Notes under the pieces: generated by a model | The model's database searches: none | What the model was told of the DNA's origin: nothing | The model's input: the letters and a program-made list of their open reading frames with translations, nothing else | Shown: piece after piece, positions 1 to 51,765 of the stretch | Layout of the letters: every line of letters starts with the position of its first letter | Numbering within the stretch: position 1 is the first letter of the stretch | From: Nitrospinota bacterium | GTDB taxonomy: Bacteria; Nitrospinota; Nitrospinia; Nitrospinales; JACRGP01 | Direction of reading: 5' to 3' | Length of the DNA stretch: 51,765 bases | Assembly: GCA_016207065.1 (NCBI GenBank) | Contig: JACQQK010000093.1 | Location: 1 to 51,765 of the forward strand | Translations under genes and position numbers: made by a program

Positions 1-132
1 CGGCTGTCCTCGGCGTCAGCCTGAGGCGGCGCCGGGTCCAGCGTTCACGCGGGTCACCCTCCCCCGCCCCCTCCATGGAAGGGAGAGGGTAGCTTTTGCG
101 TCGAGCCAATCAGTTCATTTTGTTAGACGCTT
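1..132. repeat. Right end of dispersed miniature element, truncated by the window edge
   Basis: Bases 114-131 read TTCATTTTGTTAGACGCT, identical over 18 bases to the right terminal repeat of the complete copy at 20919-21073. The preceding C-rich hairpin (about 55-112) and the segment ending CGAGCCAATCAG also match that copy. The left end lies outside the window or is lost. A 24-bp GC-rich stretch at about 12-35 recurs in reverse complement at about 8323-8346, beside another copy. No transposase is encoded. Confidence 0.75.
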
Positions 133-211
133 CTAGAAAATCCGCGTCATTTTAGTATATTCTCTCCCATAATGACATAGGTGGCTTTCAACTCATGATG
201 CGAGATTTCAA

Positions 212-1411
212 ATGATCGATTGCGATTTTCTGGTGATAGGCGGCGGCGTCATGGGCGTCAGCGTCGCCCGCGAGTTGAAAAACCGGTCCGGCGGCGCCCG
301 GGTCGTATTGATCGAAAAGGAGGACGATTGCGGCCTGCACGCCAGCGGGCGCAACAGCGGCGTCCTGCACGCCGGATTTTATTACTCCGCCGACAGCCTC
401 AAGGCCAGGTTTTCCCGCCAGGGAAACGTCCTGCTGACGGAGTATTGCGAATCCAAGGGACTTAAAATCAACAAATGCGGGAAACTCGTGGCGGCCAGGG
501 ACGAGAGCGAATGGCCCTTTCTCGACGAGCTTCTTAAAAGGGGGAAAGCCAACGGCGTCCCCCTGCACGACATCACCGAGGCCGAGGCGAAACGCATCGA
601 GCCGCGCGTCAAGACCCGCGGGCGCGCCCTGCTTTCTCCCACGACCTCCTCCGTGGACCCCAGGGAAGTGATGCAGGCCATGAAAACCGACGCGGTCCGG
701 GAAGGCGTCGGCGTGCGCGTCGGCGTCCGCTACCTCCAGCGCGCTGAAGACGGCGTTTCCACTTCCGCCGGGAAAATCCGGGCCGGGTACGTCGTCAACG
801 TCGCCGGGCTGTACGCCGACAAAATCGGGAAGGATTTTGGTTTCTCAAAAGACTACCGCATCCTTCCGTTCAAGGGGCTCTATCTGTATTCGGAGGAGCC
901 GCCGGGGGCCCTCCGCGCGCACATCTATCCCGTCCCCGACCTGCGCAACCCGTTCCTGGGCGTGCATTTCACGCTGACCCCCGACGGGCGGTCGAAGATC
1001 GGCCCCACCGCCATCCCCGCTTTCTGGCGGGAACAATACTCGGCGCTGGACAATTTCGATCTCGGCGAATTCGCCGAGATCGTCGCCCGCCAGTTGGGAC
1101 TGTTCGCCTTTTCGAATTTCGACTTCAAGCGGCTGGCCTTCGAGGAGATCGGAAAATACTCGCGCTCCAAACTGGTCTCGCTGGCCTCCGCGCTGATCGA
1201 AGGGGTCAGGCTGGAAAACTATAAAAAGTGGGGAAAACCGGGAATCCGGGCGCAGTTGCTGAACATCAAGGAGAGGAAACTGGAGATGGACTTTGTTCTG
1301 GAAGGCGACGGCGCGTCCATGCACGTGCTGAACGCCGTGTCACCCGCGTTCACCTGCGCCATCCCGTTCGCCCGGCACATCTGCGACGAAATCGCCCGCT
1401 TGAGGAAGTGA
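212..1411 (+). CDS. lhgO: L-2-hydroxyglutarate oxidase-like FAD-dependent oxidoreductase
   Basis: A 399-residue protein, the usual length of the LhgO/YgaF family, which oxidises L-2-hydroxyglutarate to 2-oxoglutarate with FAD and passes electrons to the membrane quinone pool. The N-terminus carries the FAD Rossmann fingerprint (VIGGGVMGVSVAREL, residues about 8-22), followed by the family signature HASGRNSGVLHAGFYY (about 43-58), both typical of DAO-type oxidases of this subgroup. ATG at 212 begins directly at the FAD fold; the ribosome binding site is weak. The gene lies just downstream of a miniature element. Its stop codon is immediately followed by a transposase scar in another frame, so the gene looks complete but sits at an insertion junction. 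Substrate is assigned by family only; a related 2-hydroxyacid is possible. Confidence 0.85.
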   Translation: MIDCDFLVIGGGVMGVSVARELKNRSGGARVVLIEKEDDCGLHASGRNSGVLHAGFYYSADSLKARFSRQGNVLLTEYCESKGLKINKCGKLVAARDESEWPFLDELLKRGKANGVPLHDITEAEAKRIEPRVKTRGRALLSPTTSSVDPREVMQAMKTDAVREGVGVRVGVRYLQRAEDGVSTSAGKIRAGYVVNVAGLYADKIGKDFGFSKDYRILPFKGLYLYSEEPPGALRAHIYPVPDLRNPFLGVHFTLTPDGRSKIGPTAIPAFWREQYSALDNFDLGEFAEIVARQLGLFAFSNFDFKRLAFEEIGKYSRSKLVSLASALIEGVRLENYKKWGKPGIRAQLLNIKERKLEMDFVLEGDGASMHVLNAVSPAFTCAIPFARHICDEIARLRK

Positions 1412-1559
1412 CCGCGCCGATCTCGACCGTTTCCTGGAGTTCTGCAACGCCCAGCGGGTTCACTCCGGATACCGGTGCAAGGGCAGAACCCCCATGCAAA
1501 CTTTTAAGGATTTACTGGATCAAAAAATGGAGCAAAATGCCGGCAATCAAGCCGCATGA
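1404..1559 (+). pseudogene. IS481-type transposase C-terminal remnant
   Basis: The frame through 1410 reads DLDRFLEFCNAQRVHSGY followed by RCKGRTPMQTFKDLLDQK and stops at 1557-1559. This is the C-terminal end of IS481-family DDE transposases, where a (Y/N)xxRxHxGxxxxGRTPMQTF pattern follows the catalytic core. About 48 codons survive; the catalytic domain and both insertion-sequence ends are missing. The homologous frame opens within a few bases of the lhgO stop, which marks an old deletion or recombination junction. No ribosome binding site or start codon is present, so it is a scar rather than a gene. Confidence 0.75.
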
Positions 1560-1694
1560 TTAAATAACCCGGAGGGAGAATCTGTCCAATCGTCTCGCGC
1601 TAAGTACACAGAAACCAATGGAGAGCGCAAATAAAAAATCGCTATTAGCGAATTATGTTCTCTGGTTTAAAAATGTGAGATCGAAGTGTTTTTA

Positions 1695-1734
1695 TGGCAT
1701 AAAGTTGGCATATACTGGCAAAGTATGCCATAAT
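1695..1734 (+). promoter_or_regulatory. Promoter/operator of the parD module
   Basis: A -35 box TTGGCA (1705-1710) and a -10 box CATAAT (1729-1734) are separated by 18 bp. The seven-base word TGGCATA occurs at 1695-1701 and 1706-1712 as direct repeats and at 1724-1730 as its inverted complement TATGCCA. The operator half-sites therefore overlap both promoter boxes, the arrangement expected for autorepression by a ribbon-helix-helix antitoxin encoded 20 bp downstream. Confidence 0.6.
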
Positions 1735-1755
1735 TATTTTATAAGGAGTCTCGCC

Positions 1756-1989
1756 ATGGCCACATTAAACATTTCCCTTCCCGATCCGATGAGGGACTGG
1801 ATCGAAGTCCAGATCAAAGGCGGCGAATACGCCAATGCCAGCGACTATATCCGCGATCTCATCCGCCACGATCAACGGCAACGCGAAGCTTTAAACCTGG
1901 CCCTCGTCGAGGGCGGGCAAAGCGGAACCAGTTCCCGGAAAGTCCGGAAGATCGTCCAATCGGCAAAGTCCCGCCTCAAGAATGGCTGA
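1756..1989 (+). CDS. parD: ParD-like ribbon-helix-helix antitoxin
   Basis: A 77-residue type II antitoxin. The N-terminal strand MATLNISLPDPM pairs into a ribbon-helix-helix DNA-binding dimer, followed by YANASDYIRDLIRHDQ, which matches the ParD/CC2985 signature, and a basic C-terminal tail that normally wraps the ParE toxin. ATG at 1756 is chosen because AAGGAG lies at 1743-1748 and the family begins at this Met; the frame is open further upstream but lacks a ribosome binding site there. An operator-like inverted repeat overlaps its promoter. The next gene overlaps its stop codon by 8 bp, as in true parDE pairs, but that toxin gene is truncated, so this looks like an orphan antitoxin. Confidence 0.85.
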   Translation: MATLNISLPDPMRDWIEVQIKGGEYANASDYIRDLIRHDQRQREALNLALVEGGQSGTSSRKVRKIVQSAKSRLKNG

Positions 1990-2047
1990 TTACGAGCTAT
2001 CGAACAAGGCGGACGAAGACTTGGCCGATAATCCAAGACTGGCTTGA
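1982..2047 (+). pseudogene. Truncated parE toxin gene
   Basis: ATG at 1982 overlaps the end of parD in the usual toxin position. It encodes MADYELSNKADEDLAD, the characteristic first strand and helix of ParE/RelE-fold toxins, then five unrelated residues and TGA at 2045-2047. Intact ParE is about 95-100 residues; only about 16 remain recognisable, and the fecR-like gene from the opposite strand ends 9 bp further on. The rest of the toxin fold, with its active surface, is gone, so no toxin activity is expected. Confidence 0.7.
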
Positions 2048-2056
2048 GGGAGAGAT

Positions 2057-2947
2057 CTACTCCATCTCCGTCTGGACGGCCCTCAAGAGATTTTTCACCC
2101 CGTCGTCCCCGTCGGGGGAATCCCGCAGTATTTCAAGAGAACGGTGGTAAAGTCCGTAAGAGTAGGCGAGGCTCGCTTTAAGGAATTTTTTCGCGCCGCC
2201 GTCGATCTCGCGCAGACGGTCGATTTCGGCCATTTCCTCAGCCGCCTTTTGCTCGGCGTCGGGAGCGAGCAGGGCAAACCATGCCAGTCCCGAGGAAAGG
2301 ATATTGGCGTGGACGGGGTCCCACCCTTCCACTTTCCAGTAATACTTTCGGCCAGGCTGCAACGCGGGGGCGTCCTTGGGCAGAAGGACGGGGCCCGCGT
2401 CCATCTTCGCCTTAAAAGAGTATCTGAACCGCGGTTTCCCCGAAATTATGGATATCTCCGGTTCCTCCGAACCGGCGAAACCCGTCCAATGGAATTGCAG
2501 TTCGCGGGAGAAAACAAAGGAATTGCGGGGGTGGGACAAGACGATTTCGCTTCCGCCCCGGACCATTCCGCTGACGGAGGGGGAGCTTCCTTTTTGCGCG
2601 GTTTCCTTGACGGCGGCCAGGACCCGGGCGGCCAGGTTCTGTCTGGGCTGAGCGGCGCCCTCGTCCGCCGCGACGGTAAACGTCTCGCGATTTCCCACCG
2701 CGATTATCCGACCGCTGGCATGGAGGAGCGTGGCGGAACCGTCGAGGCTTTTAATCGTGTCGCCGGGCTCCAGGACGCTTCCGGATTTCGCCGTCAGCGT
2801 TTTCCCCTTGGAGACGATTTCGACTTTGCCCTTGACGGAGACGACGACGCCCGCCGAGGCGAAACAGGGAGCCGCCCAGAGCAGGAAAACCGGCAGGAAC
2901 GCCGCCAAGCAAACGCAGGGGCCTTTTCTCTTCAGATAGGTTGTCAT
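2057..2947 (-). CDS. Secreted FecR-like domain protein
   Basis: A 296-residue protein with a signal peptide (basic start, hydrophobic core about 11-27, cleavage near CFASA). Residues about 33-95 form a FecR-type beta domain (GVVVSVKGKVEIV ... SGSVLEPGDTIKS). A beta-rich segment with a GRKYYWKVEGWD motif resembles a fibronectin-like fold, and a helical C-terminus (about 230-296) looks TPR-like. FecR domains commonly sense or relay periplasmic signals, but no sigma factor or TonB receptor is nearby. It is the third gene of an operon, 27 bp after the CHASE2 cyclase and two genes after a CHAT protease. I infer that it shares the periplasmic compartment with the CHASE2 sensor and may feed it. Its precise role is unknown. 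Confidence 0.7.
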   Translation of the reverse strand: MTTYLKRKGPCVCLAAFLPVFLLWAAPCFASAGVVVSVKGKVEIVSKGKTLTAKSGSVLEPGDTIKSLDGSATLLHASGRIIAVGNRETFTVAADEGAAQPRQNLAARVLAAVKETAQKGSSPSVSGMVRGGSEIVLSHPRNSFVFSRELQFHWTGFAGSEEPEISIISGKPRFRYSFKAKMDAGPVLLPKDAPALQPGRKYYWKVEGWDPVHANILSSGLAWFALLAPDAEQKAAEEMAEIDRLREIDGGAKKFLKASLAYSYGLYHRSLEILRDSPDGDDGVKNLLRAVQTEME

Positions 2948-2974
2948 GGCTTGCCGCGAAGGGCGCCTGCGGTC

Positions 2975-5050
2975 TTATTTGGAGGTCAGCGTATACACTC
3001 CGTCCCAATCGTCGCCGGGCGGATTGCCGCGAAGCGCCCGGCAACGCTCCAGATAGATTTTCGCAGGGCCGTCGTCGTTCCTAACGAGGAGCGCGGACTC
3101 GAACCACTGGACCGCCGCGTCCCATTCCCGGTTTTGATAGGCCCGCAAACCATTATGGAACAGGTCCATCAATTTTTCAAACTCTTCTCCATGGGTTTCG
3201 CCGATCCTGCCGAGCAGTTGATAAACTTTTACCGGTTTCCGCTTGCCCTTGACGCGCAGACAGTCCAGCGGCCGGGCGCGGAACGCGTCCTTGATTTTCA
3301 GATAGGTGGATTCGCTCGCCATCAAATAAGTCCCATACTGCTTGTTCGCGCTCTCGAGCCTTGAGGCGAGATTCGCCTCGTCTCCGATGACGGTGTAATT
3401 GAAGCGGGTTTTCGAGCCGATATTGCCCACCACGACCCGGCCGGTGTTGATCCCGATCCTTGTTCTGATTTCGCGTTTTGTCCCTTGCGAAAATCGGCGG
3501 TTGAAGTTTTCGGAGAATTTCAACATCTCCAAGGCGGCGGCCGCGGCTTTCAGCGCATGGTCTTCCTGTTTCACGGGAGCGTTCCAAAACGCGACAATGG
3601 AGTCCCCCACGAATTTATCGAGAGTTCCGCCGTTCCGCAGTACGATTTGCGTCATGCCCTCGAAATACTCGCCGAGCAGGCGCACCAGTTCCGCCGGGGA
3701 AGTCTGCTCGGATATTTCCGTAAACCCCTGCAAGTCGGTGAACAGGATGGTCAACTCCTGCTCCTCGCCGCCGAGAAAAAGCCGGTCCGGCTGGCCGACC
3801 AGAATTTCGACGAATTCGGGAGAGAGGTACATCTGAAACGCTTTTTTAATCCACCGCTTTTGAGCGCCCTCCGTGAGGGAGCGGTAAATCGTGGCCGAGA
3901 CAAAGGAAAAAACGGCCGTAGCCGCGAAAGGGACTGCGGGCAAAGCCAGGTCCGTTTTCTCGAAAACCGAGAAGGATAGCGCGAAATACGCGAAAAAGAG
4001 ACCGAGCAATGCCGGAACGGCGGCAATGGCATGCCAACGCAACGCCAGGAACAGGGCCAGGGCCGCGACGAATAAAAGGGAGGCGAAAAAGAGGGGCGCC
4101 GGCGGGAAACGGACCGTTTTTGCGCTGAGCAAAGTCGCCAGGGCATTGGCGTGTATTTCCACGCCGGGCGTCAAGGCATGGCCGTATTGGGGCGAGTAAA
4201 AGGGAGTCCGATGGGTGTCCGCGCCGTCGGAGTATCCGGCGCCGATCAGGACGAATTTGCCCGCCAGCCATTCTTTCGGCAGGACGCCGGCGAGCGCCGC
4301 CGAGGCGGGAAATACCTTGATCGGGTTCTTGCCTGCCGCGGCGGTCGAGGGCGGGCCCTGATAGTTTATCAAAATCCGGTTGCCGCCGCCGAACCCGATT
4401 TCCGGAAAAAGGTCTGGCGGCAAATTCGGGACGGCGGTTTTTGAAGGAGAAAATTTCGCGCGACGGTCGAGAAGGACCAGGGCCGCCGACAAACTCGCGA
4501 CGGTCTGCGGACCGGCGGAATACGAAAGCTGGATTTCCCTGACGCTTTGATCGACGGGATCGACGGGAAGGTCGGCGAGGGCCACGCCGACAGCGGCGTT
4601 CAGGAATTTCGGACCGGGAAGATCGACCGTCTTTTTTCCGCCCCGGTTTCGCAGGGCCGAGACGACGACGGTCCTCCCGTTTTTGCGTAGCGAATCGGCG
4701 AGCGCGCCGTCTTCTTTTTCCCAGCTTGGGTCTTTCAGAAACACGTCGAGCCCGACCCATCGGGCGTCCGCCTCGGTCAGGACGTCGACAATGCGGGCCA
4801 GCATGTCTCTTGGCACGGGACTGCGATAAGGGTATTGGTCCATCGCCGGATCGTCCAGCAGGACCACGGCCACGTCCTTGCCGAACGCGGGGTCCGGCTC
4901 TCGAAACCGCATGCGCCAGTCGAGCGTTTTCTTTTCGATGCCGGAGATCAAATGGGTCTGCCCCGCCAACGAGGCCAGGGCGCACGAGCCGAGGACGATC
5001 GCGCCGAAAAGGACGGTCTTGAAAAACGGGCCATGGAGCGACGCGCGCAT
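2975..5050 (-). CDS. CHASE2-domain class III adenylate cyclase
   Basis: A 691-residue membrane sensor cyclase making cAMP. Order: TM helix (about 10-29), large periplasmic CHASE2 domain (about 30-310), three TM helices (about 317-390), cytoplasmic class III catalytic domain (about 430-600) and a short TPR-like tail. Catalytic residues are complete: metal-binding D439 (FTDLQGF) and D483 (KFVGDS), adenine-selecting K479 and D557 (VIGDEAN), and transition-state N560 and R564. That set predicts ATP rather than GTP as substrate. The ATG directly abuts the stop of the CHAT gene, so the two are translationally coupled. CHASE2 ligands are unknown for this family. The neighbours suggest a link between periplasmic sensing, cAMP and a CHAT protease; that link is inference. 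Confidence 0.88.
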   Translation of the reverse strand: MRASLHGPFFKTVLFGAIVLGSCALASLAGQTHLISGIEKKTLDWRMRFREPDPAFGKDVAVVLLDDPAMDQYPYRSPVPRDMLARIVDVLTEADARWVGLDVFLKDPSWEKEDGALADSLRKNGRTVVVSALRNRGGKKTVDLPGPKFLNAAVGVALADLPVDPVDQSVREIQLSYSAGPQTVASLSAALVLLDRRAKFSPSKTAVPNLPPDLFPEIGFGGGNRILINYQGPPSTAAAGKNPIKVFPASAALAGVLPKEWLAGKFVLIGAGYSDGADTHRTPFYSPQYGHALTPGVEIHANALATLLSAKTVRFPPAPLFFASLLFVAALALFLALRWHAIAAVPALLGLFFAYFALSFSVFEKTDLALPAVPFAATAVFSFVSATIYRSLTEGAQKRWIKKAFQMYLSPEFVEILVGQPDRLFLGGEEQELTILFTDLQGFTEISEQTSPAELVRLLGEYFEGMTQIVLRNGGTLDKFVGDSIVAFWNAPVKQEDHALKAAAAALEMLKFSENFNRRFSQGTKREIRTRIGINTGRVVVGNIGSKTRFNYTVIGDEANLASRLESANKQYGTYLMASESTYLKIKDAFRARPLDCLRVKGKRKPVKVYQLLGRIGETHGEEFEKLMDLFHNGLRAYQNREWDAAVQWFESALLVRNDDGPAKIYLERCRALRGNPPGDDWDGVYTLTSK

Positions 5051-8000
5051 TTAGAGGTCCATTTTGCCTGTCAGGTAGAAGGGAGCCCAGAAGTAAGGCG
5101 AGGGATAGTCCCGCATCAATTTCAGCTGGGCGTTTTTAAGGGCCAGGGCGGCTCCCTTGGGGAGGTCGTCGTAAAAATATTGCATGAGCTTGTAGGTCGA
5201 TTCGTCGGACACTTTCCACAGGCTGGCGACCACTCCGCCCGCCCCGGCATATAGGAACGCGCGGTTCAGGCTCTGGACTTCGTCGCCCCCGCCGAGTTTC
5301 CCCAGGCCGGACTGACAGGCGCTCAAGACCACCAGCCGGGAATTCATGGTCAGGGAATAGATTTCGAACGTCTCCAGGTCGCCGTCCTCCATCGGGTCGT
5401 TGGCGAGGAGGATGGCCGATTTGAGCGGGTCCCTGGCGTTATACCGCCCGTGGGCGGCAAAGTGGACGATCGCCGTATCAAGCAGGTTTCCCCCTTTTAT
5501 CGAGGACTCCGTCGCTTGTTCTCCGGTCAACACCGTTTTCCGGGGGAAGTTCCGGGAAATGGCCTTGATCTCCTGCTCCGCGAATTCCAGTTCCAGTCCC
5601 TTTTTCTCTCTTTTGGGGTTGCCGAGCGCCAGGATTCTGTCCTTGTTGGCGGTAATTTCCTTGTCCAGATAAAACAGGCTGGAAGCGTTCGGCAGAATGG
5701 AAATGGCGTAATCCTGGACCAGAAAACGGTTTCCCGCCAGGGGCAGGCTGGAAAAAGGAAGATAATGAATGGGGCCGGAGGGGACGACAAGCAGTTTGTC
5801 GATGGAAACCAATTTGCTTTTTATCGGGTCCAGGAGGACCGCGGAGAGGTTTTTCCCCAGGTCCAGCCGGAGGGTCTCCTGTCGCGAGGCGATGGCGTCG
5901 CGGTAATCCTGGACCAGTTGCGCCAGTTCGGCCGACCCGGCGTCCGTAGCCACGGCGGTAATGGCGTCGCGCGTCGCGACCCAGACAAGAGTCCTTTTCT
6001 CTCCCGCGTAATATGAGATCAAAGCGGTCCCCGGTCGAAGAGAACCCATTATTTTTTTTATGGGGACCGCGGCGACGGAGGAAGTGGCGGCGTATTCCAG
6101 GCTTTGGTCCTTGATTTTCTCCAGGACGTCGCGATTCTCCTTCAACAACCGCTTGAACTTTCGATTGGCCGCGTTCCGGTCCTCGTCCTTGAGAGTTTTC
6201 AGGCTCCTGCCGACGACTTCGATCTGGCCCCGCAGGTCTTTTTCCTTTTGGACCAACGCGGGGTCCACGGTTTTTTTCGCCTTCGGGGAGCGTCCCGCCA
6301 GCATGTCCAGAAAAGCCCGGCCCTTGGACCGCTCGAGATAGTCGAAACCGTCGGCGTATTCGCCCATATCAAACAGAAGGTCGATCGCCCGCCCGTAAAC
6401 GTCCTGTCCCGAGGAGGCGAACATTTGCCGGACGGTGTCCTCGCGCAATCTGGACCGGGTGAGTTCCAGGGCATTTACGGCTCGCGCGAGATATTTTCTG
6501 GCTTCAGGATAGTTGTTGTTTTTTATCAGGGCCCCGGCTATCTCGTGGCTCGCGCGCCAGACCACATCGACGGCGCCGAGGTCCTCCGCTTCGGCGAGGA
6601 ACGCGTTGTATTCCTCAAGATCGCGGCCGCTTATTTTTCTGTCCGGCATGAGGAACTCCGTTTTATATCGAAGGGCCCGGTTTAAGAGCAGGCCAAAGGG
6701 GCGCCCGCTCGACAGGAAACTTTCTCTTCCCAGGTCGAAGTGGCGAAACGCTTCGTCGAATTTTCGCATCTCGCCCAACAGCGCCCCCCGGACGGTGTAG
6801 TAATGGCCGATGCCTTCGAGGAGGTCCCCATCGGCGCGATAAAAAACGCCCCTCATGGGATCGTTGACTTGTTTCAAAACTTCCTGGATCAGCTTGCCAA
6901 CCTCGTCAAGTTCCTCCAGACCCTTTTGGTGGTTTTTCGCGAAATAATGGGCGGAGGCGAGGTTGATGCGGGAATGAACGATGGCTTTGCTTTTCCTGAC
7001 CCATTGGTATAACTGATCGCTGTCGGGAACCTTGACAGGTCCGGAGGGCGGGACAAATCCTTTGTGAGTCGCCAGGGCTTCCAGATAGAGTTCGGAGGCT
7101 TTTTCGGGATTCCCGGAAAAGAGGTGGACGTCCCCCGCGCTGGCGTCGATTTCGGCGGCATCTCCGTTCGTTCGCTCGCCGATTTCCCTGGCTTCGCGCA
7201 GAATGTCGAGGGCGGAGGAGTATTCCCCCGTTTCCGTCAGGAGCCAACCGATCCTCTCCATGCAGAGAAGGACCTGCTTCCGCTTGTTCTCCGCCTTGAA
7301 TTTTTCCAGAAGCTTGCGGTACTCCGCGACGCCTTTTTCGTAGTCTCCGCGGGCCACGAGGTTTTCCGCGGCGCGCGTGTCGTTAAGCCAGACGAACTGG
7401 AAGGTCATGGCTTCGCCGAGCGCCAGTCCGACGCGGCTTTTCCCCTGGACGAAGCTCTCTTTTGCCAACGCCAGGTACCGCGTTGTCTCGTCAACCTGTC
7501 CCGCTTCTTTATAATAGGCCCCCAGAAAAAACCGGATGAATCCCATCCCCTCGTGATGGCTGGAGTCGGACTTCAGCATCATGCCGTAGAGAGGATGGTC
7601 CATCACCTTGAAAATGTCGCTCATGAGGGCTTCGGCTTTCTTGAGGTTTTCGCGCGCCGGGCCCATTTCCCGGTCGAACAAGAGTTTCGCGCCAAGATTG
7701 ACGCGCGCGTGAATTATGGCCTTGGCCTTCCGGATGAGTTCGGACAGTTCTTTCTGGCTGGGAGCAGACTTGAACGAGGTGGGAAACACGAAGTTTTCGT
7801 GGGCGTTCAAGGTCCTGTAATAATACTCGCCAGCTCGCTTGCCGTCCCCCGAAAACAGATAAATGTCCCCAATATCGGCGTCGATTTCCGCGGCGTCGCC
7901 GTTCAAGCGAGCGCCGAGGGGATAGGCTTCGAGAAAAAACTTCAGGGCCTTGCCGTAGTCGCCGTTTTCCTTGAACAGCCACCCCATTCTCTCCAGGCAA

Positions 8001-8254
8001 AAGAGCTCGCCCAATTCGTCTTTTTGCGCGCGGTACTTCCTAAGGCCCTTTTCGTACTCGACAAGCCCCCTTTCGTAGTCTCCATCCGAGATGAATTTTT
8101 CGGCTCGAAGCGTCTCTTCGGACAAATCTACGGCATATTGAGTCGATTGCAGGGAAGCGCAGGAGGGGAGGAAAAAAGAACAACAAAACAGATAAAACAG
8201 AATAACAAGTCCGCGGAAAGCCGGAGAAGAAGGGCGCGAAAGCGGATTTTTCAT
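5051..8254 (-). CDS. TPR-CHAT caspase-like protease, predicted lipoprotein
   Basis: A 1067-residue protein. Residues 1-32 form a lipoprotein signal ending in LPSC, with C32 as the acylated Cys. Two related TPR blocks follow, about 46-295 and 296-525: GDAAEID and LFSG motifs recur at about 118 and 364, indicating an internal duplication. More TPR-like helices reach about 655 and a coiled-coil reaches about 715. The CHAT domain (about 720-1065) has the catalytic pair H935 (HFAAHG) and C980 (LSACQSG), so it should be an active cysteine protease of the caspase/separase clan. The predicted extracytoplasmic lipid anchor is notable, because well-studied CHAT effectors are cytoplasmic. First gene of the CHAT-CHASE2-FecR operon, with a promoter-like sequence just upstream and GAGGCG as ribosome binding site. 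Confidence 0.88.
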   Translation of the reverse strand: MKNPLSRPSSPAFRGLVILFYLFCCSFFLPSCASLQSTQYAVDLSEETLRAEKFISDGDYERGLVEYEKGLRKYRAQKDELGELFCLERMGWLFKENGDYGKALKFFLEAYPLGARLNGDAAEIDADIGDIYLFSGDGKRAGEYYYRTLNAHENFVFPTSFKSAPSQKELSELIRKAKAIIHARVNLGAKLLFDREMGPARENLKKAEALMSDIFKVMDHPLYGMMLKSDSSHHEGMGFIRFFLGAYYKEAGQVDETTRYLALAKESFVQGKSRVGLALGEAMTFQFVWLNDTRAAENLVARGDYEKGVAEYRKLLEKFKAENKRKQVLLCMERIGWLLTETGEYSSALDILREAREIGERTNGDAAEIDASAGDVHLFSGNPEKASELYLEALATHKGFVPPSGPVKVPDSDQLYQWVRKSKAIVHSRINLASAHYFAKNHQKGLEELDEVGKLIQEVLKQVNDPMRGVFYRADGDLLEGIGHYYTVRGALLGEMRKFDEAFRHFDLGRESFLSSGRPFGLLLNRALRYKTEFLMPDRKISGRDLEEYNAFLAEAEDLGAVDVVWRASHEIAGALIKNNNYPEARKYLARAVNALELTRSRLREDTVRQMFASSGQDVYGRAIDLLFDMGEYADGFDYLERSKGRAFLDMLAGRSPKAKKTVDPALVQKEKDLRGQIEVVGRSLKTLKDEDRNAANRKFKRLLKENRDVLEKIKDQSLEYAATSSVAAVPIKKIMGSLRPGTALISYYAGEKRTLVWVATRDAITAVATDAGSAELAQLVQDYRDAIASRQETLRLDLGKNLSAVLLDPIKSKLVSIDKLLVVPSGPIHYLPFSSLPLAGNRFLVQDYAISILPNASSLFYLDKEITANKDRILALGNPKREKKGLELEFAEQEIKAISRNFPRKTVLTGEQATESSIKGGNLLDTAIVHFAAHGRYNARDPLKSAILLANDPMEDGDLETFEIYSLTMNSRLVVLSACQSGLGKLGGGDEVQSLNRAFLYAGAGGVVASLWKVSDESTYKLMQYFYDDLPKGAALALKNAQLKLMRDYPSPYFWAPFYLTGKMDL

Positions 8255-8284
8255 GGCTCGCCTCGAAACCGTCCGATGAAAACG

Positions 8285-8313
8285 ATTCTAAACCGCGGCA
8301 AGGATAAAACCAA
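8285..8313 (-). promoter_or_regulatory. Putative sigma-70 promoter of the CHAT-CHASE2-FecR operon
   Basis: On the minus strand TTGGTT (8313-8308) and TAGAAT (8290-8285) are 17 bp apart, 30 bp upstream of the CHAT start codon. A degraded miniature element lies directly behind it, so the operon promoter sits next to an insertion. Confidence 0.4.
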
Positions 8314-8321
8314 TAAAAAAC

Positions 8322-8513
8322 GCCGCCTCAGGCTGACGCCGAGGCGGGATGTAGCTCCCCCTTGCAAAGGGGGCCGGGGGGATTCGCATTTCGGCGACCG
8401 CGCCAGCGTCATCGCTGTGTTGCCTCCGGACGGTTGCCCGGCTTTTCATCCCCACCTGTCCTCCCCCTTCAGGGGGAGGGAATTATGGGAAATTTCATTT
8501 TGTTATGCGCCTC
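8322..8513. repeat. Degraded copy of the 19-bp-TIR miniature element, inverted
   Basis: Bases about 8440-8513 match the reverse complement of the left half of the element at 20919-21073: CGGCTTTTCA, a CCCCCTT/AGGGGG hairpin, AATTATGGGAAATTTCATTTTG and a decayed terminal repeat ending GCGCCTC. The other half differs and contains separate GC hairpins, including CCCCCTTGCAAAGGGGG and the GC-rich word shared with bases 12-35. It fills the gap between gmhA and the CHAT operon, where a longer gene-free stretch would otherwise lie. Confidence 0.6.
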
Positions 8514-8543
8514 GTAAGGGCCATGGCGGCGCCGTTTGAATAT

Positions 8544-9122
8544 TTAAATCTTGTTTTCCCTGGTCAGGTCCTGCTCCAGGATCTCGCAGATGACGTGCCC
8601 GATGGCGATGTGCGCTTCCTGGATGCGCGCGGTGTCCCTGGAGGGAACGACGATGGCCACTTGGACGCAATCTTTCGCTTTCCCGCCCTCGTTGCCGAAC
8701 AGGCCGATCGTCGCGGCCCCGAGTTCGTTGGCCCGTTTCAGGGCGCGGACGACGTTTTCGGAATTCCCGCTCGTGCTGATCCCCAGGACCGCGTCGCCTT
8801 TCCGGGCAAAGGCCTCGACCTGCCTCGAAAAGACGGAGGCGTATTCGTAATCGTTGCCGATGGCGGTCAACGTGGAGGTGTTCGCCGTGAGGGCGATGGC
8901 CGGGAGGGCCTTCCGTTCCTTCTTGAAACGGCCGACGAGTTCCGCCGCGATGTGTTGCGCGTCGCTCGCGCTTCCGCCGTTGCCCATGAGCAGTAGCTTG
9001 CCGCCGTTGGCGAGGCTCTCCTTGATCAGCTGGGCGGCTTTGTATATCTCTCCGGACAGGGTTTCGGCGACGACCTTCTTGAGTTCGGCGCTGGCCAGCA
9101 AATCCTTTTTAATGCGTTCCAT
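8544..9122 (-). CDS. gmhA: Sedoheptulose-7-phosphate isomerase (GmhA, SIS domain)
   Basis: A 192-residue SIS-fold isomerase converting D-sedoheptulose 7-phosphate to D-glycero-D-manno-heptose 7-phosphate, the first step of ADP/GDP-heptose synthesis for LPS core or S-layer glycans. The phosphosugar-binding signature GNGGSASDAQHIAAEL starts at residue 47, with H57 and E61 as predicted zinc ligands. A second SIS strand GISTSGNSENVVRAL and the C-terminal QEAHIAIGHVICE, with Gln and His metal ligands, complete the active site. Length is normal. It is the last gene of the minus-strand sugar operon, 51 bp after the carbamoyltransferase. No other heptose-pathway genes are in the window, so the product may serve the linked glycan rather than core LPS. 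Confidence 0.9.
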   Translation of the reverse strand: MERIKKDLLASAELKKVVAETLSGEIYKAAQLIKESLANGGKLLLMGNGGSASDAQHIAAELVGRFKKERKALPAIALTANTSTLTAIGNDYEYASVFSRQVEAFARKGDAVLGISTSGNSENVVRALKRANELGAATIGLFGNEGGKAKDCVQVAIVVPSRDTARIQEAHIAIGHVICEILEQDLTRENKI

Positions 9123-9173
9123 TTCGCTCCAGGAATTAATAGTTGAAGAAAAACATCCGCGACGCTTTGCATT

Positions 9174-10988
9174 CTAATCCAGTTCGAACTCCTTTTTCCA
9201 GTCGCTATCCTCGGCGAGAGGCGGTTGGTCGAGTTTGTCGAGGACGAAATTTTCCATGACGAGGCAGTCCATCTCCGTGCGCATGAAACATCGATAGGCG
9301 TCCTCGGGCGAGCAGACGATGGGTTCGCCGCGCACGTTGAACGAGGTGTTGATGAGGAGCGGGCAACCCGTCTCCTCCTCGAACGCCTTGATCAGGTCAT
9401 GGTACCGGGGATGGGCTTCCCGGCCCACCGTCTGTATGCGGGCGGAATAATCGACATGCGTGACGGCCGGGACCCGCGACCGCGGGACATTCAGCAGGTC
9501 GATGCCGAACAATTTTTTCTGCTCCTCGGTCATTTCTCGCTTCTTGTCCTCGCGGACGTCCGCCACCAGGAGCATATAGGGACTGGAGGAATCCATATCG
9601 AACCATTCGTGGACCTTCCCCTCCAGCACGGAGGGGGCGAAGGGCCGGAACGATTCGCGGTGTTTTATTTTCAGGTTCATGACGGACTGCATTTTCGGGC
9701 TTCGCGCGTCGCCGATGATGCTTCGGGCTCCCAGGGCGCGCGGGCCGAACTCCATCCGCCCCTGGAACCAGCCGATCACTTTCTCGTCCTTCAACCGGCG
9801 CACGGTTTCCCGGATCAACTCCCGGTCGTCGAGCCGCCGGTAAGGAATTTTGTTGCGGTCCAAGAATCCCTTGATCCCGTCGTTGTCGTAGCGCGGTCCC
9901 AGACAGGCTCCTTTCATGAAGTCTTTCCCGTTGACGCGTCTTTCCTTTCCGAGGACCTGATGCCAGACGAACAGGGCGATGCCAAGCGCCCCGCCGGCGT
10001 CGCCGGCGGCGGGCTGGATCCAGATGCCGTCGAAGATTTTTTCCTTGAGGATTTTCCCGTTGCCCACGCAATTCAAGGCCACGCCGCCCGCGAGACAGAG
10101 ATTTTTCAGGCCGGTCAACTGGCGCGCGTGACGCGCCATCTTCAGCATGATCTCCTCGGTCACGGCCTGGAGCGACGCCGCGATGTCCATTTCCCGCTGG
10201 GTCAGCCGGGACTCCGGCCGGCGGGGCGGCCCCCCGAACAGGGCGTGAAATTTCTCGCCGGTCATGGTCAACCCCGAGACGTAGTTGAAATATTCCAGGT
10301 CCATGCGGAACGAACCGTCGTCGCGCAGGTCCAGCAGACGCTCCCGGATTAAATGCGCGTATTGGGGACGGCCGTAAGGGGCCAGACCCATCACCTTGTA
10401 CTCGCCGCTGTTGACCTTGAACCCCAGATAATAAGTGAACGCGGAATAAAGCAGTCCCAGCGAGTGCGGGAACCGCAGTTCCTTGAGCATCTCCACGCGG
10501 TTGCCCCGCCCGGCGCCGATGCTGGCGGTGGCCCATTCGCCGACGCCGTCCATCGTCAACACGGCCGCCTCCTCGAAAGGCGAGGGAAAAAACGCGCTGG
10601 CCGCGTGCGATTCGTGATGCTCCGCGAACAGGACCGGGCCCCAGTAGCCCAGGTTCTCGCGGATGTTCCGGCGGGTCCACAATTTCTCCTTGAGCCACGG
10701 GGGAAGGGCCTTGAGATAGGACCGCAAGCCTTTCGGGGCCACGCTCAGGTAGGTCTCCAGGATCCGCTCGAACTTGATGAACGGTTTGTCGTAAAACCCG
10801 ACGTAATTAAGGTCCTTCGCTGAAATGCCGGCTTCCTTGAGGCAGTACGCGACGGCCCGGGATGGAAAATTTTGATCGTGTTTCTTGCGGGTGAAGCGCT
10901 CTTCCTGCGCGGCGGCGGCGATTTCGCCGTCGACGACCAGGCAAGCGGCGGAATCGTGGTAAAACGCGGAGATCCCCAGAATATTCAT
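9174..10988 (-). CDS. NodU/CmcH-family carbamoyltransferase
   Basis: A 604-residue protein of the usual family length. The N-terminal Kae1-like ATPase domain opens with MNILGISAFYHDSAACLV and contains the metal-binding motif HHESHA (H124, H125, H128) and the acidic motif TMDGVGEW (D147). The C-terminal half carries WFQGRMEFGPRALGARSI, the signature of the carbamoyltransferase C-terminal domain. Relatives transfer a carbamoyl group from carbamoyl phosphate, through carbamoyl-AMP, to a hydroxyl of a sugar or natural product. Between an aminotransferase and gmhA it most likely carbamoylates a surface sugar; the acceptor cannot be read from sequence. A hairpin lies immediately upstream of the start codon and may affect translation. 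Confidence 0.88.
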   Translation of the reverse strand: MNILGISAFYHDSAACLVVDGEIAAAAQEERFTRKKHDQNFPSRAVAYCLKEAGISAKDLNYVGFYDKPFIKFERILETYLSVAPKGLRSYLKALPPWLKEKLWTRRNIRENLGYWGPVLFAEHHESHAASAFFPSPFEEAAVLTMDGVGEWATASIGAGRGNRVEMLKELRFPHSLGLLYSAFTYYLGFKVNSGEYKVMGLAPYGRPQYAHLIRERLLDLRDDGSFRMDLEYFNYVSGLTMTGEKFHALFGGPPRRPESRLTQREMDIAASLQAVTEEIMLKMARHARQLTGLKNLCLAGGVALNCVGNGKILKEKIFDGIWIQPAAGDAGGALGIALFVWHQVLGKERRVNGKDFMKGACLGPRYDNDGIKGFLDRNKIPYRRLDDRELIRETVRRLKDEKVIGWFQGRMEFGPRALGARSIIGDARSPKMQSVMNLKIKHRESFRPFAPSVLEGKVHEWFDMDSSSPYMLLVADVREDKKREMTEEQKKLFGIDLLNVPRSRVPAVTHVDYSARIQTVGREAHPRYHDLIKAFEEETGCPLLINTSFNVRGEPIVCSPEDAYRCFMRTEMDCLVMENFVLDKLDQPPLAEDSDWKKEFELD

Positions 10989-10994
10989 GCGGTT

Positions 10995-11010
10995 TGAGGA
11001 ATGATCCTCA
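10995..11010. promoter_or_regulatory. Hairpin directly upstream of the carbamoyltransferase start
   Basis: TGAGGA (10995-11000) and TCCTCA (11005-11010) form a perfect 6-bp stem with a 4-base loop, ending 6 bases before the ATG at 10988. In the minus-strand transcript the only Shine-Dalgarno-like word, GAGGA, lies in the first stem arm, 16 bases from the ATG. Translation may therefore depend on this structure. Confidence 0.3.
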
Positions 11011-11051
11011 TTTTGTCGTTATCCCCGTCATTGTAGTATTTCTGGCGGGGA

Positions 11052-12581
11052 TCAGGCAAAGAATTCCTTGATGACGCGGACCGCATATTCCTGCCGTTCC
11101 GGGGTCAATTCGGGGTAGATGGGCAGGGCCAGCGTTTCGCGCGCCGCCTTCTCGGATTCCGGGAAATCCCCTTCCCGGTATCCCAGCGAGGCAAAACATT
11201 CTTGCAGATGCAACGGCAGAGGATAGTAAATCTCCGTCTGCACCTTTTTTTCCTGTAAAAACTTCCTCAGATCGTCCCGGCGATTTTTCACGCGCACCAC
11301 GTATTGGTTGTAAACGTGGCGCGGGACCAACTCTTGCGGCGTTTGGACATGGTCCATCAGCCCGGCCTCGGACAACAACCGGTCGTAGCGGAATGCGTTT
11401 TGCCTCCGCTTTTCGGTCCAGCCTTCGAGGTAGTCGAGCTTGGCGCAAATCGCCGCCGCCTGCAGGGTATCCAGACGGAAATTCCCGCCCACCACTTTGT
11501 GATAATACTTGGGTTTGGCGCCGTGCGTCCGCAGGACGACCAGTTTTTGGTAGAACTCCTCGGACGACACCGTCACCATACCCGCGTCGCCCAGCCCGCC
11601 GAGGTTCTTCGTGGGGAAAAAGGAAAAACAGCCATAGTCGCCCAACGACCCGGCCCTGCGGCCCTGGTACGAGGCGCCGATGGCCTGCGCCGCGTCTTCG
11701 ATCACGGCCAGCCCGTGTTTTCTCGCCGTTTCCAGGAGCGGTTCCATGTCCGCGCATTGTCCGTAGAGGTGGACGGGTATGATGGCCTTGGTTTTTTTCG
11801 AGATCCTGCTTTCGACCTGGTCCGGGTTCAAGTTGCAGGTCGCGGGGTCGATGTCCACGAACACGGGCCGCGCCCCAACCCGGACGATCGACCCCGCCGT
11901 GGCGTAAAAAGTGAACGGCGTGGTGACGACCTCGTCGCCGGGGCCGACATTGGCGGCCATCAGGGAAACCAACAGGGCGTCCGTCCCCGAGGAGACGCCG
12001 ACGGCGTAACGGCAGTGGCAATATTGGGCGATTTTTTCCTCCAAGCGGGCGACGTGGGGACCGAGGATGAAATGTCCCGACCGCAGGACCTCGGCCATTT
12101 CCCGCTCCATGTCGAACAGGACCTCGTGATAGGACGCCGGGATGTCCAGCAAGGGAACGCGGTCGTCCGATTTGTCCCCGGCTTTCAGAATTTCCAGGAC
12201 CTCGCCGGGCGTGCGCGCCTTGATATCGGCGCCCTTGAACGTTTCCGGCTTCGATGTCGCCACGCCGTCCAGTCCCAAGGCGCGGACGGCCTTTACGGTC
12301 ATGGCTGGACCGAAATCCAGCCCGGAGGAATCCAGGGACTCATGGATGTCCGCGGCCGTCTGAGACAGGATGGCGATCCCCTCCAGCAGGCGCTTCAATT
12401 CCGTTCTCGCGGCGCGGTCGTCCCCGTTTTGCCGGAGGTCCTCGTAGAGCGCCGGTATGGACGAGGAAAGGACCCAGCCTTTCAGTTCTTTTTTCCGGCA
12501 CCGCTCCAGGACCTCGGCTTCCAGGCCGGATTTTTTTTGCAAGGCCCTCATTAGAAGATCGGTATTCAACAAATATTGCAT
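11052..12581 (-). CDS. PIN-like domain fused to DegT/DnrJ/StrS sugar aminotransferase
   Basis: A 509-residue two-part protein. Residues about 145-509 are a complete PLP-dependent nucleotide-sugar aminotransferase (about 365 residues is the family norm): substrate loop SSGTDALL (about 198), E295-D296 in AVIEDAAQA, and Schiff-base K325 in FFPTKNLGG. Residues 1-135 resemble a PIN domain: the start MQYLLNTDLLMRAL, the conserved-type E47 (SIPALYEDL), then LGLDGVATSKPETFKG and RTPGEVLEIL. The first catalytic Asp of PIN nucleases is Asn here (N6, with D8 nearby), so nuclease activity is doubtful. One ATG and one unbroken frame cover both parts. Second gene of the sugar operon. The PIN assignment is by pattern only; an intact aminotransferase is much more certain. 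Confidence 0.82.
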   Translation of the reverse strand: MQYLLNTDLLMRALQKKSGLEAEVLERCRKKELKGWVLSSSIPALYEDLRQNGDDRAARTELKRLLEGIAILSQTAADIHESLDSSGLDFGPAMTVKAVRALGLDGVATSKPETFKGADIKARTPGEVLEILKAGDKSDDRVPLLDIPASYHEVLFDMEREMAEVLRSGHFILGPHVARLEEKIAQYCHCRYAVGVSSGTDALLVSLMAANVGPGDEVVTTPFTFYATAGSIVRVGARPVFVDIDPATCNLNPDQVESRISKKTKAIIPVHLYGQCADMEPLLETARKHGLAVIEDAAQAIGASYQGRRAGSLGDYGCFSFFPTKNLGGLGDAGMVTVSSEEFYQKLVVLRTHGAKPKYYHKVVGGNFRLDTLQAAAICAKLDYLEGWTEKRRQNAFRYDRLLSEAGLMDHVQTPQELVPRHVYNQYVVRVKNRRDDLRKFLQEKKVQTEIYYPLPLHLQECFASLGYREGDFPESEKAARETLALPIYPELTPERQEYAVRVIKEFFA

Positions 12582-12614
12582 GGGATCGTATCGGGAATGA
12601 ACGTTGGAGGAAAC

Positions 12615-12630
12615 GGTCCGGGAACGGACC
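12615..12630. other. Intercistronic hairpin after the sugar dehydrogenase stop
   Basis: GGTCCG (12615-12620) and CGGACC (12625-12630) form a perfect 6-bp stem with a 4-base loop. It ends one base from the dehydrogenase stop codon and 33 bp before the next gene. With no T-run it is unlikely to terminate fully; it may protect or process the mRNA. Confidence 0.35.
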
Positions 12631-12631
12631 C

Positions 12632-13936
12632 TCAGGCTTTGACGATTTTATCCGATCTGATTTTCGCGCAGGCGTTGCGCGTATCCACCACGATATTGGA
12701 CCGCTCGACGATGGCTGGATAATCGTACTCCGAATGGTCGGTCAAGATCACGGTTATATCAAACCTTTCCAGGTTTTTCAAAGAGGCGCTGGCTTTGCCC
12801 ACGAATTGCGGGTATTCCCGCTTGGGGCCGACCGCGGGGATGTAGGGATCGTTGTATTCCACCGCCGCGCCCAGCCGTTCGAGAACGTCCATGATCTTGA
12901 AGCTGACCGATTCGCGGTCGTCGTCCACGTCCTTTTTGTAAGCCAGGCCAAGGAGCAGGACTTGACTGCCCTTCACGCTTTTCCCGGCGGCGTTCAGCGC
13001 GTGAAAAATTTTTTGGACCACGTAATCGGGCATGGAAACGTTGATCTCCCCCGCCAGCTCGATGAAACGCGTGGAGACGCCGTATTCCCGCGCCTTCCAA
13101 GTCAGGTAAAAGGGATCGATGGGGATGCAGTGCCCGCCGAGGCCGGGACCGGGATAAAAGGGCATATACCCGAACGGCTTGGTTTTGGCGGCCTCGATCA
13201 CCTCCCAGATGTCGATCCCCATCTTGTCGAATACGATTTTGAGTTCGTTGACCAGCGCGATGTTCACGGAGCGGAAGATGTTCTCCATCAGTTTGACGGC
13301 CTCGGCCACCATGGCGCTCGATACCGGGACCGTTATGGAAACGATGGAGGAATAGAGGGCGTTGGCGGCTTCCATGGCGTAAGCGGTGTCCGCGCCGATC
13401 ACCTTGGGGATATTGACGGTGTTGTACTGCTTGTTGTTGGGGTCCTCGCGCTCGGGGGAAAAGGCGATGTAAAAATCCTCGTTGGCTTTAAGCCCGCTCC
13501 CCTGCTCCAGTTCCGGACCCAGCGCCTCCCGGGTCGTGCCGGGATAGGTCGTGGACTCCAGCACGATCAGCTTGCCTTTGGCCAGATGGGGCGCGATCTG
13601 GCGGGCGGTGGAAACGATGAAGCTCATGTCCGGCTCCCGGTTGTGGTTGAGCGGAGTCGGAACGCAGATGAGGACGCAGTCCAAACTGGCGACCGAGGAA
13701 AAATCGCCGGTCGCGGCGAACCGTCCCGTGGCGTTCAAGCCGCGGATGGATTCCGCGGGGATATGGCGGATATAGCTTTCGCCCTTGGCCAGCCGGTCGA
13801 TTTTGGACCCGTCGATATCGAGCCCGACGACATGAAAACCCGCCTTGCCGAACGCGATCGCCAGGGGAAGCCCCACATAGCCCAGACCGACCACTCCGAC
13901 CCGGGCCGTCTTATCTTTGATTTTTTCAAGCAACAT
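12632..13936 (-). CDS. UDP-N-acetylhexosamine 6-dehydrogenase (WbpA-type)
   Basis: A 434-residue nucleotide-sugar dehydrogenase that oxidises C6 of a UDP-hexose in two NAD-dependent steps to the uronate. The NAD-binding fold carries GLGYVGLP (about 17-24). The middle domain has MENIFRSVNIALVNE, and the catalytic Cys lies in GPGLGGHCIPIDPFYL. The C-terminal UDP-binding domain has LLGLAYKKDVDDDRES. The lysine-poor LGGHCIP form and overall layout resemble WbpA/WecC (N-acetylhexosamine) more than UDP-glucose dehydrogenases. I choose ATG 13936, preceded by GAGGA, over ATG 13966, which lacks a ribosome binding site. First gene of the operon, so it probably provides the uronic acid precursor that the fusion aminotransferase then modifies. 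Confidence 0.85.
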   Translation of the reverse strand: MLLEKIKDKTARVGVVGLGYVGLPLAIAFGKAGFHVVGLDIDGSKIDRLAKGESYIRHIPAESIRGLNATGRFAATGDFSSVASLDCVLICVPTPLNHNREPDMSFIVSTARQIAPHLAKGKLIVLESTTYPGTTREALGPELEQGSGLKANEDFYIAFSPEREDPNNKQYNTVNIPKVIGADTAYAMEAANALYSSIVSITVPVSSAMVAEAVKLMENIFRSVNIALVNELKIVFDKMGIDIWEVIEAAKTKPFGYMPFYPGPGLGGHCIPIDPFYLTWKAREYGVSTRFIELAGEINVSMPDYVVQKIFHALNAAGKSVKGSQVLLLGLAYKKDVDDDRESVSFKIMDVLERLGAAVEYNDPYIPAVGPKREYPQFVGKASASLKNLERFDITVILTDHSEYDYPAIVERSNIVVDTRNACAKIRSDKIVKA

Positions 13937-14156
13937 CGATTGTCCTCGGTAAATTTTTGTTTCCATCCGATAGCGCCATCCCGTCCCAGCCCCAGCGGGG
14001 CGCGGCCGCTCCCGGGATGGACATTCGCGCGGGTCTGGAAAACCGCGCCGCTCCCGGAGGACGGCGGGAGCAGTTTGCCTGAATCTTTTACCGCCGTCAA
14101 GGAAAGCTGGGCAGGCCTTTTTCCAACCTATTCAACCGCGCGAAAAATACGCTTAT

Positions 14157-14198
14157 GAATATATTCGCTCGCGCGAATATTCTACGCCCCAAGGGGCG
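14157..14198. other. Two adjacent palindromes upstream of the sugar operon
   Basis: ATATTCGC (14161-14168) pairs with GCGAATAT (14173-14180) across four bases. CGCCCC (14185-14190) pairs with GGGGCG (14193-14198) across two bases. They sit between the divergent sugar operon and the phage-type gene scrap. The first could be an operator and the second could form a strong stem in RNA. No T-run follows, so a terminator is not supported. Confidence 0.35.
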
Positions 14199-14202
14199 AG
14201 GA

Positions 14203-14449
14203 ATTAACCCGAAAAAAGATTAAACCCATCAAAAAATTAAGCGAGGAATATACTTGGCGAACGATGCGCGATGAACATGCGCGGCCCGAACATGCTAAAA
14301 GGGAAGGTGTGATTTTTAGGTGGGACAAACCGGATTTTGACCACCCCGGCGAAGCCCGCGGATGTCGTTGCTGGGCCGAGTGTCATGAGTGTGAGTATGT
14401 CGCAAAAGCAACCAACCCCTTCGAGGTCCAAATTCATATTGGGTATTAA
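14203..14449 (+). pseudogene. C-terminal fragment of lysozyme/MuF-like phage protein
   Basis: An open frame without a proper start encodes IKPIKKLSEEYTWRTMRDEH and then RPEHAKREG, FRWDKPDFDHPGEARGCRCW and a tail ending at TAA 14447-14449. It is collinear with residues about 143-218 of the intact gene at 49355-50011, and the DNA is also clearly similar, so it is a partial duplicate. The N-terminal lysozyme-like half is absent. Palindromic DNA lies exactly upstream of where homology begins. The conserved Asp, His and Cys residues of the fragment are retained, which hints at recent duplication or selection, but no ribosome binding site is visible. Confidence 0.75.
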
Positions 14450-14483
14450 TTGAAATTTGGGCGCTCCTGGAACGGTCCCGGCG

Positions 14484-14789
14484 TCAGTCCTTGATCGCCG
14501 CGCGGACGAGGACGTCGCCGACGACCTTGGCCCGGCATCCCAGCCGCTGGTTTCCGGGGATCTTGTGCAAGTCCTCGATGATGGACCGCGGGCCGCTGTT
14601 TTCCATGGGCTCGACCTCGACCAGGCACTTGCCGCACATCCCCATCCCCCGGCAGTTCAGGAACTTGTTCAGTCCCTTGTAAACATCCCCCTCGTGGAAC
14701 AGGACGGTTTTCCGCAGGTTGGCGCCATAACCCACCTGGAAGGTCTTGGTTTCCTTGGTTTCCATATTCTGGAGGGTGATCTTGGGCAT
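14484..14789 (-). CDS. 2Fe-2S ferredoxin-type protein
   Basis: A 101-residue protein with the plant/adrenodoxin-type cluster pattern C46-x5-C52-x2-C55 (NCRGMGMCGKC) and distal C85 (RLGCRA). This predicts one 2Fe-2S cluster in a beta-grasp fold serving as a soluble electron carrier. ATG at 14789 is used because GGGAG precedes it and the fold starts there (MPKITLQN); the frame remains open upstream. It stands alone between the cysNC end and the phage-type scrap, so its redox partner is unknown. Proximity to the sulfate-activation genes could mean a role in sulfur metabolism, but nothing in the sequence proves this. Confidence 0.85.
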   Translation of the reverse strand: MPKITLQNMETKETKTFQVGYGANLRKTVLFHEGDVYKGLNKFLNCRGMGMCGKCLVEVEPMENSGPRSIIEDLHKIPGNQRLGCRAKVVGDVLVRAAIKD

Positions 14790-14916
14790 GATGCGATGGG
14801 CTCCCTTTTTTGCGTTATTTGTCCAATCCTTGAGAGATGAAAATCGTAATTCTGCTATACCGGGCGAAAAAGTCAATCCTTTTTTGCGCGACCGGGGTTT
14901 GGCTCGATGATGAAAG

Positions 14917-16749
14917 TCAGATCGAGTAATTGTGTCCCACGAGGATCTTCTTGTCTTTCAGGTAGTTGTATATTTTATTGATCGCTTCGGTTTTCTTTCC
15001 GGCCTCTTCCGGCCTCAGGACGATATCCACTTCCCCATGCGTCTGGGGTTGGTCGGAAATCCGGACCTCCACGACAGGGCTGGGTTCCGCCAACATACGG
15101 ATGTCCGAATGGTCTTCCTGGTTGAACGTGTTCGAAGTCGAAATAACGACGTGCCCCGCGTCGAGGAACAGTTTCGCGACTTCGCCGAAACGGCGGACCG
15201 CTTCGCCGTCGCCAAAATACCGGTCGTTGTCCATGTCCGCGCCCACGCCCAGACGCACGTTCCGTCCGTCGAGCAGATAGCTCTGAAAATTATTATGGAA
15301 CAGTTTTTCCTCCAAAAGCTGGGCGAGGACGGCCTTCCCGACTCCCGCCTTGCCGGTCAACAAAATCAGCGCGGCGCGGTGTCCGTTGCGGTAGGCCCGT
15401 TGGTCGGGGGTTATCTTGCTCGCGGCCCAATGAAAATCCCGTAGCCGGACTTCGTCCCTCAGCTTGTCTTTTTTCGCGGTGGGGCTGTAGGTGGTGATGA
15501 TGCCGCCGCCGCAGACGTCGTAGTCGTCCACCAGGACGAACCGGCCCGTTTCCGCGATGACGCCGAACTGGTCGAAGACGACCGGTTGCCGGGTCTTGAT
15601 GGTCAACTCGGCCACGTCGTTTTTGACGAGGTAGTCCTGGTCCTCCAAGGTTTCCAGGGTGGAGGCGTCGATGACTTTTCTAAAGCCCACGATCTCGCAC
15701 GCGACTTCCTGGGTGGTCAGCTTCAGGGTGTAATTTCGTTCCTTTTCCAACCGGCGTTTGCCCATCCAGAACACGTTGGCGTCGAAGGTGGTGGAGACGA
15801 TGGGCAACGGCTGGTCGGCGAGGCTGACGATCTCGCCGCGCTCCACGAACAGTTGTTCGGTCAAGGTGAAGCCGACCGACTGGGAGGAGCAGGCCTCGGC
15901 GGGCGGCGTGGGGACGCTCCAGCCCTCGATGGTTTTGACGACCCCGGTCTTGTTGGAGGGCGAAAACACCACTTTGTCGCCCACCCGGACTTTCCCCGAC
16001 TCCACTCTCCCGGCGACGATCCGGCGCGGGTCGAACTTGTAGATGTCCTGGACCGGCATGCGGAAGGGCAGATGGTCCTGCGGCGGCCGCTTCTCGAACT
16101 GGTCCGCCATCTCGAGGATGGTCGGCCCCTTGTACCAGGGCATCTCGTCCCCCCGCCGCGCGACGTTCACGCCCAGCTTGGCGGAGATCGGGATAAACAT
16201 CCTGGGCTCTATGCCCAGGGGGTTCAGGAAGGAGGAGAATTCCGCCTTGATCCGGTAATACACCTCCGGGTCGTATTTGACCATGTCCATCTTGTTGACG
16301 ACCACGGCGACCTGCGTGAGGCCCAGCAGTTTCAGGATGTAGCCGTGACGGCGGGATTGCTCCTGCACGCCCTCGAACGCGTCGATGAGCAGGAACGCCG
16401 CCTCCGCGTTCGCCGCGCCGGTCACCATGTTCTTGAGGAACTCCTTGTGTCCGGGGGCGTCGATGATGACGTAGGACCGCTTCCTCGTTTTAAAAAATAT
16501 CTGCGAGGTGTCGATGGTGATGCCTTGTTCCTGTTCCTCCTCGAGGGCGTCGAGCAGGAAGGCGAACTCGAAGACCTTCCCCTGGCGGTCGCAGATGTCC
16601 TGGACAAATTGCATTTTCCCCTTCGCCAGGCTGTCCGTATCGGCGAGCAGTCTTCCCACGAGGGTCGATTTGCCGTGGTCCACGTGGCCGACGATGACCA
16701 GCCGCATCAATTTCGTGGACAGGTTGGAAAGTTGTACCGTATCGTTCAT
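14917..16749 (-). CDS. cysNC: CysN/CysC fusion: sulfate adenylyltransferase GTPase with divergent APS-kinase domain
   Basis: A 610-residue fusion. Residues 1-440 are the CysN GTPase that with CysD activates sulfate to APS: P-loop GHVDHGKS (21-28), EQGITID, DAPGHKEFLKNMVTGA and NKMD, then the EF-Tu-like beta-barrels. Residues about 450-610 are APS-kinase-like (LLDGRNVRLG, FGEVAKLFLDAGHVV). In that domain the Walker A is GKAGVGKA (466-473): the Ser/Thr after the lysine is Ala, and the usual LSGSGKST form is lost. PAPS formation is therefore doubtful. The ATG overlaps the cysD stop by one base (TGATG), giving translational coupling. The frame is open upstream through cysD, but that stretch is the wrong frame of a real gene. 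Confidence 0.88.
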   Translation of the reverse strand: MNDTVQLSNLSTKLMRLVIVGHVDHGKSTLVGRLLADTDSLAKGKMQFVQDICDRQGKVFEFAFLLDALEEEQEQGITIDTSQIFFKTRKRSYVIIDAPGHKEFLKNMVTGAANAEAAFLLIDAFEGVQEQSRRHGYILKLLGLTQVAVVVNKMDMVKYDPEVYYRIKAEFSSFLNPLGIEPRMFIPISAKLGVNVARRGDEMPWYKGPTILEMADQFEKRPPQDHLPFRMPVQDIYKFDPRRIVAGRVESGKVRVGDKVVFSPSNKTGVVKTIEGWSVPTPPAEACSSQSVGFTLTEQLFVERGEIVSLADQPLPIVSTTFDANVFWMGKRRLEKERNYTLKLTTQEVACEIVGFRKVIDASTLETLEDQDYLVKNDVAELTIKTRQPVVFDQFGVIAETGRFVLVDDYDVCGGGIITTYSPTAKKDKLRDEVRLRDFHWAASKITPDQRAYRNGHRAALILLTGKAGVGKAVLAQLLEEKLFHNNFQSYLLDGRNVRLGVGADMDNDRYFGDGEAVRRFGEVAKLFLDAGHVVISTSNTFNQEDHSDIRMLAEPSPVVEVRISDQPQTHGEVDIVLRPEEAGKKTEAINKIYNYLKDKKILVGHNYSI

Positions 16750-17552
16750 CACATGTACCCTCGCGCCCGCAGTTTCTGCATGGCGTACGTGTTCTCCTGG
16801 TCCTGCGCCCTGCCGGAGCGCTCCGAGACCGTGGTGTTCCTCAGTTCCTCGATGATTTCCGGAACAGTCCTGGCCTGGGAGTCGATGGGGAAGGTGCACG
16901 GCGCGCATCCCAGGGAGCGGTACCGCTTCCCTTCCGCGTTGGAAAAATAAAGGTCGATGATGGGGATCTTCTCCCGGTTGATGTATTCCCACACGTTGAG
17001 TTCGGTCCAGTGCAACAAGGGGTGGATGCGGATGTGCGTGCCCTCCGCGAAGGTGGTCTTGAACTGATCCCACAGCTCCGGCGGCTGGTCCTTGAAGTTC
17101 CACTCGAAATTCTTGTCGCGCGGGGAGAAATAGCGTTCCTTGGCCCGCGTGCCTTCCTCGTCGCGCCGGATCCCCAGGATCAGGCCGGTATAGCCCTTGG
17201 CCTCCATGATCTGTTGCAGGCCCTGGGTCTTCAGCGCCTCGCAACAAACGATCCTCCCCTTGGTGTGGTTCATCCCCTCGTCAAGGGCCTTCTTGTTCTG
17301 CCCCACCACCAGGGTCACCCCCCACTCCTTCGCGATCTTGTCGCGGTATTCGATCATTTTCGGGATTTTGTAACTGGTGTCGATGTGCACCAGGGGGATG
17401 GGACAATGGCCGAAAAAGGCCTTGCGCGCCAGCCACAACAATACGGTCGAGTCCTTGCCGATCGACCACAGCATCGCCAGGTTCTTGAATTTCTTATACG
17501 CCTCGCGAAGGATGAATACGCTTTGATTTTCCAGTTCGTCCAGATGGTCCAT
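16749..17552 (-). CDS. cysD: Sulfate adenylyltransferase subunit 2 (CysD)
   Basis: A 267-residue PP-loop ATP pyrophosphatase that forms APS from ATP and sulfate together with the CysN GTPase. The PP-loop is SIGKDS (about 30-35; SGGKDS is more common). Other family features are [50 protein letters not shown] and the C-terminal [13 protein letters not shown] at 17552 starts at the family N-terminus; an in-frame GTG at 17561 is the alternative. It overlaps the start of cysNC. No sulfite or APS reductase lies nearby, so the APS could feed assimilation elsewhere or a sulfation pathway. Confidence 0.92.
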
Positions 17553-17628
17553 GCAACACACGCCTTATAAATTGAATAGGATGACTATACTTTATCGCGC
17601 CAAGGCCCATTAATCAAGGGATAACGGC

Positions 17629-17750
17629 CCAGCGTGCCGCTGGACTCAACCTGCTTGACCCGGATGGCGAATAATCGTCATCGAGGGCAATCCGGGTTTG
17701 GCCATTTTCGTTCCGGGGCGTTCCCCGGCCAGCGTACCGCTGGACTCAAC
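17629..17750. repeat. Pair of 22-bp hairpin repeats exactly 100 bp apart
   Basis: The words at 17629-17650 and 17729-17750 are identical but for one base. Each contains the self-complementary core CCAGCG-TRCC-CGCTGG or near equivalent, followed by ACTCAAC. A related partial word lies at about 17788. The same core recurs inverted at 28339-28353 just after another gene's stop. They lie in the 246-bp gap between the 3' end of the DUF2851 gene and cysD, together with further GC hairpins. Confidence 0.6.
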
Positions 17751-17798
17751 GCCGCCTCGGCGCAAGCGCGAGGCGGGGCATCCGCGGCCAGCGGCCGT

Positions 17799-19354
17799 TC
17801 AAGCGAAATACTCTCCGACGATCCGGGGAAACGGACAACGCGTGCAGTTGTTCTCGTTTTGCGCGCAAAAATCCTGGTAGACCTGCATCAACCCCTGGGT
17901 CTGCTTGTCGCTGGACAGCAGTTGGACCATGTCTTTCCTGTCCCCGAGGATATACTGCTTCATGAAACGGACCTGCTTGTTTTCCGCGGGACTCTTCCCC
18001 GATTGAAACAGAAAGCCGAGCGCCGCCTCCAGGGAGGTCGACTTGCCGGCCCGGGCGTAAATCAACCCGATGGGGATCGCGATGTTGACGGTGATCTCCC
18101 TTGACCGGTCGGGCCCCAGGACCTGTTGCGGCCGGGAAAGTTTCTTGCCGTTGGGGGAATAATGGTCGGACCAGTAGTCCGGGGACTCCACGCAAAAAAA
18201 CCGTTCGATCTTTCTGGCCGTTGCCGGGGGCATAGTATACCCTTTGTCCCCGGAAATGGAAATGGCCGATTTCAGCAGGTCGATATAGTCCGCGAACATC
18301 CCCCGGCGCCAGTGCCGGACGACGAGACGGCTGAGCGCCGCGATCCGCCGGTACGGGTAGTTGGCCGGCCGGATCCCCCCCAGCCTCCAGACTCCCGCGT
18401 CCGATAGCGTCTTGGGAAACCGGTCCTTGTACTTCTCCCAGAACCGGAAAAGAGACGAAAAATAATCCTTGCCGCCGGGCGCAACGGCGTCGGGATCCGA
18501 AAACCGCGAGTTGAGCAAACCGGAAACTCCAAACAGGATGGCCTGGACGTGGAGGACCCTTTCGTTGTCCTTCATTTGGACCGGCAGGAGATTTTTCAAC
18601 TCGGCGATGGGGACCCGTTCCGCCAGCGCCTGGAAGGGTTTCTTGTTGTTGGGATACCCCAGGGCCTCCGCGACGCCTTCATGGAACGTCTGTTCGTAAC
18701 CATAGAGGATCACCCGGTCGTGAAAGCGGTTCATCTTGATGTTGATCCGCGCGTCCCCGGCGGCGCTCAAAAGGAACGCCATTTTTTCCCTGGACAGTTT
18801 CGCCAGGGGCTCGTGACAACGTCCGTAATTGAATTTGTTGATGACCGGGTAGTTGTCGAAATCCAGTTGCTCGTCGAGTTCCAGCAGGCCCTTTTTCAAA
18901 AAGCTTTTCAGCTCCAATTCGAAGATATGGGCTCCGGGAAGGCGCGGCGAGGGACGGGGCGGGTTTGACGACGGGCGCTTCCCGCGCCCTTTCCACATGA
19001 AAACGTGCAGGACGACGTTGTCGTAGTCGGGGTTGCCGGAATGATTGTGGCTTTTCCAATCCGTCGAATAGACGTGCAACTCCACGTCGCCCTGAATGGT
19101 TTTCCCGTCCACCTTGACGATGGCCTTGGCGAAATCCGGGCCGCTTCCAAAGTTCCAGTAGCCGGGGAAGAGGATCTCCAGTTTCTCCCCCTCGGTGGTC
19201 CGCAACTCCCTTGTCTTGAACAACTGGTCGTTCCAGATGCACCGGATGACTTTTTCCTGGATTCCCGGTTGGGGTAGCTCTTCCCGGACTTCAAGGCGGG
19301 AATAAAGGCGGGTGAATTTCAAGTAGTCCCCGGTGAAGTATTCCCTGGGGACGG

Positions 19355-19358
<4 letters not shown>
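17799..19358 (-). CDS. DUF2851 family protein
   Basis: A 519-residue protein of the DUF2851 family, whose function is unknown. Recognisable features are LEILFPGYWNFGSGPDFAKA and GDVELHVYSTDWKSHNHSGN near the N-terminus, which make an acidic/His-rich patch reminiscent of a metal site, and a closing ENNCTRCPFPRI with two Cys. ATG at 19358 is favoured because it forms an ATGA overlap with the cysS stop; an in-frame ATG at 19370 is possible. Translational coupling to cysS suggests co-expression, perhaps in RNA or translation-linked housekeeping, but that is inference. A signal peptide or membrane helix is not evident. Confidence 0.8.
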
Positions 19359-20836
<1,478 letters not shown>

Positions 20837-20918
20837 GCCGTATAAACTAGCAGACCGGCCGAGGAATTGTCAAAAACCTTTGCAACGAGGACATCCCTTT
20901 TTTCACGTTGTCCGTTTA

Positions 20919-24487
<3,569 letters not shown>

Positions 24488-24491
<4 letters not shown>

Positions 24492-26251
24492 TGGTCGTGG
24501 GTAGCCGACGCTTTTTCCGCTTCGGCTTTCACCGTGAAACTGTTTTTCGCGGCGAACCGTTCTCCGGGCCTCAAGCCGCGGAGGACCTCGACGAATTCGC
24601 CGTCGCTTTTCCCCAGTTTCAACGGCCGGGCCTCGAAAAAATCGCCGTATTTGACGAACGCCGCCGGCCCGTCGCGCCAGGTTTGGATGGCCTCCGCGGG
24701 CACGGCGAGGGGAACGGGATTTTCCTCCAGGAGCAGTTCCGCCGTCACGAAGGCCCCTGGCCGCCAGCGCCCTTCGGGATTGGGAACGACGACGCGGCCC
24801 GTGACGGTCCGGGTCCTCTCGTCGACGATCGAACCGAGATAGTCGAGCGTCCCCTCCGCTTCCAGCCCAAGGTTTTCGGAATACGTCCTGACCCTTTGCC
24901 CCAACCGGGCGTTTTTTACGTCCTTCGCGGGAATGGCGATATTCACCCACACCTCGGAAAGGTCGGCGAGCAGGAAAATGTCCGCGTCCTTCCTTACCGC
25001 CTCTCCCGCCGCGACGTGTTTCCGGACCACGACGCCGTCGATGGGCGCCCGCAATTCATAGCGCGTGAAGACGCTCCCCGTCTGGTTTGGCAAGGCGGCA
25101 ATCTCCGGTTGGGCCAAACCCAGCGCCAGAAGTTTTTGCCGAGCGGTTTCCAGGTCCAGCCCGGCGAGTTCCGCCGCCCTTTTTTTCTGGAGAAGGTTCC
25201 ACGACCCGTCATAGGCCGTTTTTTCGCGAAGAGAAAGATATTTCGCCTCGGCGCTTTTGTATTCCTCGAGGGCAATCTGGTATTCGGAGCCGGAGGAAAT
25301 TTTCTTTTCGAAAAGCCCTTTTTCCCGAAGATAGACGGACTTCGCGAGTTTCAATTTCGTATAGGCGGGGAGCAGTTGCGCCCGGCTTTCGCCGATCGTC
25401 AGCCCTTGCAGTTGCCGGTAGATCTCGTCCAGATCGCTTTCCCGTTCCAGGACTTCGAGCATTTTAGAGGCGTTCTCGAAAACGGCCGTCTCCCGCTCGA
25501 TGTCGGCTTTCGCGAGGTTGGCGCGTTTCAAGGCGGCGAGATAATCGCTTTTCGCGTCGGCCAGTTCGCGGCTTTCCAGGACGGCGATGATTTCGCCTCG
25601 ATGCACCGGCTCGCCCAACGCTTTATTGACCTTCTTCACGACCCCGTCCAGCCGGGGGACCACATGGGCGACTTTTTCCTCGTTGAGCCCCACTTCGCCG
25701 GGCAATACGAGCGCGTTTTTCAGTTGCGCGGGGCCGGCGGCCGCGAGCGTAATCCCCGCGTTTTTCATGGCTTCCTCGGAAAGCTCCGCCCTGGCTTCCA
25801 CTTGGGAGTATTCCCAACGATAAGAATTCCCTTTCCATTGCGCTTGAATCTTTACGTCGAAAGAATGCGGCTCCTCAACGGTCTTGTCTCCCAGAAGGTA
25901 GTTCCCCGACGGTTTGAAATGGACCGCGTCAACGCGGTCGAGCCGATGGAGTTCGATGGTCAGGCTTACTTCGTCCAGGGGGACGCTTTTCCCTTCCTCC
26001 CTTGCGATATAAACCCGGAATTGAGGCGGTACGCCTTGTTCGAAGATGACGACCTCGACCCGCAAGTCATCCTTTGAAAAAAGTTTCCCGCCATGAGGTC
26101 CTTTGCGAACGTCCGGAGCCCTTGCGGTTTCCACTGAAATTCCCTTGGAGCGGTCGACGACGGTTGAGCGCTCCGTCCGCGGAATGACCCAGGAAAAAAC
26201 GGCCCCTATTGCAAGGACCGCCAGGATGGGGAGAGTGATTTTGATTTTCAT
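24488..26251 (-). CDS. czcB: Metal efflux membrane fusion protein, CzcB type
   Basis: A 587-residue periplasmic adaptor of the HlyD/CzcB family linking the RND pump to the outer-membrane channel. It has a short N-terminal membrane anchor (about 5-24), an extra N-terminal domain (about 50-170) as in long CzcB proteins, a barrel-sandwich lipoyl half-motif (LDGVVKKVNKALGEPVHRGE), a long coiled-coil hairpin (about 255-385), and a second half-motif (APIDGVVVRKHVAAGEAV). It ends in His-Asp-His. The start overlaps the czcC stop as ATGA. The stop codon lies inside the terminal repeat of an inserted miniature element, so the original C-terminus may have been different. Confidence 0.88.
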
Positions 26252-27585
26252 GGCCGGGGTTCGCCTCCGGAATTTTGCGGTTCGGGACCGATGGCGGCCA
26301 AGGGTTCGCCCGTCAAGCGTTCGACATCGGCCGCCGCTTTGTGATAGTTCGCCAACGCCTGGACATATTTGCCCCGGGCCTCGAACAAAGTCCTTTGACT
26401 GTCCAATACGTCCAGGAGGCCAAACTTGCCGAAACGGTAACCCTCGTTGACGGCGTCGAACGCGCCTTGGGCTCCCGGCAGGACCTTTGTTTTAAGCGAC
26501 ATCGCCTCCGAATAAGCGGACCGGAGCGCGTTGTAGGTTTCCGCCAGGACCCTGGCCGCGTGAATTTCAGCCGCGCGTTTTTCCGCCTCGGCCTTGACCA
26601 GCCGGTGGCGGGCCGCTTCCGTCGCGCCCTGGTTGCGATCGAAAAATTGCAGAGGGACGGAAAATCCAAAAACGACCGCGTTGTCGCCGCTTTCCTCCAG
26701 ACGCCGATAACCGCCCTGGACCTTGATATCCGGGACCGCTTTCGCAAGTTCCATGTCCACGACGGCTTGCCGTTGTTTCAATTCCGCCGCCCAACGGGCG
26801 AGGTCGGGGTTGTTGGCCAGACGCCGGGCCAAGGCTTCAAAAGGCGGGACTTCCGCGACCAAATCCAAAAGCCCCGTTGCCGATTGAAACCGCGGGGCGG
26901 TTTCTCCCCATGTGGCCGACAAGGTCCCGCGGGCAGTGTCCAGTTCCCGCCTTGCCCGCTCCAGCTCAATATGCGTGTTGGCAAGCGCCACCTGGGCCTT
27001 GGTTTCCTCGATGGGAGGGACCTTTCCGGAGCCCGCCCTTTCGGCAACCGCCTTTAAAGTCCTTTCCGCGAGGCCCGACAATTCCTCCGCCAGCGAAATC
27101 CCGTTTTGGGCCTTGAGCACATCGGTAAAAGCTTTTGCGACCCGCGTCAGGACATCCATGCGCTTTGTCTCGTAATCCCAATGGGCAAGCTCTTGCGAAA
27201 GGGAACCGGCCCGTACCCGCGCGGCCCTTTTCCCTCCCAACTCGATCAACTGGCCGAGGCGTAGGGTCGTTTGCGACCGGTCAAACCCGCGAAACCCGCC
27301 CGACCCGGCCGCGTCCTCCGCTTCGACCGCCAATTCGGGATTCGGAAGCAAACCCAATTGCAACGTCCTGGCTTCGCGCGAACGCTTCTCCCAGGAAAAC
27401 GACTCAAGCTCCGGGTTATGAATTAATGCGGCGGCGACAGCCTGTCGCAACGTGATGGTTCCGGCCGGCCTTCCGGTTTCCTCCGGAGGCGAAACCGGTT
27501 CCGCGAAATTTTTTAAAGGCAATAACATCAGGGTGAACAATAGGATCAGTAGTCCGGTTTTGACCGGCTTTGCCGCTCTTTTCAT
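26248..27585 (-). CDS. czcC: Outer-membrane efflux channel, CzcC/TolC family
   Basis: A 445-residue outer-membrane factor with a signal peptide (MKRAAKPVKTGLLILLFTLM) and two OEP repeats of long alpha-hairpins. Typical pieces are LRQAVAAALIHNPEL near the N-terminus, LPNPELAVEAE, and FSVPLQFFDRNQG in the second half. It forms the trimeric channel for the RND pump. ATG at 27585 is chosen because GAGG precedes it and the signal peptide begins there. The stop overlaps the czcB ATG. Upstream, 134 bp separate it from the His-rich gene, with GC-rich short repeats but no clear terminator. Confidence 0.88.
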   Translation of the reverse strand: MKRAAKPVKTGLLILLFTLMLLPLKNFAEPVSPPEETGRPAGTITLRQAVAAALIHNPELESFSWEKRSREARTLQLGLLPNPELAVEAEDAAGSGGFRGFDRSQTTLRLGQLIELGGKRAARVRAGSLSQELAHWDYETKRMDVLTRVAKAFTDVLKAQNGISLAEELSGLAERTLKAVAERAGSGKVPPIEETKAQVALANTHIELERARRELDTARGTLSATWGETAPRFQSATGLLDLVAEVPPFEALARRLANNPDLARWAAELKQRQAVVDMELAKAVPDIKVQGGYRRLEESGDNAVVFGFSVPLQFFDRNQGATEAARHRLVKAEAEKRAAEIHAARVLAETYNALRSAYSEAMSLKTKVLPGAQGAFDAVNEGYRFGKFGLLDVLDSQRTLFEARGKYVQALANYHKAAADVERLTGEPLAAIGPEPQNSGGEPRP

Positions 27586-27719
27586 ATTGAAACCTCGAAA
27601 TTTAGAAGCCGGGACCGCGCGGTTTTTTTCAAAGGCGAATTGGGTCTCCGCGAAAGAAAAAGGCTCCACGCCGCAAGCAAATTGCCCGCGCGGCAAAAAA
27701 TCAGTAAGGGATTTGAAAC

Positions 27720-28187
27720 TTAAATGAAAAGAGAGGGGGGAGAACGTTCCTGGCGCGTGTCTTTATAGGCAGGGAAGGGAACAATAAAAACGCCGGCAAG
27801 GACCGAATGGAAGGAAGGGCGTTCTGGAATTATGAACGAGGCGAAAACATTTTCAAGCGCGACGGCTTGAAAATGTTTTTCCGGTTGAATGCCGGTTTTA
27901 TAAAGACTTACCTCGTAATTGTCGGAATCGTGTTCCGGCGCGGAATGGGGATGATGATGCTCCTTGTCCAACCCGGGGCCGGAGGGATGCAGGTTGATGG
28001 AATGGGCAACACTCTCGAACTCGTGCGAATGGAAATGGCCTTTATGCTCGTGAGGTTGTAATGCGCCTTCGTGGCCATGTGCGTTGCCGGGATGATAATG
28101 AAGAAATGGGAAAAAGAAAAACTGAAATCCCCACAGCAAAATCACCACGAACGCAACGCCGGGATTCTTCCTTAAAAAATCGACCAT
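27720..28187 (-). CDS. Small His-rich membrane-anchored protein, putative periplasmic metal buffer
   Basis: A 155-residue protein: one N-terminal TM segment (about 10-28), then a loop with 18 histidines overall, many clustered (KGHFHSHE, EHHHPHSAPEH). It precedes czcCBA in the same direction and probably belongs to the operon. The topology puts the His-rich part in the periplasm, where it may bind the exported metal or act as a sensor. I see no named family. ATG at 28187 is the start nearest the TM helix; an earlier in-frame ATG at 28244 is less likely because it adds a charged leader. A perfect 15-bp inverted repeat lies within its 3' half. Confidence 0.65.
   Translation of the reverse strand: MVDFLRKNPGVAFVVILLWGFQFFFFPFLHYHPGNAHGHEGALQPHEHKGHFHSHEFESVAHSINLHPSGPGLDKEHHHPHSAPEHDSDNYEVSLYKTGIQPEKHFQAVALENVFASFIIPERPSFHSVLAGVFIVPFPAYKDTRQERSPPSLFI
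27844..27879. repeat. Perfect 15-bp inverted repeat inside the His-rich gene
   Basis: AAAACATTTTCAAGC (27844-27858) is repeated as its exact complement GCTTGAAAATGTTTT (27865-27879) with a 6-base spacer. On the minus strand it encodes EKHFQAVALENVF, so the frame is kept. A stem this long would form a stable hairpin in the mRNA ahead of czcC. It is AT-richer than its surroundings. Confidence 0.7.
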
Positions 28188-28338
28188 GGGAGGCTTCTTT
28201 TTCTCGTGCCGGTTGAGATGTAAAAAATTATGGCCCAAAACCAAGGGTCAAGGCAACTATTTGCGGCGAAACGCCGGATGGGCTCGACTCGGATTGTCCT
28301 CGACAACGCGTATTCGCCGCCAAAAGAGCCCACTGGGC

Positions 28339-28353
28339 CCAGCGGCACGCTGG
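28339..28353. terminator. Hairpin after the TPR-cupredoxin gene, repeat-family member
   Basis: CCAGCGGCACGCTGG is self-complementary except for its loop and starts 6 bp past the minus-strand stop at 28359. Its reverse complement matches the core of the two repeats at 17629 and 17729. Position suggests a 3'-end structure for this gene, but there is no strong T-run, so termination is only possible. Confidence 0.35.
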
Positions 28354-28358
28354 GAAGT

Positions 28359-30356
28359 TCAATGTTTGGCTTCCGGTTTCTCCCCGCCCGCGGACGGGTT
28401 GAGGCGGTGTTCGAGTTCCCGGATGTTTTCGCGTAGTTGGTTGACGGCCAGCCGGGTCTCGTCCTGGAGCGACTCCCTCGTGAATTTCTGGCCTTTGTAG
28501 GGACCCAGGCCGGAGATTTTCTTGCGGATGACGTCCAGTTTCTCCTCCAGGACCTGTCCGCGTTTCTCGCTGAAGCTTTTGGTTATGGCTCCCTTCAGGC
28601 CCTCGCCTTCGTAATACCGGGTGATCGCGGTCAGCATCCTCTTGCTCGAAAGATAATCCTTGCCCGCTTTCCAGTCGTCGATGGCCTGGAGGACTTCCTT
28701 CTCGATCAGGTCGGCGATGGCCTTGTAGTCCTTTTCGTCGACCAGGTCGTGGATCTCCCCCGGTTGCGAGGCCGCGGCGATGCTGAAATCCAGCGTCTGG
28801 TCCGCGCCGTTCAGCTTGAGGGCCTTCATGTTGCCTTCGACCTCGGACGGGCTGAGACGGGAGTTCCAGACTTGCAGGAGGAACTCGATGTTCGGCAGTT
28901 TTTCGAACTTGTAGTTCCCGTTTTTATCGGCCAGCGTGTAGTAGCCGTTGGGGACCACGAAAATGACGCCGATCATGTCCTTGTGCATGTTGCACCGCAG
29001 GACCACGGGGCCGGGTTCGGTGAGCTTGACGCTCTTGGAGGAACCGGCGGCCATGGCCCCCAGGTTGAACTGGTTGTTCAGCGACTTGGAGTAAATATTG
29101 TGGACCTCCAGGTCTTCGTTGACGAACGCGATGCTGGCCCCCACCTGGACGACGGAATGGCCGGGCACGAATTGCAGGTTCTTTTGCCGGATGGAGACGT
29201 TTTGCGTTTTTTGTCCGGGGACCCGCAACTTGTTTTTGGCTTCCATGACGACCACCGTGCCGGGGTCGGCCGGTTGCCCGTTGAACAACACCCGGCCCTT
29301 GACGCCGGTCGAATCTTTCTCCTCCTTGGTCGAGGACCCTTCCATTTTATGGTCGGAGCCCTCGGACTTTTTGGGGTCTTCAGGCAACTTGGGGGCGGAG
29401 TCGAGTTTGGCCGTTTGTTCGCCGCCCGTCTCGGGCTTGCTCTCCGGCTGGTCCTTGAGTTTGTAACGCCCCAGGGCCTTCAGCATCTGGACCACGAAAG
29501 GCTGTTCGAATTGTTTGTCCAATTCGATGGCGCGCTCGAAATGAGGGGCGGCCTCCTCCACCTTGTTGCGTATGCTGAGGACGACCGCCAGGTTGAAATG
29601 CGCCTGCGCGAAATTGGGGTCGATCTCCAGCGTCTTGCCGTACATTTCGGTTTCCTTGACGTAATCCTTCTTCTGTCCCAAGGCCTTGCCCATGTAATTG
29701 TAGGCCAGATAATGGCGGGGGTTGACCTTGACGGTCTTTTGGAACAGGTCGATCGCCCCGTCCGCGTTGTTTTCCTCCAGCTTGGACATCCCCCAGTTGA
29801 AGAGGATCTCTTCGTCGTTGGGGGCCAGTTCCAAGGCCCGCTGGAACCGCTTGTTGGCGCCCTCGAATTTTTTTTCCATCCGCAGGGCCGCCCCCCAGAT
29901 GGAGAAGACCTCGGGGGAATCGGGGCTCGATTGGGCCGCTTTTTGAAACTCGATCTCGGCCAGTCCGAACTGACCTTTCTCCGCCAGCCGCATGCCCTTG
30001 GCGATGCTCTCCACGGTCTCGCGGGGAAGTTTGGGTTGCGGCGCGGGCGGGGCCGTGTCCGCGGCCTTTTTCACCAAGGCGTCGCGGTCCCGCTCCAAGG
30101 TGTCGGAAATCGTTTTTACCGCCCCGTTCGGGTTCGGGGCCGGCTCGTTGGACTCGGTCTTCTTGGCGGGCGGTTTCTGCTTGAATTTGTCGTAAGGCTC
30201 CAGTTTACCCGACGGGGTGAAGACATAAATCAATCCGCAGGCGAAAATCAAGACCAGGACCACCGCCAGGAAGGGTTTGATGAACTGACGGATACCCGCG
30301 GGGTGTTGGTCTTTCCCCGCTACACGGGCGCTTCGATTCTTTTTCTTCTGGCTCAT
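28359..30356 (-). CDS. Membrane-anchored TPR protein with cupredoxin domain
   Basis: A 665-residue protein: basic N-terminus, one TM helix (about 25-45), Pro/Lys-rich linker, four to five TPR repeats (about 115-300), a charged linker, a beta domain (about 350-490) and a helical C-terminal domain (about 535-650). The beta domain resembles methylamine-utilisation-type plastocyanin domains and holds a full type 1 copper set: H419 (EVHN), C455, H458 and M461 (RCNMHKDM). It should therefore sit outside the cytoplasm and bind Cu for electron transfer or storage. The C-terminal domain is not one I recognise. FmdB is encoded 85 bp upstream on the same strand. Its location behind the efflux operon suggests metal handling but may be chance. 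Confidence 0.75.
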   Translation of the reverse strand: MSQKKKNRSARVAGKDQHPAGIRQFIKPFLAVVLVLIFACGLIYVFTPSGKLEPYDKFKQKPPAKKTESNEPAPNPNGAVKTISDTLERDRDALVKKAADTAPPAPQPKLPRETVESIAKGMRLAEKGQFGLAEIEFQKAAQSSPDSPEVFSIWGAALRMEKKFEGANKRFQRALELAPNDEEILFNWGMSKLEENNADGAIDLFQKTVKVNPRHYLAYNYMGKALGQKKDYVKETEMYGKTLEIDPNFAQAHFNLAVVLSIRNKVEEAAPHFERAIELDKQFEQPFVVQMLKALGRYKLKDQPESKPETGGEQTAKLDSAPKLPEDPKKSEGSDHKMEGSSTKEEKDSTGVKGRVLFNGQPADPGTVVVMEAKNKLRVPGQKTQNVSIRQKNLQFVPGHSVVQVGASIAFVNEDLEVHNIYSKSLNNQFNLGAMAAGSSKSVKLTEPGPVVLRCNMHKDMIGVIFVVPNGYYTLADKNGNYKFEKLPNIEFLLQVWNSRLSPSEVEGNMKALKLNGADQTLDFSIAAASQPGEIHDLVDEKDYKAIADLIEKEVLQAIDDWKAGKDYLSSKRMLTAITRYYEGEGLKGAITKSFSEKRGQVLEEKLDVIRKKISGLGPYKGQKFTRESLQDETRLAVNQLRENIRELEHRLNPSAGGEKPEAKH

Positions 30357-30441
30357 TGGTTTCCTGGGTAAATGGGTGAAAGGACAATCTCCGCCCCACT
30401 CCCTCCCCTGTCCTGAGGGAGTTACGGCGTCTCCGCAAATC

Positions 30442-30684
30442 CTATAACTCCGACCTCAACTTGGGAATGGGCAGTTTGAAAACGTTCTTGTTGGGGTAAT
30501 CGTTCATGGTCGCCGGACCGGATTTGGATGTCCGCTGGACATTCGACGCGAAAGTGGAAAATTTTCGCTCGACGTTGCCCGATCCGCACTCGTCGCACCG
30601 GGTCTCTTCTTTTTTGACGCTGGCGGATTGGAGAAGGGTGAAGTCTTTCTGGCAATCCTGGCAATGGTATTCGTAGAGCGGCAT
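30442..30684 (-). CDS. FmdB-family zinc ribbon protein
   Basis: An 80-residue protein starting MPLYEYHCQDCQ, the standard FmdB opening, with zinc ligands C8, C11, C30 and C33 (RCDECGSG). FmdB-type proteins are small putative regulators of unknown target. ATG at 30684 is the family start; the frame extends to a TTG at 30702. The gene is divergent from dcd and probably shares the intergenic control region; the TPR-cupredoxin gene follows it. Confidence 0.85.
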   Translation of the reverse strand: MPLYEYHCQDCQKDFTLLQSASVKKEETRCDECGSGNVERKFSTFASNVQRTSKSGPATMNDYPNKNVFKLPIPKLRSEL

Positions 30685-30716
30685 GATGTCAGCCGACGCC
30701 AACGGAAAATATGGGG

Positions 30717-30745
30717 TTGAAATATTTCGTTTCTTAGGATTTAAT
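30717..30745 (+). promoter_or_regulatory. Putative sigma-70 promoter for dcd-scpB-rluB
   Basis: TTGAAA (30717-30722) and TTTAAT (30740-30745) are 17 bp apart. The spacing is ideal and the boxes close to consensus, in the divergent gap between fmdB and dcd. The predicted leader to dcd is about 100 bases. Confidence 0.5.
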
Positions 30746-30855
30746 CATAGGTTCGAAAGGCCTGTCAATTGGATTTTCCGTCCGCCATTCCCGGCCGAGA
30801 GACGTTTTGATCCCCTGTATCGTTAGGAAGGACCCTCCGGTTCTTTTTTTATCCC

Positions 30856-32034
30856 ATGAAACCGTTTACGGCCAAATCGATCATCCCAAAGGATTTCATC
30901 AAGAGTTTGAGCGGGAAACCGGCGGGTTACCTCACCGACCGTTACCTCGAGCTGGCCTGCCACATGGGGATGGTCCATGCCGCCTCGTCCCTGCTCCCCT
31001 GGCAGTTCCAGCCCGCGAGCCTGGACCTGCGCCTGGGGAAAAAGGCGTACCGGGTCCAAAGCAGTTTCCTGCCGGAGAACGAGACGGTGGAAACCAAATT
31101 GAAGGGCCTCGTCCTCTACGAGGTGGATTTGCGCGACGGCGGCATCCTCGAGAAAGGGGCCATCTACCTGATCCCGTTGTCCGAGGAGTTGGAGCTCCCC
31201 GCGACCGTCCACGGCAGGACCAACCCGAAAAGCTCCACGGGGCGTCTGGACATGTTCACCCGCGTGATCGTGGACAGGGGGCGCCGGTTCGACGAGATCC
31301 CGCCGGGTTATTGCGGCAGGATGTACCTGGAGATCATCCCCCGGTCGTTCCCCGTGCGCGTCCAGGAGGGCCTGTCGCTCAACCAGTTGCGGCTGTTCCA
31401 GGGCGACCCGGAAATTCCCGATTCCGCCTTGAAGTCGGAATACAATAAAAACCCCATCCTGTTCGCCCCGAAGGGGTCCCCTATCGGCGTGGAGAAGGTC
31501 AAGATCGACCGCGGGCTGTTCATCAGCGTCGATCTGTCCGGCAAGGACAGCGGCGCCATCATCGCCTACAAGGCGAAGACCAACAGTAGCGTCATCGACC
31601 TGAACAAGACGCGGCATTACAACCCCATGGATTTCTGGGAACCCATCCGCCGGCAGAAAAACAACCGGCTCATCCTGGAACCGGAAAACTTTTATATAAT
31701 GATGTCCAAGGAGAAGATCTGCATCTGGCCGCACCTGCTCGCCGAAATGATCGCCTATGAGCCCAACAGCGGCGAACTGCGGACCCATTACGCGGGCTTT
31801 TTCGACCCCGGCTTCGGCTGGCATGGCGGGACGCGGCGGAAAGCCCAGGGGACCCGGGCCGTCATGGAAGTCCGGCCGCACGACGTCCCGTTCATGGTGG
31901 AAGACGGGCAGACCTTCTGCCGGCTGAAGTTCGAAAAGGTGGTCGAAAAACCCCAAAGAGTGTACGGCTGGCGGATGGATTCCCATTACCAGTCCCAAGA
32001 ACTCGCCCTGAGCAAATATTTTAAGATCGTCTAA
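30856..32034 (+). CDS. dcd: 2'-deoxycytidine 5'-triphosphate deaminase, long bidomain type
   Basis: A 392-residue protein of the long DCD family (PF06559-type), about twice the size of E. coli Dcd. It is built from two dUTPase-like halves. The first half carries GRTNPKSSTGRLD (about 116-128), equivalent to the RSS nucleotide-binding motif, and DEIPPGYCGRMYLEI. The second half has LLAEMIAYEPNSGELRTHYAGFFDPGFGW, which resembles the closing motif of this fold. It should convert dCTP to dUTP in pyrimidine nucleotide supply. The start ATG has no strong ribosome binding site. The final codons and stop (ATC GTC TAA) fall in the terminal repeat of a miniature element, so the native C-terminus has been altered slightly. 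Confidence 0.82.
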   Translation: MKPFTAKSIIPKDFIKSLSGKPAGYLTDRYLELACHMGMVHAASSLLPWQFQPASLDLRLGKKAYRVQSSFLPENETVETKLKGLVLYEVDLRDGGILEKGAIYLIPLSEELELPATVHGRTNPKSSTGRLDMFTRVIVDRGRRFDEIPPGYCGRMYLEIIPRSFPVRVQEGLSLNQLRLFQGDPEIPDSALKSEYNKNPILFAPKGSPIGVEKVKIDRGLFISVDLSGKDSGAIIAYKAKTNSSVIDLNKTRHYNPMDFWEPIRRQKNNRLILEPENFYIMMSKEKICIWPHLLAEMIAYEPNSGELRTHYAGFFDPGFGWHGGTRRKAQGTRAVMEVRPHDVPFMVEDGQTFCRLKFEKVVEKPQRVYGWRMDSHYQSQELALSKYFKIV

Positions 32035-32202
32035 CAAAATGAAGTTCCTATGACTTCCTCCCCCTTGAAGCAACTGTATTGCTTGTCAAGGGGGAGGCTA
32101 GGTGGGGGTGAAAAGCCGATTTTACCCTCCCCCAGCCCCCTCCCTGGAAGGGAGGGGATAATTTGCGCGCCGAGCAAGTATTTTAAAGCCATCTAGACGC
32201 TA
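32025..32202. mobile_element. Diverged miniature element at the 3' end of dcd
   Basis: The left end GATCGTCTAACAAAATGAA (32025-32043) differs by one base from the 19-bp repeat of the complete copy. The interior keeps the same order: a C-rich hairpin, here with an inserted loop at about 32071-32090, then GGTGGGGGTGAAAAGCCG and a second hairpin. The right end retains only TAGACGCT (about 32194-32201). The preceding bases 32171-32195 instead resemble the 3' end of dcd just left of the element, differing only by transitions. The left repeat supplies the dcd stop codon. Confidence 0.7.
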
Positions 32203-32267
32203 AATACCATTTGGCCGGCGGCCGGGTTTGCATATACAATATCTCCGGCCCGGCAAAGGAAATCCCA

Positions 32268-32957
32268 GTGGAACGACAAGAACTCAAAGCCGTTTTGGAA
32301 AACATCTTCCTGATCTCGGACCAGCCGGTGACCGTGGACCGGCTGTGGGAGACCTTCCAGAACGAGGTGGAAAAAACCGATTTACGGGAGGCGATCGCCG
32401 AGTTGCGCGAGGACTACCGGAACCGGAACCTGCAAATCGTCGAAGTGGCCGAAGGGCACCAGTTGTGCACCCGGGGGGAGTTTGGCGAGTGGATCAAGCG
32501 CTACCTCAAGCTCGACAAGTCCGCCAGGCTGTCCCAACCCGCCCTCGACACCCTGTCGATCATCGCCTACAAGCAACCCCTCACCCGCGCCGAGGTGGAG
32601 GATATCCGCGGGGTGGATTCCGGCGGCGTCGTCAAGACCCTCCTGGAGAAGGGCGTGATTTGCCCCGCCGGAAAGAAAAAAGTCCCGGGACGGCCGGTGA
32701 TGTACCGCACCACGAGAAAGTTCCTGGAGTATTTCGGGTTGAAGGACTTGAGCGACATGCCCACCCTGGAGGACTTCAAGGAGGGGGAACTGGCGGGCGC
32801 CCAGGAAATCGTGCCCGTTCAGACTAACCTCGACTTCCAGGACCCGGACGACGCCCCCTCCCCTTCCGGAGAGGCCGCGGTCCGCGCCGGGGAAAACCTT
32901 CCCGACGAGGAAGGAACGCTTCCGCCCGGGCCTCCGGAGCCGGATTCCGGCCTATAG
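32268..32957 (+). CDS. scpB: Segregation and condensation protein B
   Basis: A 229-residue ScpB, the kleisin-associated winged-helix subunit of the SMC-ScpAB condensin that compacts and segregates chromosomes. Two winged-helix domains are visible: the first to about residue 85, the second beginning LSQPALDTLSIIAYKQPLTRAEVEDIRGVDS, the most conserved stretch of the family, then VPGRPVMYRTT. A Pro/Glu-rich tail follows. I choose GTG 32268, with AAGGAAA at 32256-32262; an in-frame TTG at 32211 lies in repeat-derived DNA. No scpA is adjacent. The rluB gene follows 28 bp after the stop, a common scpB-rluB order. Confidence 0.9.
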   Translation: MERQELKAVLENIFLISDQPVTVDRLWETFQNEVEKTDLREAIAELREDYRNRNLQIVEVAEGHQLCTRGEFGEWIKRYLKLDKSARLSQPALDTLSIIAYKQPLTRAEVEDIRGVDSGGVVKTLLEKGVICPAGKKKVPGRPVMYRTTRKFLEYFGLKDLSDMPTLEDFKEGELAGAQEIVPVQTNLDFQDPDDAPSPSGEAAVRAGENLPDEEGTLPPGPPEPDSGL

Positions 32958-32985
32958 AATGTGTCCCCAATCGTCCCAGGGCCCC

Positions 32986-33714
32986 ATGAACGTACGCTTG
33001 CAGAAAATAATCGCCGATTCGGGCGTCGCCTCGCGCAGGATGGCGGAGAAGTTGATCGCCGAGGGCAAGGTCACGGTCAACGGTAAAATCGTGACCCAGC
33101 AGGGGACGCTGGCCGACCCCGAGACGGACAAGATCAAGGTGCGCGGCCGCCCGCTACCGACCGCCGCGGAGAAAACGTATCTCGTCCTCAACAAACCCGC
33201 CCGATGCCTGACCACGACGAAAGACGACCGCTCCCGTCCGACGGTCATGGAATTCGTCAAAAAAGCCCGGACGCGGGTGTTCCCCGTCGGGCGGCTCGAC
33301 TACCATACCCAGGGAGTCCTTCTCTTCACCAACGACGGAGAACTGGCCGAGAAGTTGATCGACCCGCAATATGGCATCCGGCGGACGTATCTGGTCAAGG
33401 TCCGCGGCATCCCCGAGGAAAAGGCGCTGAACCGATTGCGGAAAGGCGTCCGGCTGGACAACCAGCCCACCGCTCCGATGCAGGTCGAGGTGGTCCGCTC
33501 CAGCGGCAATAACTGCTTCCTCAAAATGGTCCTCGTGGAAGGCAAAAACCGTCATATTAAAAGAGTATGCGAAAAAGTTGGACACCCGGTCGTCAAACTG
33601 GTCCGGACGCACTTCGCTTTCCTGAACCGGACCGGCATCGCCCTCGGACAGTTCCGCTACCTGGAACCCAGGGAAATTCAGTCCCTGAAAGTTTTGCTGT
33701 CCCGGAAAGAATGA
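32986..33714 (+). CDS. rluB: 23S rRNA pseudouridine synthase, RluB/RsuA family
   Basis: A 242-residue enzyme with an N-terminal S4 RNA-binding domain (RLQKIIADSGVASRRMAEKL) and an RsuA-type catalytic domain. The catalytic Asp is D105 in VGRLDYHTQG, and the C-terminal motif is LVEGKNRHIKRVCEKVGHPV. Members isomerise a uridine in 23S (RluB) or 16S (RsuA) rRNA. The scpB context favours RluB. ATG 32986 gives the usual N-terminus and has AGGG upstream; ATG 32959 is the other option. Confidence 0.88.
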   Translation: MNVRLQKIIADSGVASRRMAEKLIAEGKVTVNGKIVTQQGTLADPETDKIKVRGRPLPTAAEKTYLVLNKPARCLTTTKDDRSRPTVMEFVKKARTRVFPVGRLDYHTQGVLLFTNDGELAEKLIDPQYGIRRTYLVKVRGIPEEKALNRLRKGVRLDNQPTAPMQVEVVRSSGNNCFLKMVLVEGKNRHIKRVCEKVGHPVVKLVRTHFAFLNRTGIALGQFRYLEPREIQSLKVLLSRKE

Positions 33715-33772
33715 CTCCTGAAAACCGGTTGTCCCGCGCGCGGCGGACGGCAATGGAGTCCCCGCCGATTTT

Positions 33773-34753
33773 ATGACATTGTTCGACAAACGATCGCTCT
33801 TGCCGGTTTTCCTTTGTTTGTGGTGTTTTTTGTTCCTGGGGCAAAACCCGCCGGCGGAAGGACAGGAAAAGCTCCCGTCCGTTTTCGTGGCGAAGACCGA
33901 GGCCAGCGCCGCCAACGGCGACTTTGTCCGGGCCCGGCGCAACGCCGTGGCCCAGGCCATGAAACTCGCCGTCGAAAAATGCCTGCGCGAAATTCTGGGG
34001 GAGCGGGAGTATGACGCGAACCTGAAAACGGCGAAAGTCTTGATTGCCGACGCGGAACGCTATGTCCGTAGCTACCGGTTCCTGCGCGCCTATGACGATA
34101 TCGAGAATTCCAAAAGCGAAGTGGACCTGGAGGTCTCCCTGTTCGTCGACGCCATCCGGAGGCGGTTGGGGTCCCATGGGATCGTCGAGGGGCCCTCGGC
34201 GTCGAAAGTCGTGGCGGTCCTCGTCCATGAAAAAAGAGGGGCCGGCAAGGAATCCGCGGCGTTTTGGGAATCGTCCCCCGTCTCGGAAAAACTCCTCGCG
34301 AGGAGTTTTATTTCGGCGGGGATTCGCGTCGTGACCCGCGACTCGGTCCAGGGTTCCGTCGGCGCCGATATCATAGCCAGGGCCGCCAGGGGCGATATCG
34401 GCGCGGCGGCGGACATCGGACAGAAGGCGGGGGCCGATATCGTGGTGGTAGGCAACGCCGTAACTTCCCCGTTGGACGAAGGAGGAAGCGGCAAAACCGT
34501 TCAGGCCAGCATGAGCCTCAAGGCGTTCTCCGCCTATAAATTCAGGGCCGTCGCCGCCAAAAGCGACCTGGCGTCGGCGCACAGGCCGACCGAGGCGGAA
34601 GCGGAGGCGGAAGCGATGGATAAAGTGGCGAAAAAACTCGGCGAATTTTTTCTGTCCTCCATCCAGAGATATTGGAACCCCGCCCTCGCGGCCCAGCCCG
34701 ACGTTTCCTCCCCCTCCCCGGCCGCGCCGGTCAACCCTCAGGAGGATCTCTAG
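33773..34753 (+). CDS. Secreted protein of unknown function (LPP20/FlgT-like N-terminus)
   Basis: A 326-residue protein with a signal peptide (about 1-31, hydrophobic FLCLWCFLFLG). Residues about 38-120 contain ARRNAVAQAMKLAVEKCL and a following strand-rich part, similar in pattern to LPP20/FlgT-type domains of flagellar or outer-membrane proteins. The central region has alternating helix and Gly/Ala-rich strands (DIVVVGNAV), and the tail is Pro/Ser-rich. I do not recognise a specific family. It lies 58 bp after rluB, and its 3' end holds the AGGAGG ribosome binding site of the next permease gene, so the two are probably co-expressed. Confidence 0.6.
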   Translation: MTLFDKRSLLPVFLCLWCFLFLGQNPPAEGQEKLPSVFVAKTEASAANGDFVRARRNAVAQAMKLAVEKCLREILGEREYDANLKTAKVLIADAERYVRSYRFLRAYDDIENSKSEVDLEVSLFVDAIRRRLGSHGIVEGPSASKVVAVLVHEKRGAGKESAAFWESSPVSEKLLARSFISAGIRVVTRDSVQGSVGADIIARAARGDIGAAADIGQKAGADIVVVGNAVTSPLDEGGSGKTVQASMSLKAFSAYKFRAVAAKSDLASAHRPTEAEAEAEAMDKVAKKLGEFFLSSIQRYWNPALAAQPDVSSPSPAAPVNPQEDL

Positions 34754-34755
34754 AC

Positions 34756-35823
34756 ATGGACGGCGACAGCGGAAGAGTCCGGTATTACTGGGTCGCGGCG
34801 GGGGCCCTCGGCGTCCTCGTTTTCCTCTATTTCGCGCGGCGCGTGGTCACCCCGTTTTTCATCGCGTTCGCGCTGGCCTACCTTCTGGACCCCCTCGTCG
34901 ACCGTCTCGAAAACCTGAAAATCTCCCGGACGCTCGCGGTCCTCTTGTTGATGATTTCCTTTTTCGCCCTGCTCCTTTTGGGCGCGGGGATACTGGTCCC
35001 CATGTTCCAGGTCCAGGCCCGCCAGTTGGCGGAAAACCTGCCCGATTATATCGGCGTTTTGCGCGGGGCGCTCCAGCCGTTCCTGGAAAACGTCGCCGGC
35101 CTGCAATCGGCCCATTTTCAGGAAATCGTGGACCTGGGTCTGAGGAAGTTCGGCGAATTGCCCTTGGAGATCGTGACCAAGGCCACCTCGTTCCTCTGGG
35201 GCTCCCTCTCCAACCTGTTCGCCGCCGTCATCATGGCGTTCAATATTTTCATCATCCCCGTGGCGATGTTTTATTTCTTGCGGGATTTCGACAGGATCAA
35301 CGAGAAGATCGCGAATTTGATTCCCCCGCGTTTCCGCGAGAAGACGCGCGAGATCGTCGTCGAGATCGACGGCGTCCATTCCAAGTTCGTCCGCGGCCAG
35401 TTGATGGCCGCCTCGTTCATGGCGCTCCTGTACGGCCTGGGACTCCACCTTTGCGGGACGCCCATGAGTTTTTTCATCGGCGCGGTCGCCGGGTTCGCCA
35501 ACATGGTCCCGTACCTGGGACTGGTCTTCGGTTTCGCGCCCGCCGCGGCCCTCACGTTCCTGCAGTACCGTCATTTCCTCCCCGTGGCGGAGGTGGCGGC
35601 GGTCTTCGCGGCGGTCCAGGCGTTGGAGGGTATGGTCATCACGCCCCGCGTGGTCGGGGACCGGATCGGATTACATCCCGTCGTCATCATGATGGCCGTC
35701 CTGGTCGGCGCGGAACTGTTTGGCGTCCTCGGAGTCCTGTTGGCCGTCCCCGCGACGGCCGTCCTCAATGTCCTCGCCCGAAGGGGGCTCGACCGGTATA
35801 AAAAATCCGCCCTCTATACTTGA
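34756..35823 (+). CDS. AI-2E family transporter (YdiK/PerM-like permease)
   Basis: A 355-residue integral membrane protein with about eight hydrophobic segments in the AI-2E (PF01594) layout: VTPFFIAFALAYLLDPLVD near the N-terminus, an amphipathic extracytoplasmic helix region (about 75-140), IPVAMFYFLRDFD in the centre, and the closing PYLGLVFGF ... ITPRVVGDRIGLHPVVIM. Family members are assigned to autoinducer-2 or small-molecule export, though most substrates are unproven. ATG 34756 follows AGGAGG, which overlaps the end of the upstream gene. No quorum-sensing gene is adjacent, so the substrate is open. Confidence 0.85.
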   Translation: MDGDSGRVRYYWVAAGALGVLVFLYFARRVVTPFFIAFALAYLLDPLVDRLENLKISRTLAVLLLMISFFALLLLGAGILVPMFQVQARQLAENLPDYIGVLRGALQPFLENVAGLQSAHFQEIVDLGLRKFGELPLEIVTKATSFLWGSLSNLFAAVIMAFNIFIIPVAMFYFLRDFDRINEKIANLIPPRFREKTREIVVEIDGVHSKFVRGQLMAASFMALLYGLGLHLCGTPMSFFIGAVAGFANMVPYLGLVFGFAPAAALTFLQYRHFLPVAEVAAVFAAVQALEGMVITPRVVGDRIGLHPVVIMMAVLVGAELFGVLGVLLAVPATAVLNVLARRGLDRYKKSALYT

Positions 35824-35845
35824 TAGCCCCGTTTCATCTTTATCC

Positions 35846-35874
35846 TTGACCTTTATTAACTTATTGATTATATT
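35846..35874 (+). promoter_or_regulatory. Strong sigma-70-type promoter before the tyrosine recombinase
   Basis: TTGACC (35846-35851) and TATATT (35869-35874) are 17 bp apart in an AT-rich stretch that contrasts with the surrounding DNA. The leader to the recombinase start at 35991 is about 110 bases. Confidence 0.6.
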
Positions 35875-35990
35875 CGACTTGAATTAAGCGACAACCCGGT
35901 CCGGACACGCGTTTTTTCCCGGGCCGGGAAACTTCCCCCTTTCTTCTCAACCTGCGGCCTATCCGCCGTCCAACCTTCGAGGAGGTCTTG

Positions 35991-36821
35991 ATGAACGACC
36001 TGGTCCCCCATCCCTTATTGGAGCAAACCAAACTTTTTGACGCGGCGCAGGCCCGCATGAAACTGCGGCAGTACAGCGATGAAACAATAAAAGCCTACAT
36101 GGGCCAATTGCGCGCATTTCTCCGCGGCCTCGGACCGCGGGACGCGCGCGCCGTTTCCATGGAGGAGATGCGCGGCTATTTGCTGGGCTTGATCGAAACC
36201 GGCCGTTCGCGTTCCGCGGTGGACCAGGCCGTGAACGCCCTGCGGTTCCTGTGCGAGGAGGTTTTCCGCCAGCCGTTTTCGCTGGGCGATTTTTCGCGCC
36301 CCCGGAAGAACCGGGACCTGCCCTCGGTGTTGTCGGTCGAGGAGGTGAAGCGCATCGCCGTGTCCGCGGAGAACCCCAAGCACCGGCTCATGATCGAGCT
36401 GGCCTTTTCGGCGGGCCTGCGCGTGTCCGAGCTGGTGGAGGTGCGGGTCAAGCATCTGAACATGAACAAGTCGATGCTGTTCGTCCCGGGGTTGGGCAAG
36501 GGCCGGAAGGGCCGGATCACGATATTTTCCGAGAGCCTGAAAGACGCCCTGGCCCGGCAGACCGGCCTCAAGCGCCCCGACGATTTTCTTTTCCCCAGCG
36601 AGCGCGGGGGGAAGCTGACCACCCGTTCCGTCGCCAAATTCTTCAAGGCCGCCCTGGAAGTCTCCGGCGTCGGCAAGGGCGCCACGCCCCACTCCCTGCG
36701 GCATTCGTTCGCCGCCTTTCTCGCGCGGAACGGGACCGACCTGCCGACCCTGCAAAACCTGCTCGGACACAACCGCCCGGAAAGCGCGAAAGTGTATTCC
36801 AAGATCGCTCAACGGTCGTAA
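35991..36821 (+). CDS. Tyrosine site-specific recombinase, XerC/D-like
   Basis: A 276-residue integrase-family recombinase. The N-terminal SAM-like core-binding domain (about 20-95) includes YSDETIKAYMGQL. The catalytic domain holds the complete active set: R144 (AGLRVSEL), the beta-hairpin lysine near 170-173 (GKGRKGR), H234-x-x-R237 (HSLRHSF), H260 (LLGH) and nucleophile Y269. It should be active in DNA strand exchange. It lacks the extra motif typical of integron integrases. It is a single gene with its own promoter; no phage genes, att repeats or gene cassettes lie beside it. It could be a Xer homologue or the orphan of a lost element. ATG 35991 has GAGGAGG upstream. Confidence 0.85.
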   Translation: MNDLVPHPLLEQTKLFDAAQARMKLRQYSDETIKAYMGQLRAFLRGLGPRDARAVSMEEMRGYLLGLIETGRSRSAVDQAVNALRFLCEEVFRQPFSLGDFSRPRKNRDLPSVLSVEEVKRIAVSAENPKHRLMIELAFSAGLRVSELVEVRVKHLNMNKSMLFVPGLGKGRKGRITIFSESLKDALARQTGLKRPDDFLFPSERGGKLTTRSVAKFFKAALEVSGVGKGATPHSLRHSFAAFLARNGTDLPTLQNLLGHNRPESAKVYSKIAQRS

Positions 36822-36856
36822 ATGCGAGACAGCTCCGGTTTCCAGACCCGGGAAGG

Positions 36857-39046
36857 TCAGTATCTTTGGACCGGCATGTAATGATGCAGGCGCGTTTCGT
36901 TGGTCTCGGTATTCAGCAGGAGAAACAACTTTAACGGTATTTGCTTGACGTTTTTCGCCGCCAAGCGCTCGTTCTGCAGACCGGCCTGCTCGACCAGCCG
37001 TTTCATGCCGGCGGCCTGCCTTTGATCGGGATTGATTTGAAGGCTGACCTTGAAATTATCGATCGCTTTTCCGGTATCGAACAACCGGTCGAGAAAATAA
37101 AGCCCTAGCTTCCGGTGAATCTCGCCTGTTGGATCTCCCTTCCGTTGGACCTCTTCCTGTAAGGCGGGCACGTCGATTTCCTTTCCCTCGATCGTCTCTA
37201 TCCGTTCGATCTGCAGGTTGGCCGTCGAGTTTTTGTTGATCTCGACGGCTTGCGAATAGCTTTCGACGGCCCGCTTCAGGTCGCCTTTTAGGAAATAAGC
37301 GTCGCCCGCGATCAACCGGTCGCGCTCGTCGGCGGGGGCGATTTCGAGGGACCGGCGAAGCAAGACGGCCGGGTCCCCCACATCGGGAAAGGGAAACAAT
37401 ATTTGACTGGCGGCGGCGATCTGGAGCCTGTTTTTCCTGATCTCCGGCGAAAGCTCCGGATGCCGGACCACGATGAAAACGGTCAGGAGAATCGCGAACG
37501 CGAACAGGGCGGCGGAGCATCTGGCCATAATCCGGTCCGAAAGACCCTTGTCCCTCTCCGAAGCCTCGGCGATTTTGTTGAAAACGATCAGAAGGGCGAT
37601 CGGCCCGACAGCCAGCAACGCCGGAAAAATCATCAGGAAAAAATAGTCCAGAAAATCCTCCAGATGGAGCTTCCCGTCCAACAGGAGGTCGGGATAGGTC
37701 GTGGGGCGGAAGAAAACGCGGTTGGCGATAAAAAACGGTATGTTGCGGAAGGACTTGAAAGCGAATAGCGGATCGACATCGTCAACGAGGACCTTGCAGT
37801 TCAACAATAGAAAATACAGCCACAGGCTGAGAAGGGCGGCGATCCCGATAACCAAGGGCCCCAGGCGCTTTTCGAAGAACGTCTCGCTCAGTTGCGCCAA
37901 CCCCAGGGCCAGGAAGGGAAAAGCGGGGACCAGGTAGCGTTGGCCGAAGGACGCCGGGTCGCCGATGACGACGGGAGGAATGAAAACCCCCAACAAGGCG
38001 AACCAACACACTCCCCCGAACCAGCGGTCCCGAAAGAAAACCAGGGCCATTCCGGCCAGTCCCAACAACCATACCGGCTCGACCCAGGCCAGTCCCCGCG
38101 TATTCCCGAAAAACAACGCCTTCAGCGAGTCCACCGCGCTGGACACATCGTGGACGACCACGGTAAAGGGGTTCATCGAGTCGAAAACGCCGTGGAGTTT
38201 TTTCCAGGCGGACAGTTGCGGGGCGAAGACGATGATAAACGCCATGACGGCCAATCCGGTCCCGACCGCCAATTTCTTTTTGACCTCCGGCGCGGTTTCG
38301 GAAGCCAGGAAAACTTTCAGCGCCAGGCCCAGGGGCAGGACGCAGTAAACGACATTGCTGTACCGCAGGTCGGCCAGGAGGCCCGCCACCGCTCCGAGAA
38401 ACAGATAGAACGATTTTGACCGGACGGGACGTTCGCGGAAACCGATGAAGACGGAGAAGAAGACAAATGCCATCAGCAGGTCGCCCGGATGGCTCATGCG
38501 GTTGCGGACGAACGCGTAATAGGGGAGACAGGAGGCGGAAAACATCAGGAGGGTCGCGAAGAGAGAAACCCTCCGCGAAAACATTTTTTGCAGGATCCAA
38601 TGACAGAGGAGCAAAGCGAGGAAAACCTCGCATGCCGAGGACAAAAAGGTGGCGGCGTGGTAAGGGAAGGAGTATCCGTCAATGGAAACGGGATAGCCTA
38701 CGGTATTGTACAGCCAGGCGGCGGCGTGCCCAACCAGGAACCCGGGGGACCAAAGCATGGCGGAGCCGATGTACCAATAATTGGCCGCGTAGCCGGTTTT
38801 CGTAACGGCGTCGTAATGCCAGTAGCGTTTTTCGTTGAAGAAATCGAAATCGCCGTCGATGGCCCCCGATCGAAGATAGGCGTAAAAACCCGTATCGTCT
38901 CCCGGGTCGATTTTTTGTATGTTGTAATGACCGGGATGAAATTCCTCCGGCTGTCTATAATCTCCCAGAGGAATGAGCAGGAACCCGTAAAATAAAAACG
39001 CCGGCAAAATAATTAAACGGTCTCGATTCGTCAACAGGCGGGCCAT
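36857..39046 (-). CDS. GT-C-type polytopic membrane protein with TPR tail, paralogue 2
   Basis: A 729-residue protein: about 12 TM helices over residues 1-530, then a soluble TPR-like C-terminus (about 560-720; GDAYFLKGDLKRAVESYSQA). The first extracytoplasmic loop carries DPGDDTGFYAYLRSG and DGDFDFFNE, acidic motifs in the position used by GT-C glycosyltransferases that take polyprenyl-phosphate sugars. It aligns throughout with the gene just upstream (39125-41164), so the pair is a tandem duplication. It closes the minus-strand glycan operon and probably transfers a sugar in the periplasm. Specific donor and acceptor cannot be told. ATG 39046 starts at the first TM segment; an in-frame TTG at 39082 lies upstream. 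Confidence 0.72.
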   Translation of the reverse strand: MARLLTNRDRLIILPAFLFYGFLLIPLGDYRQPEEFHPGHYNIQKIDPGDDTGFYAYLRSGAIDGDFDFFNEKRYWHYDAVTKTGYAANYWYIGSAMLWSPGFLVGHAAAWLYNTVGYPVSIDGYSFPYHAATFLSSACEVFLALLLCHWILQKMFSRRVSLFATLLMFSASCLPYYAFVRNRMSHPGDLLMAFVFFSVFIGFRERPVRSKSFYLFLGAVAGLLADLRYSNVVYCVLPLGLALKVFLASETAPEVKKKLAVGTGLAVMAFIIVFAPQLSAWKKLHGVFDSMNPFTVVVHDVSSAVDSLKALFFGNTRGLAWVEPVWLLGLAGMALVFFRDRWFGGVCWFALLGVFIPPVVIGDPASFGQRYLVPAFPFLALGLAQLSETFFEKRLGPLVIGIAALLSLWLYFLLLNCKVLVDDVDPLFAFKSFRNIPFFIANRVFFRPTTYPDLLLDGKLHLEDFLDYFFLMIFPALLAVGPIALLIVFNKIAEASERDKGLSDRIMARCSAALFAFAILLTVFIVVRHPELSPEIRKNRLQIAAASQILFPFPDVGDPAVLLRRSLEIAPADERDRLIAGDAYFLKGDLKRAVESYSQAVEINKNSTANLQIERIETIEGKEIDVPALQEEVQRKGDPTGEIHRKLGLYFLDRLFDTGKAIDNFKVSLQINPDQRQAAGMKRLVEQAGLQNERLAAKNVKQIPLKLFLLLNTETNETRLHHYMPVQRY

Positions 39047-39067
39047 CGATAGGGTTAAATGGTCTTT

Positions 39068-39084
39068 GCTTGCCAACGGCAAGC
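39068..39084. other. Intercistronic hairpin between the GT-C paralogues
   Basis: GCTTGCC (39068-39074) and GGCAAGC (39078-39084) form a perfect 7-bp stem with a 3-base loop in the 78-bp gap between the two paralogous genes. No T-run follows in either direction. It may act as an mRNA stability element or partial terminator. Confidence 0.4.
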
Positions 39085-39124
39085 GGGTTGCGGGAATTGA
39101 TTTTGGCCGAGGAAGAGCGGCGGG

Positions 39125-41164
39125 TCATTTCCCGTTTCCATAACGGGAAACAGAGAGTTTTTGGACTTCCTGGACCTTGTTTTGTTTCGCATAGACTTCC
39201 GATAGAACGGAATAAAGCCCCAGGTTGTACGGGGATTTCCGGAGCACGGATTTCAGATGATATTCGGCTTCGGAGAATTCTCCCAGCAGATACAGACTGA
39301 ATCCCAGTTGCGCCTGGACGCCGAAATCGTCGGGATTCAGGGCCAGCGCCTCGCGGAAGTTTCTTTCGGCCCCTTTCCAATCTTTTTTGGCGGACAGGGC
39401 GGTCCCTTTCCGGAACGCCGGGCGCCAATTGTCCGGAATCAATTGGGATGCCCGGTCGAATGCGCGGACGGCCTCGTCCGGTTTTCCCTGCGACAACAAA
39501 AGATCGCCGCGTTTTATCAGTCCGGAGAACTCCCGGCGGGCGGCGATTTCCTGGGGAGCCTTCGTGGGAGCGAGGACCCCCACCAAAACCATCAAGACCG
39601 CGACGACCGAACCCGCCCCCCCCAAGACGATCCTGGGATTGAATGCAACGGGCCTTCCCTCCCCCGCCCGGCGGATTCTTGCATACGCGATCAAAGTCAG
39701 ACCGATGGCGGCAAGTTGCATCCCCGGGAAAATCGCTAAAAAAAGATAGTCGTTGTAGTCCCACTTCTCCGCATGATCGAGAAACATCAACCGCGCCCAG
39801 TTCGTCGAAAGCGAAAGGGAAGATGGATGTTCCGCGATCAGCCAAGGTATGTTGCCCAACGCCTTATAAGTATACTTCGGGTCGTTGTACTCGATAACGA
39901 CCTGGTACTGGGCGATCATCAGGCATTGCGCGACAACGCATAAGACGGTAAAAGCCAAAAAGGACTTGAAAAGCCACGGTTTCCGAAAGACTTTTTCCAA
40001 CAAGCTAGAGAATCCAAAGGCGAAGACGCCCAAGCCCGGCAATAGCCATCGATTCCCGAAGGAAGCCGACGGCACCGCGGTCAATAAGAGCGCAAGAAAT
40101 ACGGCGAAAAACGCCGCGAATCCCGGCAAAAGTTCCCTGGGTTGAAAACGGAACGCCACAATCCCCAGGCAACCCAGAAATAAAACCGGCGTGGAAAATA
40201 AAACCGACCATTGCGGGCCAATCATTAGATCGTATACCTTGTTCCATAAGACTCCCGAGGAGCCGGCCGCCTGGGAGTTTTTGCCCATGACGCTCAGGGA
40301 CTTTACTATATAGGCGAACGGCGGGCCATCCAATTGGTTCCACGAATACAGCTGGGGCAGAAGGGTCAATATCGACATGGCCGCGAAGACCGCGACGCGA
40401 ACTCCGAACGGCTTGAATTCCCGCGGCCGCCGAGGGTCGGACAGGCAAAGCCAAAATTGGTCCGCCACATACAGGAAGAGATAAAGGACGTTGATGATCC
40501 GTACCATGCACAGGAATCCGAACAGGGCGCCCAGGAAGGCGTGGGAGGCCCGGAATTCGGATTTCCTGCGTTGCATCCAGAAATAAAGGAAAAGAGCGAT
40601 GACGAAAAACTCGGAGGAATGGGCCATCCTTTGACGGATGAACGTGAAATAAACCAAAGGCGAGCCCATCCATACCGCGAGAACGGCAATGAGCGCGATG
40701 TTTTCCCCGTAAATTTTTTCGAGCATTCGCATCAAGAGCAAAAGCCCTATAAACACGTAGGTCGCCGAGGCAACCGCGGTGGAGAAATAATACGGGGCCG
40801 AATAACCGTCGAGGGAGCAGGGGTATCCCAGGGCATTTAAAACCCATGCGAGAAAATGGCCGAGGAGAAAAAACGGGAGAAATAAAATGCTCTGGCCAAT
40901 CTGCCAGTTGTTGAAAACGTATCCGGTGGGGTTGAGCCGTTCGGCGTGAGCGTAATTGCGCTCGTTGATAAAATCGAAGTCCCCGTCGAAAAAGCCGGAC
41001 CTCAGGTAGGCATAATATCCCGCGTCGTCGCCGGAATCGATGTTGGTTACGTAATAGAACCCCGTTTGCCATGAGAGAGGAATCCAGTCGTTAAAGACTC
41101 CCAGGGGCGTGAGGATGAGAAAGTAAAGATAAAAAACAATCGCGAGAACAATTTTTTTTTTCAA
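39125..41164 (-). CDS. GT-C-type polytopic membrane protein with TPR tail, paralogue 1
   Basis: A 679-residue protein built like its downstream neighbour: an N-terminal TM helix, an acidic loop DSGDDAGYYAYLRSG with DGDFDFINE, about ten further TM helices, and TPR repeats at about 555-670 (GDLLLSQGKPDEAVRAFDRA, FREALALNPDDFGVQAQLG). GT-C glycosyltransferases use such a loop Asp to bind the lipid-linked sugar; TPRs may recruit partners. TTG at 41164 is the predicted start, with GAGGA about 11 bases upstream; no ATG fits as well. It lies 13 bp after the acyltransferase-like gene, so it is in the same operon. Its DNA is more AT-rich than the housekeeping part of the window. Confidence 0.72.
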   Translation of the reverse strand: MKKKIVLAIVFYLYFLILTPLGVFNDWIPLSWQTGFYYVTNIDSGDDAGYYAYLRSGFFDGDFDFINERNYAHAERLNPTGYVFNNWQIGQSILFLPFFLLGHFLAWVLNALGYPCSLDGYSAPYYFSTAVASATYVFIGLLLLMRMLEKIYGENIALIAVLAVWMGSPLVYFTFIRQRMAHSSEFFVIALFLYFWMQRRKSEFRASHAFLGALFGFLCMVRIINVLYLFLYVADQFWLCLSDPRRPREFKPFGVRVAVFAAMSILTLLPQLYSWNQLDGPPFAYIVKSLSVMGKNSQAAGSSGVLWNKVYDLMIGPQWSVLFSTPVLFLGCLGIVAFRFQPRELLPGFAAFFAVFLALLLTAVPSASFGNRWLLPGLGVFAFGFSSLLEKVFRKPWLFKSFLAFTVLCVVAQCLMIAQYQVVIEYNDPKYTYKALGNIPWLIAEHPSSLSLSTNWARLMFLDHAEKWDYNDYLFLAIFPGMQLAAIGLTLIAYARIRRAGEGRPVAFNPRIVLGGAGSVVAVLMVLVGVLAPTKAPQEIAARREFSGLIKRGDLLLSQGKPDEAVRAFDRASQLIPDNWRPAFRKGTALSAKKDWKGAERNFREALALNPDDFGVQAQLGFSLYLLGEFSEAEYHLKSVLRKSPYNLGLYSVLSEVYAKQNKVQEVQKLSVSRYGNGK

Positions 41165-41177
41165 GAGAAGCTTGTCC

Positions 41178-41840
41178 TCAGACCTCGAAGTCGTTGCTGG
41201 AGCCTTCGGTTTTCCTGGCCGGAACCCCCATGTAAATCCCCCACGGGTCGGTGTTTTCGATCACGGCGGCGGACATGGCGATCAGCGAACCCTCTCCAAT
41301 GCGAAGACCTTCCCGGATGGAGGAGTTGAGGCCTAAAAACGAAAACTGATTTATGACGCAATGCCCCGATATCGCCACTTGCGAGGCGACAAACACGTGG
41401 TCCTTGACGACGCAATGATGGGATATCTGATTTCCGCTCCATAGGACCACGTTGTTTCCTATGGAGCTGAACGGTTGGATGTTGTTGTTTTCCAGAATGA
41501 AGCAGTTGTCCCCAATCTCGGTTCCCGGGTAAATCGTGGCTTTGGCGCTGACATAGCTTATCAGTTTATAGCCCTTTTCCTTGACGCTCTCGTAAACGGC
41601 CGCCCGGTCCCGGTTCATTTTTCGATAAGACATCGGGGCAAAAAAGTCATGTTCCCCGGGGCCAAACGACCTCTCGACGTCCTCGAACGGGACCACGGGA
41701 AGTCCCTCGAAAAAAGCGTTTCCAGGCAAATATTCCTTCGTGACGCTAAAAGCCACGACCTTATGGGGGGAGTCGTGTTTTAAATAAAAATGCGCCAAGG
41801 AGGCAAAATCCTGCATTCCAAAAACAACGACATTCGCCAT
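41178..41840 (-). CDS. NeuD/PglD-like sugar O/N-acetyltransferase
   Basis: A 220-residue protein. Residues 1-85 form the PglD-type nucleotide-sugar-binding N-terminal domain (MANVVVFGMQDFASLAHFYL). Residues about 95-205 form a left-handed beta-helix of hexapeptide repeats (ATIYPGTEIGDNCFI, ISHHCVVKDHVFVASQVAIS), ending WGIYMGVPARK. Such trimeric enzymes move an acetyl group from acetyl-CoA to an amino or hydroxyl sugar; the His in the ISHH segment is a candidate catalytic residue. It lies 12 bp after the methyltransferase and 13 bp before the GT-C gene. It probably modifies the sugar made with the aminotransferase encoded divergently. Confidence 0.82.
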   Translation of the reverse strand: MANVVVFGMQDFASLAHFYLKHDSPHKVVAFSVTKEYLPGNAFFEGLPVVPFEDVERSFGPGEHDFFAPMSYRKMNRDRAAVYESVKEKGYKLISYVSAKATIYPGTEIGDNCFILENNNIQPFSSIGNNVVLWSGNQISHHCVVKDHVFVASQVAISGHCVINQFSFLGLNSSIREGLRIGEGSLIAMSAAVIENTDPWGIYMGVPARKTEGSSNDFEV

Positions 41841-41852
41841 CGTTAAAAGTTT

Positions 41853-42479
41853 TTACTTGTAAACATAGGTGGTGTATTCGTAAAGTCCGTAATCGTTTCG
41901 TATGATAAAGTTTCTTGACAACTCCCTGGTCAGAAAAAATGCCAGCGTATCCAGAGGCAAATGGAACAAAAAGTCCTTTTCCCAATCCACCTGCTTGGAC
42001 ATGACGTTGAAGGCCATTCCTATCCTTACCTTGGAGAAAACGGCGGCGGCCATTCGCTGGAAGTAATCCAGCATGTCCGAGAAAGGCAAATCCAATTTTT
42101 CTGTGAAAACGCCGTTCATTATAATATAATCAAACGTTCCGAGAGCGTTCGGGTTTTTCAGGATATCCAGACAATAAAAATCGACTTCCGGGAATTTCTT
42201 CTTGCAGAAATCGACGAATTTGGGGCTCAAATCCAGGCCACTGTATTTTATTTTCGGCGGGGCGTTTTTTTTCAACATGTGTTCGTAGAACATGGCGGTG
42301 CCGCATCCGAAGTCGAGAAGCGTCGTCTCCTCTTTTCCCGTCTCCCGGACCACGCCAAGCATCACGTCGTATCTTCGGACGAGATCCGGCAGGTTCGGCC
42401 AGTGAAGCCCGTTGTGATTGTCGCCGAACTTCTCGAAACATCCTTCATAGAAGGCAACGATGGATTGGTAATTCTCCAT
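41853..42479 (-). CDS. Class I SAM-dependent methyltransferase
   Basis: A 208-residue protein with a Rossmann-like SAM fold. Motif I is LLDFGCGTAMFYE (about 54-66), the acidic end of strand 2 lies in YSGLDLSPKFVDF, and motif IV is in FDYIIMNGVF. ATG 42479 has GGGAA eight bases upstream; an ATG three codons earlier is equally possible, and the longer frame toward 42566 looks non-coding. It heads the minus-strand arm of the glycan cluster and likely methylates a sugar or a lipid-linked intermediate. Substrate is not inferable from sequence. Confidence 0.8.
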   Translation of the reverse strand: MENYQSIVAFYEGCFEKFGDNHNGLHWPNLPDLVRRYDVMLGVVRETGKEETTLLDFGCGTAMFYEHMLKKNAPPKIKYSGLDLSPKFVDFCKKKFPEVDFYCLDILKNPNALGTFDYIIMNGVFTEKLDLPFSDMLDYFQRMAAAVFSKVRIGMAFNVMSKQVDWEKDFLFHLPLDTLAFFLTRELSRNFIIRNDYGLYEYTTYVYK

Positions 42480-42580
42480 AACCGTCATTCCCGCGCGCAT
42501 TAGGTTTTTTGGGGGTTGTCCGAGCGTTAGGTTTTTCAACGTTGGGGGACATTGTAGTCCTTGCATTAGAATAAATCCAG

Positions 42581-43279
42581 ATGAAACTCGCCATTGTTCA
42601 ACCGTATTTTTTCCCTTACATCGGTTATTTTCAACTGATCGGCGCGGTGGACAAATTTGTCGTTTACGACGACGTCCACTTCATGAAAAAACGTTGGATC
42701 AATAGAAACTATATTTTGATCGCGGGACAGCCCTCCTTCATCATCGTTCCGCTGAGGAAAGTCAGTCAAAACAAGTTGATCAAGGACGTGGAAATCGCCG
42801 ACGAATCGGGATGGCGGGCAAAGATGTTGAGAAGCGTCGAGTTGGCGTACAAAAAGGCTCCGTATTTCAACGATGGTTTCGCGGTAGTCCATGATGTCGT
42901 CAATAAAAACGAGTCCCAAATTTCCAATCTCGCCGCGGAAAGCTTGAAGGCGGTCGCCCGCTTTTTGGGCATCGAAACGGAGTTTGTCGATACGTCGACC
43001 ATCTACAACAATTCGCACCTCCGGGCCCAGGAAAGAATTTTGAATATCTGCGAAGTTGAGCGCGCCTCCGCCTACATCAATCCCATAGGAGGGATCCCGC
43101 TCTATTCGAAAGAGGCGTTCGGCGATAAGAATATCAATTTGAATTTTTTGAAGCCGGCTCCGCCTCCATACAAACAGTATGCGGCGGATTTCGTCCCTTC
43201 CCTGTCCATTATCGACGTGTTGATGTTCAATCCGCGCGATAAAATCAAGGAATACCTCGGCCATTACGAATTGGTATGA
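42581..43279 (+). CDS. WbqC-like family protein
   Basis: A 232-residue protein of the WbqC family (PF08889), which occurs in O-antigen and capsule clusters and has no settled biochemical role. Hallmarks are the start MKLAIVQPYFFPYIGYFQLI, VVYDDVHFMKKRWINRNYIL, and the closing SIIDVLMFNPRDKI. The length is typical. It opens the plus-strand arm of the cluster, divergent from the methyltransferase across about 100 bp. WbqC genes are often found with sugar aminotransferases, as here, so it may condense an amino acid or acyl group with an amino sugar; that is inference. Confidence 0.85.
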   Translation: MKLAIVQPYFFPYIGYFQLIGAVDKFVVYDDVHFMKKRWINRNYILIAGQPSFIIVPLRKVSQNKLIKDVEIADESGWRAKMLRSVELAYKKAPYFNDGFAVVHDVVNKNESQISNLAAESLKAVARFLGIETEFVDTSTIYNNSHLRAQERILNICEVERASAYINPIGGIPLYSKEAFGDKNINLNFLKPAPPPYKQYAADFVPSLSIIDVLMFNPRDKIKEYLGHYELV

Positions 43280-43347
43280 CGGGCCTGGATCGCCGGCGAA
43301 CGGTCCCCGAAGAGAACCCCCTTTCACCCGACCGGGCCTAATTTTTC

Positions 43348-43377
43348 TTACCATGAAAGTCCGATTTTTGTTATACT
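43348..43377 (+). promoter_or_regulatory. Possible promoter before the second sugar aminotransferase
   Basis: TTACCA (43348-43353) and TATACT (43372-43377) are 18 bp apart in the 218-bp gap after wbqC, upstream of the gene starting at 43498. The -10 is close to consensus; the -35 is weak. Confidence 0.35.
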
Positions 43378-43497
43378 CTTCCCGCCGGGAGCCATTTCGC
43401 GTACCGAAAACCCATAGCCAGAGTCAAACCCTGCGATTTTGGAATCCTTCCGTAACCGACCGCCGACTTCTTACTACTCATTCTAATTGATCGATCG

Positions 43498-44598
43498 ATG
43501 ATATCCGTTTTTGGCTCGAAAATAGGCTTGGAGGAATTGGAGGAAATCCGTTCCAGCCTGGAAAACCAGTGGATGGGAATCGGTCCCAAGACCGCGCGCT
43601 TCGAGGAGGAATTCCGCAACCGGCTGGGTTTGACGCAATTCACCCTGGTCAACAGCGGGTCGAACGCGTTGGTCATGGCGATGAAAATCCTGGATTTGCC
43701 GCCGGGATCCGAGGTGGTCCTGCCCGCCTTCACATGGGTTTCGTGCGCCCATGCCGTGGTCCTGGCGGGACACAAGCCCGTTTTTTGCGATGTGGACCTG
43801 GAAACGCATAACATTACCCGGGAAACGGTCGAACCGCGCATCAACGGGGAAACCCGGGCGATCATGGCGGTCCACTATGCGGGCAAGCCGGTCCGCATGG
43901 AGACCCTCCGGGATTTCGGGTTGCCCCTCGTCGAGGATGCCGCGCACGCCGTCGATTCCAAACTGGGAAACCAATATTGCGGAAACATGGGGGACGTCGG
44001 GATCTACAGTTTCGACGCCGTAAAAAATCTGGCCATGCCGGAAGGCGGGGGAATTACCGGTAAAAACAAGGCCGTGATGGAAAAAACCAAGTTGTTGCGT
44101 TATTGCGGGATCGGCAAATCCGGGTTCGAGTCGGCTCTTTCGAAACCCGAACGATGGTGGGAATACAACATCATCGACATATGCCCGAAATTCATCCCCA
44201 ACGACGTGTGCGCCAGCGTGGGTCTGGTTCAACTGAAAAAACTGGACGAGCACCAAGCCTACCGGAAAAGGATTTGGGACACCTATCAGGCGGAATTTGG
44301 AAAACTGGATTGGCTTGCGACCCCCAAGGGGCCGGAACCCGACGAACAACATTCCTATTTTACCTATTGTATCCGGTTAAGAACCCGAAACCGGGACAAA
44401 CTGGCCAAACACCTTTTAGACAAAGGGATCTATACCACCTTAAGGTATCATCCGCTCCATCTAAACCCCATTTTCAAATCTTCCGTAAAACTTCCCAACT
44501 GCGAGCATTTAAACGAGACCGCCTTGAATTTGCCCATTCACCCCAATCTCACCGACGCGGATGTCAGCCATATTGTTGAATCGGTGAAAGCTTTTTAA
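43498..44598 (+). CDS. DegT/DnrJ/EryC1/StrS sugar aminotransferase
   Basis: A 366-residue PLP enzyme that aminates a keto-nucleotide sugar, usually with glutamate as donor. The substrate loop is NSGSNALVMA (about 52-61), the PLP-ring contact is D147 in VEDAAHAV, and the Schiff-base lysine is K176 in SFDAVKNLAMPEGG. The C-terminal small domain is complete. It is not a close copy of the fusion aminotransferase at 11052-12581, which has FFPTKNLGG around its lysine, so the two clusters probably make different amino sugars. ATG 43498 sits in a GATC-rich palindrome with only a weak ribosome binding site. Confidence 0.88.
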   Translation: MISVFGSKIGLEELEEIRSSLENQWMGIGPKTARFEEEFRNRLGLTQFTLVNSGSNALVMAMKILDLPPGSEVVLPAFTWVSCAHAVVLAGHKPVFCDVDLETHNITRETVEPRINGETRAIMAVHYAGKPVRMETLRDFGLPLVEDAAHAVDSKLGNQYCGNMGDVGIYSFDAVKNLAMPEGGGITGKNKAVMEKTKLLRYCGIGKSGFESALSKPERWWEYNIIDICPKFIPNDVCASVGLVQLKKLDEHQAYRKRIWDTYQAEFGKLDWLATPKGPEPDEQHSYFTYCIRLRTRNRDKLAKHLLDKGIYTTLRYHPLHLNPIFKSSVKLPNCEHLNETALNLPIHPNLTDADVSHIVESVKAF

Positions 44599-44704
44599 TC
44601 GTTTTTCTCCAATCTCAAAGATAGCGAACCGTATTTTTTTGCGTCAGAATCTTTTGCATGGATTTTAAAATCGCAAATCGATCCCCTTTTTGAGGGTCCG
44701 GAAA

Positions 44705-46090
44705 TTGGGCAAGAAAATTTTAATGCTTGGAGGCGGGGCGGCGGGTCTGGCCGCGGCGTGGCGGTTGGCGAGAAAAGGCTTGAAACCGCATGTCATAGAA
44801 ATGTCCGGGCGTGTTGGCGGGCTGTCGGGAGGCGTCGAGTTGAACGGCAATATTTATGAATACGGCCCTCACGTTTTTCATGCCAGCGATCCCGAGGTTT
44901 TGGACGATATCAAGACGCTCATGGGCGACGATCTGACCCGGTTTGACCGGACCGTCAAAATCAAGTTCATGGGAGAGTATTTCGATTTCCCGCTTTCCAT
45001 CGCCGATGTCCTGTTGAAACTGCCGTTCGACATTGTCGTAAAAAGCGTCCTCGATTTTGCTTGTTACGCGACGAAGGCCAAATTCGTTACGCCCGCGGTG
45101 GAAACCACGGAGTCCGTTCTTCTGGGGAATTACGGCCGAACGCTGTACGCGTTGTTTTTCGAGTCGTACATCGAACAAGTTTGGGGAGTCCCTCCCAGCC
45201 AGTTCTCTCCGGAATTTGCAAAACAACGCATTCCCAGGATGAATATATTGCAAGTCCTCGAAAAGTTTCTCGGGCTTTTTCGGAGGCGGGTTTCCAAAGT
45301 GGAACGCACCGAACGGTTTGTGGAAAAAATCGAGGGAGAAATTTTTACCACGCGGCGCGGTTTCTCGTTGATCGCGGAACGCATGGGCGAGGAAATCGTA
45401 AAATTAGGCGGGCACATCCACTTGAACAAGAAAGTCACGGAGCTTTTCGTCGCCGGCCGGAAAGTGTCCTCGGTGAGAGTGGTCGACGGCGACGTTGAAG
45501 AGATTCTGGAGTGCGACCATGTCATTTCGTCCATCCCCATCAACTTGTTGAGCGGTTTAGCGAACCCGACGCCGGATAAAAACGTTTTGGACGCGGCTGA
45601 AAAATTGCGGTTCCGGGGCACCCTGTTCGTCGGGTTGGTCGTCAACAGGAAAAAAGTCCTCCCCGCGTCTTTCATGTATTTCCGGGAAATTTCCTTTAAC
45701 CGGATCATGGATTTGAGTTATTTTGGGATCGATGTAAAACCCGATCACGGAACGATTCTGATTGCGGAAATCAACTGCGAGACCTCGGATTTTGTTTGGA
45801 TCGAGGAAAGGCACGCCAAGGAAATCGTCATCAACGACCTTATATGCGAAAAATTGATCGAGCCGGAAGAGATTTTGGAATGTCACATTTTCAAAGCCAG
45901 TCACGCTTACCCCATGTACTTGCTGGGTTACGAGAAACATCTGCAAACCCTGCTCGATTGGGTGGAAAGTCTCCCTAACCTTCAAACAATCGGACGACAG
46001 GGACGATTCCAGTACGTCAACTCTCACGTGGCCATGAAAATGGCCTATCAGGCCGCGGACAACATACTTTCCTCAATCAAGTCGATTTGA
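44705..46090 (+). CDS. FAD-dependent oxidoreductase, UDP-galactopyranose-mutase/protoporphyrinogen-oxidase-like
   Basis: A 461-residue flavoprotein. The N-terminus has the dinucleotide-binding fold LMLGGGAAGLAAAWRLARKG and the FAD contact GRVGGLSGG, followed by YEYGPHVFHASDPEV. This last motif recalls the GPHIFHT of UDP-galactopyranose mutase, but the middle and C-terminus (RGFSLIAERMGEEI, QGRFQYVNSHVAMKMAYQAA) resemble the broader amine-oxidase/PPO group found in glycan clusters. The likely start is TTG 44705 (MGKKILMLGGG) with GAGGG at 44692-44696; TTG 44690 and ATG 44723 are alternatives. It ends the plus-strand arm and probably oxidises, reduces or isomerises a nucleotide sugar. Confidence 0.78.
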   Translation: MGKKILMLGGGAAGLAAAWRLARKGLKPHVIEMSGRVGGLSGGVELNGNIYEYGPHVFHASDPEVLDDIKTLMGDDLTRFDRTVKIKFMGEYFDFPLSIADVLLKLPFDIVVKSVLDFACYATKAKFVTPAVETTESVLLGNYGRTLYALFFESYIEQVWGVPPSQFSPEFAKQRIPRMNILQVLEKFLGLFRRRVSKVERTERFVEKIEGEIFTTRRGFSLIAERMGEEIVKLGGHIHLNKKVTELFVAGRKVSSVRVVDGDVEEILECDHVISSIPINLLSGLANPTPDKNVLDAAEKLRFRGTLFVGLVVNRKKVLPASFMYFREISFNRIMDLSYFGIDVKPDHGTILIAEINCETSDFVWIEERHAKEIVINDLICEKLIEPEEILECHIFKASHAYPMYLLGYEKHLQTLLDWVESLPNLQTIGRQGRFQYVNSHVAMKMAYQAADNILSSIKSI

Positions 46091-46130
46091 AAATTTCAAT
46101 TTCCGGTGGGGCGATTTCCGCCCAGCGGCC

Positions 46131-46149
46131 GGGGCGGCGCCCCCGTTTT
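46131..46149 (+). terminator. Likely terminator between convergent FAD-oxidoreductase gene and mqnC
   Basis: GGGGC (46131-46135) and GCCCC (46139-46143) form a GC stem with a 3-base loop, then CGTTTT. It lies 41 bp past the plus-strand stop and overlaps the end of the convergent mqnC. A second short stem, GGGGCG/CGCCC, lies just before it. Confidence 0.5.
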
Positions 46150-47212
46150 AGACGTACTGGTAGCGCATGTTGCGCCGCCGGGGGGCGAAGCCGATATCGG
46201 TTATGAGGCGGCGGATTTCCTGTTCGTCCAGGCGGTAGCTGGTCCCGGCCGCGCGCACGACGTTTTCCTCGATCATGACGCTCCCCATGTCGTTGGCGCC
46301 GTAATAAAGCGCCATCTGCCCTATTTTCGGCCCCTGGGTGACCCACGAGGACTGGATGTTGTCGAAGTTGTCCAACACGATCCGGCTGATGGCGAGCGTT
46401 TTCAGGTAGTCCCATCCCGTCGTGTATTTCCCCTGCAATTCGAGTCCGAGTTCGTTGTGTCCCGGCTGGTACGGCCAGGGGATGAACGCCGTGAACCCGC
46501 CGGTCTTGTCCTGTTGATCGCGCAGGCGCAGGAGATGTTCCACCCGCTCGGCCCTCGTCTCGACGTGTCCGAACATCATCGTGGCCGTGGTGGGTATGCC
46601 CAGCCGATGGGCCTTGTCCATCACTTCCAGCCATTGTCCGGCGGTGCATTTGGCGGGGCTGATCTTGCGCCGCGCGCGGTCCACGAGGATTTCCGCGCCC
46701 CCTCCCGGTATGGAGTCCAGCCCCGCGCGTTGCAGGCGCGCCAGCGTTTCGTCCAGGGAAATCCTGGATACTTTCGCGGTGTGGACGATCTCGGGGGGCG
46801 ACAGGGCGTGGAGGTGGATGTCGAACCGGTCCTTGATCTTTTGAAACAGGTCCTCGAAGTAATCGATCCTGAGGTTGACGTTGTGCCCGCCCTGCAGAAG
46901 GATTTGCCGTCCGCCCAGGGCGACGGTCTCTTCTATCTTCAGGGCGATGGTTTCGAAGGGCAGGACGTAGGCGTCCGCCTCCTTTTCGTGGCGGTAAAAG
47001 GCGCAAAAGGAACAGCCGGTAACGCAGATGTTCGTATAGTTGACGTTCCGGTCGACGATGTAGGTGACGACTTTCTCTTTTTGCTTTTTCCGGGCCAGAC
47101 GGGAGGCGACGTTTCCCAAGAGGGTCATGTCCGTCGTCTCGAACAACTGGAGGGCTTCCTCTCCGGAGATCCGTTCGCCGTCCAGAGCTTTCTTTAGGAT
47201 GTTTTCAACCAT
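46148..47212 (-). CDS. mqnC: Cyclic dehypoxanthinyl futalosine synthase (MqnC)
   Basis: A 354-residue radical-SAM enzyme of the futalosine menaquinone pathway that cyclises dehypoxanthine futalosine. The 4Fe-4S motif C63-x3-C67-x2-C70 (NICVTGCSFCAFYR) is intact. Other family marks are LLQGGHNVNLRIDYFEDL, SPPEIVH, DSIPGGGAEILVDR, ATMMFGHVET and FIPWPYQPGHNELG. It shows that this organism makes menaquinone by the futalosine rather than the Men route, although the other mqn genes are outside the window. It follows the parvulin gene by 22 bp in the same direction. Confidence 0.94.
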   Translation of the reverse strand: MVENILKKALDGERISGEEALQLFETTDMTLLGNVASRLARKKQKEKVVTYIVDRNVNYTNICVTGCSFCAFYRHEKEADAYVLPFETIALKIEETVALGGRQILLQGGHNVNLRIDYFEDLFQKIKDRFDIHLHALSPPEIVHTAKVSRISLDETLARLQRAGLDSIPGGGAEILVDRARRKISPAKCTAGQWLEVMDKAHRLGIPTTATMMFGHVETRAERVEHLLRLRDQQDKTGGFTAFIPWPYQPGHNELGLELQGKYTTGWDYLKTLAISRIVLDNFDNIQSSWVTQGPKIGQMALYYGANDMGSVMIEENVVRAAGTSYRLDEQEIRRLITDIGFAPRRRNMRYQYV

Positions 47213-47234
47213 GGCGGGAATCGAGAGACCTGGG

Positions 47235-47582
47235 TTAACGGAGGGAGGTAACGTGGATCCCGTCCATTCCGGTATCGCCCAGTGCCTCTTCCTCCGTGAT
47301 CATGAAAACATGGTATCCAAATTTGGTTTGGACGGGCGGCTGAACGATCCCGACGGGGGCCTCCATGGCGGCCTTTTCCATTTCCGGAGCGGCGGTGTTG
47401 AACTCCAGGAATCCAAGGTCTCCGCCCTTCGTCCGGCTTCCGCAGGCGCTGTATTTTTTCGCCAGGTTGGCGAAGGCCTTGAACAGCAACTGCTTGTCCT
47501 CATAGGTCTTCAAATGGTCGTAGAGGACGTCGGCGAGCTCCTTGGTGGTGAGCACGATATGGCTGACTCGGATCGATCGCAT
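47235..47582 (-). CDS. Parvulin-type peptidyl-prolyl isomerase (PpiC-like)
   Basis: A 115-residue single-domain rotamase. RVSHIVLTTKE at the N-terminus gives the first parvulin His, FANLAKKYSACGSRTKGGDLGF matches the core, and the closing PPVQTKFGYHVFMI supplies the second His. No signal peptide is present, so it should act in the cytoplasm on proline peptide bonds. ATG 47582 has GAGGAA upstream; the frame extends further but does not look coding. It sits upstream of mqnC and could be translated from the same message. Confidence 0.85.
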   Translation of the reverse strand: MRSIRVSHIVLTTKELADVLYDHLKTYEDKQLLFKAFANLAKKYSACGSRTKGGDLGFLEFNTAAPEMEKAAMEAPVGIVQPPVQTKFGYHVFMITEEEALGDTGMDGIHVTSLR

Positions 47583-47705
47583 GTTGCGGGTTCCTCGAAA
47601 AAACGGATCTATTACGAAATTCCGGGCGCGACGGCCGCTCGCCAAAATTTTACCGGTTTTCCGCAATTATACAACAATTATCCGGGGAAAGGCAGGGTCG
47701 GCGGC

Positions 47706-48509
47706 TTAAAGGAAAGCTCGCGCCATATTCATGATTCGCGGGATGAGTTTGGGGCGTACCAAACGCGGGTCGTAGGGAGACAGCCGGCGTTTGTTTTCTT
47801 GCAGACAGAGGTCAATGAAATCCTTCGCCGACAGGGAGGAACTTTTTTCGACTTTCCGCGCTTGGATGGTGAAGGCGGTCCCGCCCAATTTCGTCAAATC
47901 CATGAGTCTCCGCCGTCCCGCCTCGGCGAAGGCCACCAAGGTCATGAACGCATGGACGGGTTGAAGGAACAGGGACCGGCGGCGCCTCTGGTACAGAAGC
48001 CAGTTTTGAATGAACAGGATGTGCCGGGCTTCCTCCTGCACGATCGGCTCCATGGCCTCGATCAGTTGGACCGGGTAGTCGGAAGTGGACTTTGAAATTT
48101 GCAGGAAACCAAAGGCGAAAAAGGAGTCGATGCATTCCCCCGCCCCCGTGGTCATGAAGCGCCATTCAAGGTTCCCCGGCAGGGGATCGTCGGGCATTTC
48201 GTTGAAAGGGATGTTGTAGCGTTTGAGGAAATATTTAAGGATGTCCGCGTGCCGGCCTTCCTCGTAAGCCTGCAGGGCCAGGGCCTCCCGGAGCAGGGGG
48301 TCGGTTTCCTCCCTGGCATACGCGGTGAGCTTGATGAACACCTGTTTTTCGGTGTGGACCGCGTGGTTCCAGATGGGAAACGCCGCGAGTTTCCGGACGG
48401 TTTTCCCGTCGAGTTCCGGCCAAGGAAGATCCTCCGGCTGAAACGGCTTGTGAGTGTCGATGAAAAACCGGCAAAAAAGGTTTTTATGCTCTTCGGAACC
48501 GGGCGACAT
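47706..48509 (-). CDS. Ferritin-like diiron domain protein
   Basis: A 267-residue helical protein with the spaced ligands of a four-helix diiron site: E54, E84 with H87 (YEEGRHADI), E125, and E160 with H163 (QEEARHILF). The repeated EExRH motif is characteristic of ferritin-like/rubrerythrin-type oxidases and hydroxylases. No signal peptide or rubredoxin domain is seen. Function may be oxygenation of a metabolite, oxidative-stress protection or iron handling; the sequence does not decide. It is the most upstream gene of the minus-strand group with parvulin and mqnC, separated from parvulin by 123 bp. Confidence 0.75.
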   Translation of the reverse strand: MSPGSEEHKNLFCRFFIDTHKPFQPEDLPWPELDGKTVRKLAAFPIWNHAVHTEKQVFIKLTAYAREETDPLLREALALQAYEEGRHADILKYFLKRYNIPFNEMPDDPLPGNLEWRFMTTGAGECIDSFFAFGFLQISKSTSDYPVQLIEAMEPIVQEEARHILFIQNWLLYQRRRRSLFLQPVHAFMTLVAFAEAGRRRLMDLTKLGGTAFTIQARKVEKSSSLSAKDFIDLCLQENKRRLSPYDPRLVRPKLIPRIMNMARAFL

Positions 48510-48672
48510 CTACGATCCGCGGGGATTTGATGGATTATTTTTCGAGAAGAAACGTTCCATATTTTTTAGCATAGATAATGATCCCCTGTCCAAAAAATTT
48601 ATTCCCGGGAATTTTTTCGCAAACCGATTTTAAAATTGGCGTTTGCCCGGGAAATTGAATACACTTTTGGGT

Positions 48673-49293
48673 ATGGACTCCGTTTTTTTATTGTCGGGCG
48701 GGTTTGTTCTGGGGTGTCTGCACGCCCTCGATACCGACCATATCGCGACGGTGTCGGCGCTTATCGTCGAGAAGCAACCCTTGAGGAAAACGCTGGGTCT
48801 TGCCCTCCGCTGGTCGCTGGGACATAGTCTGACCCTGCTGGCCTTGGCTGGGTTGATGGTCTCGGCGAAGGGGGCGCTCGGCGTCTGGAGTTTTTCCGGG
48901 GCCGAACGGCTGGTGGGGTTGTCCATGATCGGCCTGGGATCATGGGTGTTGTCCCGCGAATGGAAACGGATGGCAACCCCCGGCGGCCATGAAGAAGAGC
49001 GCCACGGGCGTTCCGGACTGGCCCTCTTTGGCATGGGCGTACTGCACGGGGTGGCGGGTTCATCCTCCATCTTCCTGCTTGTCCCGGTGGCCGTCTCCGG
49101 TTCCGGGGGCGCGCTCCTGGCCTACGTCCTGTTGTTCAGCGCCGGGATGATCCTCACGATGGGGTTGTATTCCGCCCTGGTCAACAAGGGGCTGGTCCGG
49201 TTTTTCCGCTACCGCAAGCAATTGCGCTACGTTTCGATCCTGGTGGTCCTGGCGGTGGGGTTCCGCCTCCTGGCGGGCCTCCAACTGTTATAG
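48673..49293 (+). CDS. UreH/NicO-like nickel-cobalt transporter family protein
   Basis: A 206-residue membrane protein with about six TM helices. The first helix carries LHALDTDHIATVSAL, matching the H-x4-DH nickel/cobalt-binding signature, and GHSLTLLALAG follows in the next; both are typical of the UreH/HupE/NiCoT group. A His-rich cytoplasmic loop (GGHEEERHG) lies at about 104-112. It likely imports or exports Ni or Co. ATG 48673 begins directly at the first helix; no good ribosome binding site is seen, and upstream TTG codons exist. No urease, hydrogenase or cobalamin gene is adjacent. Confidence 0.8.
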   Translation: MDSVFLLSGGFVLGCLHALDTDHIATVSALIVEKQPLRKTLGLALRWSLGHSLTLLALAGLMVSAKGALGVWSFSGAERLVGLSMIGLGSWVLSREWKRMATPGGHEEERHGRSGLALFGMGVLHGVAGSSSIFLLVPVAVSGSGGALLAYVLLFSAGMILTMGLYSALVNKGLVRFFRYRKQLRYVSILVVLAVGFRLLAGLQLL

Positions 49294-49354
49294 CGGCCGG
49301 ACTTGCCGCAACCTCTCCCTAGCGACCGCGCGGGAGCAGGGCATTATTTACGCG

Positions 49355-50011
49355 TCAATAGCTAATTACAATTTGGACCTCGAAGGGGTTTGTCGCTTTT
49401 GCGACATCCACGTCCTCATGGCCCTCGGCCCAGCAACGGCATCCGCGGGCTTCGCCGGGATGGTCGAAATCCGGCTTGTCCCACCTATAAACCCGGCCTT
49501 CTCTTTTAGCGTGTTCGGGCCGCACATGATTATCGCGCATTGTCCGCCAAGCATACTCCTCGCCCAACTTGATGGGGTCAACCTTTCCTTCCCGATAGTC
49601 TTCATGCCGTATCATTGCATCGACAAGACGCCAATTGTTTATATCGGCCATGCGGTCCGTTCTGCGAAACCCAGTCCGCCTCAACACGCGACTAATATAG
49701 GCTTCCGTGTCGTTTTCCGAAGGGGGAGCATAGATATAGATCGCCTCGGCCAGAGTGACGCTTTGATACTTGGGAAGCTGTAATAATTCGTACATCGCCC
49801 TCCGGCCCGTTTCATAGTCTGGAAAAACCGCGAAGCCCCTGTTATTTCCGATCCATCCATGGACTTGAGCAAACACCCCACTTTTAACGTTTCCCGGATT
49901 ATTATTCCTCCAAGCCGGGGTACCGTTTTTTTTCATCTCCCCGGTATTGTCGCTGTGTTTGTATATCGTGGTAAGGCCCTTCCCGCCATAGGCTTTTACG
50001 GGTTTTTTCAT
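49355..50011 (-). CDS. Phage-type lysozyme-like protein with MuF-like C-terminal motif
   Basis: A 218-residue protein. Residues about 33-118 contain WRNNNPGN and GFAVFPDYETGRRAMYELL, then YAPPSENDTEAYISRVLRRTG, a pattern of phage virion muramidase/transglycosylase-like domains. Residues about 150-198 carry WRTMRDNHVRPEHAKREG, KPDFDHPGEARGCRCWAE, resembling the Asp/His/Cys-rich end of Mu F/SPP1 gp7-type head-morphogenesis proteins. Such combinations occur in phage structural genes and in phage-derived toxins. GGAG lies 8 bases before the ATG. No signal peptide and no other phage gene are present. It lies 61 bp downstream of a secreted propeller gene in the same direction. A partial copy sits at 14203-14449. 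Confidence 0.7.
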   Translation of the reverse strand: MKKPVKAYGGKGLTTIYKHSDNTGEMKKNGTPAWRNNNPGNVKSGVFAQVHGWIGNNRGFAVFPDYETGRRAMYELLQLPKYQSVTLAEAIYIYAPPSENDTEAYISRVLRRTGFRRTDRMADINNWRLVDAMIRHEDYREGKVDPIKLGEEYAWRTMRDNHVRPEHAKREGRVYRWDKPDFDHPGEARGCRCWAEGHEDVDVAKATNPFEVQIVISY

Positions 50012-50072
50012 TTTTCATCTCCAATTGGATTGTGAGGATTGGCATGCTTTGAGGATTCTGGCGAGTTGTTTT

Positions 50073-51584
50073 CTAACCATCTCTCTCCAGCGGAATCTTT
50101 TTTTCCCCATCTGGACTCACCAGCGCCCTCCATGCAGTCCTTCCCTTCGAGATATAGTATTTCCCATCGTCCCCTTCCCAGTAGCCTTCGAGAGGGATTG
50201 GGGAACTGATGTATCTAATTCCGTTTTTATCAACGATCAAATAACCTGAAACGTCGTCTTTCAAAGCCTTCCAAACCAGCGGCGCCCCTCCGTTTTTTGG
50301 GAAAATCCGCCAGTCGTCCTCCTCCAGGACATCGACCAGATAGTTTTTCATTTCCGGGGACAGCGGCTCTTTTACCACCCGGAGCAAACTTCCCGGCGTG
50401 ACGAACCGCTCGTTCTTTCCGTCGATATCCACCGCATGAACGGCGTCGGAGACCGCCCAGGCCGGGGTGTCAAAATAGAGGGTTTTGCTGTCGGGCGAGA
50501 AATCTTTGTTCTCGAAACCGCCGATCACGTCTTTCATGTCGCGCGCGTCCTCGCGCGGTTCGAGGAGCAGGCGTTCGGAGCGCGTTTCCAGGTCCACGAC
50601 CCAAAGTTGGTCCGTGGCGCATATCCAATCGTTCTTCTTCTTGCATTCCTCGGCCTTGTCCTCGATCTCCCTGGAGAACGCGACCCAGCGCCCGTCCGGG
50701 GACAGGGCCGGACCATGGTCCCTGCCGGCATGGGTCACCTGTGTCTCTTTGAAATCGATCCAGAGGAAAATGTTACCGTCCCTCTCGAACACGGTTTTAC
50801 TCGTTTTCGGTTCCTCCGCCTGGGCTTCGCCGGCTTCAAGCTCGTCCTCCGAGTCCGGGACGCCGCTTTCCATATAGGTAACTTTATAATGGTGATTGAA
50901 ATGTTCCGTATTCGCGCCCAAGGGGCCCAGTTCTTTTCCTTGGGGCGTGATCAACCAATACCAGGCGTAAAGGTTGCCGCTGAAAAGGGCCTTGTATTTC
51001 CCGACAACCAAATGACCGGTCCATGTATTGTCTCGACTTTGCTTGATGACGTCATAAGTCGCGCCAGCGACGACGAACCGCTCGTTTCCCCCATCGATAT
51101 CCACCGCATGGATGGCGTGAAAGTTTTCATCTAGGGCTTTCCGGATATAGGTTTGGAAAAAGAGCGTCTTGCCGTCGGGAGAAAAAAATTTATCGCTGAA
51201 TTCCCCGATGAATTCCTTCATGTCGCGCGCGTCCTCGCGCGGTTCGAGGAGCAGTCGTTCGGAGCGCCTTTCGAGGTCCATGATCCAGAGTCGTCCGGGG
51301 TTGCATATCCTGCGGCCATCATCCTGCTTTTTCTTGCATTCCCCGGTCTTGTCCTCGATCTCCCTGGAGAACGCGACCCAGCGCCCGTCCGGGGACAGGG
51401 CCAGATCAAAGTCCCTGCCGGTGTTGGTGAGTTGGACGGGCTTGCCCTTGACCTTGAGAAAAATATTACCGTCCTTTTCAAAAACCGTTTTCCCCGGTTT
51501 TTTGCCTTCGGCATGGATCGGGGCGGCAAAGGTTAGAACCATGACGCACAGAAAAAACGCAATGGATGATTTCTTTTTTGGCAT
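50073..51584 (-). CDS. Secreted TolB-like beta-propeller protein with internal duplication
   Basis: A 503-residue protein with a signal peptide (about 1-25, cleavage after IHA). Two homologous halves (about 31-245 and 262-480) each contain KTVFE-DGNIFL, LALSPDGRWVAFSREIEDK or its variant, LLLEPREDARDM, and AVDIDG-NERFV. The SPDGRWVAFSR and FSPDGKTLFF units are PD40/TolB propeller blades. An acidic linker joins the halves. The matching DNA is also very similar, so the duplication is fairly recent. It probably acts in the periplasm or at the surface as a binding scaffold; no catalytic motif is seen. GGGGAG precedes the ATG. The lysozyme-like gene follows. Confidence 0.75.
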   Translation of the reverse strand: MPKKKSSIAFFLCVMVLTFAAPIHAEGKKPGKTVFEKDGNIFLKVKGKPVQLTNTGRDFDLALSPDGRWVAFSREIEDKTGECKKKQDDGRRICNPGRLWIMDLERRSERLLLEPREDARDMKEFIGEFSDKFFSPDGKTLFFQTYIRKALDENFHAIHAVDIDGGNERFVVAGATYDVIKQSRDNTWTGHLVVGKYKALFSGNLYAWYWLITPQGKELGPLGANTEHFNHHYKVTYMESGVPDSEDELEAGEAQAEEPKTSKTVFERDGNIFLWIDFKETQVTHAGRDHGPALSPDGRWVAFSREIEDKAEECKKKNDWICATDQLWVVDLETRSERLLLEPREDARDMKDVIGGFENKDFSPDSKTLYFDTPAWAVSDAVHAVDIDGKNERFVTPGSLLRVVKEPLSPEMKNYLVDVLEEDDWRIFPKNGGAPLVWKALKDDVSGYLIVDKNGIRYISSPIPLEGYWEGDDGKYYISKGRTAWRALVSPDGEKKIPLERDG

Positions 51585-51765
51585 GTGAAGCGCTCCCCCA
51601 AGGTTCGCCGCTAAATCGCTCTGTCCCCCTATAATATGTCATTGAGACAAGGTTCGGACAGGGGAAAATCTTTGGGTTCGCGGGGTTACAAGGAAATAAG
51701 GGGAGGTAGGCGCATACGCGGTTCGCGGGAAGAATGCCCCGCCTCGGCGCCGCGACTTTCTTACC

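Follow-up and report, generated by a model that had tools for sequence, protein, structure and literature searches.

The window, that is, the whole stretch of DNA analysed, is the 51,765-nt contig JACQQK010000093.1 of a Nitrospinota bacterium (GCA_016207065.1), and all coordinates are positions in it. It contains a gene for an anchored TPR-cupredoxin protein with a helical C-terminal domain (Table 1). This domain resembles FTR1-N, the label used here for the periplasmic helical domain that precedes the FTR1/OFeT iron permeases in one to three copies.

Table 1. Features at the TPR-cupredoxin locus, in window positions.
Feature	Position	Strand	Remarks
TPR - cupredoxin - FTR1-N-like protein gene	28359..30356	-	ORF, 665 aa, ATG start
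N-terminal transmembrane anchor, residues 29-47	30216..30272	-	mean hydropathy 2.79 in window protein
TPR block, residues about 118-295	29472..30005	-	Pfam TPR_2, E 5e-20
Conserved linker motif KxEGSDHKMEG, residues 330-340	29337..29369	-	column conservation
Cupredoxin domain, residues 345-530	28767..29324	-	ligands H419, C455, H458, M461 (CX2HX2M loop)
C-terminal helical domain, residues 533-655, FTR1-N-like	28392..28760	-	profile match 543-643
FmdB-type zinc-ribbon gene	30442..30702	-	Pfam Zn_ribbon_8, E 7.7e-16; directly upstream of the TPR-cupredoxin gene
CusA/CzcA-type RND pump, adaptor, outer-membrane factor, small His-rich protein	21064-28244		between the TPR-cupredoxin gene and CysS

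A strong hydrophobic segment near the N-terminus was found in 40 of 41 readable rows, and a second one in none of the 41. With +3 ahead of the anchor and +4 behind it, the flanking charges in the window protein do not settle its orientation; the C-terminal bulk of the protein would lie on the periplasmic side. Several TPR models scored above their Pfam cut-offs, so the protein counts as a TPR protein, and the first-pass annotation, which had described a TM anchor and a TPR array in one chain, was correct in this respect. Mean column identity was 0.73 in both the TPR block and the cupredoxin domain and 0.79 in the C-terminal domain. The linkers (residues 48-117 and 296-327) reached 0.44, and the short stretch around the linker motif (residues 328-342) 0.77; in a 44-row alignment its residues K330, E332, S334, H336, M338, E339, and G340 were at least 95% conserved. 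Searching the DNA pattern of this motif gave 21 matches in 19 of 64 genomes of the window's order, 17 of them at the TPR-cupredoxin gene. In four genomes (G003:C38, G034:C11, G041:C30, and G062:C43) the pattern occurred away from the known place of the gene.

Upstream, in divergent orientation, lies a dCTP deaminase gene, followed by ORFs read as ScpB and a pseudouridine synthase. Of the 30 loci with enough upstream DNA, 13 have an FmdB-type relative no more than about 700 bp upstream, which makes the association partial. Downstream, most relatives with sufficiently long contigs carried CysS, DUF2851, and ORFs read as CysD, CysN/C, and a ferredoxin; where a locus extends far enough, CysS usually follows, L053 and L066 being exceptions, and Pfam confirmed CysS, DUF2851, and the GTPase/APS-kinase protein in the window. 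The CzcCBA-type efflux cluster was found downstream in only two of 34 loci (the window and L039), some of which end too early to show it, and was taken as a local heavy-metal efflux insertion. As the conserved neighbours are housekeeping genes, the neighbourhood was rejected as functional evidence. None of 31 upstream regions contained a Fur-like site with at least 14 of 19 matches to the Fur-box consensus, and the mean equalled that of shuffled sequences; the controls of this test were weak, giving 9/19 before the G065 iron cluster (139 bases) and 14/19 before the organisms' own FTR1. With no iron genes among the conserved neighbours identified and no Fur-like site upstream, a role in iron metabolism is one that we infer.

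Elsewhere in the window, a CHASE2-adenylate cyclase adjoins a 1067-aa TPR-CHAT protein (2975-8254), possibly a signalling or protease pair, and a sugar cluster (8544-13966) encodes a SIS-domain protein, a carbamoyltransferase, a DegT-type aminotransferase, and a UDP-sugar dehydrogenase.

Copper site of the cupredoxin domain

When the whole protein was scanned, the Pfam models Cupredoxin_1 (22.3 of the required 27 bits) and Copper-bind (20.2 of the required 21.2 bits) both remained below cut-off, and Copper-bind rose to 22.2 bits, above its cut-off, when residues 345-665 were scanned alone. The AlphaFold2 model of residues 345-655 showed a beta sandwich plus helices with a mean pLDDT of 84. Comparing this model with the PDB by Foldseek placed amicyanin first (E 9.9e-8), and a NirK, plastocyanin, and pseudoazurin were among the other leading matches. 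Structure prediction had been proposed as a check in the first-pass annotation (for residues 350-650); the model shows a cupredoxin sandwich and a helical C-terminal part.

In an alignment of 44 rows (the window protein and 43 non-redundant orthologue ORFs), C455, H458, and M461 were invariant in all rows, and H419 was a histidine in 43 of them, the remaining row having a gap. The type 1 set named in the first-pass annotation is found at the positions given there. As the ligands are kept in the orthologues, the loss in close relatives that the annotation had set beforehand as speaking against it was not seen. Type 1 copper sites are electron-transfer sites. Fold and ligands together support a complete type 1 site, which would be loaded with copper. 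Amicyanin, the best fold match, has the same CX2HX2M loop; it is, however, a small soluble carrier for methylamine dehydrogenase.

Relation of the C-terminal domain to FTR1-N

The AlphaFold2 model of the C-terminal domain consisted of helices (mean pLDDT 92), in agreement with the helical domain of the first-pass annotation, where it was called unknown. Searches in Pfam and NCBIfam returned only noise for it, and Foldseek and VIA-align only generic four-helix bundles. The NarQ/NarX/McpN sensor bundle, a tempting candidate for a nitrite oxidiser, reached Z-scores of 9.8-10.5, tied with talin, catenin, and designed bundles.

To compare the domain with FTR1-N, copies were taken from eight permeases outside the window's order, of which L132, L141, L142, and L143 carry two or three copies and L125, L139, L140, and L144 carry one. 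They were split by eye into an A set, made up of the first copies together with those of the single-copy permeases L140 and L144, and a B set, made up of the last copies together with those of the single-copy permeases L125 and L139; none of these 12 copies had a Pfam or NCBIfam model above cut-off. A profile of the six A copies, none of them from the TPR-cupredoxin family, matched all 34 family ORFs in a set of 2174 ORFs, with E-values from 7e-11 to 1.4e-4 (8.6e-8 for the window protein), while the best other ORF had an E-value of 4.3. Background ORFs, shuffles, and reversed sequences served as controls: real domains scored 25-44 bits, 33 reversed sequences at most 12.5, and shuffles at most 10.4 (944 of 990 reported). 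A mixed A+B profile was weaker on the window copy (E 5e-5). Aligning the family with all twelve copies by hhalign gave a probability of 96.6% (E 5.3e-10, 101 columns). The twelve-copy profile, run on 387 genomes with no more than 12 candidates scored in each, recovered the family in 55 of 61 carrier genomes (E 1e-8 to 8e-4); in six carriers, G000 and G001 among them, it found no copy at E 0.01.

The outcome depended on the choice of comparators. A first comparison, in which most copies came from permeases of the order itself, gave no significant match (hhalign probability 1.3%; 2.9% with a mixed set). Six copies chosen by eye gave 71.5%, and among the 2174 ORFs their profile gave the window protein an E-value of 2.5, the best non-family ORF 0.41, and the best family member 6e-4. 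The clear match was obtained with the copies from further genomes, split into A and B. PDB sequence searches with both profiles led to designed-protein, coiled-coil, or otherwise implausible matches; two designed chlorophyll-dimer proteins, which the FTR1-N profile matched at E 4e-14 by way of repeats some 30 residues long, were taken to reflect helix composition.

On these sequence comparisons the C-terminal domain is very probably homologous to the FTR1-N domain of FTR1-type iron permeases, so that the domain called unknown can be placed as a divergent FTR1-N copy. The protein itself has no PF03239 match and, in 41 rows, no multi-pass hydrophobic pattern of an FTR1 permease. It shares about 100 residues of homology with the domain of the permeases, of the A subtype, but is not fused to a permease and has lost two acidic residues.

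A tree was built from 42 domain copies (12 from the family, 15 from permeases of the order, six A, six B, and three others), and in it the 12 family rows grouped with the six A copies, separated from the B copies and the order's permease copies by a split with support of 99/95. Forks within the A side were weaker (86/65 to 94/76), and the stem of the family was long. All 33 family members scored higher with the A profile than with the B profile, as did 11 of 27 permease copies of the order. The domain of the TPR-cupredoxin protein thus belongs, as judged from tree and profiles, to the first-copy (A) subtype of permeases with tandem copies. FTR1 ORFs of the order, some of which are cut by contig ends, had exactly one FTR1-N copy in 27 of 28 cases, the 28th, the fragment L133, having none.

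Three acidic residues (in the contexts FE, GME, and LE) were invariant in the 12 FTR1-N copies. In the family, E604 was retained in 33 of 33 members, and the GME glutamate was replaced by lysine (K588) in all 33; at the position of the FE glutamate 18 members had D, 12 A, two E, and one Q. The loss of two of three invariant acidic residues makes iron binding by this domain unlikely. The domain therefore probably does not bind iron now and may have kept a docking role.

The order of domains is also reminiscent of EfeO, in which a cupredoxin is joined to a helical peptidase-M75/imelysin domain and is tied to FTR1-type uptake (PMC9174327, PMC3143127). Unlike EfeO, the TPR-cupredoxin protein has canonical type 1 ligands, a single short bundle, a TPR block, and a membrane anchor. 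Similarity to M75 was weak (E 0.14 for the C-terminal domain; E 0.003 for one of the 12 FTR1-N copies), and EfeO membership was rejected, as M75 scored 12.1-12.5 bits against a cut-off of 23.5 and the C-terminal domain in the window has no HxxE.

Distribution and relatives

A pattern scan for orthologues, limited in reach to close relatives, gave 33 loci; the titles of 30 named Nitrospinota, Nitrospinae, Nitrospinia, Nitrospinaceae, or Nitrospina, and those of the other three Nitrospirae or Nitrospirota. A profile of the C-terminal domain identified 61 carriers of the family among 64 genomes of the window's order (Nitrospinota) and no carrier among 13 others of the class. The order genomes without a match were G028 (91% complete), G035 (83%), and G049 (78%), and every carrier had one copy except G025, with two matches. 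In the order, 28 genomes are at least 90% complete: FTR1 was present in all of them, the TPR-cupredoxin family in 27, and a strong NxrB-type match in 17; G028 has FTR1, and the TPR-cupredoxin gene was not found there. FTR1 was seen in 52 of the 61 carriers, and the nine without it were all at most 83% complete. As all these genes are order-wide and draft genomes lose repeated genes, co-occurrence with FTR1 fits a link and proves none. The NxrB-type match (E < 1e-30, under the model's cut-off) occurred in 20 of 61 carriers, where genome gaps can explain absences; it was seen in none of four genomes of the window's genus and genus g2, yet in G003 of the same taxonomic family, and here too gaps are possible.

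Outside the phylum, the combination of cupredoxin and FTR1-N was not seen in 310 genomes (FTR1-N profile, no more than 12 candidates each). Other matches to the twelve-copy profile were FTR1 permeases, one ORF each in G378 and G287 (655 and 658 aa), and a few matches at E > 0.002; among the matches read, which were those other than the two ORFs and the matches at E > 0.002, there was no further cupredoxin fusion. Just upstream of FTR1, G006 and G009 have a cytochrome-type ORF (L128:343-1461 and L146:213-1280) that carries an FTR1-N copy of its own, an arrangement that looks like the usual long permease divided between two ORFs. A 223-aa ORF in G162 with an FTR1-N domain and without a permease part adjoins a P19-like ORF (L170:2400-3700).

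Stand-alone cupredoxins of about 210 aa have the same domain by profile, without TPR or FTR1-N domain. Within the stretch read, FTR1 was near none of 14 such loci, chosen from a larger set of profile matches. In ten of the 14, all in the order (L199-L204, L207, L209-L211), a lipoprotein-like ORF of about 240 aa and a sensor-like ORF of about 650 aa lay alongside, and the three genes, with roles assigned by eye, may form a copper- or redox-sensing unit. The ORFs at L206:1-5400 are repetitive and resemble a CRISPR array read in frame. The only locus seen with a stand-alone cupredoxin next to FTR1 was that of G065, a relative in the class (L132); this cupredoxin, of the same sequence family, has Leu at the axial Met position, and its neighbours include a PF10634 iron-transport gene (E 2e-48) and an FTR1 carrying two FTR1-N copies. 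This compact iron-uptake locus (L132:1-6001) comprises the PF10634 gene, a porin-like ORF, FTR1, the cupredoxin, and an ORF reading as Fur-like.

Possible roles of the protein

We tentatively favor an anchored cupredoxin redox protein that docks on the iron-permease machinery, a reading possible but short of an even chance. One helix would hold the protein in the inner membrane with some 615 residues in the periplasm, and the TPR block would recruit a partner. The type 1 copper site could accept and pass on single electrons, while the C-terminal FTR1-N-like domain would dock on the order's own FTR1, whose single copy adjoins its membrane part. The protein might then act as redox partner for the oxidation of Fe(II) coupled to uptake, as has been proposed for copper proteins in other FTR1 systems. 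Of these steps we infer the periplasmic side, copper loading, docking on FTR1, and electron transfer from iron. The yeast FTR1 permease requires a multicopper oxidase (Fet3p-Ftr1p), and a copper-bound partner is proposed for bacterial FtrABCD (PMC11966278). FtrB and Fet3p-Ftr1p are thus like the present protein in that, in the working model, a copper protein serves an FTR1-type permease; FtrB differs in its predicted copper ligands (D118/H121), which are not a type 1 set, and no TPR or FTR1-N domain is named for it there (PMC11966278). In favor of docking are the homology and A subtype of the C-terminal domain, the single FTR1-N copy of the order's permeases, the joint occurrence with FTR1 in the most complete genomes, and the G065 locus. 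Against docking speak the acidic losses, the missing Fur-like site, the housekeeping neighbours, the 14 stand-alone cupredoxin loci where FTR1 was not seen, the Leu at the axial position in G065, the FTR1 of G028 in a genome where the TPR-cupredoxin gene was not found, and the extra FTR1-N copies in G006 and G009. In a related scheme, which we consider unlikely, the iron importer would be split: a first-copy FTR1-N would have come off the permease and, once joined with a TPR tether and a type 1 copper protein, would provide the docking half and the electron acceptor in trans. Since sole A-type copies exist in permeases (L140, L144), A is not simply a missing half. This, together with the order's copies not being cleanly B by profile score, lowers confidence in docking and splitting alike.

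The protein might instead be a general periplasmic respiratory electron carrier, somewhat unlikely in our view, in which the TPR block ties the cupredoxin to a bc-type complex, an oxidase, or nitrite oxidoreductase. The C-terminal domain would then be a docking fold put to new use. The intact type 1 site in an amicyanin/plastocyanin-like fold and the order-wide occurrence as a single copy (except in G025) agree with this, and the loss of two acidic residues argues for domain re-use. Copper carriers have been proposed for Nitrospina electron transport, the cupredoxin genes meant there being located inside the NXR cluster (PMC3578206); no NXR cluster was seen near the TPR-cupredoxin gene. The conserved neighbours identified among the ORFs that recur between loci are not respiratory, and the strong NxrB-type match is limited to a third of the carriers (20/61), although genome gaps can explain this. 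The first-pass annotation had suggested an electron carrier in a membrane complex and had named co-occurrence with respiratory complexes as a check. The suggestion fits but is unproven, as the neighbours are not respiratory, and the check was equivocal, with NxrB-type matches in 17 of the 28 most complete genomes vs. FTR1 in all 28, a difference that gaps may explain.

Decidedly unlikely is an assembly or scaffold factor for periplasmic metalloproteins, whose TPR block and FTR1-N-like domain bind partners and whose copper is structural or regulatory. The TPR block is as conserved as the cupredoxin domain (0.73 each) and the C-terminal domain more so (0.79), and the acidic residues are lost, all in its favor, but that all four copper ligands are conserved points to a redox role. 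The copper chaperone of the first-pass annotation found no specific support. Such a chaperone or copper-resistance protein, working with the CzcCBA-type genes next door, is very improbable: the RND efflux genes that immediately follow the gene in the window and in L039 would fit it, as would the HxM motif of the linker, yet the cluster is downstream in only two of 34 loci, and a buried type 1 site is ill-suited to metal hand-over.

Among the open PMC papers listed for Nitrospina copper and FTR1 proteins and for TPR-cupredoxin fusions, we found no description of the TPR-cupredoxin-FTR1-N-like protein. It is a new domain combination, not new chemistry, and the chemistry to be expected is known. 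The analysis gives a placement to a domain for which no Pfam or NCBIfam model scored above cut-off. The window's order includes marine nitrite oxidisers, and ocean nitrite oxidisers have a high iron demand. If the importer were split, oxidase-dependent iron uptake would feed electrons from iron into the copper/heme pool of nitrite oxidisers. An FTR1-N-related domain on an anchored copper protein hints at a link between copper and iron, and with a canonical electron-transfer copper site and an FTR1-type domain in one protein, this copper-iron coupling becomes testable.
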